IMG/VR virus record: IMGVR_UViG_3300025901_000004
Span: 1-41,731 of that record
DNA length: 41,731 nucleotides
Reading direction: 5' to 3' (one strand)
Source of the DNA: a virus
Shown here: in pieces, positions 1 through 41,731 of the stretch
Position numbering within the stretch: the first letter of the stretch is position 1
Layout of the letters: every line of letters starts with the position of its first letter
The notes under the pieces: model-generated
Seen by the model: the letters and a program-made list of their open reading frames with translations, nothing else
The model's database searches: none
What the model was told of the DNA's origin: nothing
Program-made: the position numbers and the translations under genes

Positions 1-54
1 ATGTTGGTCGAGCATTTTATCGCATGGGCGGCGGGGTCATGGCAACTACAAGGC
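1..54. other. Left edge, no supported gene
   Basis: Short sequence downstream of the last complete gene. On the minus strand a possible ATG at position 13 starts a frame (MLDQH) that leaves the window. No ribosome site is convincing. Confidence 0.3.
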
Positions 55-1086
55 TTACGTCATGAGCACCGGTTGACCCGGCAGGTTGGGAAGATGGCCG
101 GTGTCGTAGAGAATGATATTCGTGATGTAGTCCCTCATGGCGCGGTAGAGCATCTGGATCTCGCCCGGGGTCATCTCCCGCATGACGCGGTTGCGATCGG
201 GATAGGAGAAGGTGGAGCCGCCCAGCGGCAGGCCCTGGCCTGCACCGACACCCAGAGCCAGATTGGTCATCTGCGTGGTGGTCACGTCATCCAGCGACCA
301 AATCGTTGAGAGGCTGGTATTGCTCTCGCAAATCGTCATCATACCCGCATCGATAGCGGCCTGAGACTCAGTCTTAAAATACTGTGTGCTCTGGCTGGTG
401 GTCGCGGGCGGCAAGGGGGTCGTCGCACCAATGGTTAGCAGTTCTGCCATAAAACTCGGCGCGGCTCCCGCCGGTGTGGCATCGAGCTGGAGCGCGTGCA
501 CCGCGGTGTTGAACCAACCGACGAAGTCGGTGATCTGCGTATTCTGCGCCATACGCCAGTTCGCTGTGCCGTCGTAGCGCAGTCCGTCAGCGTTATACGC
601 CGAGGCCATCATCGGTGGCTGAAACCGCGTCTCTGGGATCGCGGCAAGCATATGTTGGGCGGCGGCGGCGATGGCGGTTTGCGGATCGGCAAGATAGGCC
701 TCTAGCGTCGTTGAGCCGACGATTTGGGTGATGCGATCCCAGCGCAGGCCGGTGCAGCCTGCATAGCAAAGCGTCGGCGTCGTCTCGAAGCTCTCGAAGC
801 CGTCGATGTATTGCACGTGGGTGGCGGCAGCAGTGGCACCATGCGTTGCTGCGACCAGACAGACGGCGGACACCAGCAGTTCGATAGGCACGGCCGCATC
901 GGTAGCAGCGGTGCGTAGATCAGCGCCGAACGCGTCAAACACGTCATCGACCAACTGCTGCGTATTCACCCGTGGCCCACCGCCGTCTTCGGTGATGCCG
1001 GAGGCGACATAGGCCCACGCAATCCCATCACCGTAGCGGTGCTGAGCCAACAAGGGCCCCGCAATGGCGTCGGTCCATTCGCTCAT
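55..1086 (-). CDS. Degenerate lytic-transglycosylase-like protein with DUF4376-like C-terminus
   Basis: 343 aa, ATG start with AAAGG a few bases upstream. Residues about 60-200 have the layout of a phage SLT-type peptidoglycan hydrolase: a helix beginning VPIELL, a 'GL' step near 113, an AYN block (ASAYNADGL, 161-169) and a WFN helix near 191. At the position where active enzymes carry the catalytic Glu-Ser, this protein reads LVAATHGA (77-84) with no Glu, so cleavage activity is doubtful. Residues about 235-325 resemble the DUF4376 tail domain (IDAGM, a central Asp-rich turn, then the helix TPGEIQMLYRAMRDY). It is the last complete gene of the block, 12 bp after the collar fibre, so a tail-tip or fibre-associated structural role is likely. 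The family assignments are recalled by pattern and were not searched. Confidence 0.6.
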   Translation of the reverse strand: MSEWTDAIAGPLLAQHRYGDGIAWAYVASGITEDGGGPRVNTQQLVDDVFDAFGADLRTAATDAAVPIELLVSAVCLVAATHGATAAATHVQYIDGFESFETTPTLCYAGCTGLRWDRITQIVGSTTLEAYLADPQTAIAAAAQHMLAAIPETRFQPPMMASAYNADGLRYDGTANWRMAQNTQITDFVGWFNTAVHALQLDATPAGAAPSFMAELLTIGATTPLPPATTSQSTQYFKTESQAAIDAGMMTICESNTSLSTIWSLDDVTTTQMTNLALGVGAGQGLPLGGSTFSYPDRNRVMREMTPGEIQMLYRAMRDYITNIILYDTGHLPNLPGQPVLMT

Positions 1087-1098
1087 ATTGCCTTTGTC

Positions 1099-2103
1099 CT
1101 ATGGTATAGGCCCGGCATACAAAATTATGTTGCATACCACAGCGGGTGGGATGTTCGCCTGATTGCCCGCGCCGCTAGAGGCGACGGAGGCGACGATTCC
1201 GGTGAACGATGCGAATATCGATGTCCCGCTCAGTGCGGCGGCAATTGTAATAAAGGTGGGTGCCCTGACCCCATCGTCGGTAAAGTGTCCTTCTTCCCCA
1301 AGAGCGACACCAGAACCAAGCGCGAGCGTATTGCCCGCCCCGAAGGGCTGGCGACGATAGCTATGCAAGTGGCCAGGGTCTGATATGGAATGGGCATGTC
1401 CACCGTCGGCGAGGGCATGAGCATGGCCGGGGTCTGACCAGTTTAATGTGTGGGTGTGCGCTGGCAGATCCTGGTGTCCGATCGCCGCGCCTAGGACGCT
1501 AATATTCGCAATGGACGGCATTCTGTTTGGGCTCGCCGCACTTCCCATTGTCGAGCGGCCTACGGAGACCGACTCCTGGAGGTTGGGAACGCGGAAAGTA
1601 TTGGCGTCCGGGGCGCCATATGTTGTGCCGAGGACGGCAAACAGCAGCGCATATGACGTGCGAGACAGTGACTGGCCGTTGGCAAACACCCAACCCGCCG
1701 GCGCTGCGGTTCCCCAGAAATCCATCGACGCGCCGATCGGCACGCCGCCTGCGTGGGTATCCAAACGGGCGTTGGGCGCCAATATTACATTGCCATTTAT
1801 ATATGGCATTCGGTCTCCAGGAATCTCGTTGTAGCAATCTACCGCCGAGGTAAAGTTTAATATGGTCGCGTTGCCCGCTGTGTTGCCGACCACCGTATCG
1901 CGGCTGACCGTTGCTGGGTTGCCAGCGCGGAACGTTCCAACCCCCCACTCGGCCTTGAGACCATCGTCGAGGAAGTAGAAGACCGGGGAACCATCACTAT
2001 ACGCCTGCGCCCATGTCATTCGGTCCTGTGGCGCTGGACCGAGTAGGACATTGCTGTTGGTTCCAGGCGCGTTGCAGCGCTGGAGGACATAGTTCTTAAT
2101 CAA
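1099..2103 (-). CDS. Phage tail collar-domain fibre protein
   Basis: 334 aa. The start is TTG, with AGGAGAA 7 nt upstream deciding it. Residues about 122-185 are a phage tail collar domain (PF07484 type): GAS...FWG..APAGW..ANGQSLSR..YA.LF...G...G, then FRVPNL. It is followed by regularly spaced His-x-His pairs (near 216, 227, 236 and 245); in collar-type fibres such pairs bind metal along a trimeric needle. The first 100 residues are probably the baseplate attachment region. It sits between the adaptor-like gene and the last gene of the block, the usual place for a receptor-binding short fibre. The collar call is secure; trimer and metal binding are inferred from the family. Confidence 0.85.
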   Translation of the reverse strand: MIKNYVLQRCNAPGTNSNVLLGPAPQDRMTWAQAYSDGSPVFYFLDDGLKAEWGVGTFRAGNPATVSRDTVVGNTAGNATILNFTSAVDCYNEIPGDRMPYINGNVILAPNARLDTHAGGVPIGASMDFWGTAAPAGWVFANGQSLSRTSYALLFAVLGTTYGAPDANTFRVPNLQESVSVGRSTMGSAASPNRMPSIANISVLGAAIGHQDLPAHTHTLNWSDPGHAHALADGGHAHSISDPGHLHSYRRQPFGAGNTLALGSGVALGEEGHFTDDGVRAPTFITIAAALSGTSIFASFTGIVASVASSGAGNQANIPPAVVCNIILYAGPIP

Positions 2104-2130
2104 CGGGCAATTCTCCTGCGAGTGTGCCGA

Positions 2131-2934
2131 TTACAATCGCTCGGTGATCCGCGCCCGCCATGACCGACGGTCGGCCGACTGATAAGGAAAGCCGACATCT
2201 GCGGTGGCAGATACCCGACCAAATATCGCTTCTTGTGCTATGGTTTCAGAGGAAACGTCCGGCACCATAAGAATGTTGTTGCCACGCCGCGCGGTTAGTT
2301 GCAGTTCGGCCAACTGACCCAGCACTTCGCCCTGACGGATGCCCATGAAGGCCAGCTCGGCGCGTCGGCGGTCATAGCGAAACTTGGGATACTCCTGCCC
2401 TCCGCGTGATAGGTTCTCATCAAGCGCCGCGTCACCGCCAAATGTCGTCTCATACCCCAAGCCGGTGAGCGGCTGCCACGCGGGGCCCGTGTAGATCAGC
2501 GGGATATTGAGAAAGCCGTCGGGGTTTCCCACGTCATCGATCTCGATCGTGCAGTAATCGGCCTGCATATCGGTGGCAGCGATCAGCACGGATTGGCCAA
2601 ATCCCGGCTCTGGGCCGTCGACCGAGGCGTTCCACACGAACAACGATGGATTGTTGTAGAGCGTCATGGTGACCGTCGCGAACGGCGTAAGATTGGTGCG
2701 GAACAGACCGAAGGCCCGCCAGACTGATTTGGCGATCTGTGGCGTGATGGTGACGATGACATTCTGCGTAGCACCTGCGGTCTGCCATGCACTCGAGGGG
2801 GCGCCGATTTCGTTTTGCAGGTTATTGACCGACAATGTCGCTGTCTGTGAGCTGGCTGCCAGCGCCGAGGTCAGCACATAGTTGTTCCACGCCAACAGGG
2901 TATTGCTGCCGCCTATACCGGTGGTTGCTGGCAT
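2131..2934 (-). CDS. Tail-tip adaptor-like protein (hypothetical)
   Basis: 267 aa, ATG start with GGAG 5 nt upstream. No named family is certain. The N-terminal half (to about 155) is beta-rich, with an alternating pattern like a galactose-binding or discoidin sandwich (LLAWNNYV near the start, W89-type core residues, a DDVGNPDG loop). The second half has charged blocks (ENLSRGG, KFRYDRRRAEL) and a short beta/alpha ending, as seen in proteins that pack against tail hubs in proteobacterial siphophages. It lies directly after the hub-like gene and before the collar fibre, which supports a tail-tip adaptor or fibre-connector role. The role is inferred mainly from position. Confidence 0.5.
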   Translation of the reverse strand: MPATTGIGGSNTLLAWNNYVLTSALAASSQTATLSVNNLQNEIGAPSSAWQTAGATQNVIVTITPQIAKSVWRAFGLFRTNLTPFATVTMTLYNNPSLFVWNASVDGPEPGFGQSVLIAATDMQADYCTIEIDDVGNPDGFLNIPLIYTGPAWQPLTGLGYETTFGGDAALDENLSRGGQEYPKFRYDRRRAELAFMGIRQGEVLGQLAELQLTARRGNNILMVPDVSSETIAQEAIFGRVSATADVGFPYQSADRRSWRARITERL

Positions 2935-2950
2935 GCCTGCTCCGCCTTCA

Positions 2951-5900
2951 TCAAGACAGAATCGTATAGGTCACGGTCGCATCGGTCGCCCGAAGCGAAT
3001 AGCCGATGACCTGCGTGTTCTGGCCGTTGGTCAATTCCTCGACCGGATATTTGACATTCAACACCGTGCCGAACTCATGGCCGAACTCGCGGCGCGGCAG
3101 GGTGATGTCATAGATCCGACGCTTCTGGCCCCACAGTCCACCAAGCGCATTGGCGACATCCTGCGCGTTCGCCAGCGTCAGCAATGGACCGGGCATCGGC
3201 TGGAAGTCGTTGGGGCGTCGATAAGCCTGGAGGATCGTCGGGTCGAACCACGTGGCGAAGCGGTCGGGCGAGCGCACGAACTGCTGGCGCGCCGCGGTGG
3301 CGAGCGAGGTATTGATCGCGGTCAGCGTTGTATAGTTATGGGCGTAGCCCACCTTGAACCGATATGGCGGCGGATCGAGCGTCGCGGGCAGCTTGCGTCG
3401 CGACAGATGGATGATCTGTGTTTGGTCATAGGTTGCGGCGGGCACTGCGCTGCCGGAGAGTGCGCGCAGCAGCGTCAGCCGCAGCCTGCCGTCACGCGTT
3501 GGCACGAGATTGGCGCCTAATGATGCGAGTATTGTGTCGATCGCCTGAATGCTGGTCCACGGTTCATCGGAACCGAAATACACTCCAGCGACATAGCTCG
3601 GATATGCCGCGCGTAGAGTGTTGAAGCTGTCGATATCGAGCATAGAGCTCGGCAGCGCCATTTCCTCGGAGAGCAGATAGCGGCAGATGTCGAACGGATG
3701 CGAGATCGGCCCCGCTATCCCGAACTGACCGATGGCATCGACGGTGATTTGCCCGACCGGAAGACTGCCGAGCTGGAACATGCCGCGCGAATTGTCGGTG
3801 CGATACCGCCCGATCGGCGTCGTCCCGGCCCAGAGGTTGGTGGTGTCGCCCGCGAAGGTGATTGCCCCCGTGCCGGTGGCCGCCGCCTCATAGAGCGCGA
3901 TGACCTGACCAGGCTGATCGGAATATTGGTAGATGAACCCCGCTGGATTGGGATCGACCAATGTCGGGGTGATGTTCTGCACCGGTGATGCGACTGTGCC
4001 GCCGCGCAGCATCGGCTTTGGCTTGCCCGCGAGGTCGGGCGTGCCATCAGAGGTTCCGCCACCGTTGTAGAAATCGCTCTGCAATGGCTTTTCTAAAAAA
4101 TACGTTGCGTCCCGCAGTGGAATGGACAGACCGTCATCGGTGAGCGACCAGGGCGCGGCGAGTGCGGAGAACAGCACGGTCAGCGAGGCATAGGTCGGGT
4201 CGGTGAAATACTGCCGATCTTCGTCCCAGCGTTTACTGCCGGTCAGCAGACGGAGCGAGCGTCCGTCTGAATTCTGCAACCCGGCCTGAGTATCGAAGCG
4301 CTGGTCGGGATTGGCGAGCAGCACATTGCCCCAGGCGGCGGAGGCCGACGTGCGGGTTGGTTCAAGCGTTAATCCCGCATCGATCTGGTAGGCGTCCGAC
4401 AGCAGCGCAGGATAGGGGATCACGCCGCTCTGATCGGTCGGTGCACTGCGATAGCCGACGTCGGAGGCGCGAATAAGGCCGGTGATCTCGAGGCTTGTCG
4501 GTGGTAGGCGGGACAGCGTGCCGTGGGGGCGAGTGCCATGCGAATTGGTCGCCGTGACCGCCACGATGCCTGGCACGAACGTCTCAAGCTCCAGCGCAAC
4601 GAGGTCTGGTTCCACCCCCGCTGCGATGCCAGGACGCACTCTGGGCTTCTTGCGCACGCGCGGATTGGCGATGAGCGTGGCATTGGCGATGAGCTTTGCG
4701 CGGGCTGCCCCCTTCAGCGTGAGGGTTCCAACCTGGAGCGTGCCAGAGCCGGCGATTCTTGCCGTGAGCGGCGAGGCGCCACGCACCACCGCCGCCGCTC
4801 TTAGCGAACCGAGGCCGCGGAATGCCGCCCTGCCACGGTTGAACGGCTCTAAGACGTCTGTGTCCGCCGTTAATGAGCCGACACCCCGCACCGCGGCTCG
4901 GACAGAAAAACGCACCCCCGGTGTCGCTACGAGCGTGCCCGCGCCGTCGATCTGTGCGCTGGCGGAGCGGAGCGTGCGTGAGGCGTTGGCCGCGAACGAA
5001 CCGCGCCCGGTGAAATCAGCATGCGGTGCTGTGCTGATCCCGTTGGCCGTGAACGAACCGGCGCCAGGAAATGTGTAAGTGGTCGGCCGCAGCACCAAGG
5101 GTGGGGCATGCAGGAAGCTGCTGCCGTCGAGCGTGGTGTTGGCATCGACCGGCGCGGAGGCATGTGTGACGACCGCGTTGGCAGTGAGTCTGCCCGCGCC
5201 TTGGGTCTGCGCCAGCACGCCGAACGCCACGCCGGAGCCGAAGCTATCGTCGAAGACCGGATCCCACGCATCGCCGTCACCGGCGGGAGCTGCGAGAACA
5301 CTCGGTGTCAGCCAGCGCTCTGTCAGCCGATCCTTCAGCACCGCGTAGGGGCGTCGGTCGTGGGCCGCGACCTCGTTGGCGGCGAGTGCGCGTGTCCAAT
5401 AGAACACATCCGCCACAGGCCACGGCCATTCGATGCCGACCGTGACATCTGAGCCGAGCAGCGAGCGCAGCGTAAAGTTGGTGAATGCCTGGGTCGCCGT
5501 GCCGAGCCACGTCGTGCCGCCATCGACGTAGAGCGTGGCGACAGAACCAGATACTGTCACCGTGACCCGGTGCCATCCGGTCAATGCCGAAGCCAGCAAG
5601 GGGGAGCCTGATGAGAGAAAGGCGTTCTCGGCTGGGACATGCGTGCGGAAGGTGCCCGCCCCGACCGGCACGAACAGCGGCATGTGACCGGTATCGTCGC
5701 CCGCAAGGCCGGCGCCAATCGAACTAAAGCTGCCCGCCACTGGGCCCGTGCCGTTGAACCGCACCAGGGCGGAAAGGGTAAGGGCGTTGGTCAAGGCATC
5801 TTTGGGCGTCAAGGTCAGGCAGGGCGACGCGGTGGGGCCTGTGGTGCCGCCCAGGGCGCTGCGGACTTGCGCCCCGTTAGGGCCGCGGGAGGACACGATG

Positions 5901-6076
5901 GCGCCGCGGCGGGCGATCCTGCGGGAGGGGAGTGCTATGTCGGTCAGGCGGCTGTCCTCGAACAGCAGAACGGTGCGCAGGAAATTGCCGAGCGGATGGC
6001 CGAGATCGACCGAGATCGCGCCACGTGGCTTGCCGACCGCCTGGCGAGCGGCGCGTTCAAACGGCGGCCGGGCCAC
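2951..6076 (-). CDS. Tail-tip hub-like protein with LamG-like domain and G-x-G-S-L-T-A repeats
   Basis: 1041 aa, GTG start two bases after the preceding stop. Three parts are visible. Residues about 85-240 form a LamG/concanavalin-like sandwich (TLSALVRF, WHRVTVTVSGSVATLYVDG, VADVFYWTRALAANEVAAHD). Residues about 285-470 are irregular repeats of the G-x-G-S-L-T-A type shared with the fibre genes near 24-33 kb. Residues about 490-1041 resemble the hub or host-specificity protein of proteobacterial siphophages: LLANPDQRFD, a Gly-rich loop, IQAIDTILASLGANLVPTRDGRLRL, then a beta-rich end. It probably closes the tail tube and carries a carbohydrate-binding head. The repeat insertion between a lectin-like domain and a hub is unusual. 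No catalytic motif was seen. Confidence 0.7.
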   Translation of the reverse strand: MARPPFERAARQAVGKPRGAISVDLGHPLGNFLRTVLLFEDSRLTDIALPSRRIARRGAIVSSRGPNGAQVRSALGGTTGPTASPCLTLTPKDALTNALTLSALVRFNGTGPVAGSFSSIGAGLAGDDTGHMPLFVPVGAGTFRTHVPAENAFLSSGSPLLASALTGWHRVTVTVSGSVATLYVDGGTTWLGTATQAFTNFTLRSLLGSDVTVGIEWPWPVADVFYWTRALAANEVAAHDRRPYAVLKDRLTERWLTPSVLAAPAGDGDAWDPVFDDSFGSGVAFGVLAQTQGAGRLTANAVVTHASAPVDANTTLDGSSFLHAPPLVLRPTTYTFPGAGSFTANGISTAPHADFTGRGSFAANASRTLRSASAQIDGAGTLVATPGVRFSVRAAVRGVGSLTADTDVLEPFNRGRAAFRGLGSLRAAAVVRGASPLTARIAGSGTLQVGTLTLKGAARAKLIANATLIANPRVRKKPRVRPGIAAGVEPDLVALELETFVPGIVAVTATNSHGTRPHGTLSRLPPTSLEITGLIRASDVGYRSAPTDQSGVIPYPALLSDAYQIDAGLTLEPTRTSASAAWGNVLLANPDQRFDTQAGLQNSDGRSLRLLTGSKRWDEDRQYFTDPTYASLTVLFSALAAPWSLTDDGLSIPLRDATYFLEKPLQSDFYNGGGTSDGTPDLAGKPKPMLRGGTVASPVQNITPTLVDPNPAGFIYQYSDQPGQVIALYEAAATGTGAITFAGDTTNLWAGTTPIGRYRTDNSRGMFQLGSLPVGQITVDAIGQFGIAGPISHPFDICRYLLSEEMALPSSMLDIDSFNTLRAAYPSYVAGVYFGSDEPWTSIQAIDTILASLGANLVPTRDGRLRLTLLRALSGSAVPAATYDQTQIIHLSRRKLPATLDPPPYRFKVGYAHNYTTLTAINTSLATAARQQFVRSPDRFATWFDPTILQAYRRPNDFQPMPGPLLTLANAQDVANALGGLWGQKRRIYDITLPRREFGHEFGTVLNVKYPVEELTNGQNTQVIGYSLRATDATVTYTILS
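4666..5221 (-). repeat. G-x-G-S-L-T-A repeat segment inside the hub-like gene
   Basis: About eight imperfect units between the LamG-like and hub-like parts, each with a Gly-x-Gly turn followed by a hydrophobic strand (for example GAGSFTANG, GRGSFAANA, GVGSLTADT). The same unit forms most of two other proteins in this window. Boundaries are approximate. Confidence 0.75.
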
Positions 6077-6078
6077 GG

Positions 6079-6519
6079 CTAAAAGGCGATCTCGGTATAG
6101 GAGGCGATGCGCACCGTGCTACCCGACGGAATGGAGGCGCCGAGCCGGTTGCGCGCCATAGCCTTGAAGTGACCCGGGGGCAGGACTAGCTGCGATGCGC
6201 CGGCCCGTGGAATGATCGAGGTGCCGCCACGCACCGCGATGGTGATGTCGGGATCGCGCGACGGAATGAAGCCCGACGCGCCGTCCTCGAACGACACGCC
6301 GCCATCGATCGAACGCAGCACCCAGACGTCGAGCATCGCATTGGCGGTGGGCGAGAACGCGGCGCCCGCGACGAATTCCACATCGCAGTAGAGCGAGCCG
6401 CCGGTATTGATGATGTCATCGCCGGGCGCGCTGATCCCGGTATTTGCTAAGCCTGCCAACACACTGGCGTTGACCAGCACGACCGGCAGTTCATAGGCGC
6501 CCCAGCGAACGGTCGTCAT
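6079..6519 (-). CDS. Small beta-rich tail protein paralogous to the N-terminus of the large GH protein
   Basis: 146 aa, ATG start overlapping the stop of the upstream gene as ATGA, so translation is probably coupled. It aligns over its whole length with residues 1-145 of the 1876-aa protein encoded upstream: both carry D-[IV]-EF-[IV]-AG-A, V-WVLRS-[IL]-DGG, FEDGA, a TSI-P-AG block, LPPG-FK and a SGS-[TS]-[VL]-R ending. The 162-aa protein at 31.1-31.6 kb looks more distantly related. No enzymatic motif is seen. It is probably a beta-sandwich that docks fibres or the GH protein to the tail tip; a stand-alone copy could serve as an adaptor subunit. Function is inferred from paralogy and position. 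Confidence 0.6.
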   Translation of the reverse strand: MTTVRWGAYELPVVLVNASVLAGLANTGISAPGDDIINTGGSLYCDVEFVAGAAFSPTANAMLDVWVLRSIDGGVSFEDGASGFIPSRDPDITIAVRGGTSIIPRAGASQLVLPPGHFKAMARNRLGASIPSGSTVRIASYTEIAF

Positions 6520-9500
6520 GCCAGTGTTCCTGTCAGGATAACCACGGTCTCTGAGGCAATCGCGATCGTCGCGAGGCTAGCCTGGGTGCCGATCACTGGG
6601 GTCGGCGTGATTGGCGCGCCCGGTGATGACTTGCCGATTTCCCAGCGGGTTATCGTTCCCGTCGGCACGCCGCCCGCGCTTACCGAGAGGTTTACAGTGC
6701 GCGCGTTGGTCAGATCATAGTTGATCAGCATAATGGCGAACGTCGTCGAGCTCGGTTTGACAGCGAGGATTGCCAGGTTGGCGATCGAGGTCGTTACCGT
6801 GTATTCCGGCCCGAATAGCGACTGCCCGGCCTTGCCGAGGAAATATCCAGCGGCGGTGACGGCGGTGAGATTACCTCCCTGCTGTCGACTGCCGATGACA
6901 CCCTCGTCCGCATACATGACGATGTTCTGCCAGCAGGCGAACTCCATCCTGGTGGTATTCTTAAACAAGCCATATAGATAACAGGCGGCGTAAATCGCCC
7001 CCATATAGCGGCCGTTTTGCGCCAGCGTATCGGACCGTGTGTCGTTCTCTCCCATATTGTATTCGATTACTGCCAGCGGGTGGTTCGCCAGTGGGGTATT
7101 GGCCAGCGCACTGCGCTGACTGCTGGAATCCGTCGTAGCTACACCGAAGCCGCCATACATCGTGTCAAGCGGCGTCGTCAGGTCGGTGTTTGGCCCTCCG
7201 CCGTGATAGGACATCCATATGACGCCGGCGCACCGCGTTGCCATGCTGGGCGAATTGCCGAACGTGCTGTTGGCATAGAATGTCGGATCCCATTGTGGCG
7301 GGCCCCAGACGCGGTAGCTTGGGTTGACGCCATGCAGCGCGTCAGAAATGGCGTTGAAATATGAGATCATCGTCGCCTGGGACACGCCGTGGTTTTGCCA
7401 GTTGTTACCAGCGCTGAAGTCCATGATGTCGGAGAAGCCGTTATTCATCAGGTAGCTGGCGAAGTTGGCGGCGCGCGATGCTGCGACAGATGCTGATACC
7501 GTTGGCGCGTCGCTGGTGGCTAGCCCCATGATAACCCGCACGCCGGTTTGGCAGAACGACCGGTAGTTGCCGAGAAACGCGTTAATGTTGGTCATGTTGC
7601 CGTTGGCAAAGTCGACGTCTAGCGTCCAGTCGCAGTTGAACCAAAGACAAGCCGGCTTCAAGAAGGTGTTTGCAGTGTTGCGGAATGTGGCGTTGGTGAA
7701 CCACTGACCGCCATAGAGGCTGGTGCTGAAGCCGAACATCGTCTTATTCAGCGTCTTGCCGGTCGGCGCTGAGAAATTCACCGACGTGTTGCCCGACGCT
7801 GCCGCCTGAATAGTAAACGATCTGACCATCGGCGATGCCGAAGCGCCAGGCTGCGTCGCCGTAATATTGATCGGATAGTTCCCGACCGCGAGGGTCGTCG
7901 CCAACTGCAGCGCCGTGCCGACGATACGGAAATGTGCCGTATCATTGACCGCAAGGGTGCCGGAGAAGGTGCCGCCGCTCGCTTGCACGGCGATGTTGCC
8001 GATCGGTGTTCCGGCGCCCGAGCCAGCGACGACCGTGGTGCCAGACAGCGTAATGCCGGTAAGCGTCAGCGCGCCAGCTGGGATGATGGTGAACGTGTTC
8101 GATGTTGCCTGGATCGCAGTATTGCCAGCATCACGCACGCTCACCGAAGACGTGCTGCCGCTGCCACCGCCAGACTGGGTGGGTAGCGCCACGCCAACGC
8201 GAACGTTACCGCTGTCACTCGCCTGCCAAACGGCAAACGAGTAGATGATCATCGTGTTATCTGTGCCACAGCCGATCATCCAGCGATTATGCTGGGTATC
8301 GATGACTGACCATGGATTGCTATGGGTGTTCGCCCAGTTCGTGTTCTGATATGGCGTCCAGGTAAATGTGCGCCCGACCTGAACGCCGTCGAAGTAGCCT
8401 TTGATGTAGCCTTGCGTGCTCGCCGTCGCAGCCACCCAAAGCCAACTGTATTTATGCCGCTGATTGATGTTCGATCCGGCAGTCGGGAACACCCCGTTGG
8501 GCTCTCCAGCGTCGGTGTTGGTGAACATATGGCCTGAGCCATCCCATAGGATGATTCCGCTGTTCCATGGACCGGTATTGGTCGCGTCCATTTGTTCGAA
8601 AGCATCCCACTCGATGCCAACTTGATCTGGCTTGTTATTTGGATATCCGCCGAATACCCCTTCAATGCCATTGCACCAAACCGCCGGCCAGCCGTTGGTG
8701 CCGGAATTACCAAGCACCGTTCCGGTCAGCTGCATATCTACTTCGATATACGCACCACCGCCGACCGCCAGGCCGCTACCATTAAACATGTTGATGTGGT
8801 CGTTGGCATGGTAGCCATTGGGGTCGCCTTTAACCGTGACCACCCCGCCGGCACCCTGTGTCGCCAGTGACGAGTCGACGCTGTAGAACCAATTCGTGCC
8901 GAGCGTTAGCCCCGGGCCGGCGGTGCGCAAATTAAAGCCGACCGCCGCTGCGGGCGCGGGTGATGACGCCGTTCCTATGGTCATCGCCGGATGGGTAAAG
9001 CTGAATGAGGTGGCGGTAACGACTGCCCCGACCGGCAGCGCCACGAATCCGCCTGAGCCATCGCGATATTGCAGAGAGGGCGGCGAGGTATAACCCGATA
9101 GCGTGCCAGTCACGCCAAAGGTCTGGCTCTCGATGACCTGCGGGATATTGGCGAGCGTAATGGCGCGGGCTGGCACCGTGCCACGCGGATCATGCACATC
9201 GATCCAGGCGGTGCCATCCCAGCGCCACCAACCAGGGACATCGCCGAGCTGATTGCTGTTGGGCGATGTATGATACATGAAGTGGCCAGAGTAATACATC
9301 GCGGCGACGTTGGCCGACGTGCCGTCGTAAGAGCCGTTGACTGACAGCGAGAGATCTGGATTGATCTGCCATTGGTCAAGCGGAGCGCCGGGTGCCGATG
9401 CCTGACCTGGTGTCCGTGAGGCAAGGATGATCGTGCCGACGGTGGTGACGAATGTGCCGCTCGTAGTTTCGGTTGGCTGCGACGGCATCGGATCGGACGT

Positions 9501-12146
9501 ATCAGTCCAATCGCCACTCCCGGGACCCACCCAGACATACCAAGCAGGGGTGCCGAGTGAGTTGGATCCCACCGTGCGCTGAAACAGCGAGTGATTGTGG
9601 TAGAATAGCAAATCAACGCCCCAGCTGCCGGAGTCCAGCACGCCGTCCATGGTCATGCGGAAAGCAGGCTCACCGGGGAGTGGATCGGTCAGCGCCCAGA
9701 CATGCACCGTGGTCGATGCCGCCCCTGGCGTTGTAGACGCATTGATTGTCGGGCCAATGCTGGAGATTTGCGTGCCCTCGGAGGACTCTACAGTGCCGAA
9801 CGGGTTTGCTACCGCGGTAAACGACGATCCGTTCCATGATGACCAGCCAGGGGTGCCGAATGCATTGCCAGCGGTCTGTTGGATGAACAGCGTATGTAAA
9901 TGGTAATACGCTTGCATGACGTTGGCGGTGCTGCCATTAGCGACGCCGTTCTGCACCATCTGCGCCGACGAATCGATCGTCCACTGATCAAGTGTAGCGC
10001 CCGCCGGTGAGCCCGGCGTCTGCGAGGCAAAGATCGTGGTCCCGGGGCCATTGATCGTCATGCCATCGGGACTCTCGGTTGCCACGATGCGCGGATCTGC
10101 GCCCAGCACCCACGCTGTGCCCGACCAAAAGAACCAGCTGCCGGTCGATGTCTGCTGCCAAACCTGGTGATCCCAATATAACAACAGCACGACATTCGAG
10201 CTGTCGGTGACGCCGCCGTGATTGACCTGGAAGCCGTTGGGCGGATTAGCGACCAATGAATAGGCAATCCCTGCCGCGTCGTGGAGCGAGCCAGAGGCGG
10301 TGGTCAACGTCGAGCCCTGCGCACTCTCGGTCGGGATCGTCGAACCCTGCGGAAAGATCACCAGCAGATGCACCGACGCGGTCAGCGAGAACGACAGCGT
10401 GGCGATGTTGGTGAGGGTGGCGACCGGCGTCTCGGCGGTCGTCGCATCGGTGGTCAGGTCATAGTGCACGACCTGTGCGAGGGTGCGGACGAAGGAGACC
10501 GTGACGGTGGCGCCGGTGCCAAGGATCGGTCGTTGTTCGTTCCATACGAAAAGAAAGAACGTGCCGCCGGAATTCTGATACAGGCGATGATGCCCGCCGG
10601 TCCACGGTGTTGCGTTGGACCCAGGCGCCTGCAATCCGGTGATAGTGTAGTCCAACTTTGACGGGCGGAAGGTTCGTTTCTTTGCGCCGGTATCTCCGGT
10701 CAATGCATACATCGCGCGTATCGTGCGCGCGGGCAGTCGTGGTGTGCCGGAGCCGCTATTTGGAAATAGCCCGACGCGGGTGAACGGTGAGTCGCCCGAT
10801 TGGCCGATGTCGAATAAGCTCTTCCAAAACCATGCCTCGTATCCTAGCCGGTGGAAGTTCAGCATGCCGAGCGCGGCATAGAGCGCGCCAAAGCTATCGT
10901 CGGTGGCATGGCTCGGGCTGTCGGTGTTGCCTGATGTCGGGTGCCACTCGCCCATAATCATGGGCTTGCCGAAATAGATACCGTGGCCGAGTGCGACATC
11001 GTCGGCATTGCCGCCGCGGCCTGCGCTGTCGTCGGCTTCCGGATCGAGTGTCGGAAAGAACCGCACCGAGGCAAGGCAGGACGAAGCGAGCAGGTCGGAC
11101 TTCTGCTGCGTCGTGAGATAGCTGGCGATTGCCGTCGATGTCTCAGGAGGAAGCGTGTTGTAGGTATACGACGGGCCAACGGTGGACACCGGGTGGCTCT
11201 TGGTGCTGGTCGGGTAGACGCCGCTATACAATGCCTGCTGCACTGCGACGCAGTTCGCCGCCGAGATGCTGCCATCGTTCGGCGTGTTCAATCCCTCGGC
11301 CCATGTCATCCAGCCGGTGCCGTCGGCGGATGATACCGCCATAGCGGCGAGCGATGTCGCATCGGCGCTGACCGCGCCACGTAGCAAAGAGACGGAGAAT
11401 TTACTGCCCGTCGCCGACGCAACGGTCGGGCACCAGGAGAGTTGGTTGGATCCTGCTCCGGTATCGCGGCCCGCGACGTGATATTCGCGCAGGTTGCAGG
11501 TCATGCCAGAGTTCGCCGTCAGCCACGTCAGCGCCGAGATGACTGACCCCGTGGTATAATCCGACACCCCCGCGCCCCACGGATTGGTCCCGGCAACCGA
11601 CTGCGAATACGTGACAACGCCGAAGCGCTCCATCATATCGGCAATACGCAGCGCGGTGGTTCCCGAGGCATCTCCCGAAAGCACTGCGCTATCTGCTCCG
11701 GAGCCCTCCGAGTAGACGGCAAAGCGCAGGGATGAGCCTGATGGGATGGCGACGCCCATTTGATTGCGCAGCGCGATCTTGAACGTGCCAGGCGGCAGCA
11801 TAACCCCTGGAAAACCGGCGTGCGGCGTGATGCTCGTCCCGGTGTTGATTTCGATTGTCGCATCCGGACCGCGTGCGGGAGCGGTCGCTGCGGCACCATC
11901 CTCGAAGGTCAGACCGCCATCGAGTGAGCGGAGCACCCAGACCTCAAGAAACGCATCAAGGCCGGGAGAGCATGCTCCCCCGGCGATAAATTCAATGTCT
12001 GCCCATACCGCACCTTGCGAATTGGCGAACGGCGCCGAGACCGCCAGCACATCGCTTGAGGACGATGCGAGGCCGGTCAATTCGGTCGATAGAGCGGTGA
12101 CGGGCGCGGTTAAATAGCTGCCGCTGCCGGCCCAACCATATTCCAA
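6516..12146 (-). CDS. Giant tail protein with two GH-A TIM-barrel domains and a GH16-like domain
   Basis: 1876 aa, TTG start with AAAGGG 7 nt upstream. Order: residues 1-150, docking sandwich (paralogue of the next gene); about 165-480, clan GH-A-like TIM barrel with candidate acid/base Glu284 (WAEGLN) and nucleophile Glu400 (IMGEWH); about 495-600, beta-sandwich; about 601-990, four repeats ending in a W-W-G-x-W pattern; about 1000-1058, Ig-like; about 1066-1322, GH16-like fold with the ExDxxE signature at 1179-1184 (EWDAFE); about 1355-1448, cadherin-like; about 1455-1780, a second GH-A-like barrel with nucleophile candidate Glu1695 (VIEYN) but Asn-Asn at 1581-1582 where Asn-Glu is expected; then a closing sandwich. 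It probably binds and degrades host surface polysaccharide. It directly follows the tape measure in the tail order. Substrate is unknown. Confidence 0.75.
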   Translation of the reverse strand: MEYGWAGSGSYLTAPVTALSTELTGLASSSSDVLAVSAPFANSQGAVWADIEFIAGGACSPGLDAFLEVWVLRSLDGGLTFEDGAAATAPARGPDATIEINTGTSITPHAGFPGVMLPPGTFKIALRNQMGVAIPSGSSLRFAVYSEGSGADSAVLSGDASGTTALRIADMMERFGVVTYSQSVAGTNPWGAGVSDYTTGSVISALTWLTANSGMTCNLREYHVAGRDTGAGSNQLSWCPTVASATGSKFSVSLLRGAVSADATSLAAMAVSSADGTGWMTWAEGLNTPNDGSISAANCVAVQQALYSGVYPTSTKSHPVSTVGPSYTYNTLPPETSTAIASYLTTQQKSDLLASSCLASVRFFPTLDPEADDSAGRGGNADDVALGHGIYFGKPMIMGEWHPTSGNTDSPSHATDDSFGALYAALGMLNFHRLGYEAWFWKSLFDIGQSGDSPFTRVGLFPNSGSGTPRLPARTIRAMYALTGDTGAKKRTFRPSKLDYTITGLQAPGSNATPWTGGHHRLYQNSGGTFFLFVWNEQRPILGTGATVTVSFVRTLAQVVHYDLTTDATTAETPVATLTNIATLSFSLTASVHLLVIFPQGSTIPTESAQGSTLTTASGSLHDAAGIAYSLVANPPNGFQVNHGGVTDSSNVVLLLYWDHQVWQQTSTGSWFFWSGTAWVLGADPRIVATESPDGMTINGPGTTIFASQTPGSPAGATLDQWTIDSSAQMVQNGVANGSTANVMQAYYHLHTLFIQQTAGNAFGTPGWSSWNGSSFTAVANPFGTVESSEGTQISSIGPTINASTTPGAASTTVHVWALTDPLPGEPAFRMTMDGVLDSGSWGVDLLFYHNHSLFQRTVGSNSLGTPAWYVWVGPGSGDWTDTSDPMPSQPTETTSGTFVTTVGTIILASRTPGQASAPGAPLDQWQINPDLSLSVNGSYDGTSANVAAMYYSGHFMYHTSPNSNQLGDVPGWWRWDGTAWIDVHDPRGTVPARAITLANIPQVIESQTFGVTGTLSGYTSPPSLQYRDGSGGFVALPVGAVVTATSFSFTHPAMTIGTASSPAPAAAVGFNLRTAGPGLTLGTNWFYSVDSSLATQGAGGVVTVKGDPNGYHANDHINMFNGSGLAVGGGAYIEVDMQLTGTVLGNSGTNGWPAVWCNGIEGVFGGYPNNKPDQVGIEWDAFEQMDATNTGPWNSGIILWDGSGHMFTNTDAGEPNGVFPTAGSNINQRHKYSWLWVAATASTQGYIKGYFDGVQVGRTFTWTPYQNTNWANTHSNPWSVIDTQHNRWMIGCGTDNTMIIYSFAVWQASDSGNVRVGVALPTQSGGGSGSTSSVSVRDAGNTAIQATSNTFTIIPAGALTLTGITLSGTTVVAGSGAGTPIGNIAVQASGGTFSGTLAVNDTAHFRIVGTALQLATTLAVGNYPINITATQPGASASPMVRSFTIQAAASGNTSVNFSAPTGKTLNKTMFGFSTSLYGGQWFTNATFRNTANTFLKPACLWFNCDWTLDVDFANGNMTNINAFLGNYRSFCQTGVRVIMGLATSDAPTVSASVAASRAANFASYLMNNGFSDIMDFSAGNNWQNHGVSQATMISYFNAISDALHGVNPSYRVWGPPQWDPTFYANSTFGNSPSMATRCAGVIWMSYHGGGPNTDLTTPLDTMYGGFGVATTDSSSQRSALANTPLANHPLAVIEYNMGENDTRSDTLAQNGRYMGAIYAACYLYGLFKNTTRMEFACWQNIVMYADEGVIGSRQQGGNLTAVTAAGYFLGKAGQSLFGPEYTVTTSIANLAILAVKPSSTTFAIMLINYDLTNARTVNLSVSAGGVPTGTITRWEIGKSSPGAPITPTPVIGTQASLATIAIASETVVILTGTLA
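9177..10346 (-). repeat. Four tandem approximately 95-residue W-W-G-x-W modules
   Basis: Residues about 601-990 of the large GH protein contain four similar modules. Each has an 'ES..GT.I...GP.I.AS.TPG' opening, an LDQW-type strand, a VNG/DG..AN turn, a YY..H strand and a W..W.G..W ending. They look like carbohydrate-binding or spacer modules. A related module appears inserted in the fibronectin-like domains of the 778-aa fibre. Boundaries are approximate. Confidence 0.65.
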
Positions 12147-12208
12147 TGGTGTGCCCTTTCATTATTGATATCAGTGGATTGGCGGGTAAGGAATGAATTG
12201 TTGTGTTT

Positions 12209-12237
12209 CGTATAACTATTTGTTAAAAACCATCCAA
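12209..12237 (-). promoter_or_regulatory. Candidate sigma70-like promoter for the tail-tip genes
   Basis: On the minus strand, TTGGAT (12237-12232) and TATACG (12214-12209) are separated by exactly 17 bp in the AT-rich gap upstream of the TTG start of the large GH gene. Four of six bases match the consensus in each box. This gap, between divergent genes, is one of the few AT-rich stretches in the window. On the plus strand a TATAAC lies at 12211-12216, but no -35 was found for it. Confidence 0.3.
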
Positions 12238-12248
12238 TGGAGGGAACA

Positions 12249-12623
12249 ATGCATCGGTTCGGAATTCTGGCGGCGGCTGCACTGCTTGCGGCATGCACGC
12301 CGACAACAACGCCTGTAGCGTCGCAAGCTGACATCCAAGCGGATTACGCCCGACAGGCGGCGTTGGAGGCTGGGTGGAGGCAAAACAATCCCGGCTACGA
12401 TCAGGCCACGCAGCCGCTAAGCCCGGCTGAGATGCAGGGTGCGCACGAACGGGAACGGATCATGCGGGCGGCGGCGTTGGAATGCCAATACCAGGCGAAT
12501 GCGGCGACCGTTAATCTGGCCAATGACGGCTCGCTGTTCTACGGCGTCATAAACCAGGGGTTCCAGGCGAACCAGTTGTATGCCCAATGCATGCAGATGC
12601 AGGCGGCACGAATGGGATACTAG
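12249..12623 (+). CDS. Small secreted lipoprotein, lone plus-strand passenger gene
   Basis: 124 aa. The ATG at 12249 is preferred over the in-frame ATG at 12237 because GGAGGG at 12239-12244 lies 4 nt before it. The N-terminus is a classic lipoprotein signal: positively charged MHR, a hydrophobic Ala/Leu stretch, then the lipobox LAAC, giving a lipidated Cys at about residue 16. The mature part is Gln/Ala-rich and probably helical, with two more Cys. It is the only complete plus-strand gene in the window, and its stop overlaps the tape-measure stop (a shared CTAG). Phage-borne lipoproteins in such islands often block superinfection by masking a receptor (T5 Llp, Cor-like proteins), but no specific homology is claimed. 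A host-derived lipoprotein is the alternative. Confidence 0.75.
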   Translation: MHRFGILAAAALLAACTPTTTPVASQADIQADYARQAALEAGWRQNNPGYDQATQPLSPAEMQGAHERERIMRAAALECQYQANAATVNLANDGSLFYGVINQGFQANQLYAQCMQMQAARMGY

Positions 12624-15600
12624 GCGGCAAGCCGATCAGGCATTGCCGAACCTGCGGCGACCTGAGCGCGCAGGCCCGCCACCTCACTTTTCAGGGCGGC
12701 AATCGCGTCCACCAGGGTCTGCGTCTGGGTGCGGGTCTCTAGCGCATAGACCGAAGCCGTTAAGGTATCTTCTGGCACTGCTGCCACCTGTCCCAGCGTA
12801 TCGGTGACGAGGCGGAACAGGTTTGCGTAGCCTTCGCCTGACCCGTAGACCGCACGACCGGCGTTCAGCAGAGTGTCAGAATAGGACGAGAGCTTTGCGT
12901 AGCTTTCCGCGTTGCCGGCCCGCGCCGCACCAGAGACGGCGTTGAACTCCTTCTGGGCGGCGTCGAGCTGTTGCAGCGGTGACAGTGGCGATTGGCCGCC
13001 GTATTGGAGATTTCGCGAGTAATCCGTGAGCTGTGTCACCAGCCCGGTCGCACTCTGCCGTGCGCGATCCATCGCCGCCTTCTGATCTGCTACGATCGCA
13101 TCGTTTGCCTGTTTCTGGACGGCCAGCCGTTCGAGGCCCAGAGTTTTTTCCAAGGCCGCGGACGAGATGGAGAAGTCAATCAGTTGGGTGTAGACATCGC
13201 CATACATTGCCTGGAATTGGTCCCGGAGCTGGGCGCGCTGTTGCTGTGCTTGCGCGTCAAAGGCCGCCAGATTGGCGTTTAGTATCTGCGCGGGATCGCC
13301 AGAGAGTGTCGCGCTGGCCTGCTGCTGTCGTATAGCAAGCCCGATTTCGATATCCCTCGTTTGCTGCACCGCCGCTTCATACTTGGCGCTAAACTGTCTC
13401 TGAATGGCCAGTCGCTCCTGCGCTAGGGAGACGTCCAGTCGCACCGACGATTCGGCGAATTCCTTCGTTTGCAGGCCCAGTGCGCCAAACATACCCGTGA
13501 ACGTCGCCTCGAGCTGCCTGCGCTGCTGATCGGCTGCTAGATCAAATGCAGCCAGCGATGCTACCAAGGAACCCAGTCGATTGTCAGAAAGCGCCGCACC
13601 AGCCTGGATCTGCCTTACCACCAAGGCATTAACGGTATCTGCCGCCTGCCGCAGTGTCGCGACATACGCCTCATCAAACTGTTTCAGGATAGCCAGCCGC
13701 TCGGCTCCGAGCGTGCGCTCCAGCGACGCCATATGCAGACCGAAACCCTCGGTCTCGGTAACCGCGTCGCCATACACCGCCTTAAGCTGATCCGACAATT
13801 GCGTGCGCTGTTGCTGCGCCTGTATGTCGAAGTTCGTCACATTAGCGTTTAATTGGTCAAAGGGGGAGGACGCGGTAGCGCTTATATAGCGCGCGTTAAG
13901 ACCGGCATCGATATCCCTAAACTGCTGTTCGGCCTGCTGCTGCGCTTTGGCAATCTGTTGCTCGCGCTTTGTGGTTAGTTCTTCTTCAGCATATCCAAGA
14001 TCATGGGCAGTGGCGATAGCCGGATCGAACGCCGCTGCGATCTGATCGATCGCCTGTTGCAGCGAGCCGACGTTCTCCCCGTATTTGCGCATCGCCGGAA
14101 GCGTCCGTTCCATGAACGTGCGCACCTTATCCACTGCCTGGCCCAGGTCAGTGAACGTCTGGAACGTTTTGTTGTTGATATAACGATTGAGCACATCGGT
14201 TTCGTCTGCGCCGAATACTCCCGCCTGAGCGCCGAACTTGAGATTGGAGAACACGTCGGTGACCGATTGCCCGGCAAGACCAGCCGGGTTCTTTGCCTGA
14301 CCGAAGAAGCCGAGGCCTCCTGCGTATCCAGCCGGGGGCGGATTTCGCACGCCGAGAACCTGGACGCCTAGGGTGTTGAGGTTCTGGTTGAATGCCCCGA
14401 CTTCGTTCTGGATGGCCTGGAGATTCGATGGGCTTAGCTGGCTTGCAGACAAGCGCGGATCAACCGACAGTTGGCCGTTCGCGCCGATTCCGACGAACGT
14501 CGCCTGATAGGGAGACGCCGGCTTAGGTCCGATCAAGCCACCACCGCCGCCACCGATCAGGCCGCCAATGATGGCGCCTGGGATCGCGCCAATGCCGAAG
14601 AATGCGCTGCCGATCGCTGCGCCGGCTGCAGCTCCTGCGCCCGCGCCGATCATTGGCCCTGGACCGGTTTTCCCGAGCGCGCCTTGAATTAATCCGCCCG
14701 CTAGCGAGCCCGCGCCAAAGCCGCCGAGCACGCCGGTCGCCAGACCGCCGATGGAAGCGCCGCCGAGTATCCCGGTTCCCGATGGGGATATGCCTGTCGC
14801 CGCAACGTCACTCAAGGTCGCTGGCCCAAACCCGACCCCCTCGCCCGCCAGATTGGATAGTGCCAGGTTGGTGCCGAGAGATTGCGCCTCTATTGCCGAC
14901 GTGCCGAACAGACCGCCCTGAAAGAACGAGGTAACGGGACCCAAGTTGCCGCCGATGCCACCAGGCGAAAAGATGCCCGCGTTGCCGAAGTTCGGCGAAA
15001 TGCCGTTCCACAGCCGCCCCAGGCCCCCGAATATGCCATTGCCGTTGAACAGGTTGTAGCCCTGATATGCGGCGCCACCGACCTGTAGCAGGCTGCCAGC
15101 ACCGCCACCACCACCACCACCACCGCCACCTGCGCCGATCGCACCAAGCACAGAGAATAGGTCCGGCTGCGCCTGTCCGAGACCGAGGAAGTTTCTCAGA
15201 GGGTTCAGAATTGCCAGCTTGATCAGCTCTTGCACAATTTCCGCAATTATAGACTTGACGACGTTGCGGAAGCTGACAGCCGCGCCCTGGCCCGACAAGA
15301 ACGCGTTACTGATAGCCTGGCTGATCTGGTTCATCGCGGTATCGACGAAATTACCCAGTTCGTCGAACGACGCCTGCGCCAGCCGGTTCTCCTCGCGCAC
15401 CCGCGCCAAATCTGCGGCAGATTGTAACAGGCGCTGGCCATATTCGCTTTCGGTGCTGATGCCTTTTTGTTTTAGATCCTGCTCAATCTTTAGTTGCTCG
15501 ATGATGGTCGTGCGTTCAACGGCATTTTTGCCGATGGCCGCGGTCTCTGCCTCAATTACCTTGACTTGGTTTTCGTTACTCTTAGCTTCTCTCTGCACGG

Positions 15601-17587
15601 CAGTTTGGTTTTGCGCGTCAACCAGGCGCAGGTTGGCTTGCGTCTGTTTATCAATGGCTTCGGCTATTTGGTCAGCCGATAGTTTCCGGGTGTCTTTGCT
15701 GAGGATATCCTCTTGCGCTTTATAGGCAGCATTAAGCTGATTGACGGCGGCTCCACCCTGGTCGGCAGCTTTGGCTACAGCGATGAGTTGATCGGCTTGC
15801 AGGTTGGTCTTTTGGGCGGCGCGGTCGAGCGCGGCGGCCAGATCCTCTGAGGCGTCCTTATGGCCCTGCGTCGCCTTGATTGCGGCTTCGAGCTTCTTAT
15901 TCAGATCGAAGATGGCGTTGTCGAACGCCTTGACCTCTGTCGGATCGGTGGCGAGTTTCTTCTGCGCCCGCATGTTGCTGAGCGCAGCGGTGATATCCTC
16001 GATGTCTTTCTTAGGACCCGCAGTGTTGTAGGCCTGCCGCAGGGTGCTCTGATATCGCGCACCGGAAGCGATGGATGACGCCGATGGCTGGCTGGGGCCA
16101 AAGATCTCGGGTGGACCGAACAGATCGCTGCCTGCCCGGTAGTTCTCGCCGCCGAGAGCAGCCGCAGACGCCCCGCTCGCGCCGGGCAGTGTCCCACCCG
16201 AGATCACCCGGCCGTATTCGTCGACCATCGGCAGTCCGCCGCCGCCGAGATTGGACGGGATATACTTCTTGGCAGCGGCGCCAAGATCGCCAATCGCCTT
16301 GATCATCTCGGCGACCATCTGGATCGCGGTCGCCGCAGCGGTCTGGAACGCGTGGCCGATGGCTTCGCCGAAGGTGCTGCTGGAACCAGTGAGATCGTCG
16401 AATGCCTGATCGAGGCCTTTCATAGCCTTTTGGATGTCGGTGGTGGCCAGCTCACTGCCCCTGACCGCATCTTCGACCGTCTTGAGCAGGGCGGCGTAGC
16501 CCTCGGCCGAGTGGCCGGACTTCTGCATCTGCTGGATTTGGTTTTCTAGGCTCGCGGTCAGTCCTGGCAGATGCTTATCGGCCAGATCCTTGGCAACGTC
16601 GCCGGGTTCGAGAAGCGCCTTGGCGAGGAGCTTGGCGTTGTCCACCGCGGTGCCGCCAAGCACCAGCGACATCTGCGTCGCAACCACACCAAGATGTTCT
16701 AATTGATCGCGGGTCCCACCCCAGCCCGGCGACTTGGCAATCTGCTCCACGGCGGCAGTGGAGTCAGCACGCGCTGTATCCATTGCGCGAGAGACCGAAC
16801 GGCCGGCTGCAACAACGTCCTCCGACAGTCCTTGAAAATCGGCCCGCGAGCCGCGCAAGGAGTTGCCGATGGTGTTGAGCTGACGCTCAGCGCTTTCGGT
16901 TTGCACGCCAAAGGCGACGACAGCAGCGCCCGCAGCGGTGAAGGCGGTGATAGCCAGCCCGAGTGGGGACAACAGCTTTGAGGCGATAGCCCCAGCCATC
17001 TCGCCGAAGCTCACGCCCATCTGCTTATTGACCTGCGCCACCTGCGAGCCCTGTTGGATCAGGGTGCGGAAGACCGGCTGGCCGGTCGCCAGAGCCTGGA
17101 ACACGTCGATTGACTGCGTGCCAAGATCCCGCATTGCAAAGCCGAGCGCTTTGTTCTGCGTCGTCGCTTCCCCGGCTGTGGTGTTATACTGCTCGTGCGC
17201 CTTTCGCAGGCTATCCACCTTGGCTGTGGCGAGCGGCAATAGCGCATTGTATTTGTCCACCTCGCTGCCACCGGCAGCAATGCGCGCATTTAATTTAGTA
17301 AGATCGGCTTCAGCCCGCCGTAGGCTTGCTCCGAGCGGATCAATCGAGCGTTGCAGCGTGTTAAATCCACGCGACGACGCGTTGTTGGCGGATGCTTCTA
17401 ACTTCCCAAGGCCGGCGGAGACCGAGTCAGTTGCGGCTTTGAGCTGCGCCGACATATCCGTGGCGGTGTCACCCAGATGATCCAGCGCGACGCTGGCCTG
17501 ATCGGCGGGCGCGGTTACCCTGTCGACAAATTCTCCAACGAATTGATACGTCTCGGAATACGTGCCCGACGAAAACGTGCCCGACAT
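12620..17587 (-). CDS. Tail tape measure protein
   Basis: 1655 aa, ATG start just after the preceding stop (TGAGATG). Length sets tail length, and at this size the tail should be long. Residues about 130-400 match the lambda gpH/TMP family type (LGFAMRDLGTQS.D.FQALATGQPVFRTLIQQGSQ, then a hydrophobic LGLAITAFTAAGAAVVAF). The N-terminus and middle are rich in coiled coil. A run of Gly near 826 and a long Ala/Gly/Ile hydrophobic stretch at about 940-1020 could insert into the host membrane during DNA entry. Residues about 1205-1500 carry three approximately 90-residue repeats (Q..A..L, LA.FD..AQQQR.QL, LE.TL..ERLAI). It follows the chaperone genes as expected. No hydrolase motif was seen. Confidence 0.93.
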   Translation of the reverse strand: MSGTFSSGTYSETYQFVGEFVDRVTAPADQASVALDHLGDTATDMSAQLKAATDSVSAGLGKLEASANNASSRGFNTLQRSIDPLGASLRRAEADLTKLNARIAAGGSEVDKYNALLPLATAKVDSLRKAHEQYNTTAGEATTQNKALGFAMRDLGTQSIDVFQALATGQPVFRTLIQQGSQVAQVNKQMGVSFGEMAGAIASKLLSPLGLAITAFTAAGAAVVAFGVQTESAERQLNTIGNSLRGSRADFQGLSEDVVAAGRSVSRAMDTARADSTAAVEQIAKSPGWGGTRDQLEHLGVVATQMSLVLGGTAVDNAKLLAKALLEPGDVAKDLADKHLPGLTASLENQIQQMQKSGHSAEGYAALLKTVEDAVRGSELATTDIQKAMKGLDQAFDDLTGSSSTFGEAIGHAFQTAAATAIQMVAEMIKAIGDLGAAAKKYIPSNLGGGGLPMVDEYGRVISGGTLPGASGASAAALGGENYRAGSDLFGPPEIFGPSQPSASSIASGARYQSTLRQAYNTAGPKKDIEDITAALSNMRAQKKLATDPTEVKAFDNAIFDLNKKLEAAIKATQGHKDASEDLAAALDRAAQKTNLQADQLIAVAKAADQGGAAVNQLNAAYKAQEDILSKDTRKLSADQIAEAIDKQTQANLRLVDAQNQTAVQREAKSNENQVKVIEAETAAIGKNAVERTTIIEQLKIEQDLKQKGISTESEYGQRLLQSAADLARVREENRLAQASFDELGNFVDTAMNQISQAISNAFLSGQGAAVSFRNVVKSIIAEIVQELIKLAILNPLRNFLGLGQAQPDLFSVLGAIGAGGGGGGGGGGAGSLLQVGGAAYQGYNLFNGNGIFGGLGRLWNGISPNFGNAGIFSPGGIGGNLGPVTSFFQGGLFGTSAIEAQSLGTNLALSNLAGEGVGFGPATLSDVAATGISPSGTGILGGASIGGLATGVLGGFGAGSLAGGLIQGALGKTGPGPMIGAGAGAAAGAAIGSAFFGIGAIPGAIIGGLIGGGGGGLIGPKPASPYQATFVGIGANGQLSVDPRLSASQLSPSNLQAIQNEVGAFNQNLNTLGVQVLGVRNPPPAGYAGGLGFFGQAKNPAGLAGQSVTDVFSNLKFGAQAGVFGADETDVLNRYINNKTFQTFTDLGQAVDKVRTFMERTLPAMRKYGENVGSLQQAIDQIAAAFDPAIATAHDLGYAEEELTTKREQQIAKAQQQAEQQFRDIDAGLNARYISATASSPFDQLNANVTNFDIQAQQQRTQLSDQLKAVYGDAVTETEGFGLHMASLERTLGAERLAILKQFDEAYVATLRQAADTVNALVVRQIQAGAALSDNRLGSLVASLAAFDLAADQQRRQLEATFTGMFGALGLQTKEFAESSVRLDVSLAQERLAIQRQFSAKYEAAVQQTRDIEIGLAIRQQQASATLSGDPAQILNANLAAFDAQAQQQRAQLRDQFQAMYGDVYTQLIDFSISSAALEKTLGLERLAVQKQANDAIVADQKAAMDRARQSATGLVTQLTDYSRNLQYGGQSPLSPLQQLDAAQKEFNAVSGAARAGNAESYAKLSSYSDTLLNAGRAVYGSGEGYANLFRLVTDTLGQVAAVPEDTLTASVYALETRTQTQTLVDAIAALKSEVAGLRAQVAAGSAMPDRLAA
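13020..13985 (-). repeat. Three approximately 90-residue coiled-coil repeats in the tape measure
   Basis: Each unit has an R-D-I..GL..R alpha start, L..NLAAFD-like and AQQQR.QL..QF..M/VYG motifs, and an LE.TLG.ERLAI.KQF ending. Such tandem helical repeats are how tape measures change length by unit gain or loss. Boundaries are approximate. Confidence 0.6.
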
Positions 17588-17588
17588 C

Positions 17589-18242
17589 TCAGCTCGCCCG
17601 AAGCGAGATTACGACGCTAGGATACAGCATCTCGCCTCCTGGTGGTCGTTTCAGATGATACGGGACGGGGAACCGGTTGCTGGACGCGCCGGACAACGAT
17701 ACGAACTTACGGAGCACAACGAGCCCGGAGAAGCGCGACTTGGTGGCCCGCGCCACAATCTCGGTAATCAGGTAAGGAGCGCGCCCGACGCCGCGTCCCG
17801 TGCCCTGTTCAAGGCGTCGGGCATACGGCGTGATGTTCACCACGATCGCTTCCTGCGCATTGGGTGGAACGTGTGCCTCGTCAGCTTCCTGGCCGTTGAC
17901 GAAGATGCGCCACGACGCGGCGTAGGTTCCCGACTTGCTGATGCGCTGCGATGCCTGCCGCGCCGCCTCTAGAGCATAGGCCGCCGCTTGAGCCAGCGAC
18001 GATCCCTTGTATAGGATTATCCCCGGCTTTCCTGCGGCGATCTTGACGGTGGTTTCCGGCGCGCCCTGCGCCCCGTCGACAAAGCGAATGTTCGCCTCAG
18101 GAAGCTTACCGTCCGCGACCAGCGTTGCATGCCGCGTCTTCGCGATGGTTCCCGCCAAGAGGCCGAGCTGTTTTGGCGAAAGCGCGCCATCGAGCTTGAC
18201 CCTGACGATCTGCTTGCGGAGCGCGTCACCCAACTGCGCCAC
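17589..18242 (-). CDS. HK97-gp10-like putative neck/tail-completion protein
   Basis: 217 aa, GTG start immediately after the chaperone stop, so coupled. The middle (about 105-160) reads SWRIFVNGQEA..., VVNITPYARRLEQGTG: a strand, then 'PYAR-LE-G', the hallmark of HK97 gp10-like neck or tail-completion proteins. The N-terminal part is a short helix-rich segment and the C-terminus is basic with several Pro. It lies between the tail assembly chaperone and the tape measure, whereas gp10-like genes usually sit nearer the connector genes, so the position is a little odd. The assignment rests on one motif and the context. Confidence 0.5.
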   Translation of the reverse strand: MAQLGDALRKQIVRVKLDGALSPKQLGLLAGTIAKTRHATLVADGKLPEANIRFVDGAQGAPETTVKIAAGKPGIILYKGSSLAQAAAYALEAARQASQRISKSGTYAASWRIFVNGQEADEAHVPPNAQEAIVVNITPYARRLEQGTGRGVGRAPYLITEIVARATKSRFSGLVVLRKFVSLSGASSNRFPVPYHLKRPPGGEMLYPSVVISLRAS

Positions 18243-19021
18243 TTAGCTCGCCTTGCGCTGCTGTGCTTTGGTAATCTCCTGCTCCCGCTCCTGACGCATG
18301 CGCGCCCAGTCCCGGTATGCTTCATCCATTTTGCGGACGCAGACATCCAACATCATGAACTGCCCCCGCGTCAGGTCGTGCGTATCAGCCCACAGTCGCA
18401 GATCGCGCCACGGAATATTGCCAGGAACCGGAGGTCCCATGCCGCCGCCGATATATGGCCGGTCAGGTGACAGCCGATGCCACACCCGCCATATCCACAT
18501 CCAACGCGGATGCACGTCCGGCTTCGCCGGAAGGTCGACCTCAGGAATTATGCCTTGGTATTTGCGCCTAAAGGGGCCCCATTCGAGTTCTTGATTGAGG
18601 GCTTCAGCGAGTTTCCCAGGGCGTGTTCCATCTGCTTGGCGGTGGTGGTCGAAATGCGCCGCGCCGCTTGCCATGCAGCGTTCGACAGGTTCTCGTAGCC
18701 CGGCTGATGCATGAAGCGATGGAACTGCTCGACGGTGATCGGCTTGCCGTCATCGTCCTCCAGGCCGCGAATGTCCTTGATCAGGTAGCGCTCCAGCAAA
18801 ATGGCGTTGACCTGACGCTGTTCAGCATTCGGCAGGCGATTACGGTCTACACCGAGCCGGTCGGCTGCCGCCCATTCCAGTTCGGCGCGCGCGTCCAGCA
18901 TCTCGTCGGTAAAGCCGCACGAGAGGATTTCCAATTCGCCGTATTTCGCCGGGTCGACCCTGACCCACATGCCATCAAGCATGGCGCGCGGATCGGTTAC
19001 GAAGTCTGACAATTTTGCCAA
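18243..19021 (-). CDS. Tail assembly chaperone, frameshifted long form (GT-like)
   Basis: Predicted 259-aa product of a -1 frameshift: 151 residues of the short form, ending ...GAPL, then RRKYQG... read in the -1 frame for 108 residues. The C-terminal part (W-W-RVWHRLSPDRPY, GNIPWRDLRLWADTHDL, MMLDVCVRKMDEAY) has the tail-chaperone extension pattern with an 'IPW..I..W' core. An independent start for the second frame is unlikely because its upstream portion merely overlaps the first gene and lacks a credible ribosome site. The slippery heptamer is CCCTTTA at 18575-18569. In lambda-like phages the short and long forms bridge the tape measure and the tail tube during assembly. Confidence 0.7.
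18548..19021 (-). CDS. Tail assembly chaperone, short form (G-like)
   Basis: 157 aa. The start is TTG at 19021, chosen because AGGAGA lies 8 nt upstream; upstream in-frame sequence has no ribosome site and runs into the terminator. Helical, acidic and without catalytic motifs (ELEWAAADRLGV, ILLERYLIKDIRGLEDDDG, TVEQFHRFMHQPGYENLS), typical of the tail chaperone that coats the tape measure before tube assembly. It sits between the tail-tube and tape-measure genes, downstream of a strong terminator, so its expression should be lower than that of the tube protein. Confidence 0.75.
   Translation of the reverse strand: MAKLSDFVTDPRAMLDGMWVRVDPAKYGELEILSCGFTDEMLDARAELEWAAADRLGVDRNRLPNAEQRQVNAILLERYLIKDIRGLEDDDGKPITVEQFHRFMHQPGYENLSNAAWQAARRISTTTAKQMEHALGNSLKPSIKNSNGAPLGANTKA
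18569..18575 (-). other. Programmed -1 frameshift slippery heptamer CCCTTTA
   Basis: The minus strand reads C CCT TTA in the chaperone frame, an exact X-XXY-YYZ heptamer. Tandem slippage moves the ribosome to CCC TTT, the frame of the second open reading frame, which continues to 18243. The unslipped frame stops 21 nt later. A small hairpin (TCCGGC-GAA-GCCGGA, 18531-18517) lies 37 nt downstream, farther than usual for a stimulator. Confidence 0.75.
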
Positions 19022-19040
19022 GCATATTCTCCTGTGAACA

Positions 19041-19084
19041 TAAGAAAGGCGCGGTGGCGAGGCCCCCCGGCTTACCACCGCGCC
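19041..19084 (-). terminator. Intrinsic terminator after the tail-tube gene
   Basis: Perfect 10-bp GC-rich inverted repeat GGCGCGGTGG / CCACCGCGCC (19084-19075 and 19057-19048 on the minus strand) with a 17-nt loop, followed by TTTCTTA. It lies between the highly needed tail-tube gene and the chaperones, where partial termination would set the high ratio of tube to chaperone and tape measure. Confidence 0.8.
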
Positions 19085-19159
19085 CAGGCGGGTCCGTCTT
19101 CCGTTGGGGAGGAAACCTTCGCCGCCCTTGATCGCCCCCAGCCGAGGGCAACCATTCGA

Positions 19160-20389
19160 TTACGAAGCGGCCATCCGATCGATGACGAACGTGCCCGCAG
19201 ACGTCGGTCCGCCCGAGATGGTGTATTCGGCCGAGACCGGTTGCCCGGGTCCGCCAATTACAATTCGGCCGTTCAGTCGGGCGTCTAAAAAAGTGAATGC
19301 ATACGAATAACCAGTGGAATCCTTAAGTAAAAAGGACAGCTCACCAGTAGTTTCTGTAAGAACATTATCGAACAAAGTGAAATCGTTGAAGTAACATCTC
19401 ATCGTTCCGCTAGCGGTAAAAGTTCCTGTTAGGATGCCGTGCGCTGCGGTGTCACCCATGCAGAATTCCGACGCCGCCCCGGTGTTCTCCATGGTGATGG
19501 CGAAGTTCTCAACGCAGGTGCCTAAGACGGCGCCGTTCCAGAATGCGCCAATGAATCCGCCGACCGGATCAATCACCCTTCCGGTTGGTGCTGCGAGCAC
19601 AGCGCCGGTCGATGATGTCGCTGTGGCCTTCTGTTCGGTCTTGGCGACCAGGTCGACGGTGCCGGTGGTAAAGGCGCCGAGCCCACCGGTCAGTGTCGCT
19701 CGCGCCGCATACGATCCCGGGTATTGGAGGAAGAGGGCGCTGTCCAACTTCTGCTCAACGAAGAACGTCCGGCATACCGATGCGTTCTTGATCGTGCAAC
19801 CACGCACTTTCGCTGCCGATCCAGTAGGCGTCTCGGTCACCGCAGAGGCCAGATTAGGCCCTATCAGACTAAGGATATTGTCCGGGCTCGATCCACGGTT
19901 GTCGATGAACCACCAGCCGTTGTTGGCGACGGTTCCATCGGACAGCGTCGCCCCGAGCGAGAAACCGAGCAGACGGATCCACTGCTTATTGATCAGCCCG
20001 ACAAACTTACCGGGAGTTGTCGACGACAGCGTCACCATGCCGGACGATACGGTAAGCGTGATGTCACCGCTCGAGCCATTGATGGATAGCGTTGAACCCC
20101 ACTCATTCTGCAGCACGTTGGCAAACACGATATCGTCGAACGTTGTGGAGCTGAACGCGTAGTTTATCGTGCCGCCCGCAGTGATCTGCGTGGTGACCTC
20201 TTGTGCCGCCTCGCGCGTGCTGGTGATTTCCGATGGGCGCTGCGTGGTGCGAGCACCTGCGAGGGTGCTCGATACCGAGCGGATCGCTTGGAATTGCCCA
20301 GCCGCCGTTCCCCATGCGGCTTCAATGCCGTAAGAGATTTGCGTGCCATTAGTCTCTAAAGCAGCTTTATAGCCAGTCGTGGCTGTCAC
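19160..20389 (-). CDS. Major tail tube protein (Phage_tube_2 type)
   Basis: 409 aa, GTG start with a strong GGAGGG 7 nt upstream. N-terminal pattern: ISYGIEAAWGTAAGQFQAIRSVSSTLAGARTTQRP, a motif typical of the alphaproteobacterial tail-tube family (PF18906 type), followed by beta-strands forming the tube barrel and an Ig-like or inserted part in the middle. C-terminal FTFLDARLNGRIVIGGPGQPVSAEYTISG is the closing strand set. It polymerises into the hollow tail tube around the tape measure. A 171-bp gap precedes it and a strong terminator follows, consistent with separate high expression. The GH16-like gene just upstream is not a normal neighbour. Confidence 0.9.
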   Translation of the reverse strand: MTATTGYKAALETNGTQISYGIEAAWGTAAGQFQAIRSVSSTLAGARTTQRPSEITSTREAAQEVTTQITAGGTINYAFSSTTFDDIVFANVLQNEWGSTLSINGSSGDITLTVSSGMVTLSSTTPGKFVGLINKQWIRLLGFSLGATLSDGTVANNGWWFIDNRGSSPDNILSLIGPNLASAVTETPTGSAAKVRGCTIKNASVCRTFFVEQKLDSALFLQYPGSYAARATLTGGLGAFTTGTVDLVAKTEQKATATSSTGAVLAAPTGRVIDPVGGFIGAFWNGAVLGTCVENFAITMENTGAASEFCMGDTAAHGILTGTFTASGTMRCYFNDFTLFDNVLTETTGELSFLLKDSTGYSYAFTFLDARLNGRIVIGGPGQPVSAEYTISGGPTSAGTFVIDRMAAS

Positions 20390-20560
20390 GGCATTGCCCT
20401 CCGATTTGGTGGAAGAAATGCCGGAACTTGACGCAGCCGGCGGGCGCTACAGCGGCGTATCGGCCAAGCGCGGGGGGCGCCGCTTGGTCAGACAGACCGT
20501 CGATTTCTCAGATGTTGCCGATAGGAAAGCCGTCGGCGACGCGGCTATAAGCGGGGGCGT
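20390..20560. other. 171-bp gap with a GC-rich hairpin upstream of the tail-tube gene
   Basis: This space between the GH16-like gene and the tail-tube gene has an inverted repeat CCAAGCG / CGCTTGG (about 20464-20487) with a roughly 10-nt G-rich loop and no T-run. It may be an mRNA stability or leader structure. A plus-strand frame from 20418 (MPELDAAGGRYSG...) fills the gap but has no convincing support. Confidence 0.4.
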
Positions 20561-21796
20561 TTAGCTGGGTAGCGGCACGCCACGGCGGAGGTTCTTACTA
20601 TCGTCCTTCTGCCACACCGTGATGGAATAGACGGTCATGGGGTTGCGTGCATTGCTACCGATCAGCAAACGCATGTGCAATTTGTCCAGAACGGCCCATG
20701 GATTATTGTTAGCCGACTGCTGCCATCCGCTTCCGTTATATAAATCCCACGTATAGGTCCTGCCAACCTGAGCGCCGTCACGATAGTTCTTTATGTATCC
20801 CTTAGTTGTCGAGGTTGCCGGCACCCACAGCCACGCATACTTACGCCGAACATTCCAATCGAAACCCGACGGTAAGACGACGCCGTTATGCTGGCCTGCC
20901 TGTGTGTTATTCCAACTGTGGCCGTTACCATCCCACAGGATGATCCCCGCGTTGTAATCTACAACGCCAGGCCCCAACAATTCGACAGCATCATATTCGA
21001 TGCCCTGCTGATCTGGCAGCGGATTTGGCACGTCGCTGTAGGTCCCTTCGGCGCCGTTGGCCCACCAAGCAGGCCAGCCTGTGGGATCTCCACCGGAGCC
21101 AAGAATTGGGTTGGCAATTTTCATGTCAACTTCAAAGTAGCCGCCGCCGCCAAAGGCTACGCCGTGAAGATTGCCCCCCGCCGCGCCCGCCGAACATAGG
21201 TTCTCATTGTAATGATATGCGTCCTCAGTCAGCGTCACGGAGCCGTCCGAGTTTTGCTTCGCCGTTGACTGCGTAACAGTCCAGTTGACGCCAGGTTGTA
21301 TGGCCGGGCCGTGCGTGCGCATGGTGAAGCCGACATCAGCGGCGGGTTTGGGAACACCAGCGATGGGGCCAGGAGGCGGCGGTGGGGGCGGTGGCGGAGC
21401 GACACCGGTCGGATTAGGACATCCCACCCAGTCGTCGTCGCCGTGGGTGGTCGCCGCAAGCGGCATTACCCACCAGTCGTGGTTGACGTTCTCCTGATAG
21501 CAGAGCTGGCCCTTGGCATAGAGCCGCGCAACCATCCCACCGGAGACCTTGCCGTCGGTGCTGATTTGGTAGTTGCTTGCCGGGCCGGTGAGCTTGAACG
21601 TCCGGTGCTTACCGTCGACAATTTCCCCGGTCGTGTTGGTCACCGTGGTGCCATCGGCGGATGGTGGCTTCACGGGGTTCGGCGGGACCGGTGGGGTGCC
21701 ATGCTCGAGCGCAGTGACACGGGTATTCAGCGCATCCACCTTGGATACGACCGCATTGAATGCGTCCATCGTCGGCACGGTGGTGCTACCGCTCAT
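20561..21796 (-). CDS. GH16-like tail-associated glycanase or lectin with coiled-coil and polyproline linker
   Basis: 411 aa. ATG at 21796 is chosen because GGAG lies 9 nt before it. Residues about 10-35 form a short heptad coiled coil (FNAVVSKVDALNTRVTALE) that could trimerise. A Pro-rich stretch follows, then a small beta domain, and a Pro9 linker near 140. Residues about 155-411 are a GH16-like jelly roll with the family signature ExDxxE intact at 267-272 (EYDAVE) and Trp/Gly-rich strands around it. The domain is clearly related to those in the 1876-aa and 778-aa proteins. It lies between the tail terminator and tail tube, an unusual place for a decoration enzyme. Probably a virion-attached polysaccharide hydrolase; activity unproven. 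Confidence 0.7.
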   Translation of the reverse strand: MSGSTTVPTMDAFNAVVSKVDALNTRVTALEHGTPPVPPNPVKPPSADGTTVTNTTGEIVDGKHRTFKLTGPASNYQISTDGKVSGGMVARLYAKGQLCYQENVNHDWWVMPLAATTHGDDDWVGCPNPTGVAPPPPPPPPPGPIAGVPKPAADVGFTMRTHGPAIQPGVNWTVTQSTAKQNSDGSVTLTEDAYHYNENLCSAGAAGGNLHGVAFGGGGYFEVDMKIANPILGSGGDPTGWPAWWANGAEGTYSDVPNPLPDQQGIEYDAVELLGPGVVDYNAGIILWDGNGHSWNNTQAGQHNGVVLPSGFDWNVRRKYAWLWVPATSTTKGYIKNYRDGAQVGRTYTWDLYNGSGWQQSANNNPWAVLDKLHMRLLIGSNARNPMTVYSITVWQKDDSKNLRRGVPLPS

Positions 21797-21841
21797 GTGG
21801 GTGACTCCAATCAAAAATGGGATTAGTGCGTGGGAAACGCG

Positions 21842-22309
21842 TTACGCCGCGGTGGCATCCATATCGGCGGCGCCCGGGAATGCTGCGTCGCCATGAACGT
21901 CGGCCGTATTGATGTCGTAGTAGCGATACGAAATCGCCACGCTTAGCCGCCGCCATACGCCATCGTCAGGACTTAGCGGGTCGTAGGCATGCGAGCCGTA
22001 GTAGAGACCGATGGTGGTCGGTATTGCGGAGCGAAAGGCATTGGCGAGCGCCTTACGATAGGACAGCGCCAGTTCGATGCCGCTGTTCAACCCGATCATC
22101 ACATGTAGCCAGATCGCGCCCTGCTCTTCCCATTGCTTATTGCCAAGCTCTATGGTCTCGGATGCCTCTGCTGCTAGGTCGATCGTCAGCCATAGCGACG
22201 GCGGTGGCGGTGTTCGGAAGTCTATGTTCGGCCATTGCACGGGTAGGCCAAGCGCGGCAGCTTCCGCGGTGATGATAGCCTTGGCGTCCTGATAAACTTC
22301 TGGACTCAT
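21842..22309 (-). CDS. Tail terminator-like protein (DUF4128-like)
   Basis: 155 aa, ATG start overlapping the previous stop as ATGA. Pattern: N-terminal helix, LPVQWPNIDF, a proline turn, W-strand, then GAIWLHVMIGLNSG..., A.SYRKALANAFRS, and a strand YYDINT. This is the layout of DUF4128/gpU-type tail terminators: an alpha/beta fold with a helix carrying residues that contact the tube end. The ring it forms stops tube growth and joins tail to head. Its place between closure and tube genes agrees. Confidence 0.7.
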   Translation of the reverse strand: MSPEVYQDAKAIITAEAAALGLPVQWPNIDFRTPPPPSLWLTIDLAAEASETIELGNKQWEEQGAIWLHVMIGLNSGIELALSYRKALANAFRSAIPTTIGLYYGSHAYDPLSPDDGVWRRLSVAISYRYYDINTADVHGDAAFPGAADMDATAA

Positions 22310-22665
22310 CGCTTGGGATGCTCCGCAGCGCGGATGATCTTCAGTTGTTCGTCGGTCAAGTCCTCGACTTGGATCATTCGGTCCGATGCATCCTTGGTCG
22401 CTCGCAGCAGTTCATCGAGCTTGATCTGTATGGCTAGCGTGTCACGGTTCTGCGTGTGCTGGATGATGAATACCAACCAGAACGTGACGACGGTCGTGCC
22501 GGTATTTATGATGAGCTGCCAGGTGTCGGAGTAGGCGAATATTGGACCGGTAATTGCCCAGACCAACACTATTGCCACGGCAATGATGAATGCGTATGAC
22601 GAGCCGCACTGATCTGCTGTCCACCGCGCGATGGTGGAAAACCAGCTGCTCAACCGCCAATGCAC
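22306..22665 (-). CDS. Low-affinity iron permease-like small membrane protein
   Basis: 119 aa, GTG start; the first 16 nt overlap the previous gene. Two predicted membrane helices (about 24-44 and 50-69) surround the family signature of the low-affinity iron permease group (PF04120): WAITGP at 36-41, SDTWQLIINT at 46-55, IQHTQNRD at 68-75 and KLDEL at 82-86, with a cytoplasmic acidic helix after. Bacterial family members are of similar length. A copy embedded between head-closure and tail-terminator genes is surprising. Whether it transports iron is unknown; holin-like or superinfection-exclusion roles for two-helix phage proteins are equally possible. Family membership is confident, function is not. 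Confidence 0.75.
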   Translation of the reverse strand: MHWRLSSWFSTIARWTADQCGSSYAFIIAVAIVLVWAITGPIFAYSDTWQLIINTGTTVVTFWLVFIIQHTQNRDTLAIQIKLDELLRATKDASDRMIQVEDLTDEQLKIIRAAEHPKR

Positions 22666-22979
22666 CTTAGTATAAACACCCGATCCGACTCGAGCATGAA
22701 GACCTGGGCCCTACCTTGAACCACTGTCACGCGGCCGTCTTGATAGATGACCTGATCCCCATGATGCGGCTCCTCGATCCATCCGGCCGCGTTCAGTTGA
22801 CGATCGGACAACATGATCTTGTCGCCGGTCTGCTGCACGTCGCCAACGATTTCGGACGCGCCACCGATGATGACAGCGGCGGGGCAGGGCACGTCGGCCG
22901 ATCCAACGCGCCGCAGCGTGATGGCCTGCACCGGGCCGTTCGCGCCAGCGATGATACGGACGAAGCCGCTGGCATCCAT
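22650..22979 (-). CDS. Probable head-closure (stopper) protein
   Basis: 109 aa, ATG start right behind the previous stop (TGACATG). All-beta small protein: IIAGANGPVQAITLRRV, then AAVIIGGA, a strand with GDKIMLSDRQL, and HHGDQVIYQDGRVTVVQG, the arrangement of small head-closure or head-tail-joining proteins that seal the connector. It sits after the connector and before the tail terminator, the standard order in siphophages. No cysteine or catalytic motif is apparent. Family call is by pattern and neighbourhood only. Confidence 0.55.
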   Translation of the reverse strand: MDASGFVRIIAGANGPVQAITLRRVGSADVPCPAAVIIGGASEIVGDVQQTGDKIMLSDRQLNAAGWIEEPHHGDQVIYQDGRVTVVQGRAQVFMLESDRVFILRCIGG

Positions 22980-22980
22980 G

Positions 22981-23328
22981 TCACACCGAACCCGGCCGGA
23001 TGATGCCGGTGATGGGAGCGCGAGTGCTTACGCGAACGATGTATCCGCCAAACAGCGCACTGACTATAGTCACCAGGCCGGTGCCCCAGTAGCCAAAATG
23101 CAAGGTATGATGTGCGATGAGGAAGCCGACCGTGCCCGCCAGCACGGTGATCCACGGACTGCGTGATGCAAGCAGCGCCTTGCCCTCGAGGCTTTGGGCA
23201 ACGTCGGCGACTTCGTCCTCACGCTCGAGATGGCCGACCAGTTCCGCTTTGGAATGAGAGACCGATATCGCGCTGTCGATGAGCGCGCGACGTCGACGCT
23301 CCTCTGATGCGCGCAGGATATCGGACAT
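22981..23328 (-). CDS. Small two-helix membrane protein
   Basis: 115 aa, ATG start with AAAGGAAA 6 nt upstream. The first 55 residues are charged and helical (RASEERRRRALID, VGHLEREDEV). Then two membrane helices (about 58-76 and 80-99) are joined by a short His-containing turn, and a short basic tail follows. No family recognised. Its place between connector and closure genes and its size resemble phage holins or membrane-active passengers; together with the iron-permease-like protein it is one of two small membrane proteins placed among neck genes. Function unknown. Confidence 0.6.
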   Translation of the reverse strand: MSDILRASEERRRRALIDSAISVSHSKAELVGHLEREDEVADVAQSLEGKALLASRSPWITVLAGTVGFLIAHHTLHFGYWGTGLVTIVSALFGGYIVRVSTRAPITGIIRPGSV

Positions 23329-23339
23329 GACGATTTCCT

Positions 23340-23957
23340 TTAGATGGGAAGATCGCGATACGGCGCTAACATACTGGTCACATCGGCAGGCATCGCCGCA
23401 TCAGATCCGGGCACGATGCCCACCCAATACGACACGTTGTAGACACCGGGCACTTCTTCGCTGCGGATTGACGGATCGCGCAGCGCCGACGTTTTCCGAT
23501 AACGCATCAGCTGCAGACACGCACGTTCCAAGTCGTAGGGCAGCTCCCCAAGCAGCTGATAGCCCGCCTGATAATTAACGACGATCTCGCCGACCCAGCG
23601 ACCGAAGTTGCGATACAGCAGACCCTTGTTCGCATCCAACCGATAGTCGGTGGTTGAGAGCGATTGGGTTGGACTTGAAATGCTATCGATGATGGCGACC
23701 GGATAGCGCGACAGCGGCAATGGACCGATATGACCGCAGTAACCGCACTCAAACGTCTCGCGGACCTTTTCGCGACCGAGCACGCGGTTGACCTGCGAAT
23801 TGATCAGCGAGGATGCTTCGTGGATCCACCGCGCGAGTTGCGCATCCTGCGAGGTGTCAGCTTGTGAGATGCCTAGTTCGTCCTTGGCGGTGGCCAGAAC
23901 GGTGAGGTCTTGCGTATCCGCGACCTCGGTGATCTCCAGGCTCTGGCTATACGTCAT
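23340..23957 (-). CDS. Head-tail connector protein (gp6/gp15-like)
   Basis: 205 aa, ATG start overlapping the previous stop as ATGA. N-terminal part LTVLATAKDELGIS.ADTSQDAQLARWIHEASSLINSQVNRVLG is the classic helical start of HK97-gp6-like connector proteins, followed by a beta segment with a Cys pair (CGYC) and a C-terminal helix LERACLQLMRYRKTSA. It forms the ring under the portal that receives the closure and tail-completion proteins. No portal, capsid or terminase gene is in the window; they presumably lie to the right or elsewhere. Confidence 0.85.
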   Translation of the reverse strand: MTYSQSLEITEVADTQDLTVLATAKDELGISQADTSQDAQLARWIHEASSLINSQVNRVLGREKVRETFECGYCGHIGPLPLSRYPVAIIDSISSPTQSLSTTDYRLDANKGLLYRNFGRWVGEIVVNYQAGYQLLGELPYDLERACLQLMRYRKTSALRDPSIRSEEVPGVYNVSYWVGIVPGSDAAMPADVTSMLAPYRDLPI

Positions 23958-26275
23958 GCCAATTCTCTCTCCCCCGCCTGCCCTGAATACCTGCGATTGG
24001 TTGGCGAGGCCACGTCACCTCCTGTCCGTGCTAAGGCACCACCACGACCAGCCCTAGCCCAAGGTAGGCTGGGCGGAATGATGTGCGGATTGCAAAGCAG
24101 CGTGCCACCGCCATCGAACGTGGTCCGCGTCGCGGACGGATGCCAAGAGCCAATGCCGACGGCCTCGCTCTCACCAGACAGGTCGGCGGCGGTGGACCAG
24201 TTTTGCACAGGTGCGGGTATAACCATTGCGTTGGCGGAGAGCGTTCCAGCCCCGGCCATGCGTTGGACTGGAATGCCGGTTGCTTCGCCAGCACCGTCTA
24301 GCTCGACGGAGGCTGCCTGACGGACGACGTTGTTCGCAGTCAACGAGCTATTGGCGGTGACTGTTGCGGCTCCAGCCGCGATTAGCATGGCGCTCGCTAT
24401 GACCGCGCCAGTCCCCGCCTCTGTGCCGTCAGCGAATTGTGCTGGGATGCCTGTGCCGACGACCGCGCCGCTACCAGCAAGTATGGCAGTCGCGGCGTCG
24501 ATCGTATTGAGCTGATCGGCCGATAACGTGCCAAGTCCCGCCAGCGTCCCTAAACCTGCCGGGGCACCCGAAGCTGAATCAGCAGCGAAGCTGCCGACAC
24601 CAGCAAACAAGATCGTGGCGGATGGCGTGTGAGTGGCCGCTGCAGTGATGGCGCCGCTGCCGTCGAAGGCAGCTGTCGCCTGCGGAGTGTGCTCGCCGCC
24701 AGCGCTAAGCGTTCCACCACCATCAATCGCTGCGGCCGCGACGTCCCGCGTCACTGACGCGTTGTTAGTGCTACCCGTGCCGTCCAGTGCTGCCGCAGCC
24801 GCATCGACCTGAACGGGAATGGCGGCGAGCGTTCCTGCACCACGAATGATTGCCGACCCGCTGGCGACACCCGCGGTCGCTGACTCAGCTTGAAGCATAC
24901 CGCTGCCAGCGAGCGTGGCCGAAGCAGTCGGTGTATGCGTGCCCGCGGCTGACAGATTTCCGGTGCCAGCCACGGTCGCGGCGCCTAGATCCCGCTGGAT
25001 AGGCGTGACGGCCAACGTGCCGTCACCAGCCAAAGAGACGGTCGCCGTCGGGGTATGCGTCCCGGCAGATATCACTGCACCAACACCCGGCAGCGTCGCG
25101 GCGCCGAGCTCGACCTGCGTGGCAGTGGCACCGAAGTTGCCGCCACCCGCGAGGGTCGCGGCACCGGATGGCATGTGCTGGCTATCGGCAGTTACGGCGC
25201 CTGCACCAGCAAGCGTCGTAGTGGCAAGCTGCCGCTGAATGGGGGACGCCGTTACCGACCCGGCTCCGGGAAGCGTCGCAGTGGCGATCTGCCGCTGGAC
25301 GGCCGATCCTGTCAGCCCACCCGCACCATTAAGCTGAGCTGTGGCGCAGACGGCTGGCGCTGACGTCAATGAACCCAGGCCGGGGAACGTCGCAGTGGCG
25401 AGTTCTACTTGGACTGGCGTCGCCGTTAGCCCGCCAGAACCAGCGAATGTCGCGGTGGCAAGCAGTTTGGCAACTGGGCTTGCCACAGTTGTGCCAACGC
25501 CCGGCAGTGCTGCACTGGCGAGCAAAACTTGTTTGGCGCTGACCGTGAGCTGGCCAACGCCAAGCTCGGTGGCGATGCCTAACTCCCACATGATCGCTGT
25601 CGCGACCACAGATCCTGTCCCGGCTACTGTTGCCGTGCCGGTTTGCGTGCTCGGCCCACCACCACCAGCCGGCGTCAATGCTATTGTGAAAGTTACCCAG
25701 TTACTGGCGGTTCCAAGGTTAGCGTTTAGCGATCCCGTGGACCCTGCCGTTGCTTTCACCATGTCAGCGATTGCTGATATGCCGCCGCCGGCACCCGATG
25801 CGGCAACCTCCTCTGTAAACCCCGCCGGCCAAGAGCTCGCATTAGAGATAGTAGAAGTAAGCCCGAGAATTACATCTTCACTGTTGGCGCTAGTCGTTAT
25901 AGCCGACCAGGTTGCCGTCCCGGATTGGCCGGAGGAACCGGAGTTATTTACAGCAGATACATCAACCCCGACAGTGCTTGCATATTCTGCTATGACAACA
26001 GACGAGTAAGTGCCGCCAGAAAAGCTGAAACTGTAGTTTGAAGGAACTGAACTTAATATTATTGAGTAGGCACCGCCGTTCACAAAAAAGGGATTCGAAG
26101 CCCCTCCGGTCTGGATTGTAGTCCAGCCCCCCGGTGGGGTGATGGTCGCAGAGGCGGTATGGTAAACTGTTACTATCGCGATTAGGACGTTGCCCGTGGT
26201 CCACCCGCCAACCGGTTGATTTACCGTGACTGAAGTGGAGCCGGAACCCGTCGCGGTGCTGACTGGAAGGGGCAC
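23954..26275 (-). CDS. G-x-G-S-L-T-A repeat fibre protein (773 aa)
   Basis: 773 aa, GTG start with AAAGGG 7 nt upstream. Residues 1-205 are a beta-rich globular head (SVTVNQPVGGWTTGNVLIAIV; PPGGWTTI; SSVVIAEYAS; ...WVTFTIALTPAGGGG) as in many phage adhesin N-termini. Residues about 205-745 are some 26 imperfect units of about 20 residues with a Gly-x-Gly turn. The last approximately 60 residues (WSTAADLSG..., TRTTFDGGGTL, PHIIPPSLP, RRYSG) match the end of the 1127-aa protein encoded upstream. Probably an elongated fibre. It directly precedes the connector gene. Confidence 0.65.
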   Translation of the reverse strand: MPLPVSTATGSGSTSVTVNQPVGGWTTGNVLIAIVTVYHTASATITPPGGWTTIQTGGASNPFFVNGGAYSIILSSVPSNYSFSFSGGTYSSVVIAEYASTVGVDVSAVNNSGSSGQSGTATWSAITTSANSEDVILGLTSTISNASSWPAGFTEEVAASGAGGGISAIADMVKATAGSTGSLNANLGTASNWVTFTIALTPAGGGGPSTQTGTATVAGTGSVVATAIMWELGIATELGVGQLTVSAKQVLLASAALPGVGTTVASPVAKLLATATFAGSGGLTATPVQVELATATFPGLGSLTSAPAVCATAQLNGAGGLTGSAVQRQIATATLPGAGSVTASPIQRQLATTTLAGAGAVTADSQHMPSGAATLAGGGNFGATATQVELGAATLPGVGAVISAGTHTPTATVSLAGDGTLAVTPIQRDLGAATVAGTGNLSAAGTHTPTASATLAGSGMLQAESATAGVASGSAIIRGAGTLAAIPVQVDAAAAALDGTGSTNNASVTRDVAAAAIDGGGTLSAGGEHTPQATAAFDGSGAITAAATHTPSATILFAGVGSFAADSASGAPAGLGTLAGLGTLSADQLNTIDAATAILAGSGAVVGTGIPAQFADGTEAGTGAVIASAMLIAAGAATVTANSSLTANNVVRQAASVELDGAGEATGIPVQRMAGAGTLSANAMVIPAPVQNWSTAADLSGESEAVGIGSWHPSATRTTFDGGGTLLCNPHIIPPSLPWARAGRGGALARTGGDVASPTNRRYSGQAGERELA
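24045..25660 (-). repeat. Tandem G-x-G-S-L-T-A protein repeat array, about 26 units
   Basis: Units average 19-21 residues with a consensus of ATLxGxGSLTAxxxQxE or AxHTPS. Codons are diversified, so this is an old expansion rather than a perfect DNA repeat. The array creates long open frames on the opposite strand, which are not genes. Boundaries are approximate. Confidence 0.8.
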
Positions 26276-26280
26276 TATTT

Positions 26281-26296
26281 ACCCTTTCCAAAGGGT
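26281..26296 (-). promoter_or_regulatory. Hairpin containing the ribosome-binding site of the 773-aa fibre gene
   Basis: The mRNA reads ACCCTTTGGAAAGGGT and then GTG 6 nt later. The right arm is the Shine-Dalgarno sequence of the 773-aa gene and the left arm overlaps the stop codon of the preceding gene. A ribosome finishing that gene would open the hairpin, which would couple the two translations. Confidence 0.45.
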
Positions 26297-26757
26297 CAGC
26301 TTAATGTCGCTAGAAAGGCACTTACTGCGGACATGATGCTAGGAGCCTGTGCGGCCGTCGCCGTGGCCCACACTTCGCCGAGAGTGTCTGACCAAGATCG
26401 ATCCAAAAGTTTACCATTGCCGTCGTGTGGGTATTGAGCGGCAATGGCCGTTAGAATATTGCCTGCAGCTGTCCTCATGTTGGTGAAGTCAGCGGCACTA
26501 AATATTACTCCGGGAGCCTGCTGCTGCGAATAGGCGACAATGCTGGTGGCTGTTGTCTGATCAGCGGTATATTGATCATAGATCTGCCTCAGCATTAACG
26601 TGTCCTGCGCCAATGTGAGGAATACCCTAAGAGAGCAAGCGGCGCCGCCCGCTGTGCTAGATTGTAAATTAAGACTGTCGGCTTGCACCCTTTTGATGGC
26701 ATTCCAAAGCGTTTGATATTCGCTAGCGACTTGGCCACCGGAGATCGGTAAGGACAT
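26296..26757 (-). CDS. Hypothetical helical protein
   Basis: 153 aa from ATG at 26757 (a TTG 21 nt earlier is possible; neither has a strong Shine-Dalgarno sequence). Predicted mostly helical, with segments TLWNAIKRVQADSL, FLTLAQDTLMLRQIYDQYT and MRTAAGNILTAIAAQYP, one Cys and no signal or membrane helix. It lies between two long repeat-fibre genes, so a fibre chaperone or trimerisation helper is a plausible guess. No family recognised. Confidence 0.6.
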   Translation of the reverse strand: MSLPISGGQVASEYQTLWNAIKRVQADSLNLQSSTAGGAACSLRVFLTLAQDTLMLRQIYDQYTADQTTATSIVAYSQQQAPGVIFSAADFTNMRTAAGNILTAIAAQYPHDGNGKLLDRSWSDTLGEVWATATAAQAPSIMSAVSAFLATLS

Positions 26758-26824
26758 CGGTTCTCTGCTCTCAATCAATTCGGCAATAACAATGCGCTGC
26801 CGTGCTGGGTGGCCAGTTCTTCCC

Positions 26825-29800
26825 TTACGTTACGCCGACGGCCAATCCGCTATAGCGACGCGGCGTTGCGAGTGCTGTGCCGCCAGGACCGCGGGCCTGA
26901 GCGCCCCCTAGCGACGGTCCAACCAGGGCTGGAGGAATGACGTGTGGGCTGGCAAACAGAACCGCGCCACCCAAGAAGTCGGTGCGGGTCGATGACGGCA
27001 GGAAGTTCGTCGTCGCCGATGCGGTGCCGTCACCGTGGATATCGGCGGTGACAGACCAGTTCTGCACCGACGCGGGAATCACCGTGGCATCGGCGCTGAG
27101 CGTGCCAGAACCACTCATGCGCTGTATCGGTGTAGCGCTGACGACGCCCGTGCCGTCGATCTCTGCAGAGGCTGCGCGGCGGAGGGCGGTATTCGCGGTC
27201 AGCGACCCTGCGCCGCCGAACGTGGCGGAAACAGCGGCGGCGAGCGTGCCGGTGGCAGTAATCGAGCCAACGCCCGCTGTCGTCCCATCGCCGAACTGGC
27301 AGGGAATGCCGTTGCCGATGACGGTGCCGACGCCCGCAACCGTCGCACTGCTGGCGGCAATAATATTGAGACTGGACGCGGTAAGTGAGCCAGCGCCGAC
27401 TATGGTCGCCGAGCTTGAGCTAGCTCCCACCGGAATTGCGGTAAGGCTGCCGACGCCGTCGAGGCTCCCGGCACCGTAGGTGATCCGTAAACCTTCGGCC
27501 GCGACAGTGCCTGCGGCGGAAACGGTCGCGGCCGCGAGGAGGCGCGCCCGTTCGGTCGCTGTCAGTGTGCCATCAGCTGGGAAGCTGACATTCCCCGCTT
27601 GGCGCTGGATCGGATCGGCGATGGTGAGCGAGCCGATGCCAGTGAATGTGGCAGCGCCGTTCTGCACGCCCGCCTGGGTGCCGTCAGCGAACAGGGTCCC
27701 AACCGCGGTAAGCGCGGTGGAAGCGATAAGGCGAGCGATGACGGTGGTTGTCAGACTGCCGTCGCCAGACTGCGTGGCAGAGGTAACCAGCTGGCCGACT
27801 TCGGCTGAACTTGGCTGGCCGACACCTGCGAGCGCAGCGCTTCCTGCTACCAGCAAGACCGCCGTCGCGCTGAGCGAACCGGCTCCGCCGAACGTCGCGG
27901 CCCCGCTCTGCACTCCAGCGGTCGCGGCCTCCGCCGTGAGGCTGCCGATGCCAACAAGTGTGGCGCTGGCCGACGGTGTATGCGTGGCGTTCGCTACCAG
28001 AGCGCCATCACCCGGCAGGGTTGCTCTGGCAAGACCGACCTGGGTGGTGCTGGCCGTCAGCGCTCCCACGCCGTCGATCTGCGCGGTGGCCTCTGGTGTG
28101 TGTGATGCGTTTGCGGTGAGCGAGCCTGTGCCATCGAGCAGTGCACTGGCGAGATCCACTTGGGTCGGCGTTGCGATAATGGTGCCGACGCCCGGCAATG
28201 TGCCCGAGGCGAGCTCCCGCTGAACTTCAGTGGCAATGATGGTGCCGCTGCCAGGGAGCGTTGCGGTGGCAAGTTCAATCTGGACTGGGCTGGCGGTAAG
28301 CGTGCCACTACCTGCGAAGGTCGCGCCACCGAACTGCTTGCCTGCGACCGTTGCATCGGCGCTCATGCCGCCGACGCCAGGAAGTGCCGCGTTGGCCTGC
28401 CATATCTGCGCCGCTGCGGCGCTGAGGCTGCCGTCGCCGTTTACGGTGGCTTGACCGCTGGGAGAATGCAGCCCGCCTGCGGTCAGCGCACCAACGCCCG
28501 CGAGTGTCGCGGTATCGAGCAGTCTAGCGACTTCCTGGGAAGACAGCTGGCCGACGCCTGCCAGCGTCGCGGCCGCCAGTTCGACCTGGGTTGAGTTGGC
28601 TGTTAGGTTCCCGCTACCCGCGAGGATTGCTGCACCTGACGGTGTATGCGTGGCGTCGGTAGTGACTGCGCCGGTTCCACCAAAGGTGGCCGAGGCGGCC
28701 TGATATTCGATCGTTGCGGCGGTTAGGCTGCCGAGGCCAGGGAACATTGCCGACGCCGACGGCGTATGTAGGCCGTCAGCCGAGAGGCTTCCTGCGCCTC
28801 CCAAAGTTGCGGTTGCGATCTCCCGCTGCACTTCCGCCGCGGTGAGCGAACCCACGCCGTCGATCTGCGCGGTGGCCCCTGGCGTATGGCTGGCGTTACC
28901 TACGACCGACCCGATTCCGGGCAGCGTCGCGGAGGCCAGCTCGTATTGGATAGGTGTGGCAGTGAGCGCACCGACGCCGGGCAGTGTATCGCTGGCCGCT
29001 TGGTATTGGATCGCGTTGGCAGTGAGCGAGCCAGCGCCAGCGAAAGTCGCAGCACCCGACGGTGTGTGCGTGCCGTCCGCGGTGAGGCTGCCTAAGCCAC
29101 CGAGTGTCGCGCTGGCGATCTCTCGCTGAACTTCGGCGGTAATGACGGCGCCGATACCAGAGAGCGTTGCTGCTCCGGTCGGTGTGTGTGTGCCGTCGCC
29201 CGCCAGCGCGCCAATGCCAGGAAGTGTGGCGGTGGCAATATGGAGATCAACGCCTGCCGCGGTTAGGCTTCCGGCGCCGGGAAGCGTCGCAGCACCAGAA
29301 GGCGTGTGCGTGCCGTCAGCCAAAAGGGCGCCAACGCCCGCAAGCGTCGCATTCCCCTGTATGGGGCTAGCGACGACTGTCGCATTAGCAGTGAGTCCGC
29401 CGACGCCCGCGAAGGACCAAGCGGCAGGCCGCGGCAGCGCAGCCAAGCCGCCAGCGCCATCGATCTCAGCCGAGGCGGCGCTGATCGTGATAGCGTTAGC
29501 CGTAAGCGACCCGGCCCCACCCAGTTCGCGCGTGGCGACGAGAAGCGGCTGGACTCTAAGTTGGCCGCGGCCTCCCGTAGCACCCGAGCCGGTCGACGTA
29601 TTTGCGCCGCCGCCGCCGCCTGGTGCGCCTGAGGTTCCAGCTGGGTTACCCGCAGTGGAGCCGCCGCCACCCTCTGCATTCGACGTGTTAGCCGCACCGC
29701 CACTGCCGTTATCGCCGGTGCCGCCCGTGCCGGTCGTCGCGCTGGTGCCGGCGCCGTCCTTACCAGCCGAGCCGCCACCACCCCCGCCCTGGACGCGCGT

Positions 29801-30208
29801 CGCGCCGTTGCCGCCATTGAACGCGCCAGTCGTTGGGATGCAGGATGCAGCAGCCCCGCCGGTGCCGCCCGTGGTGCCTGACGTCGCACCGCCACCCTTC
29901 GCAAGCAGGGTCGTGTTTGATTTGAACCAGGTATCAGGACCAACCGAAGAGTTGGCCGCAGCTGTCCCCGCGCTGCCTGTATTGAGGAAAAAGGCGATCG
30001 TGGTCGCCGTAATATCGGCAGCCAGTATCGTATAGGTCAGTAGCGCATAAGCGCCACCAGCGCCGCCTGAACGAAAGGAGGTGCTGCCGCCAGAGCCACC
30101 CGATCCGGCGCCCCAAGCCTCGACCCTTACGAGGTCCCCCGCGACCATGTTGGACGGGATTGCCCAAGTCTGGTTTGAGCCAGACGTCGTGATGATGAGG
30201 GAGCTCAT
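26825..30208 (-). CDS. Glycine-rich and G-x-G-S-L-T-A repeat fibre protein (1127 aa)
   Basis: 1127 aa. Residues 1-225 are a beta head (IITTSGSNQTW, EAWGAGSGG) followed by a loop zone very rich in Gly, Ala, Thr and Ser (runs of Gly near 145 and 200), similar to glycine-rich adhesin tips of phages. From about 228 to 1100 there are roughly 42 imperfect units of 19-21 residues with the Gly-x-Gly turn and the SLTA strand. The C-terminal approximately 60 residues (QNWSVTADIHGDG, TRTDFLGG, PHVIPPALVGPSLGG, RRYSG) match the 773-aa protein. Such a periodicity would fit a beta-solenoid or triple-stranded fibre. No hydrolase signature seen. Confidence 0.65.
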   Translation of the reverse strand: MSSLIITTSGSNQTWAIPSNMVAGDLVRVEAWGAGSGGSGGSTSFRSGGAGGAYALLTYTILAADITATTIAFFLNTGSAGTAAANSSVGPDTWFKSNTTLLAKGGGATSGTTGGTGGAAASCIPTTGAFNGGNGATRVQGGGGGGSAGKDGAGTSATTGTGGTGDNGSGGAANTSNAEGGGGSTAGNPAGTSGAPGGGGGANTSTGSGATGGRGQLRVQPLLVATRELGGAGSLTANAITISAASAEIDGAGGLAALPRPAAWSFAGVGGLTANATVVASPIQGNATLAGVGALLADGTHTPSGAATLPGAGSLTAAGVDLHIATATLPGIGALAGDGTHTPTGAATLSGIGAVITAEVQREIASATLGGLGSLTADGTHTPSGAATFAGAGSLTANAIQYQAASDTLPGVGALTATPIQYELASATLPGIGSVVGNASHTPGATAQIDGVGSLTAAEVQREIATATLGGAGSLSADGLHTPSASAMFPGLGSLTAATIEYQAASATFGGTGAVTTDATHTPSGAAILAGSGNLTANSTQVELAAATLAGVGQLSSQEVARLLDTATLAGVGALTAGGLHSPSGQATVNGDGSLSAAAAQIWQANAALPGVGGMSADATVAGKQFGGATFAGSGTLTASPVQIELATATLPGSGTIIATEVQRELASGTLPGVGTIIATPTQVDLASALLDGTGSLTANASHTPEATAQIDGVGALTASTTQVGLARATLPGDGALVANATHTPSASATLVGIGSLTAEAATAGVQSGAATFGGAGSLSATAVLLVAGSAALAGVGQPSSAEVGQLVTSATQSGDGSLTTTVIARLIASTALTAVGTLFADGTQAGVQNGAATFTGIGSLTIADPIQRQAGNVSFPADGTLTATERARLLAAATVSAAGTVAAEGLRITYGAGSLDGVGSLTAIPVGASSSSATIVGAGSLTASSLNIIAASSATVAGVGTVIGNGIPCQFGDGTTAGVGSITATGTLAAAVSATFGGAGSLTANTALRRAASAEIDGTGVVSATPIQRMSGSGTLSADATVIPASVQNWSVTADIHGDGTASATTNFLPSSTRTDFLGGAVLFASPHVIPPALVGPSLGGAQARGPGGTALATPRRYSGLAVGVT
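26950..29530 (-). repeat. Tandem G-x-G-S-L-T-A protein repeat array, about 42 units
   Basis: Units alternate two ending types: one with THTPSGA or SHTPE, the other with xVQRE, IQYQ or TQVE before the next A-T-L-x-G. This suggests an original two-unit (about 40-residue) duplication. Boundaries are approximate. Confidence 0.85.
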
Positions 30209-30235
30209 GCGCTGGCTACCATCATCTCATCGCCT

Positions 30236-31093
30236 TCACCAACGCAGCGTCGAGCCTATCATCCGCTCCACTGCTGTTCCTGCGATGCTGCCAACACCCG
30301 CTTCGGTGGCTACCCCGGTCCACGTCACACCAATGGTTGGCACGAACAGTGGGCGGCCTGGCAGATATAGAGGCGCCAGCGGCTCGATATAGAGCCGCCG
30401 GATTTCTTCTGGCTTTAACGCACGGTTCCAGATGCCAACCTGCGTAAGCCCGCCAGCATAGTAAGCATTGGCCAGGTGATTATCGCCGAATTGCAGCGTG
30501 ACCGGATTGGTGTTGTTTATCGTGGTGACGGCTGCATTGCTGCCGCCCGAGACGCTGTTGACATAAATCCCTACCGTCGCGCCGTCGAACACGCCAACGA
30601 TATGGTTCCAGGTGTTTTCGACCACGGCTGCTGCGTCGGGCGACAGAAAGCCAGTGCCGCTCGAATTGCTGATTCCGAACTTAAATCCACCGGTAACATT
30701 GTCGGAGTGAGAAATGTCGAATTGATCGTTGACCGACCCACCATTCACTGCGCTCACGGCGAACGCCCAGTGCGCTGGTGCGAACGAGGGCCGCACCCAG
30801 CATGATACCGTCAGCGCATTGGTCGGCAGCTTGACACTATACCCGGTATCGATGTTCGTCGCGCTGTTCGGGAACTCCAGTGCGCGACCAAACTTAGACC
30901 CAGTGCGGACGATCGCTCCGGTCCAGGTCGCCGCCGTTTTGCATCGGCCGCAAACATCGATGACTTTGGTGCCAACGTTTTCATTCAGCGGAAACCAGTG
31001 CAGCAACCCAGCGGTCAGGCTGTCAGCCCAGTTTATGCCAATAGCTCCGCCGTCCGCTACAACCGAGAGCTTTGTGGCGCGGATGCCGAACAA
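30236..31093 (-). CDS. LamG-like fibre protein
   Basis: 285 aa from TTG at 31093, two bases after the previous stop (TAGAC-TTG). Longer starts overlap the previous gene and encode sequence unlike the fold. The domain spans about residues 25-235: LLHWFPLNE, VIDVCG, FGRALEFPNS, ALTVSCWVRP, NTWNHIVGVFDGATVGIYVNSV, VTLQFGDN and AGGLTQVGIWNRALKPEEIRRLY, the classic LamG/concanavalin-like jelly roll with the closing W-R-L motif. The last approximately 30 residues contain one G-x-G-S unit (GVGSIAG) of the neighbouring repeat type. Probable carbohydrate-binding tail-fibre subunit; it belongs to the same run of fibre genes. No catalytic motif. Confidence 0.75.
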   Translation of the reverse strand: MFGIRATKLSVVADGGAIGINWADSLTAGLLHWFPLNENVGTKVIDVCGRCKTAATWTGAIVRTGSKFGRALEFPNSATNIDTGYSVKLPTNALTVSCWVRPSFAPAHWAFAVSAVNGGSVNDQFDISHSDNVTGGFKFGISNSSGTGFLSPDAAAVVENTWNHIVGVFDGATVGIYVNSVSGGSNAAVTTINNTNPVTLQFGDNHLANAYYAGGLTQVGIWNRALKPEEIRRLYIEPLAPLYLPGRPLFVPTIGVTWTGVATEAGVGSIAGTAVERMIGSTLRW

Positions 31094-31095
31094 GT

Positions 31096-31584
31096 CTAGA
31101 CAACCGTATAGGTAACGCCAGTATACGTCTTCTGATGGCTGCCTTCGCTGGCATCTAGGTTCTGCCCAGTATAGTTCTGCAATACGAAGCCCCATTTGCG
31201 GGGGAGCACACCGCCAAAGAACGAGGCGATCGGAATGACAGCGCGATAGGTCACGGAAACCGCTGGGCAAGACAGCACGAAGGGGCCGCGCATGTTCGAT
31301 GGCACGCCGAGGGTGACGGCAACGTCGGTGCTGACCGCTTCGGCCGATGACGCGCCGTAGACCGTGCCGTCTTCCGAGCCGTAGATGTAGATGTAACAGG
31401 CCTTGTCGTTGGCGAGCGCGCTGGCGCTGGTCTTTACCGCAATGGTCAGCAGCGCATCATCAAATTCATTGGAGCCGTTATCCACCGCTACACAGCTACG
31501 CCCGGCGGTCGACGATGATGCAAGACTGGCTAGCGTGCAGGTGATTGCGGTGCTGGTGCCATACTGGATGTTTTGAACCGCCAT
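31096..31584 (-). CDS. Hypothetical beta-rich tail protein
   Basis: 162 aa, ATG start overlapping the region just after the previous stop (TGACATG). All-beta composition: SLASSSTAGRSCVAVDNGSNEFDDALLTIAVKTS, ACYIYIYGSEDG, ...GPFVLSCPAVSVTYRAVIPI, FVLQNYTG. Its pattern resembles that of the 146-aa protein at 6.1-6.5 kb and the N-terminus of the large GH protein (central GS.DG block), which suggests a shared docking fold. Function not known; probably a small fibre adaptor. Confidence 0.55.
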   Translation of the reverse strand: MAVQNIQYGTSTAITCTLASLASSSTAGRSCVAVDNGSNEFDDALLTIAVKTSASALANDKACYIYIYGSEDGTVYGASSAEAVSTDVAVTLGVPSNMRGPFVLSCPAVSVTYRAVIPIASFFGGVLPRKWGFVLQNYTGQNLDASEGSHQKTYTGVTYTVV

Positions 31585-31585
31585 G

Positions 31586-31939
31586 TCATGCCACCGTTAT
31601 CTGCGTCCAGGATGTTCCGTCGTAGAACGTGCCATAGCGGTTGAATGGGTTCATCGCGGTTAGCGCGCTCTGTGCAGCGTTAAACCGCGCCACGAGGTCA
31701 GCAGCTATGGTGGCGATCAGTGTGCCAAGTGGATAGTTGACTTCCTCGACATGCTCGACGACAGAACCGTTCTGCAGCGCCGTTAGTTCCGGCGCAGTTG
31801 CGCCCACTACGCGCGATCTGGCGGTTGCATTGGCATAGAACGATTGGCGGGCGGCGGGCACCGCCAGCCAGAACGCCACGTTATACCGCAGATCACTTGG
31901 CAGGCCCGGCTGATCGAGAATAATGATCTGTCGTGCCAT
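31586..31939 (-). CDS. Hypothetical tail protein
   Basis: 117 aa. ATG start 8 nt after AGGAG, which overlaps the stop of the previous gene (TAGGAG). It begins MARQIIILDQPG and ends NRYGTFYDGTSWTQI, with a helical middle (VNYPLGTLIATIAADLVARFNAAQSALTAM). No domain recognised. It is conserved in style with fibre-associated small proteins: soluble, no signal, W/Y-rich end. Its neighbours are the SPRY-like and the beta-rich docking proteins, so a structural accessory role is likely. Confidence 0.55.
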   Translation of the reverse strand: MARQIIILDQPGLPSDLRYNVAFWLAVPAARQSFYANATARSRVVGATAPELTALQNGSVVEHVEEVNYPLGTLIATIAADLVARFNAAQSALTAMNPFNRYGTFYDGTSWTQITVA

Positions 31940-31949
31940 TGTGTCGCTC

Positions 31950-33095
31950 CTACATAGCCACGAAACCGGACGGCGGCGTGTAACTCCACGTCGCTACGGT
32001 TGGCTTCATGTCGACTGTGTCAGCCTGTCCCCAACTCAGCGAAATCGCGATGCTGACGCCACCGACCCGCAACCCAGCTGGAATGTCGGCGCCACCCTGA
32101 TTGGTCGCTGGGTTCTGTGTGCCAAATCCGAATGGGCACCAGCCGCCACCATTGAGTCTGGCCCAGAATTTCCAATGGTCACAGTCTATCGCCACCGAGA
32201 CGATGCTATCCTCTTGCGGAGGCGCCATACCGCCAGAGCCGTAGATGGCCTCCTCGGCGCTGTCATACATATCGGTGCCGGTGCCGTCGAAGAGGTCGTA
32301 GATGCCGAAGCTGTTCTGATCGACCCCGACAAAGTCATCGGCGTTGTAGGACGGATTGGCGATTCCGTAGCGTGTATCGCCTTGGCGGAACCCGAAATAC
32401 AGTTCGACATACCACTTGCCGGTCGTCTTGAACGAATTACCGGTGGCAGATACCGGCGTCGTGTCAGTATCGTCGTGGTTGTCCCTGACCGTTAGGTTGC
32501 CATTCTCGCGGACGATGTTCGGCCCCGCCGCCCATACCATACTGCCGGCGCGTTGTGCGTTGGCCGTGAGGCTGCCGACGCCACCTATCGTGCGCGTTGC
32601 CCGCATTCGCTGCTTCGCGGTGGGAACCAGAACTCCTGATCCATCCATTTCCTGCGAGCCGACGAGCCGCCGCACCGGCGTGGGCACCACCAAACCACTA
32701 CCAGCCGGGGACGCGACGCCAGAGTTGCCTTGCCTAAACGTCCCAGTGAAAGACCCGCCACCCGCGCCATCGAAGGTAGCGACCGCTCCAACCAGTTGCG
32801 CCCCCGGCAAATGCGCCTCAGCGACCAAGCGTCCCGCCCCGCGCATGGCGATATTGCCAACGATGTTAGCGGGCTGGAATACCGTGACGACACGGATCGC
32901 CAGGTTCTGGTCGATCCACAACCGTCCGACCGGTAGGCCAGCAGGTGAGCGCGGCAGCGAGGATAGGTCGGTCGTCTCCAACGAAATCGACACCACCGCG
33001 TCGCGCACATCCTGCTCGTTGATCGAATGCGGCAGCTGTCCACTAGCGAACAGGCTGTTGATTAGCTCATCGACAGTGCGGACAGTTTCTACCAT
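31950..33095 (-). CDS. Fibre protein with VDEL module, G-x-G-S-L-T-A repeats and SPRY-like domain
   Basis: 381 aa, ATG start overlapping the preceding stop (TAAATG). Residues about 3-65: TVDELINSLF, INEQDVRDAVVSI and LPRSPAGLPVGRLWID, a module shared with the next two upstream genes. Residues about 75-180: several G-x-G repeat units (MRGAGRLVAEA, FDGAGGGSFTG, IGGVGSLTANA). Residues about 185-381: SPRY/concanavalin-like fold (GKWYVELYFGF, RYGIANPS, VGVDQNSFGIYD, SIVSVAIDCDHWKFWARLNGGGW). Such domains bind sugars or proteins in phage fibres. The module at its N-terminus probably anchors the fibre. Confidence 0.7.
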   Translation of the reverse strand: MVETVRTVDELINSLFASGQLPHSINEQDVRDAVVSISLETTDLSSLPRSPAGLPVGRLWIDQNLAIRVVTVFQPANIVGNIAMRGAGRLVAEAHLPGAQLVGAVATFDGAGGGSFTGTFRQGNSGVASPAGSGLVVPTPVRRLVGSQEMDGSGVLVPTAKQRMRATRTIGGVGSLTANAQRAGSMVWAAGPNIVRENGNLTVRDNHDDTDTTPVSATGNSFKTTGKWYVELYFGFRQGDTRYGIANPSYNADDFVGVDQNSFGIYDLFDGTGTDMYDSAEEAIYGSGGMAPPQEDSIVSVAIDCDHWKFWARLNGGGWCPFGFGTQNPATNQGGADIPAGLRVGGVSIAISLSWGQADTVDMKPTVATWSYTPPSGFVAM

Positions 33096-34142
33096 TTAGA
33101 ACGGCCGCGACGTCCACATGTTGATCGAGTCGATGTGCGCGCCCTTCGGCAGACCCGCCGGGTTGACCGTCGTGGTGCTGGGACCAAAGTTGGTCTGGCA
33201 ATACATCTTCAAGTAGCGCGCTACCCCATCGGAGTATGGGCCACCCGGGTTGCCAAAGCTGCCAACCTGTTGCCGGTCTCTATAAAGACGAACCGCCGAT
33301 GGCGTCCATTCTATCCCGTAGGCATGCTGCACGCTGGCATCCCATCCCCCATTACTGTCGTAACTGGCGTCTATTGGCGCGTCATAGGCGAACTGCTGAA
33401 CCAGCTGCACGTTCCCAGCGTCGGTCCAGATACGCACAGGACAAATGGCGGACCAGGCGAATGGAGGCGGTGTTATCCAAGCAATCTCAAAGAACAGTCC
33501 TGGATAGCGGTCGACGGCTACGGCTATTTCCACGTAGCCTTGGTATTGCGAAAAGTTATTTGGCGCATTGAATGTATCTGTCATCCCACTGGTGAGTGAC
33601 TTACCACCAGAGGCAATGTTGAGCATGTTTAGGTTTAGTCGGCCACCGGTGAAAGTGAAGATCTGCGGTGTGAGTCCGGGATCATCCGACCAGAATGCGT
33701 CGCCACCTTCGTCGAAGCTATCATAATTCCACTTATTGGCGTCATGCGAGTTGAAGTTATCTGAAAAGCTCGTCCCCTGGTTCGGCGGGTTCGGGGTGAA
33801 CACCGTCGCATTGGCGCCGAACGTGCCGCGGCCGGCGTATTGCGTTCTAGCGAGCATGCGTTGGCGTGGGGTTGCGATAGCGAGTGCCGCGTTGCCAGCG
33901 CCACGATAATTGCCTAGCCGCGTTCCCGGTCCGCCACCCAGCGACATCTGCAGCACATCGTCGTTCAGCCATAGGAAGCCTGGCTGCACATTAGCGGGCG
34001 TTGCTGGCAGGCCGGTGAATAATCCTGTTGTGGGATGCAGTGACTGGATCATGTCCTGGAAGTAGACCGGCGTAATGGCCTTCGGTGGCAGCCCCTCGCG
34101 GAACATCGCCAGCAGTTCATCAACCGTGCGGTTTGTGGCCAT
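33096..34142 (-). CDS. Fibre protein with VDEL module and divergent GH16/lectin-like domain
   Basis: 348 aa, ATG start overlapping the previous stop (TGATG). Residues about 3-65 carry the VDEL module: TVDELLAMF..., YFQDMIQS, LPATPANVQPGFLWL. Two G-x-G-x-x-x-A units follow (GAGNAALAIA, GRGTFGANA). Residues about 125-345 form a concanavalin-like jelly roll similar to GH16 (YQGYVEIAVAVDR...FFEIAWI, HAYGIEWTPSAVRLYRDRQQVGSF). The ExDxxE motif of active GH16 enzymes is not visible: FEIAWI stands roughly where it would lie. A binding role is more likely than hydrolysis. Confidence 0.65.
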   Translation of the reverse strand: MATNRTVDELLAMFREGLPPKAITPVYFQDMIQSLHPTTGLFTGLPATPANVQPGFLWLNDDVLQMSLGGGPGTRLGNYRGAGNAALAIATPRQRMLARTQYAGRGTFGANATVFTPNPPNQGTSFSDNFNSHDANKWNYDSFDEGGDAFWSDDPGLTPQIFTFTGGRLNLNMLNIASGGKSLTSGMTDTFNAPNNFSQYQGYVEIAVAVDRYPGLFFEIAWITPPPFAWSAICPVRIWTDAGNVQLVQQFAYDAPIDASYDSNGGWDASVQHAYGIEWTPSAVRLYRDRQQVGSFGNPGGPYSDGVARYLKMYCQTNFGPSTTTVNPAGLPKGAHIDSINMWTSRPF

Positions 34143-34498
34143 CAGATGTTCACCTTAACCACACCGGCGCTATCCACCCACACCCGGCCAGCGGGCAATC
34201 CGCTGGTGGAGCGCGGCAGACGCGAGAAGTCAGCGGTTTGCAGCGCCAACGATATGACGGTTTCTCGGCAGTCCTTGGCGTTAAGCTGATTTAATCCCTG
34301 ACCATCCGCCCAAATCACCGTCAGCAGTTCTGTCAGCGAGCGCAGCGTATCGCTGGTGTCAGCGGGTGCACCTGGCTCGGTAATGACGAAGGAGCGCTGC
34401 AACGCGCCATAGGCATTGTTCGAGGTAGCGGTGATATTAAGGCCATAGCTGCCTGGCAGCAGCGGTTGTGCGGTAAACAGACGATAGGTAAAGCTCAT
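34142..34498 (-). CDS. Small fibre fragment: partial cadherin-like domain plus VDEL module
   Basis: 118 aa. Residues 1-43 (LLPGSYGLNITATSNNAYGALQRSFVIT) match only the end of the cadherin-like domains seen in the 778-aa and 1876-aa proteins, so the domain is truncated. Residues about 50-118 are the VDEL-type module (LTELLTVIW, DCRETVISLALQT, LPRSTSGLPAGRVWVD) that in the next two downstream genes sits at the N-terminus. It may be a remnant of a larger gene or a genuine small anchor subunit. It begins 2 bp after the previous stop, so it is still expressed in phase with the operon. Confidence 0.55.
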   Translation of the reverse strand: MSFTYRLFTAQPLLPGSYGLNITATSNNAYGALQRSFVITEPGAPADTSDTLRSLTELLTVIWADGQGLNQLNAKDCRETVISLALQTADFSRLPRSTSGLPAGRVWVDSAGVVKVNI

Positions 34499-34500
34499 AT

Positions 34501-36837
34501 CTATGCTGGCATCGGGATGCGGCGAATGTTGCCGCTATCGCTCGCCTGCCAGACCGTGCATGAGTAGACAGTCATTGGGTTCTGTGGATTGCTACCTAGC
34601 AACAAGCGGAAATGGCACCTGTCCATAACTGCCAGGGCATTGCTCTTGGAACCTTCCCAGTTTGAGCCGTTATACAGGCTCCAGGTGTAAGTCCTGCCGA
34701 CCTGCGTATTATTGAAGTAGCTCTTCAGTGACCCCCGGCTTGAGCCTGTCGCCGGCACCCACAGCCAGCCGAACGTGTTTCTCTGCGTGTAGTTGGCTCC
34801 GGGTGGACTTACCCCATTCGGCTCCCCGTTGTCCGTATTGTTATACAAGCCTCCTGACCCGTTCCACAAAATCCAACCAGCGTTGTAGTCTGTGCCATTT
34901 GGCGCTAGGAACTCTGCCGCATCCCACTCAATACCCTGTTGGTCCGGCAAGTTATTTGGCACATCGTTGTAAAGTCCTTCGGCATTGTTACACCACCATG
35001 CCGGCCATCCGCCTGGGTTGTTGCCGCCTAGAATATTTCCTGCGATCGACATTTGGACTTCAAAATATCCACCTCCCCCGAAGGCGATGCCCGGCATATT
35101 CCCGCCTGGGCCGCCTGAGGTCGAGATGCATTCGTTGTAGTGGTATTGATCTTCTGACAGGAATATCGATCCGTCCGCATTTTGCCTTGCTGTCTCTGCC
35201 GTGACGATCCAGTTCACACCGCGGGTCACATTTGGCCCGTGTGTGCGAAGGTTGTAGCCAACCGCTTGCGCTTGCGCCGGAACACCGCCGGATTGCGTCG
35301 CAACTGGTCTGATTGATATTGCGGACGTCGGCGCCCCAGACCCCGCGCTGTTGGTTGCATATACGCGCGTCGAGTATGTCGTGTTGGTGGTCAGATTGGG
35401 GATATTGACCGAAGCAAGCGGAGTAGATGTAGGCCCGCCCCAAGCGACGCTGCCACCATTGGCTCCTAGAGCCCCACTCGGCGCGTAGCTATACCACTCG
35501 CCGCCGACGTTAACGTGCCAGACAACGCCATTGACCATTATGACGGTTGTCGCATTCCACCCATTTGCGAAAACGCCGTTCACCACCACCGCGTCTGTCT
35601 CGCCACCACCGCCCGGGCTTACCGAGACTATCGCCCAGGTATTGTTGAATGTGTCAACCACGCTACCCGTGCTGGGCGTGCAATAAGGCGTCGTCGGCCC
35701 ATTGTCAGTGAAGGTTGCGGACGTGGTATATTGCAGCTGATATCTGCCTCTATCGAGCACCCCACCAGCGGTCGGCGGGTCCCAGCCAACAATTGCTGAA
35801 TTTGACGCGACGCTAATTTGCCGAAAGTTAGTTGGAATTCCAGGCAATGGTGCGGAGGCCTGCGTCGCAACGTTTACCGCAGCACTGGTAGTTCCGGTTC
35901 CGGCACTATTGGTGGCAAAGCCGCGTATATTGTAGGTCGTCGCAGCGACCAGTCCGGCGATCGTCTGCCTGTATGGCGTTCCAGTATTATCTTGCGTCCA
36001 GCTTACCGGAATGCCGCCCGGCGAACGAAACCAGACATTGGACATGTTCAAGGTCCATATCAGGCCCCCGCTGCGAATAATGTTCTGCACCGTCGATGCC
36101 GTATCGACGAAGGTCCCGTTGCCCACCGGATGGTTTTGCGCATTCAGCGTCCAGGTAACGCCGGTCGCATCCGCCACTGAACCATGCCCCGATGTGCAGT
36201 AAGTGACCGCTTGGGCATTCTGATACGTTGTGGCGGCGTTGGTCTTATATTGGATTTGGTGCAGGCCATTGTCCAACGCGCCACCGGTCGTCGGCGGCGC
36301 CCACAAGACGTCGATCGTGGTGCTGGTCTGCACCGGCGAGGAAATGCTGGTCAGCGGACCTGGCACCGCCGCCGTAGCCTGAACCGTTATCTGAAACGGC
36401 ACCGACAACACCTGATTCTGGCTGGCAAGGTCAGTGGCAGTGATGGTTATAGGATACGTCGTGCCGTTGGTTAGGGTTGCGGCGACGAACAGATTGGAAC
36501 CAGAAATCGAAAACCGACTATCGTTGACCGCGAGCCCGCCACCGAACGCGGTCTGGTCCGATAAGACGACGGATATTGTGCCGATCAGCGAGCCGACCGG
36601 CGGATTGGCGGCCAAAGACTGATTGCTCAAAGATATAGAACTGATCGTATAGGGATCGCGCGTGGCGGTCACCGTGAACGATCCGGCGTATGGCCCGCCC
36701 AACGTAACCGTCCCAGAGAACGGCGTGCCATCACTGGTAGATACAGTGATCTGACCGACCAATGTTCCAGGCGGCGCGCTCTGCGGCAGCTGTAGGTTAG
36801 ACAGCGCGATGTTGGTGATCGTCTTGCTGCCCGACAT
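34501..36837 (-). CDS. Fibre protein with cadherin-like, fibronectin-like and GH16-like domains
   Basis: 778 aa, ATG start overlapping the preceding stop (TGATG). N-terminal approximately 150 residues are cadherin-like repeats (NLQLPQSAPPGTLVGQITVS; ...SLSNQSLAANPPVGSLIG). Two FN3-like domains follow (about 157-330 and 335-515; W.PPT.GG.LD.G.YQ.QYTT, ATTYNIRGFATNSAGTG), each interrupted by an inserted W-W module. Residues about 520-778 are a GH16-like jelly roll with the ExDxxE signature at 637-642 (EWDAAE), most similar to the 411-aa protein upstream of the tail tube. Probably a polysaccharide-degrading fibre; GH16-type activity is likely but untested. Confidence 0.7.
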   Translation of the reverse strand: MSGSKTITNIALSNLQLPQSAPPGTLVGQITVSTSDGTPFSGTVTLGGPYAGSFTVTATRDPYTISSISLSNQSLAANPPVGSLIGTISVVLSDQTAFGGGLAVNDSRFSISGSNLFVAATLTNGTTYPITITATDLASQNQVLSVPFQITVQATAAVPGPLTSISSPVQTSTTIDVLWAPPTTGGALDNGLHQIQYKTNAATTYQNAQAVTYCTSGHGSVADATGVTWTLNAQNHPVGNGTFVDTASTVQNIIRSGGLIWTLNMSNVWFRSPGGIPVSWTQDNTGTPYRQTIAGLVAATTYNIRGFATNSAGTGTTSAAVNVATQASAPLPGIPTNFRQISVASNSAIVGWDPPTAGGVLDRGRYQLQYTTSATFTDNGPTTPYCTPSTGSVVDTFNNTWAIVSVSPGGGGETDAVVVNGVFANGWNATTVIMVNGVVWHVNVGGEWYSYAPSGALGANGGSVAWGGPTSTPLASVNIPNLTTNTTYSTRVYATNSAGSGAPTSAISIRPVATQSGGVPAQAQAVGYNLRTHGPNVTRGVNWIVTAETARQNADGSIFLSEDQYHYNECISTSGGPGGNMPGIAFGGGGYFEVQMSIAGNILGGNNPGGWPAWWCNNAEGLYNDVPNNLPDQQGIEWDAAEFLAPNGTDYNAGWILWNGSGGLYNNTDNGEPNGVSPPGANYTQRNTFGWLWVPATGSSRGSLKSYFNNTQVGRTYTWSLYNGSNWEGSKSNALAVMDRCHFRLLLGSNPQNPMTVYSCTVWQASDSGNIRRIPMPA

Positions 36838-37370
36838 CAGTTCGCCTTCAGCTTGGACTTCCGTGGATCAGGCGGCATCGGCCGCGGCGGCCCTTCGTCA
36901 TCGCCGGGATTGTGACCAATGTCCCGACCAATCCGGATCGGCAGGTTAAGCGACAGCAAGTATGTGTCGCCCGCCAAGAGCCTTACAGGCTCGATGTTCG
37001 CCTCGACAAAGTTAGAGCCGAACCACACGCGATAGCCCGCCACGGATAACAGATGCGGCGCGGTAAACCCGCAGCGCGTCTCCGAGATGATTAAAATGCC
37101 ACGATCGTTAATGCGCATTTCCAGGCCAACGGTCGTCGAGCCGCAGACATCGCCGCGAGTATCGAAGAACTCAACATCGACCTCTGGCTTGCCGAGGAAC
37201 GGACCGCTGCGATCCGACTCCGTCATCGGCACCGGCGCCATACGATCGCCGGTGGTCCATTGCTGCAATTCAGCCCACAGCCGCTCGATCAGATCCGCGG
37301 CATGCGGATAGGGCGCGCGTATTTCTTCGACCGTATCGGCGATCACCGACGCGTCGAAGGACTGGGACAT
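36837..37370 (-). CDS. Hypothetical protein with a beta core and proline-rich tail
   Basis: 177 aa, ATG start; its stop overlaps the next start. N-terminal helix (VEEIRAPYPHAADLIERLWAEL), a basic/acidic middle (DRMAPVPMTESDRSGPFLG), then beta strands (VDVEFFDTRG, VGLEMRINDRG, LIISETRCGF, VWFGSN) and a C-terminal stretch rich in Pro and Lys (GPPRPMPPDPRK). No family recognised. It lies between a Gp80-like tail protein and the large fibre. Probably a structural protein. Confidence 0.5.
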   Translation of the reverse strand: MSQSFDASVIADTVEEIRAPYPHAADLIERLWAELQQWTTGDRMAPVPMTESDRSGPFLGKPEVDVEFFDTRGDVCGSTTVGLEMRINDRGILIISETRCGFTAPHLLSVAGYRVWFGSNFVEANIEPVRLLAGDTYLLSLNLPIRIGRDIGHNPGDDEGPPRPMPPDPRKSKLKAN

Positions 37371-37389
37371 GTAGATTTATTTTCTGGAC

Positions 37390-37785
37390 TTAGGTCAGTG
37401 TATGGACTAGACTTCCGGCATTAAACACAAGAGAGTCCCCCACGCCGAGGGTTCTTGCAGTCGCAAGTGTCCCATACCACCACATGGTGCCATTTCCGGT
37501 TGTGCCGTGGTCCCAGACTTGCAACCCAGCGACGGTGCGGGCGCTGGAGAACGGACCGAAGGTAAATGCGCCGGAGTTTGCCGCTGATTGTCCTGCAGCG
37601 ACTGCGCTGAGGTAGGTTACAAGCTGGCGGGTCACGCCTTCACCAGTCGCCATCTCGCTGGCAGAAATGCTCGACGGCGTGCCAAGCGATAGTCCGACCG
37701 CTCGTGTCGCCATAGTAGTCGCTGCTTTACCACCCAGATGCCAGTCCAAGAGCGCCACGCTGGCACCCGTGCTAATGCCCGTCAT
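37390..37785 (-). CDS. Gp80-like small tail protein
   Basis: 131 aa from ATG at 37785 with GGGAGAA 6 nt upstream (an in-frame GTG at 37800 is less likely). The pattern ALLDWHLGGKAATT.AT-AVGLSLGTPS.ISASEM..GEGVTRQLV..., FTFGPFSSARTVAGLQVWDHG, GTMWWYGTL and GDSLVFNAGSL agrees with the small tail-fibre-associated Gp80 family found in many phages. It probably forms part of the distal tail. Its leader contains a competing hairpin (see regulatory site). Confidence 0.65.
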   Translation of the reverse strand: MTGISTGASVALLDWHLGGKAATTMATRAVGLSLGTPSSISASEMATGEGVTRQLVTYLSAVAAGQSAANSGAFTFGPFSSARTVAGLQVWDHGTTGNGTMWWYGTLATARTLGVGDSLVFNAGSLVHTLT

Positions 37786-37791
37786 CGTAAG

Positions 37792-37829
37792 TTCTCCCAC
37801 GCGCTAACGCGGGAGAACCATTCTCCCGC
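37792..37829 (-). promoter_or_regulatory. Competing hairpins around the ribosome site of the Gp80-like gene
   Basis: The minus-strand leader reads GCGGGAGAA, TGG, TTCTCCCGC (37829-37809), then GTTAGCGCGT, then GGGAGAA (the Shine-Dalgarno sequence, 37798-37792). The central TTCTCCC can pair either with the upstream copy or with the Shine-Dalgarno copy. There is no T-run, so it is not a clear terminator. Confidence 0.4.
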
Positions 37830-37886
37830 TCACAAAAACCTGGATTGTTCGGTTTCCCCGCTCGGGGGAGAGAAAGCGGCTGGAGA

Positions 37887-39014
37887 TCAGTCCGCCGCGT
37901 CCACACGCCTGAGGCCGACATAGCCTTCCTTCAGTGGCGCATCGTTCAGCACGTTATGCCCGACCCACGGCACTTCCACGGGCGGCTTGTGGTCCATCCA
38001 GCGCCTGATGTGATCGAGCACGACGGTGTCGTGGATGTCGGTGATGCAGGCAGCGGCGTCAGCCTTCTCTGCCTTGACGCAGGTCTCCGGCTCGGAGTGC
38101 AACTGGTGGCACGGCCAGCACGGCACTCGGCCCTGGTCGGCGTGCAGCGTGATGGTGTTCTTCCAGTGCTTAGTGATGTTGGTAGGAGACGCGTGGGACA
38201 GCAGCATAATCTTCGGCATGTCCAGCATCGCCACGCTCCAGGCGAGGCCAGTGTCAGGTGAGATAATCAGGTCGCATTGGGCGATCTGCGCGAGATTGCG
38301 CCGCATCGACCACTCGACGGTGACCTCCCTTGTGTCCTTGCTGATGCAGCAGTGCAGGCCCTCGTCGGTGTTGTTCTGCAGCTCGACCTGATCTTTGATG
38401 CGGTCAGCGATTTCCACATCTTTGCCAGGGCCGCCGAACAGAACGATGGGAACCTTATATTCGCGCAGAACCTTGGCGATCATGTTCGGCATCCACGGCC
38501 AGACCTTGTCCTGCCGCGAGCCAGACAGCACCACGCCAATGACCCGTTCGCCGACGGTAGCTTTCACCCGTTTGGCGTCAGCGACTTCTTCGTCGCTCGG
38601 ATAGAAGCGAGGGCCGATGGTGAAATCGTGCGGCACTTCGCAGACATCGTGGGCGACTTCGAGGTAGTTATGGTCGCAAATCCTGCGCCGCATCGAGGCG
38701 GGCCAGTAGAACCACGACATGTTCGGCGACAGCGCCACCAGCGCTTCGCATGAGTGCGATAGATTATAGAACGCAGCGTATTCGTTGGCCCGGCGCGCCA
38801 TCCACTTCTGCCACTCGGGATCGGGCGGGACATGACCCTTCGGCAGTTCCGTCAGCTTGGTGACGTGCGGATTATGCGTCCAGATGCTGCCGTAGGGATG
38901 ATCAACGATCAGCTCGACGTTATATTTCTGCGACAGCAACGCGACGGGCGATGACGCAATTAAACTGTCTCCAATACTCCCAGAGCGGAATACGCCACAC
39001 CAAGGCTTTGGCAT
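37887..39014 (-). CDS. Glycosyltransferase family 9-like protein (heptosyltransferase type)
   Basis: 375 aa, ATG start with GGGTGA 4 nt upstream. N-terminal GSIGDSLIASSPVALL (12-27) is the first motif of GT9 (ADP-heptose:LPS type). The second half has VIGVVLSGSRQDKVWPW (159-174), VPIVLFGGPGKDVEIADRI (188-206), the ISPDTGLAWSVAML acceptor-side motif (251-264) and a Cys-rich block (CWPC). No signal peptide. Predicted cytoplasmic, and likely to add a sugar to a surface glycan or virion protein. It belongs to a group with the double methyltransferase and may alter host lipopolysaccharide or decorate the capsid. Donor and acceptor unknown. Confidence 0.75.
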   Translation of the reverse strand: MPKPWCGVFRSGSIGDSLIASSPVALLSQKYNVELIVDHPYGSIWTHNPHVTKLTELPKGHVPPDPEWQKWMARRANEYAAFYNLSHSCEALVALSPNMSWFYWPASMRRRICDHNYLEVAHDVCEVPHDFTIGPRFYPSDEEVADAKRVKATVGERVIGVVLSGSRQDKVWPWMPNMIAKVLREYKVPIVLFGGPGKDVEIADRIKDQVELQNNTDEGLHCCISKDTREVTVEWSMRRNLAQIAQCDLIISPDTGLAWSVAMLDMPKIMLLSHASPTNITKHWKNTITLHADQGRVPCWPCHQLHSEPETCVKAEKADAAACITDIHDTVVLDHIRRWMDHKPPVEVPWVGHNVLNDAPLKEGYVGLRRVDAAD

Positions 39015-39017
39015 CTA

Positions 39018-39248
39018 TCACCCATCTAGTTCTGCGAGAATTGGCCAGACCGATGCTTCGGAGAAATATCCGGTGCGGCGAATGAACGTGCGCCCCTGAT
39101 AGCTAATCAGATCGGTATTAATTCCAGTTGGTATCTGCACGGTAACGTGCTCGCCACGTCCTGCGTAGCGCAGCACGACGTCTTGTGTCTTGCGAACTGG
39201 CTCAGCAGCTCTCGGCGCTTCATACGCCGCCATTCGATCTGGTTTCAT
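39018..39248 (-). CDS. Small hypothetical protein
   Basis: 76 aa, ATG start with GGGAGG 6 nt upstream. Predicted small beta fold (VVLRYAGRGEHVTVQIPTG, LISYQGRTFIRRTGYFS). No family recognised. Lies between the methyltransferase fusion and the glycosyltransferase, with no gap big enough for a promoter. Possibly an assembly or regulatory partner. Its ribosome site sits within a perfect small hairpin. Confidence 0.5.
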   Translation of the reverse strand: MKPDRMAAYEAPRAAEPVRKTQDVVLRYAGRGEHVTVQIPTGINTDLISYQGRTFIRRTGYFSEASVWPILAELDG

Positions 39249-39254
39249 GTGATA

Positions 39255-39269
39255 CCTCCCAGCGGGAGG
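39255..39269 (-). promoter_or_regulatory. Hairpin containing the ribosome site of the 76-aa gene
   Basis: The minus strand reads CCTCCC-GCT-GGGAGG, a perfect 6-bp stem with a 3-nt loop, and the right arm is the Shine-Dalgarno sequence 6 nt before the ATG. The upstream gene ends 7 nt before the hairpin. Terminating ribosomes could open it. Confidence 0.4.
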
Positions 39270-39275
39270 GACGGA

Positions 39276-40778
39276 CTATCTCCGCCTTATCCACCGCCGC
39301 AGCGTGGCCAGCCCAGCCGGGAAAATCTCGACAGGCATTTCCTCTTCCTGTTGCAGCAGAAAGCCGTTCTTCTCCAGAAACTCCGGCACGCTAAAGTGGT
39401 CGTCGAGCCAACCAAACCTACGACCAAATAACACCGGCACGCAGCGATAGTTGCTTTCCATCGTGTAGAACGGAGCGCCTGGTTCTAGCGCCTCCCACAC
39501 CGCCTGGATCAATGCCCGTAGGTCGTCCGGCATCATGTGCTGCAACACCCAGATGGCGATGGCGCCCTGGGCTACCAGATCGCGGTGGAACACCTTCTTC
39601 TGGAAGATCTCCGGAGATATCACCGTAAACCGCTCCGGGTCGCCGACATATTCCTCGGCCCCGGCCCGCATCTGCTCTGAGCCATCGATCCCGATCACCC
39701 GATGACGCAGCAACAGCGGCTTGGACAAGCGGCCGATGCCACAGCCGATGTCAATGATCGTTCCGGTCGGGAAGATCATCGTTTTCATCAGCCACTCGGT
39801 CTCTTTGACCCAGCGGTGGTCGCTGACGAGGCCAAGGTTGGGCGCGTCCTGCAGGATGATCGACTTCGCGTCCTCTAAGGACGACTGGTTGAATATCTCT
39901 GGGCAATAGCGCGCGGCGAACTTCCCCTCGGCCGCCCTGGTATCGATCAGCACCATGCCGTGCCAAGTTTCGTAGCGCCACGCCGGAAAGCCGTGCAGTT
40001 CCTGGAACTCGTCCAGGGCCGTGCGCACGGTGGTGATCGATGCCGTATCATCGACCAAGAGATAATCAGCGAACGGGGCACACAATTCCATATCGCGCAG
40101 CGCTTCGTCGTGATTATGCGCGCCATCGATGTGGATCAGGTCATAGCGACGGTCCAGTGAGATCAACCGCTGCGAGTTGGCGCGCCAGACATTGACCGAG
40201 GCCTGGGGATACTCGCGCCGCAGCATTGCTTCCGCATGCTCAAAATAGCCGGCGACGCCGCCATTCGTCCCGTTATCGGCATCGAGCCCAATATAGGTCG
40301 CATCGGGCACCGCCGAGAGCATAGTCCAAGCGGAATAACCCGCGCGCACCCCGATCTCCAGGATGCTCTTCGGCTGCAGCTCGCGGCAGACCTCGGCGTA
40401 GACCGCGTAATGCTGCGCTGTCAGCGGCAGGTTGGAGCGGTAGATATCGATGAACGCATCGTCATCGACGAATATCCGCGGCGGCAGCACTTCGTCGTCT
40501 GCATCGGGAATGGGCCGCTGTTCGAGGGCGGAATAGAACGGCGTCTTGCCGATGCGTGTCACGTGCACGTCAAACAGCCGCTTGTCCGAATAGTGGTAGA
40601 CGATCAGGTCGAGCTCCGGGGTGCCGTCGGTGACGAACTTTATCCCGCCACCAACGAGTTCGTGCTCGCCGGGGCCGAATAGCACCACAACACTGCCCTG
40701 TTCGATCAGCGGCCGCCCGAGATAACGGATTTCACCGACGTTGCGCCAGACCTCGGCCTCCAACTCTGCCTGCATCAT
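39276..40778 (-). CDS. Fusion of two SAM-dependent methyltransferase domains
   Basis: 500 aa, ATG start overlapping the upstream stop (ATGATG). Residues about 115-280 form a Methyltransf_24/cephalosporin-hydroxylase-like Rossmann domain: EIGVRAGYSAW at 141-151, IGLDADNG at 163-170, and HIDGAHNHDEA at 216-226. Residues about 325-470 form a second class I methyltransferase: DIGCGIGRLSKPLL at 343-356, GIDGSEQM at 363-370, and the post-III IWVLQHMMPDDL. The N-terminal approximately 60 residues are a separate beta element. Two such domains in one chain are uncommon. Probably modifies glycan residues, in step with the glycosyltransferase. Substrates not known. Confidence 0.75.
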   Translation of the reverse strand: MMQAELEAEVWRNVGEIRYLGRPLIEQGSVVVLFGPGEHELVGGGIKFVTDGTPELDLIVYHYSDKRLFDVHVTRIGKTPFYSALEQRPIPDADDEVLPPRIFVDDDAFIDIYRSNLPLTAQHYAVYAEVCRELQPKSILEIGVRAGYSAWTMLSAVPDATYIGLDADNGTNGGVAGYFEHAEAMLRREYPQASVNVWRANSQRLISLDRRYDLIHIDGAHNHDEALRDMELCAPFADYLLVDDTASITTVRTALDEFQELHGFPAWRYETWHGMVLIDTRAAEGKFAARYCPEIFNQSSLEDAKSIILQDAPNLGLVSDHRWVKETEWLMKTMIFPTGTIIDIGCGIGRLSKPLLLRHRVIGIDGSEQMRAGAEEYVGDPERFTVISPEIFQKKVFHRDLVAQGAIAIWVLQHMMPDDLRALIQAVWEALEPGAPFYTMESNYRCVPVLFGRRFGWLDDHFSVPEFLEKNGFLLQQEEEMPVEIFPAGLATLRRWIRRR

Positions 40779-40930
40779 GCGGGCGGCGGCTCCGACTGGT
40801 CCTGTTGTTTCTCGTCGAGATGTTGGTTGGACGGGTGGCGAATAATCTCAACGAGCTCATCGTTGACGTTCAGCTTGCCGAATGCGCCGGAGGGGGTTTC
40901 CTGCTCTTCGGGTGGGGGTTGGTCACTCAT
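40775..40930 (-). CDS. Small acidic hypothetical protein
   Basis: 51 aa. ATG at 40930 is chosen over longer starts because AGGAGG lies 6 nt before it. Composition: Pro/Glu/Gln-rich and acidic with a short helical core (KLNVNDELVEIIRHP). No family recognised. Its stop overlaps the methyltransferase start, so the two are probably co-translated. The gene begins back to back with the plus-strand methyltransferase. Confidence 0.55.
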   Translation of the reverse strand: MSDQPPPEEQETPSGAFGKLNVNDELVEIIRHPSNQHLDEKQQDQSEPPPA

Positions 40931-40955
40931 GGTTTTCCTCCTGTATAAACTGGAG

Positions 40956-41731
40956 ATGGCCAAGTGGGACGAGGGCTACGTCACCGACGTGGCCTATGTC
41001 AGCAGTTTCTATCGCGAAATCACTCCGGCCTGGCTGACGACGGCCAGCCTGGTGCTTGGCCACCGCGCGCCCGATCTGGCCCAGCCGTTCAGCTATGCCG
41101 ACCTCGGCTGCGGCAATGGGTTCACGACCCTGGTGGTCGCCGCGACCTGCCCGCAAGCCGTTGTCTGGGGATTTGACTTCAATCCAGCACACATCGAGTT
41201 CGCCAGGCGACTGGCGGATCAGGCGGGCCTGCGCAACGTGCGGTTTGTCGAGACGTCATTCGCGGAGCTGGCGCGTCTGGATTTGCCGGACTTCGACTTC
41301 ATCGTCGCGCATGGCGTGTTGAGTTGGATCTCGCAGAAGAACCGACGGCACCTGCTTGGCACCGTGGCCAAGCGTCTGAAACCGGGCGGCCTGGTGTATC
41401 TGAGTTACAATGTCACCGCCGGCTGGGCCGCCATGGTGCCGCTGCGGCGGCTCATGCGGATGCTGACCTTGGCCAGCCCGGAGCGAACCGACCTCGCCGT
41501 GTCTGGCGCGCTGGAGGTCGTCAACCGGCTGAAAGATGCGGGGGCATTATTCTTCCCGGCGCACCCGCAGCTGGAGAAATGGCTGGCTGACCTCGGCGGG
41601 CTGGATGACCGCTACATCGCACATGAATACCTTAACGAGGACTGGCATCCTCTGTCGTTCGCCGACGTGGCCAGCGAAATGCATGAGGCAAAGTGCGATT
41701 ACATCGGCAGCGCCACCCTGGCGGAGAATAT
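40956..41731 (+). CDS. SAM-dependent methyltransferase, partial, continues past window end
   Basis: At least 258 aa, open to the right edge, plus strand. ATG at 40956 is preferred (MAKWDEGY); an in-frame ATG at 40929 is possible, but it would overlap the divergent gene's start. Class I methyltransferase motifs: YADLGCGNGFTTL (motif I, about 47-59), WGFDFNPAHIEFAR (motif II, about 71-84), DFDFIVAHGVLSWIS and LKPGGLVYLSYNVTAGWAAM. These blocks, in this order with the trailing SYN-GW segment, match the methyltransferases with a regulatory C-terminal domain (PF10119 type). The end of the gene is missing. May act on a surface sugar or protein; it stands divergent from the glycan cassette. Confidence 0.85.
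   Translation, partial: MAKWDEGYVTDVAYVSSFYREITPAWLTTASLVLGHRAPDLAQPFSYADLGCGNGFTTLVVAATCPQAVVWGFDFNPAHIEFARRLADQAGLRNVRFVETSFAELARLDLPDFDFIVAHGVLSWISQKNRRHLLGTVAKRLKPGGLVYLSYNVTAGWAAMVPLRRLMRMLTLASPERTDLAVSGALEVVNRLKDAGALFFPAHPQLEKWLADLGGLDDRYIAHEYLNEDWHPLSFADVASEMHEAKCDYIGSATLAEN

Follow-up and report, generated by a model that had tools for sequence, protein, structure and literature searches.

What are the two long proteins, filled for most of their length with one short repeated unit, that lie among the structural genes of a virus known from sequencing, and what might they do for it? The DNA that we analysed is an IMG/VR virus record of 41,731 bases, hereafter the window. Its minus strand encodes the genes of a long-tailed phage, namely a tail tube, a tail terminator, a tape measure, a head-tail adaptor and a tail-collar fibre. 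The two repeat proteins, gp1127 (26825-30208) and gp773 (23954-26275), are on the same strand and are separated by the gene of a 160-aa protein (26296..26778, minus strand), relatives of which also adjoin the array genes of a related viral contig, L007. We consider it likely that the repeat is a DUF2807/Toastrack-type beta-helix coil, from which phages build stems that can be extended and that carry interchangeable adhesin heads.

The repeat itself is remarkably regular. The units of the two proteins were counted with an ungapped 20-position scoring matrix derived from them. In gp1127 there are 41 (residues 222-1049); in gp773 there are 24 in unbroken succession (residues 210-691) and a further isolated weak match at the N-terminus. 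Shuffled controls gave 0.44 and 0.22 units, respectively, with a maximum of 2. A prior sequence-only reading of this DNA had described a unit of about 20 residues and estimated about 42 and about 26 copies; the unit, its coordinates and these counts were right. The unit length is almost exactly 20 residues, as is the unit-to-unit spacing, with rare exceptions of 17-23, and self-identity peaks at lags of 20 and 40, with even lags scoring above odd ones.

This even-odd pattern is also seen within the unit. The conserved positions are 4 (A/G), 6 (A), 8 (L/F), 10 and 12 (G), 14 (L/V) and 16 (A). The even positions from 4 to 16 have high position information and are Gly, Ala or hydrophobic in 94% of cases, and the odd positions are 46% Ser/Thr. 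Across about 50 loci, 482 spacings between neighbouring units are even and 58 are odd, with classes at 18, 20, 22, 36 and 40, as predicted by a coil with strict in/out alternation.

The two proteins share a simple anatomy. In gp1127 the array (27062..29545, minus strand) accounts for 73% of the protein and follows an N-terminal Gly-rich head (29546..30208) that matches Gly_rich_2 (PF21722, E 8.9e-8). In gp773 the array (24203..25648, minus strand) makes up 62% of the protein and is preceded by an N-terminal head (25649..26275). Sequence comparison shows that both proteins end in a common C-terminal tail of about 80 residues (26825..27061 in gp1127, 23954..24202 in gp773).

To which known repeats is this unit related? 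A profile of nine units, built from a 25-row alignment of the window and related viral contigs, was compared with PDB sequences. It matched six structures of the DUF2807 type (3jx8, 3pet, 3lyc, 4opw, 3ljy and 4ygu), the best being 3jx8 (E 1.1e-6). With gp1127 as the only query, just 3jx8 and 3lyc were matched, and weakly. A control profile made from 17 of the 25 rows, in which the 20 unit positions were permuted while period and composition were kept, matched nothing among the PDB sequences. Likewise, a comparison by hhalign with DUF2807 proteins from Massilia genomes scored 91.3% (E 9.7e-7) against 0.04% for the permuted control. The match is confined to the repeat coils, and the heads that precede the arrays are various domains, among them Gly-rich and LamG ones. 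The Massilia proteins carry Gly-x-Gly at residues 76/78, 96/98, 116/118, 136/138 and 156/158. This 20-residue period of Gly-x-Gly in a beta-helix coil, a trait of DUF2807, is thus present in the phage unit. The Pfam model for DUF2807 (PF10988, cut-off 24.2 bits) scores 31.8 bits against one phage member (L010) and 13.6 bits against the window's own array.

Other repeat families were also considered. Of the 25 array sequences, 9 match the PHROGs family phrog_23524 (best E 2.2e-13) and 10 match phrog_31951 (best E 3.6e-7). The filamentous haemagglutinin repeat Fil_haemagg (PF05594) matches three of the 25 (best 1.5e-5), the window's own member not being among these. The earlier statement that no repeat name fits is therefore correct for named fibre repeats and incorrect for the DUF2807/Toastrack coil and the two PHROGs families. 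The RTX or calcium-dependent ice-binding beta-roll was rejected despite a VIA-align Z-score of 14.0 to 3p4g, as the unit counts show no GGxGxD-type calcium motif and no Asp two residues past the second Gly. The curlin repeat was rejected too, as no curlin family appears among the Pfam matches of the 25 members (E up to 1).

Structure prediction points in the same direction. From the 25-row alignment, AlphaFold2 predicts the nine units at gp1127 residues 362-541 as a regular beta-solenoid in which every unit contributes two strands, each about six residues long (pLDDT 80.8, pTM 0.73; the five models range from 61 to 81 in pLDDT). Full-length gp773, modelled from a five-sequence alignment, gave no confident model (pLDDT 39). 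VIA-align places the nine-unit model close to 3lyc, a DUF2807 structure (Z 13.7), to the FHA secretion domain (Z 13.0) and, close behind, to other beta-helices; these Z-scores do not tell DUF2807 from other beta-helices. A Foldseek search of PDB with the same model had no significant match (best E 0.035). The structural results therefore back the beta-helix class, and the DUF2807 family link rests on profiles of a compositionally simple repeat. Taken with the PDB profile and hhalign matches, they bear out the regular beta-solenoid that had been suggested from the sequence. The triple-stranded stem suggested alongside it is not supported, as the relatives that were found are single-chain right-handed beta-helices.

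The unit is not limited to the two long arrays. Its recurrence in SPRY-like, GH16-like, LamG and hub proteins, claimed from the sequence alone, is real, with weaker runs by matrix counts. The LamG protein (30236..31111, minus strand) has one unit at its end. The SPRY-like protein (31950..33095, minus strand), which has no Pfam match, consists of an N-terminal adaptor, two to four units (two strong ones by the matrix, about four by motif) and a C-terminal head. The GH16-like protein (33096..34142, minus strand), for whose name there is a weak NCBIfam match (7e-4), has the same adaptor, one unit and a C-terminal head. Finally, a 1041-aa hub-like protein hosts three to four units (4853..5092, minus strand) between an N-terminal LamG and a hub domain. 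In most cases such a short run has a head on one side and an anchor region on the other.

Some further relationships among these genes are worth recording. A 118-aa protein (34142..34498, minus strand) has the same adaptor as the SPRY-like and GH16-like proteins (31950-34498 for all three), an 'RTVDEL' N-terminal region of about 65-110 aa that is probably a shared attachment adaptor. A domain of about 250 aa, GH16-like in the naming of the sequence-only reading, is found in three proteins of the phage at 59% and 48% identity: an fn3 protein (34501-36837), a 417-aa protein before the tube gene (20561-21814) and the middle of a 1876-aa protein (6516-12146). A 146-aa protein (6079-6519) and the N-terminus of this adjoining 1876-aa protein share 47% identity, which suggests a likely duplication.

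Comparisons between relatives illustrate how such arrays evolve. In two close relatives, L007 and L008, the counterpart of gp1127 has 46-47 units and that of gp773 has 24. Aligning these with the window reveals a single gain or loss, a block of about 122 residues (six units) in gp1127; gp773 shows no such block. The proposal that phages lengthen and shorten the stem is thus borne out by one whole-unit block (47 vs 41 units), the single length change seen. Most other units pair one-to-one between the window and L007. The identity of best matches averages 0.72-0.75, compared with 0.30-0.34 between units of one array, so the arrays appear to be old and stable. Recent tandem amplification at the DNA level was rejected, as the best unit-to-unit DNA identity inside the arrays averages just 0.56-0.62.

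The heads tell a different story. Between the window and L007 the arrays are 73-74% identical and the C-terminal tails 63% (gp1127) and 93% (gp773), while the gp1127 head is 42% identical and the gp773 head is replaced by one of another kind, a Gly-rich head. At the sequence level, heads change faster than the stem. A further example is the contig L062, whose LamG head is 62% identical to that of the window and is fused directly onto a long array, whereas the LamG protein of the window ends after one unit. In array proteins of other phages, Pfam identifies LamG, GDSL lipase, GDPD, apiosidase, metallophosphoesterase and F5/8C domains. The idea of one stem grafted onto different heads is borne out by these comparisons.

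How widespread are the arrays? We scanned IMG/VR with a degenerate DNA pattern encoding ATLxGxG[S/T]LTA. This located 66 stretches, 49 of which encode at least three units, placing arrays in at least 49 other viral contigs. Among cultured phages, arrays are found in the Methylophilales phages MEP402 (gp62) and Venkman (gp51). A different, 20-spaced pattern had only seven matches across about 85,000 genomes of bacteria and archaea and no phage array; one of these (L084) is a DUF2807-like protein, the sole genome match with comparable Gly-x-Gly coils, and the rest are chance or RTX. Searching named phages with the arrays by tblastn returned little or nothing, the most likely cause being that the low-complexity filter hides the array query, and DNA patterns took its place. 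In the open-access literature on DUF2807, Toastrack or beta-solenoids and phage fibres we found no description of this repeat.

Gene neighbours give an indication of where the proteins may sit on the virion. The first gene of the cassette encodes a phrog_240 protein (37390..37800, minus strand). Using a local profile of this family, and the 35 array genes with at least 1.5 kb of upstream sequence, we find a phrog_240 gene upstream of 26 (same strand, within 3.5 kb), and within 130 bases in 13 of these. This pairing is not built in, since the loci were located through the repeat alone. In MEP402, gp62 directly follows the phrog_240 gene. The family profile matches PDB 8jou chain a, a 'virion-associated phage protein', with an E-value of 3.5e-37; the window's own copy matches weakly (0.0056). 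Entry 8JOU is linked to the tail fibres of podophage GP4 in PMC13243795. From this relative and the synteny, the phrog_240 protein probably attaches the cassette to the virion, and gene order and fused heads lead us to infer that the array proteins are virion fibre proteins.

An unlikely alternative, which concerns location only and fits the beta-helix fold too, is that the arrays form fibres of the capsid head and not of the tail or neck. The PHROGs label for phrog_240 is 'head protein', the cassette lies between this gene and that of the head-tail adaptor, and in L020 and L041 the array genes are downstream of the major capsid gene. Against this, the neighbours of phrog_240 in several named phages are tail or fibre genes: phrog_240 comes after the minor tail proteins in Mycobacterium phage Laurie and shortly before pectin-lyase-like and tail fibre genes in BcepMigl. 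Furthermore, its solved relative belongs to the tail-fibre structure of GP4, and the hub protein carries units too. The gene neighbours and the 8jou match suggest that phrog_240 is better read as a part of the fibre attachment, and that the label 'head protein' may mislead.

Directly upstream of phrog_240, the cassette is preceded by a GT9 (heptosyltransferase-family) gene and one for a protein with two methyltransferase domains (37887-40778). The order methyltransferase, GT9, phrog_240, array is the same in L057, and GT9 genes are also present in the contigs of the other close relatives (L007, L008 and L062). About 11 further array contigs have other glycosyltransferase genes, 9 over the cut-off, as raw counts with no background rate. 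In L045 (1789-4344), the phrog_240-array pair is separated from the major capsid gene by glycosyltransferase and GDP-mannose-dehydratase-like genes, the latter assigned by eye. In the E. coli adhesin TibA, the beta-helix is known to be glycosylated by TibC. By analogy, the GT9 enzyme might glycosylate the Ser/Thr-rich outer face of the stem, resulting in a sugar-coated phage stem, an idea to which we give little credence; these enzymes could equally target DNA, host glycans or other virion proteins.

What, then, would the stem look like? We propose that a single chain winds into a right-handed beta-helix of the DUF2807/Toastrack type, in which every 20-residue unit makes one coil, with two short strands and Gly-x-Gly at the turn. 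Given the computed conservation and strands, the small and hydrophobic residues at positions 4, 6, 8, 10, 12, 14 and 16 would point inward and the Ser/Thr-rich positions outward. From one to at least 47 coils would then form a rigid stem or spacer between a conserved anchor and a variable domain of a binding or enzyme-like kind, holding the two apart. The beta-helix rise is about 4.8 Å per coil, so the stems would be about 20 nm long in gp1127 and about 12 nm in gp773. The heads would be Gly-rich, LamG, SPRY-like and GH16-like in the window, and GDSL lipase, GDPD, apiosidase and phosphoesterase in other phages. Candidate anchors are the C-terminal tail for gp1127 and gp773, the N-terminal adaptor for the SPRY-like and GH16-like pair and, for the tail hub, its hub domain. 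Length would change by gain or loss of whole-coil blocks, and heads would be swapped while the stem is kept.

Two other readings of the array itself need to be weighed against this. The repeats of three chains could interdigitate into a trimeric fibre, either a triple beta-spiral or a triple-stranded beta-helix, an arrangement that many phage fibres have. Trimers are indeed the rule among known phage fibre shafts, and in/out alternation with a Gly-containing turn also fits a triple beta-spiral. Nevertheless, the sequence relatives are single-chain beta-helices and the monomer alone is already predicted as a solenoid (pLDDT 81), which makes an interdigitated trimer improbable in our view. Tailspike-like trimers, with solenoids packed side by side, would be compatible with the single-chain beta-helix. 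It is very unlikely that the array is a flexible low-complexity linker and the solenoid an AlphaFold artefact of repetition. The 20-residue spacing is strict, with positional conservation maintained across phages, the units are mostly one-to-one orthologous (72-75% identity between relatives vs about 30-34% within an array) and permutation abolishes the DUF2807 match. What speaks for a linker is the simple Gly/Ala/Ser/Thr composition, the poor full-length gp773 model (pLDDT 39) and the precedent of phage LSH1, where hallucination or a repetitive motif is suspected behind poor beta-helical predictions beside a lyase-like domain (PMC13243795, 2026). The LSH1 region in question, a poorly predicted 'beta helix' by the lyase-like domain of gp34, may by analogy be a comparable stem.

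Beta-helical adhesins are already known from phage tailspikes. On our best reading, the new element is a known fold in a new phage use, as a modular beta-helix stem for adhesins. This provides a fold and a testable role for an unnamed repeat that is carried by many uncultured phages and filed under 'unknown function', together with natural examples of head exchange and stem length change. If true, a beta-helix coil of bacterial type serves phages as a stem that can be lengthened.

Several known systems resemble parts of this arrangement. The proteins of phrog_23524 and phrog_31951 are phage proteins with the same repeat, for which PHROGs does not record function, fold or a stem role. The tail-fibre assembly of GP4 (8jou) includes, as chain a, a relative of the phrog_240 family whose window member opens the cassette. 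FHA (1rwr), a two-partner-secretion haemagglutinin, also has coils of about 20 residues in a long right-handed beta-helix; unlike Fil_haemagg/FHA, the phage arrays are encoded in phage structural clusters. The closest parallel is DUF2807/Toastrack (PF10988; 3jx8, 3lyc, 4opw), a right-handed single-chain beta-helix (the fold is described in PMC11237479). Like the phage unit it has Gly-x-Gly every 20 residues and alternating conserved positions, and the phage profile match to it is lost on permutation. In bacterial proteins DUF2807 forms a domain of about 180 aa whose N-terminal region is special, whereas the phage arrays have up to 47 coils and adhesin heads.
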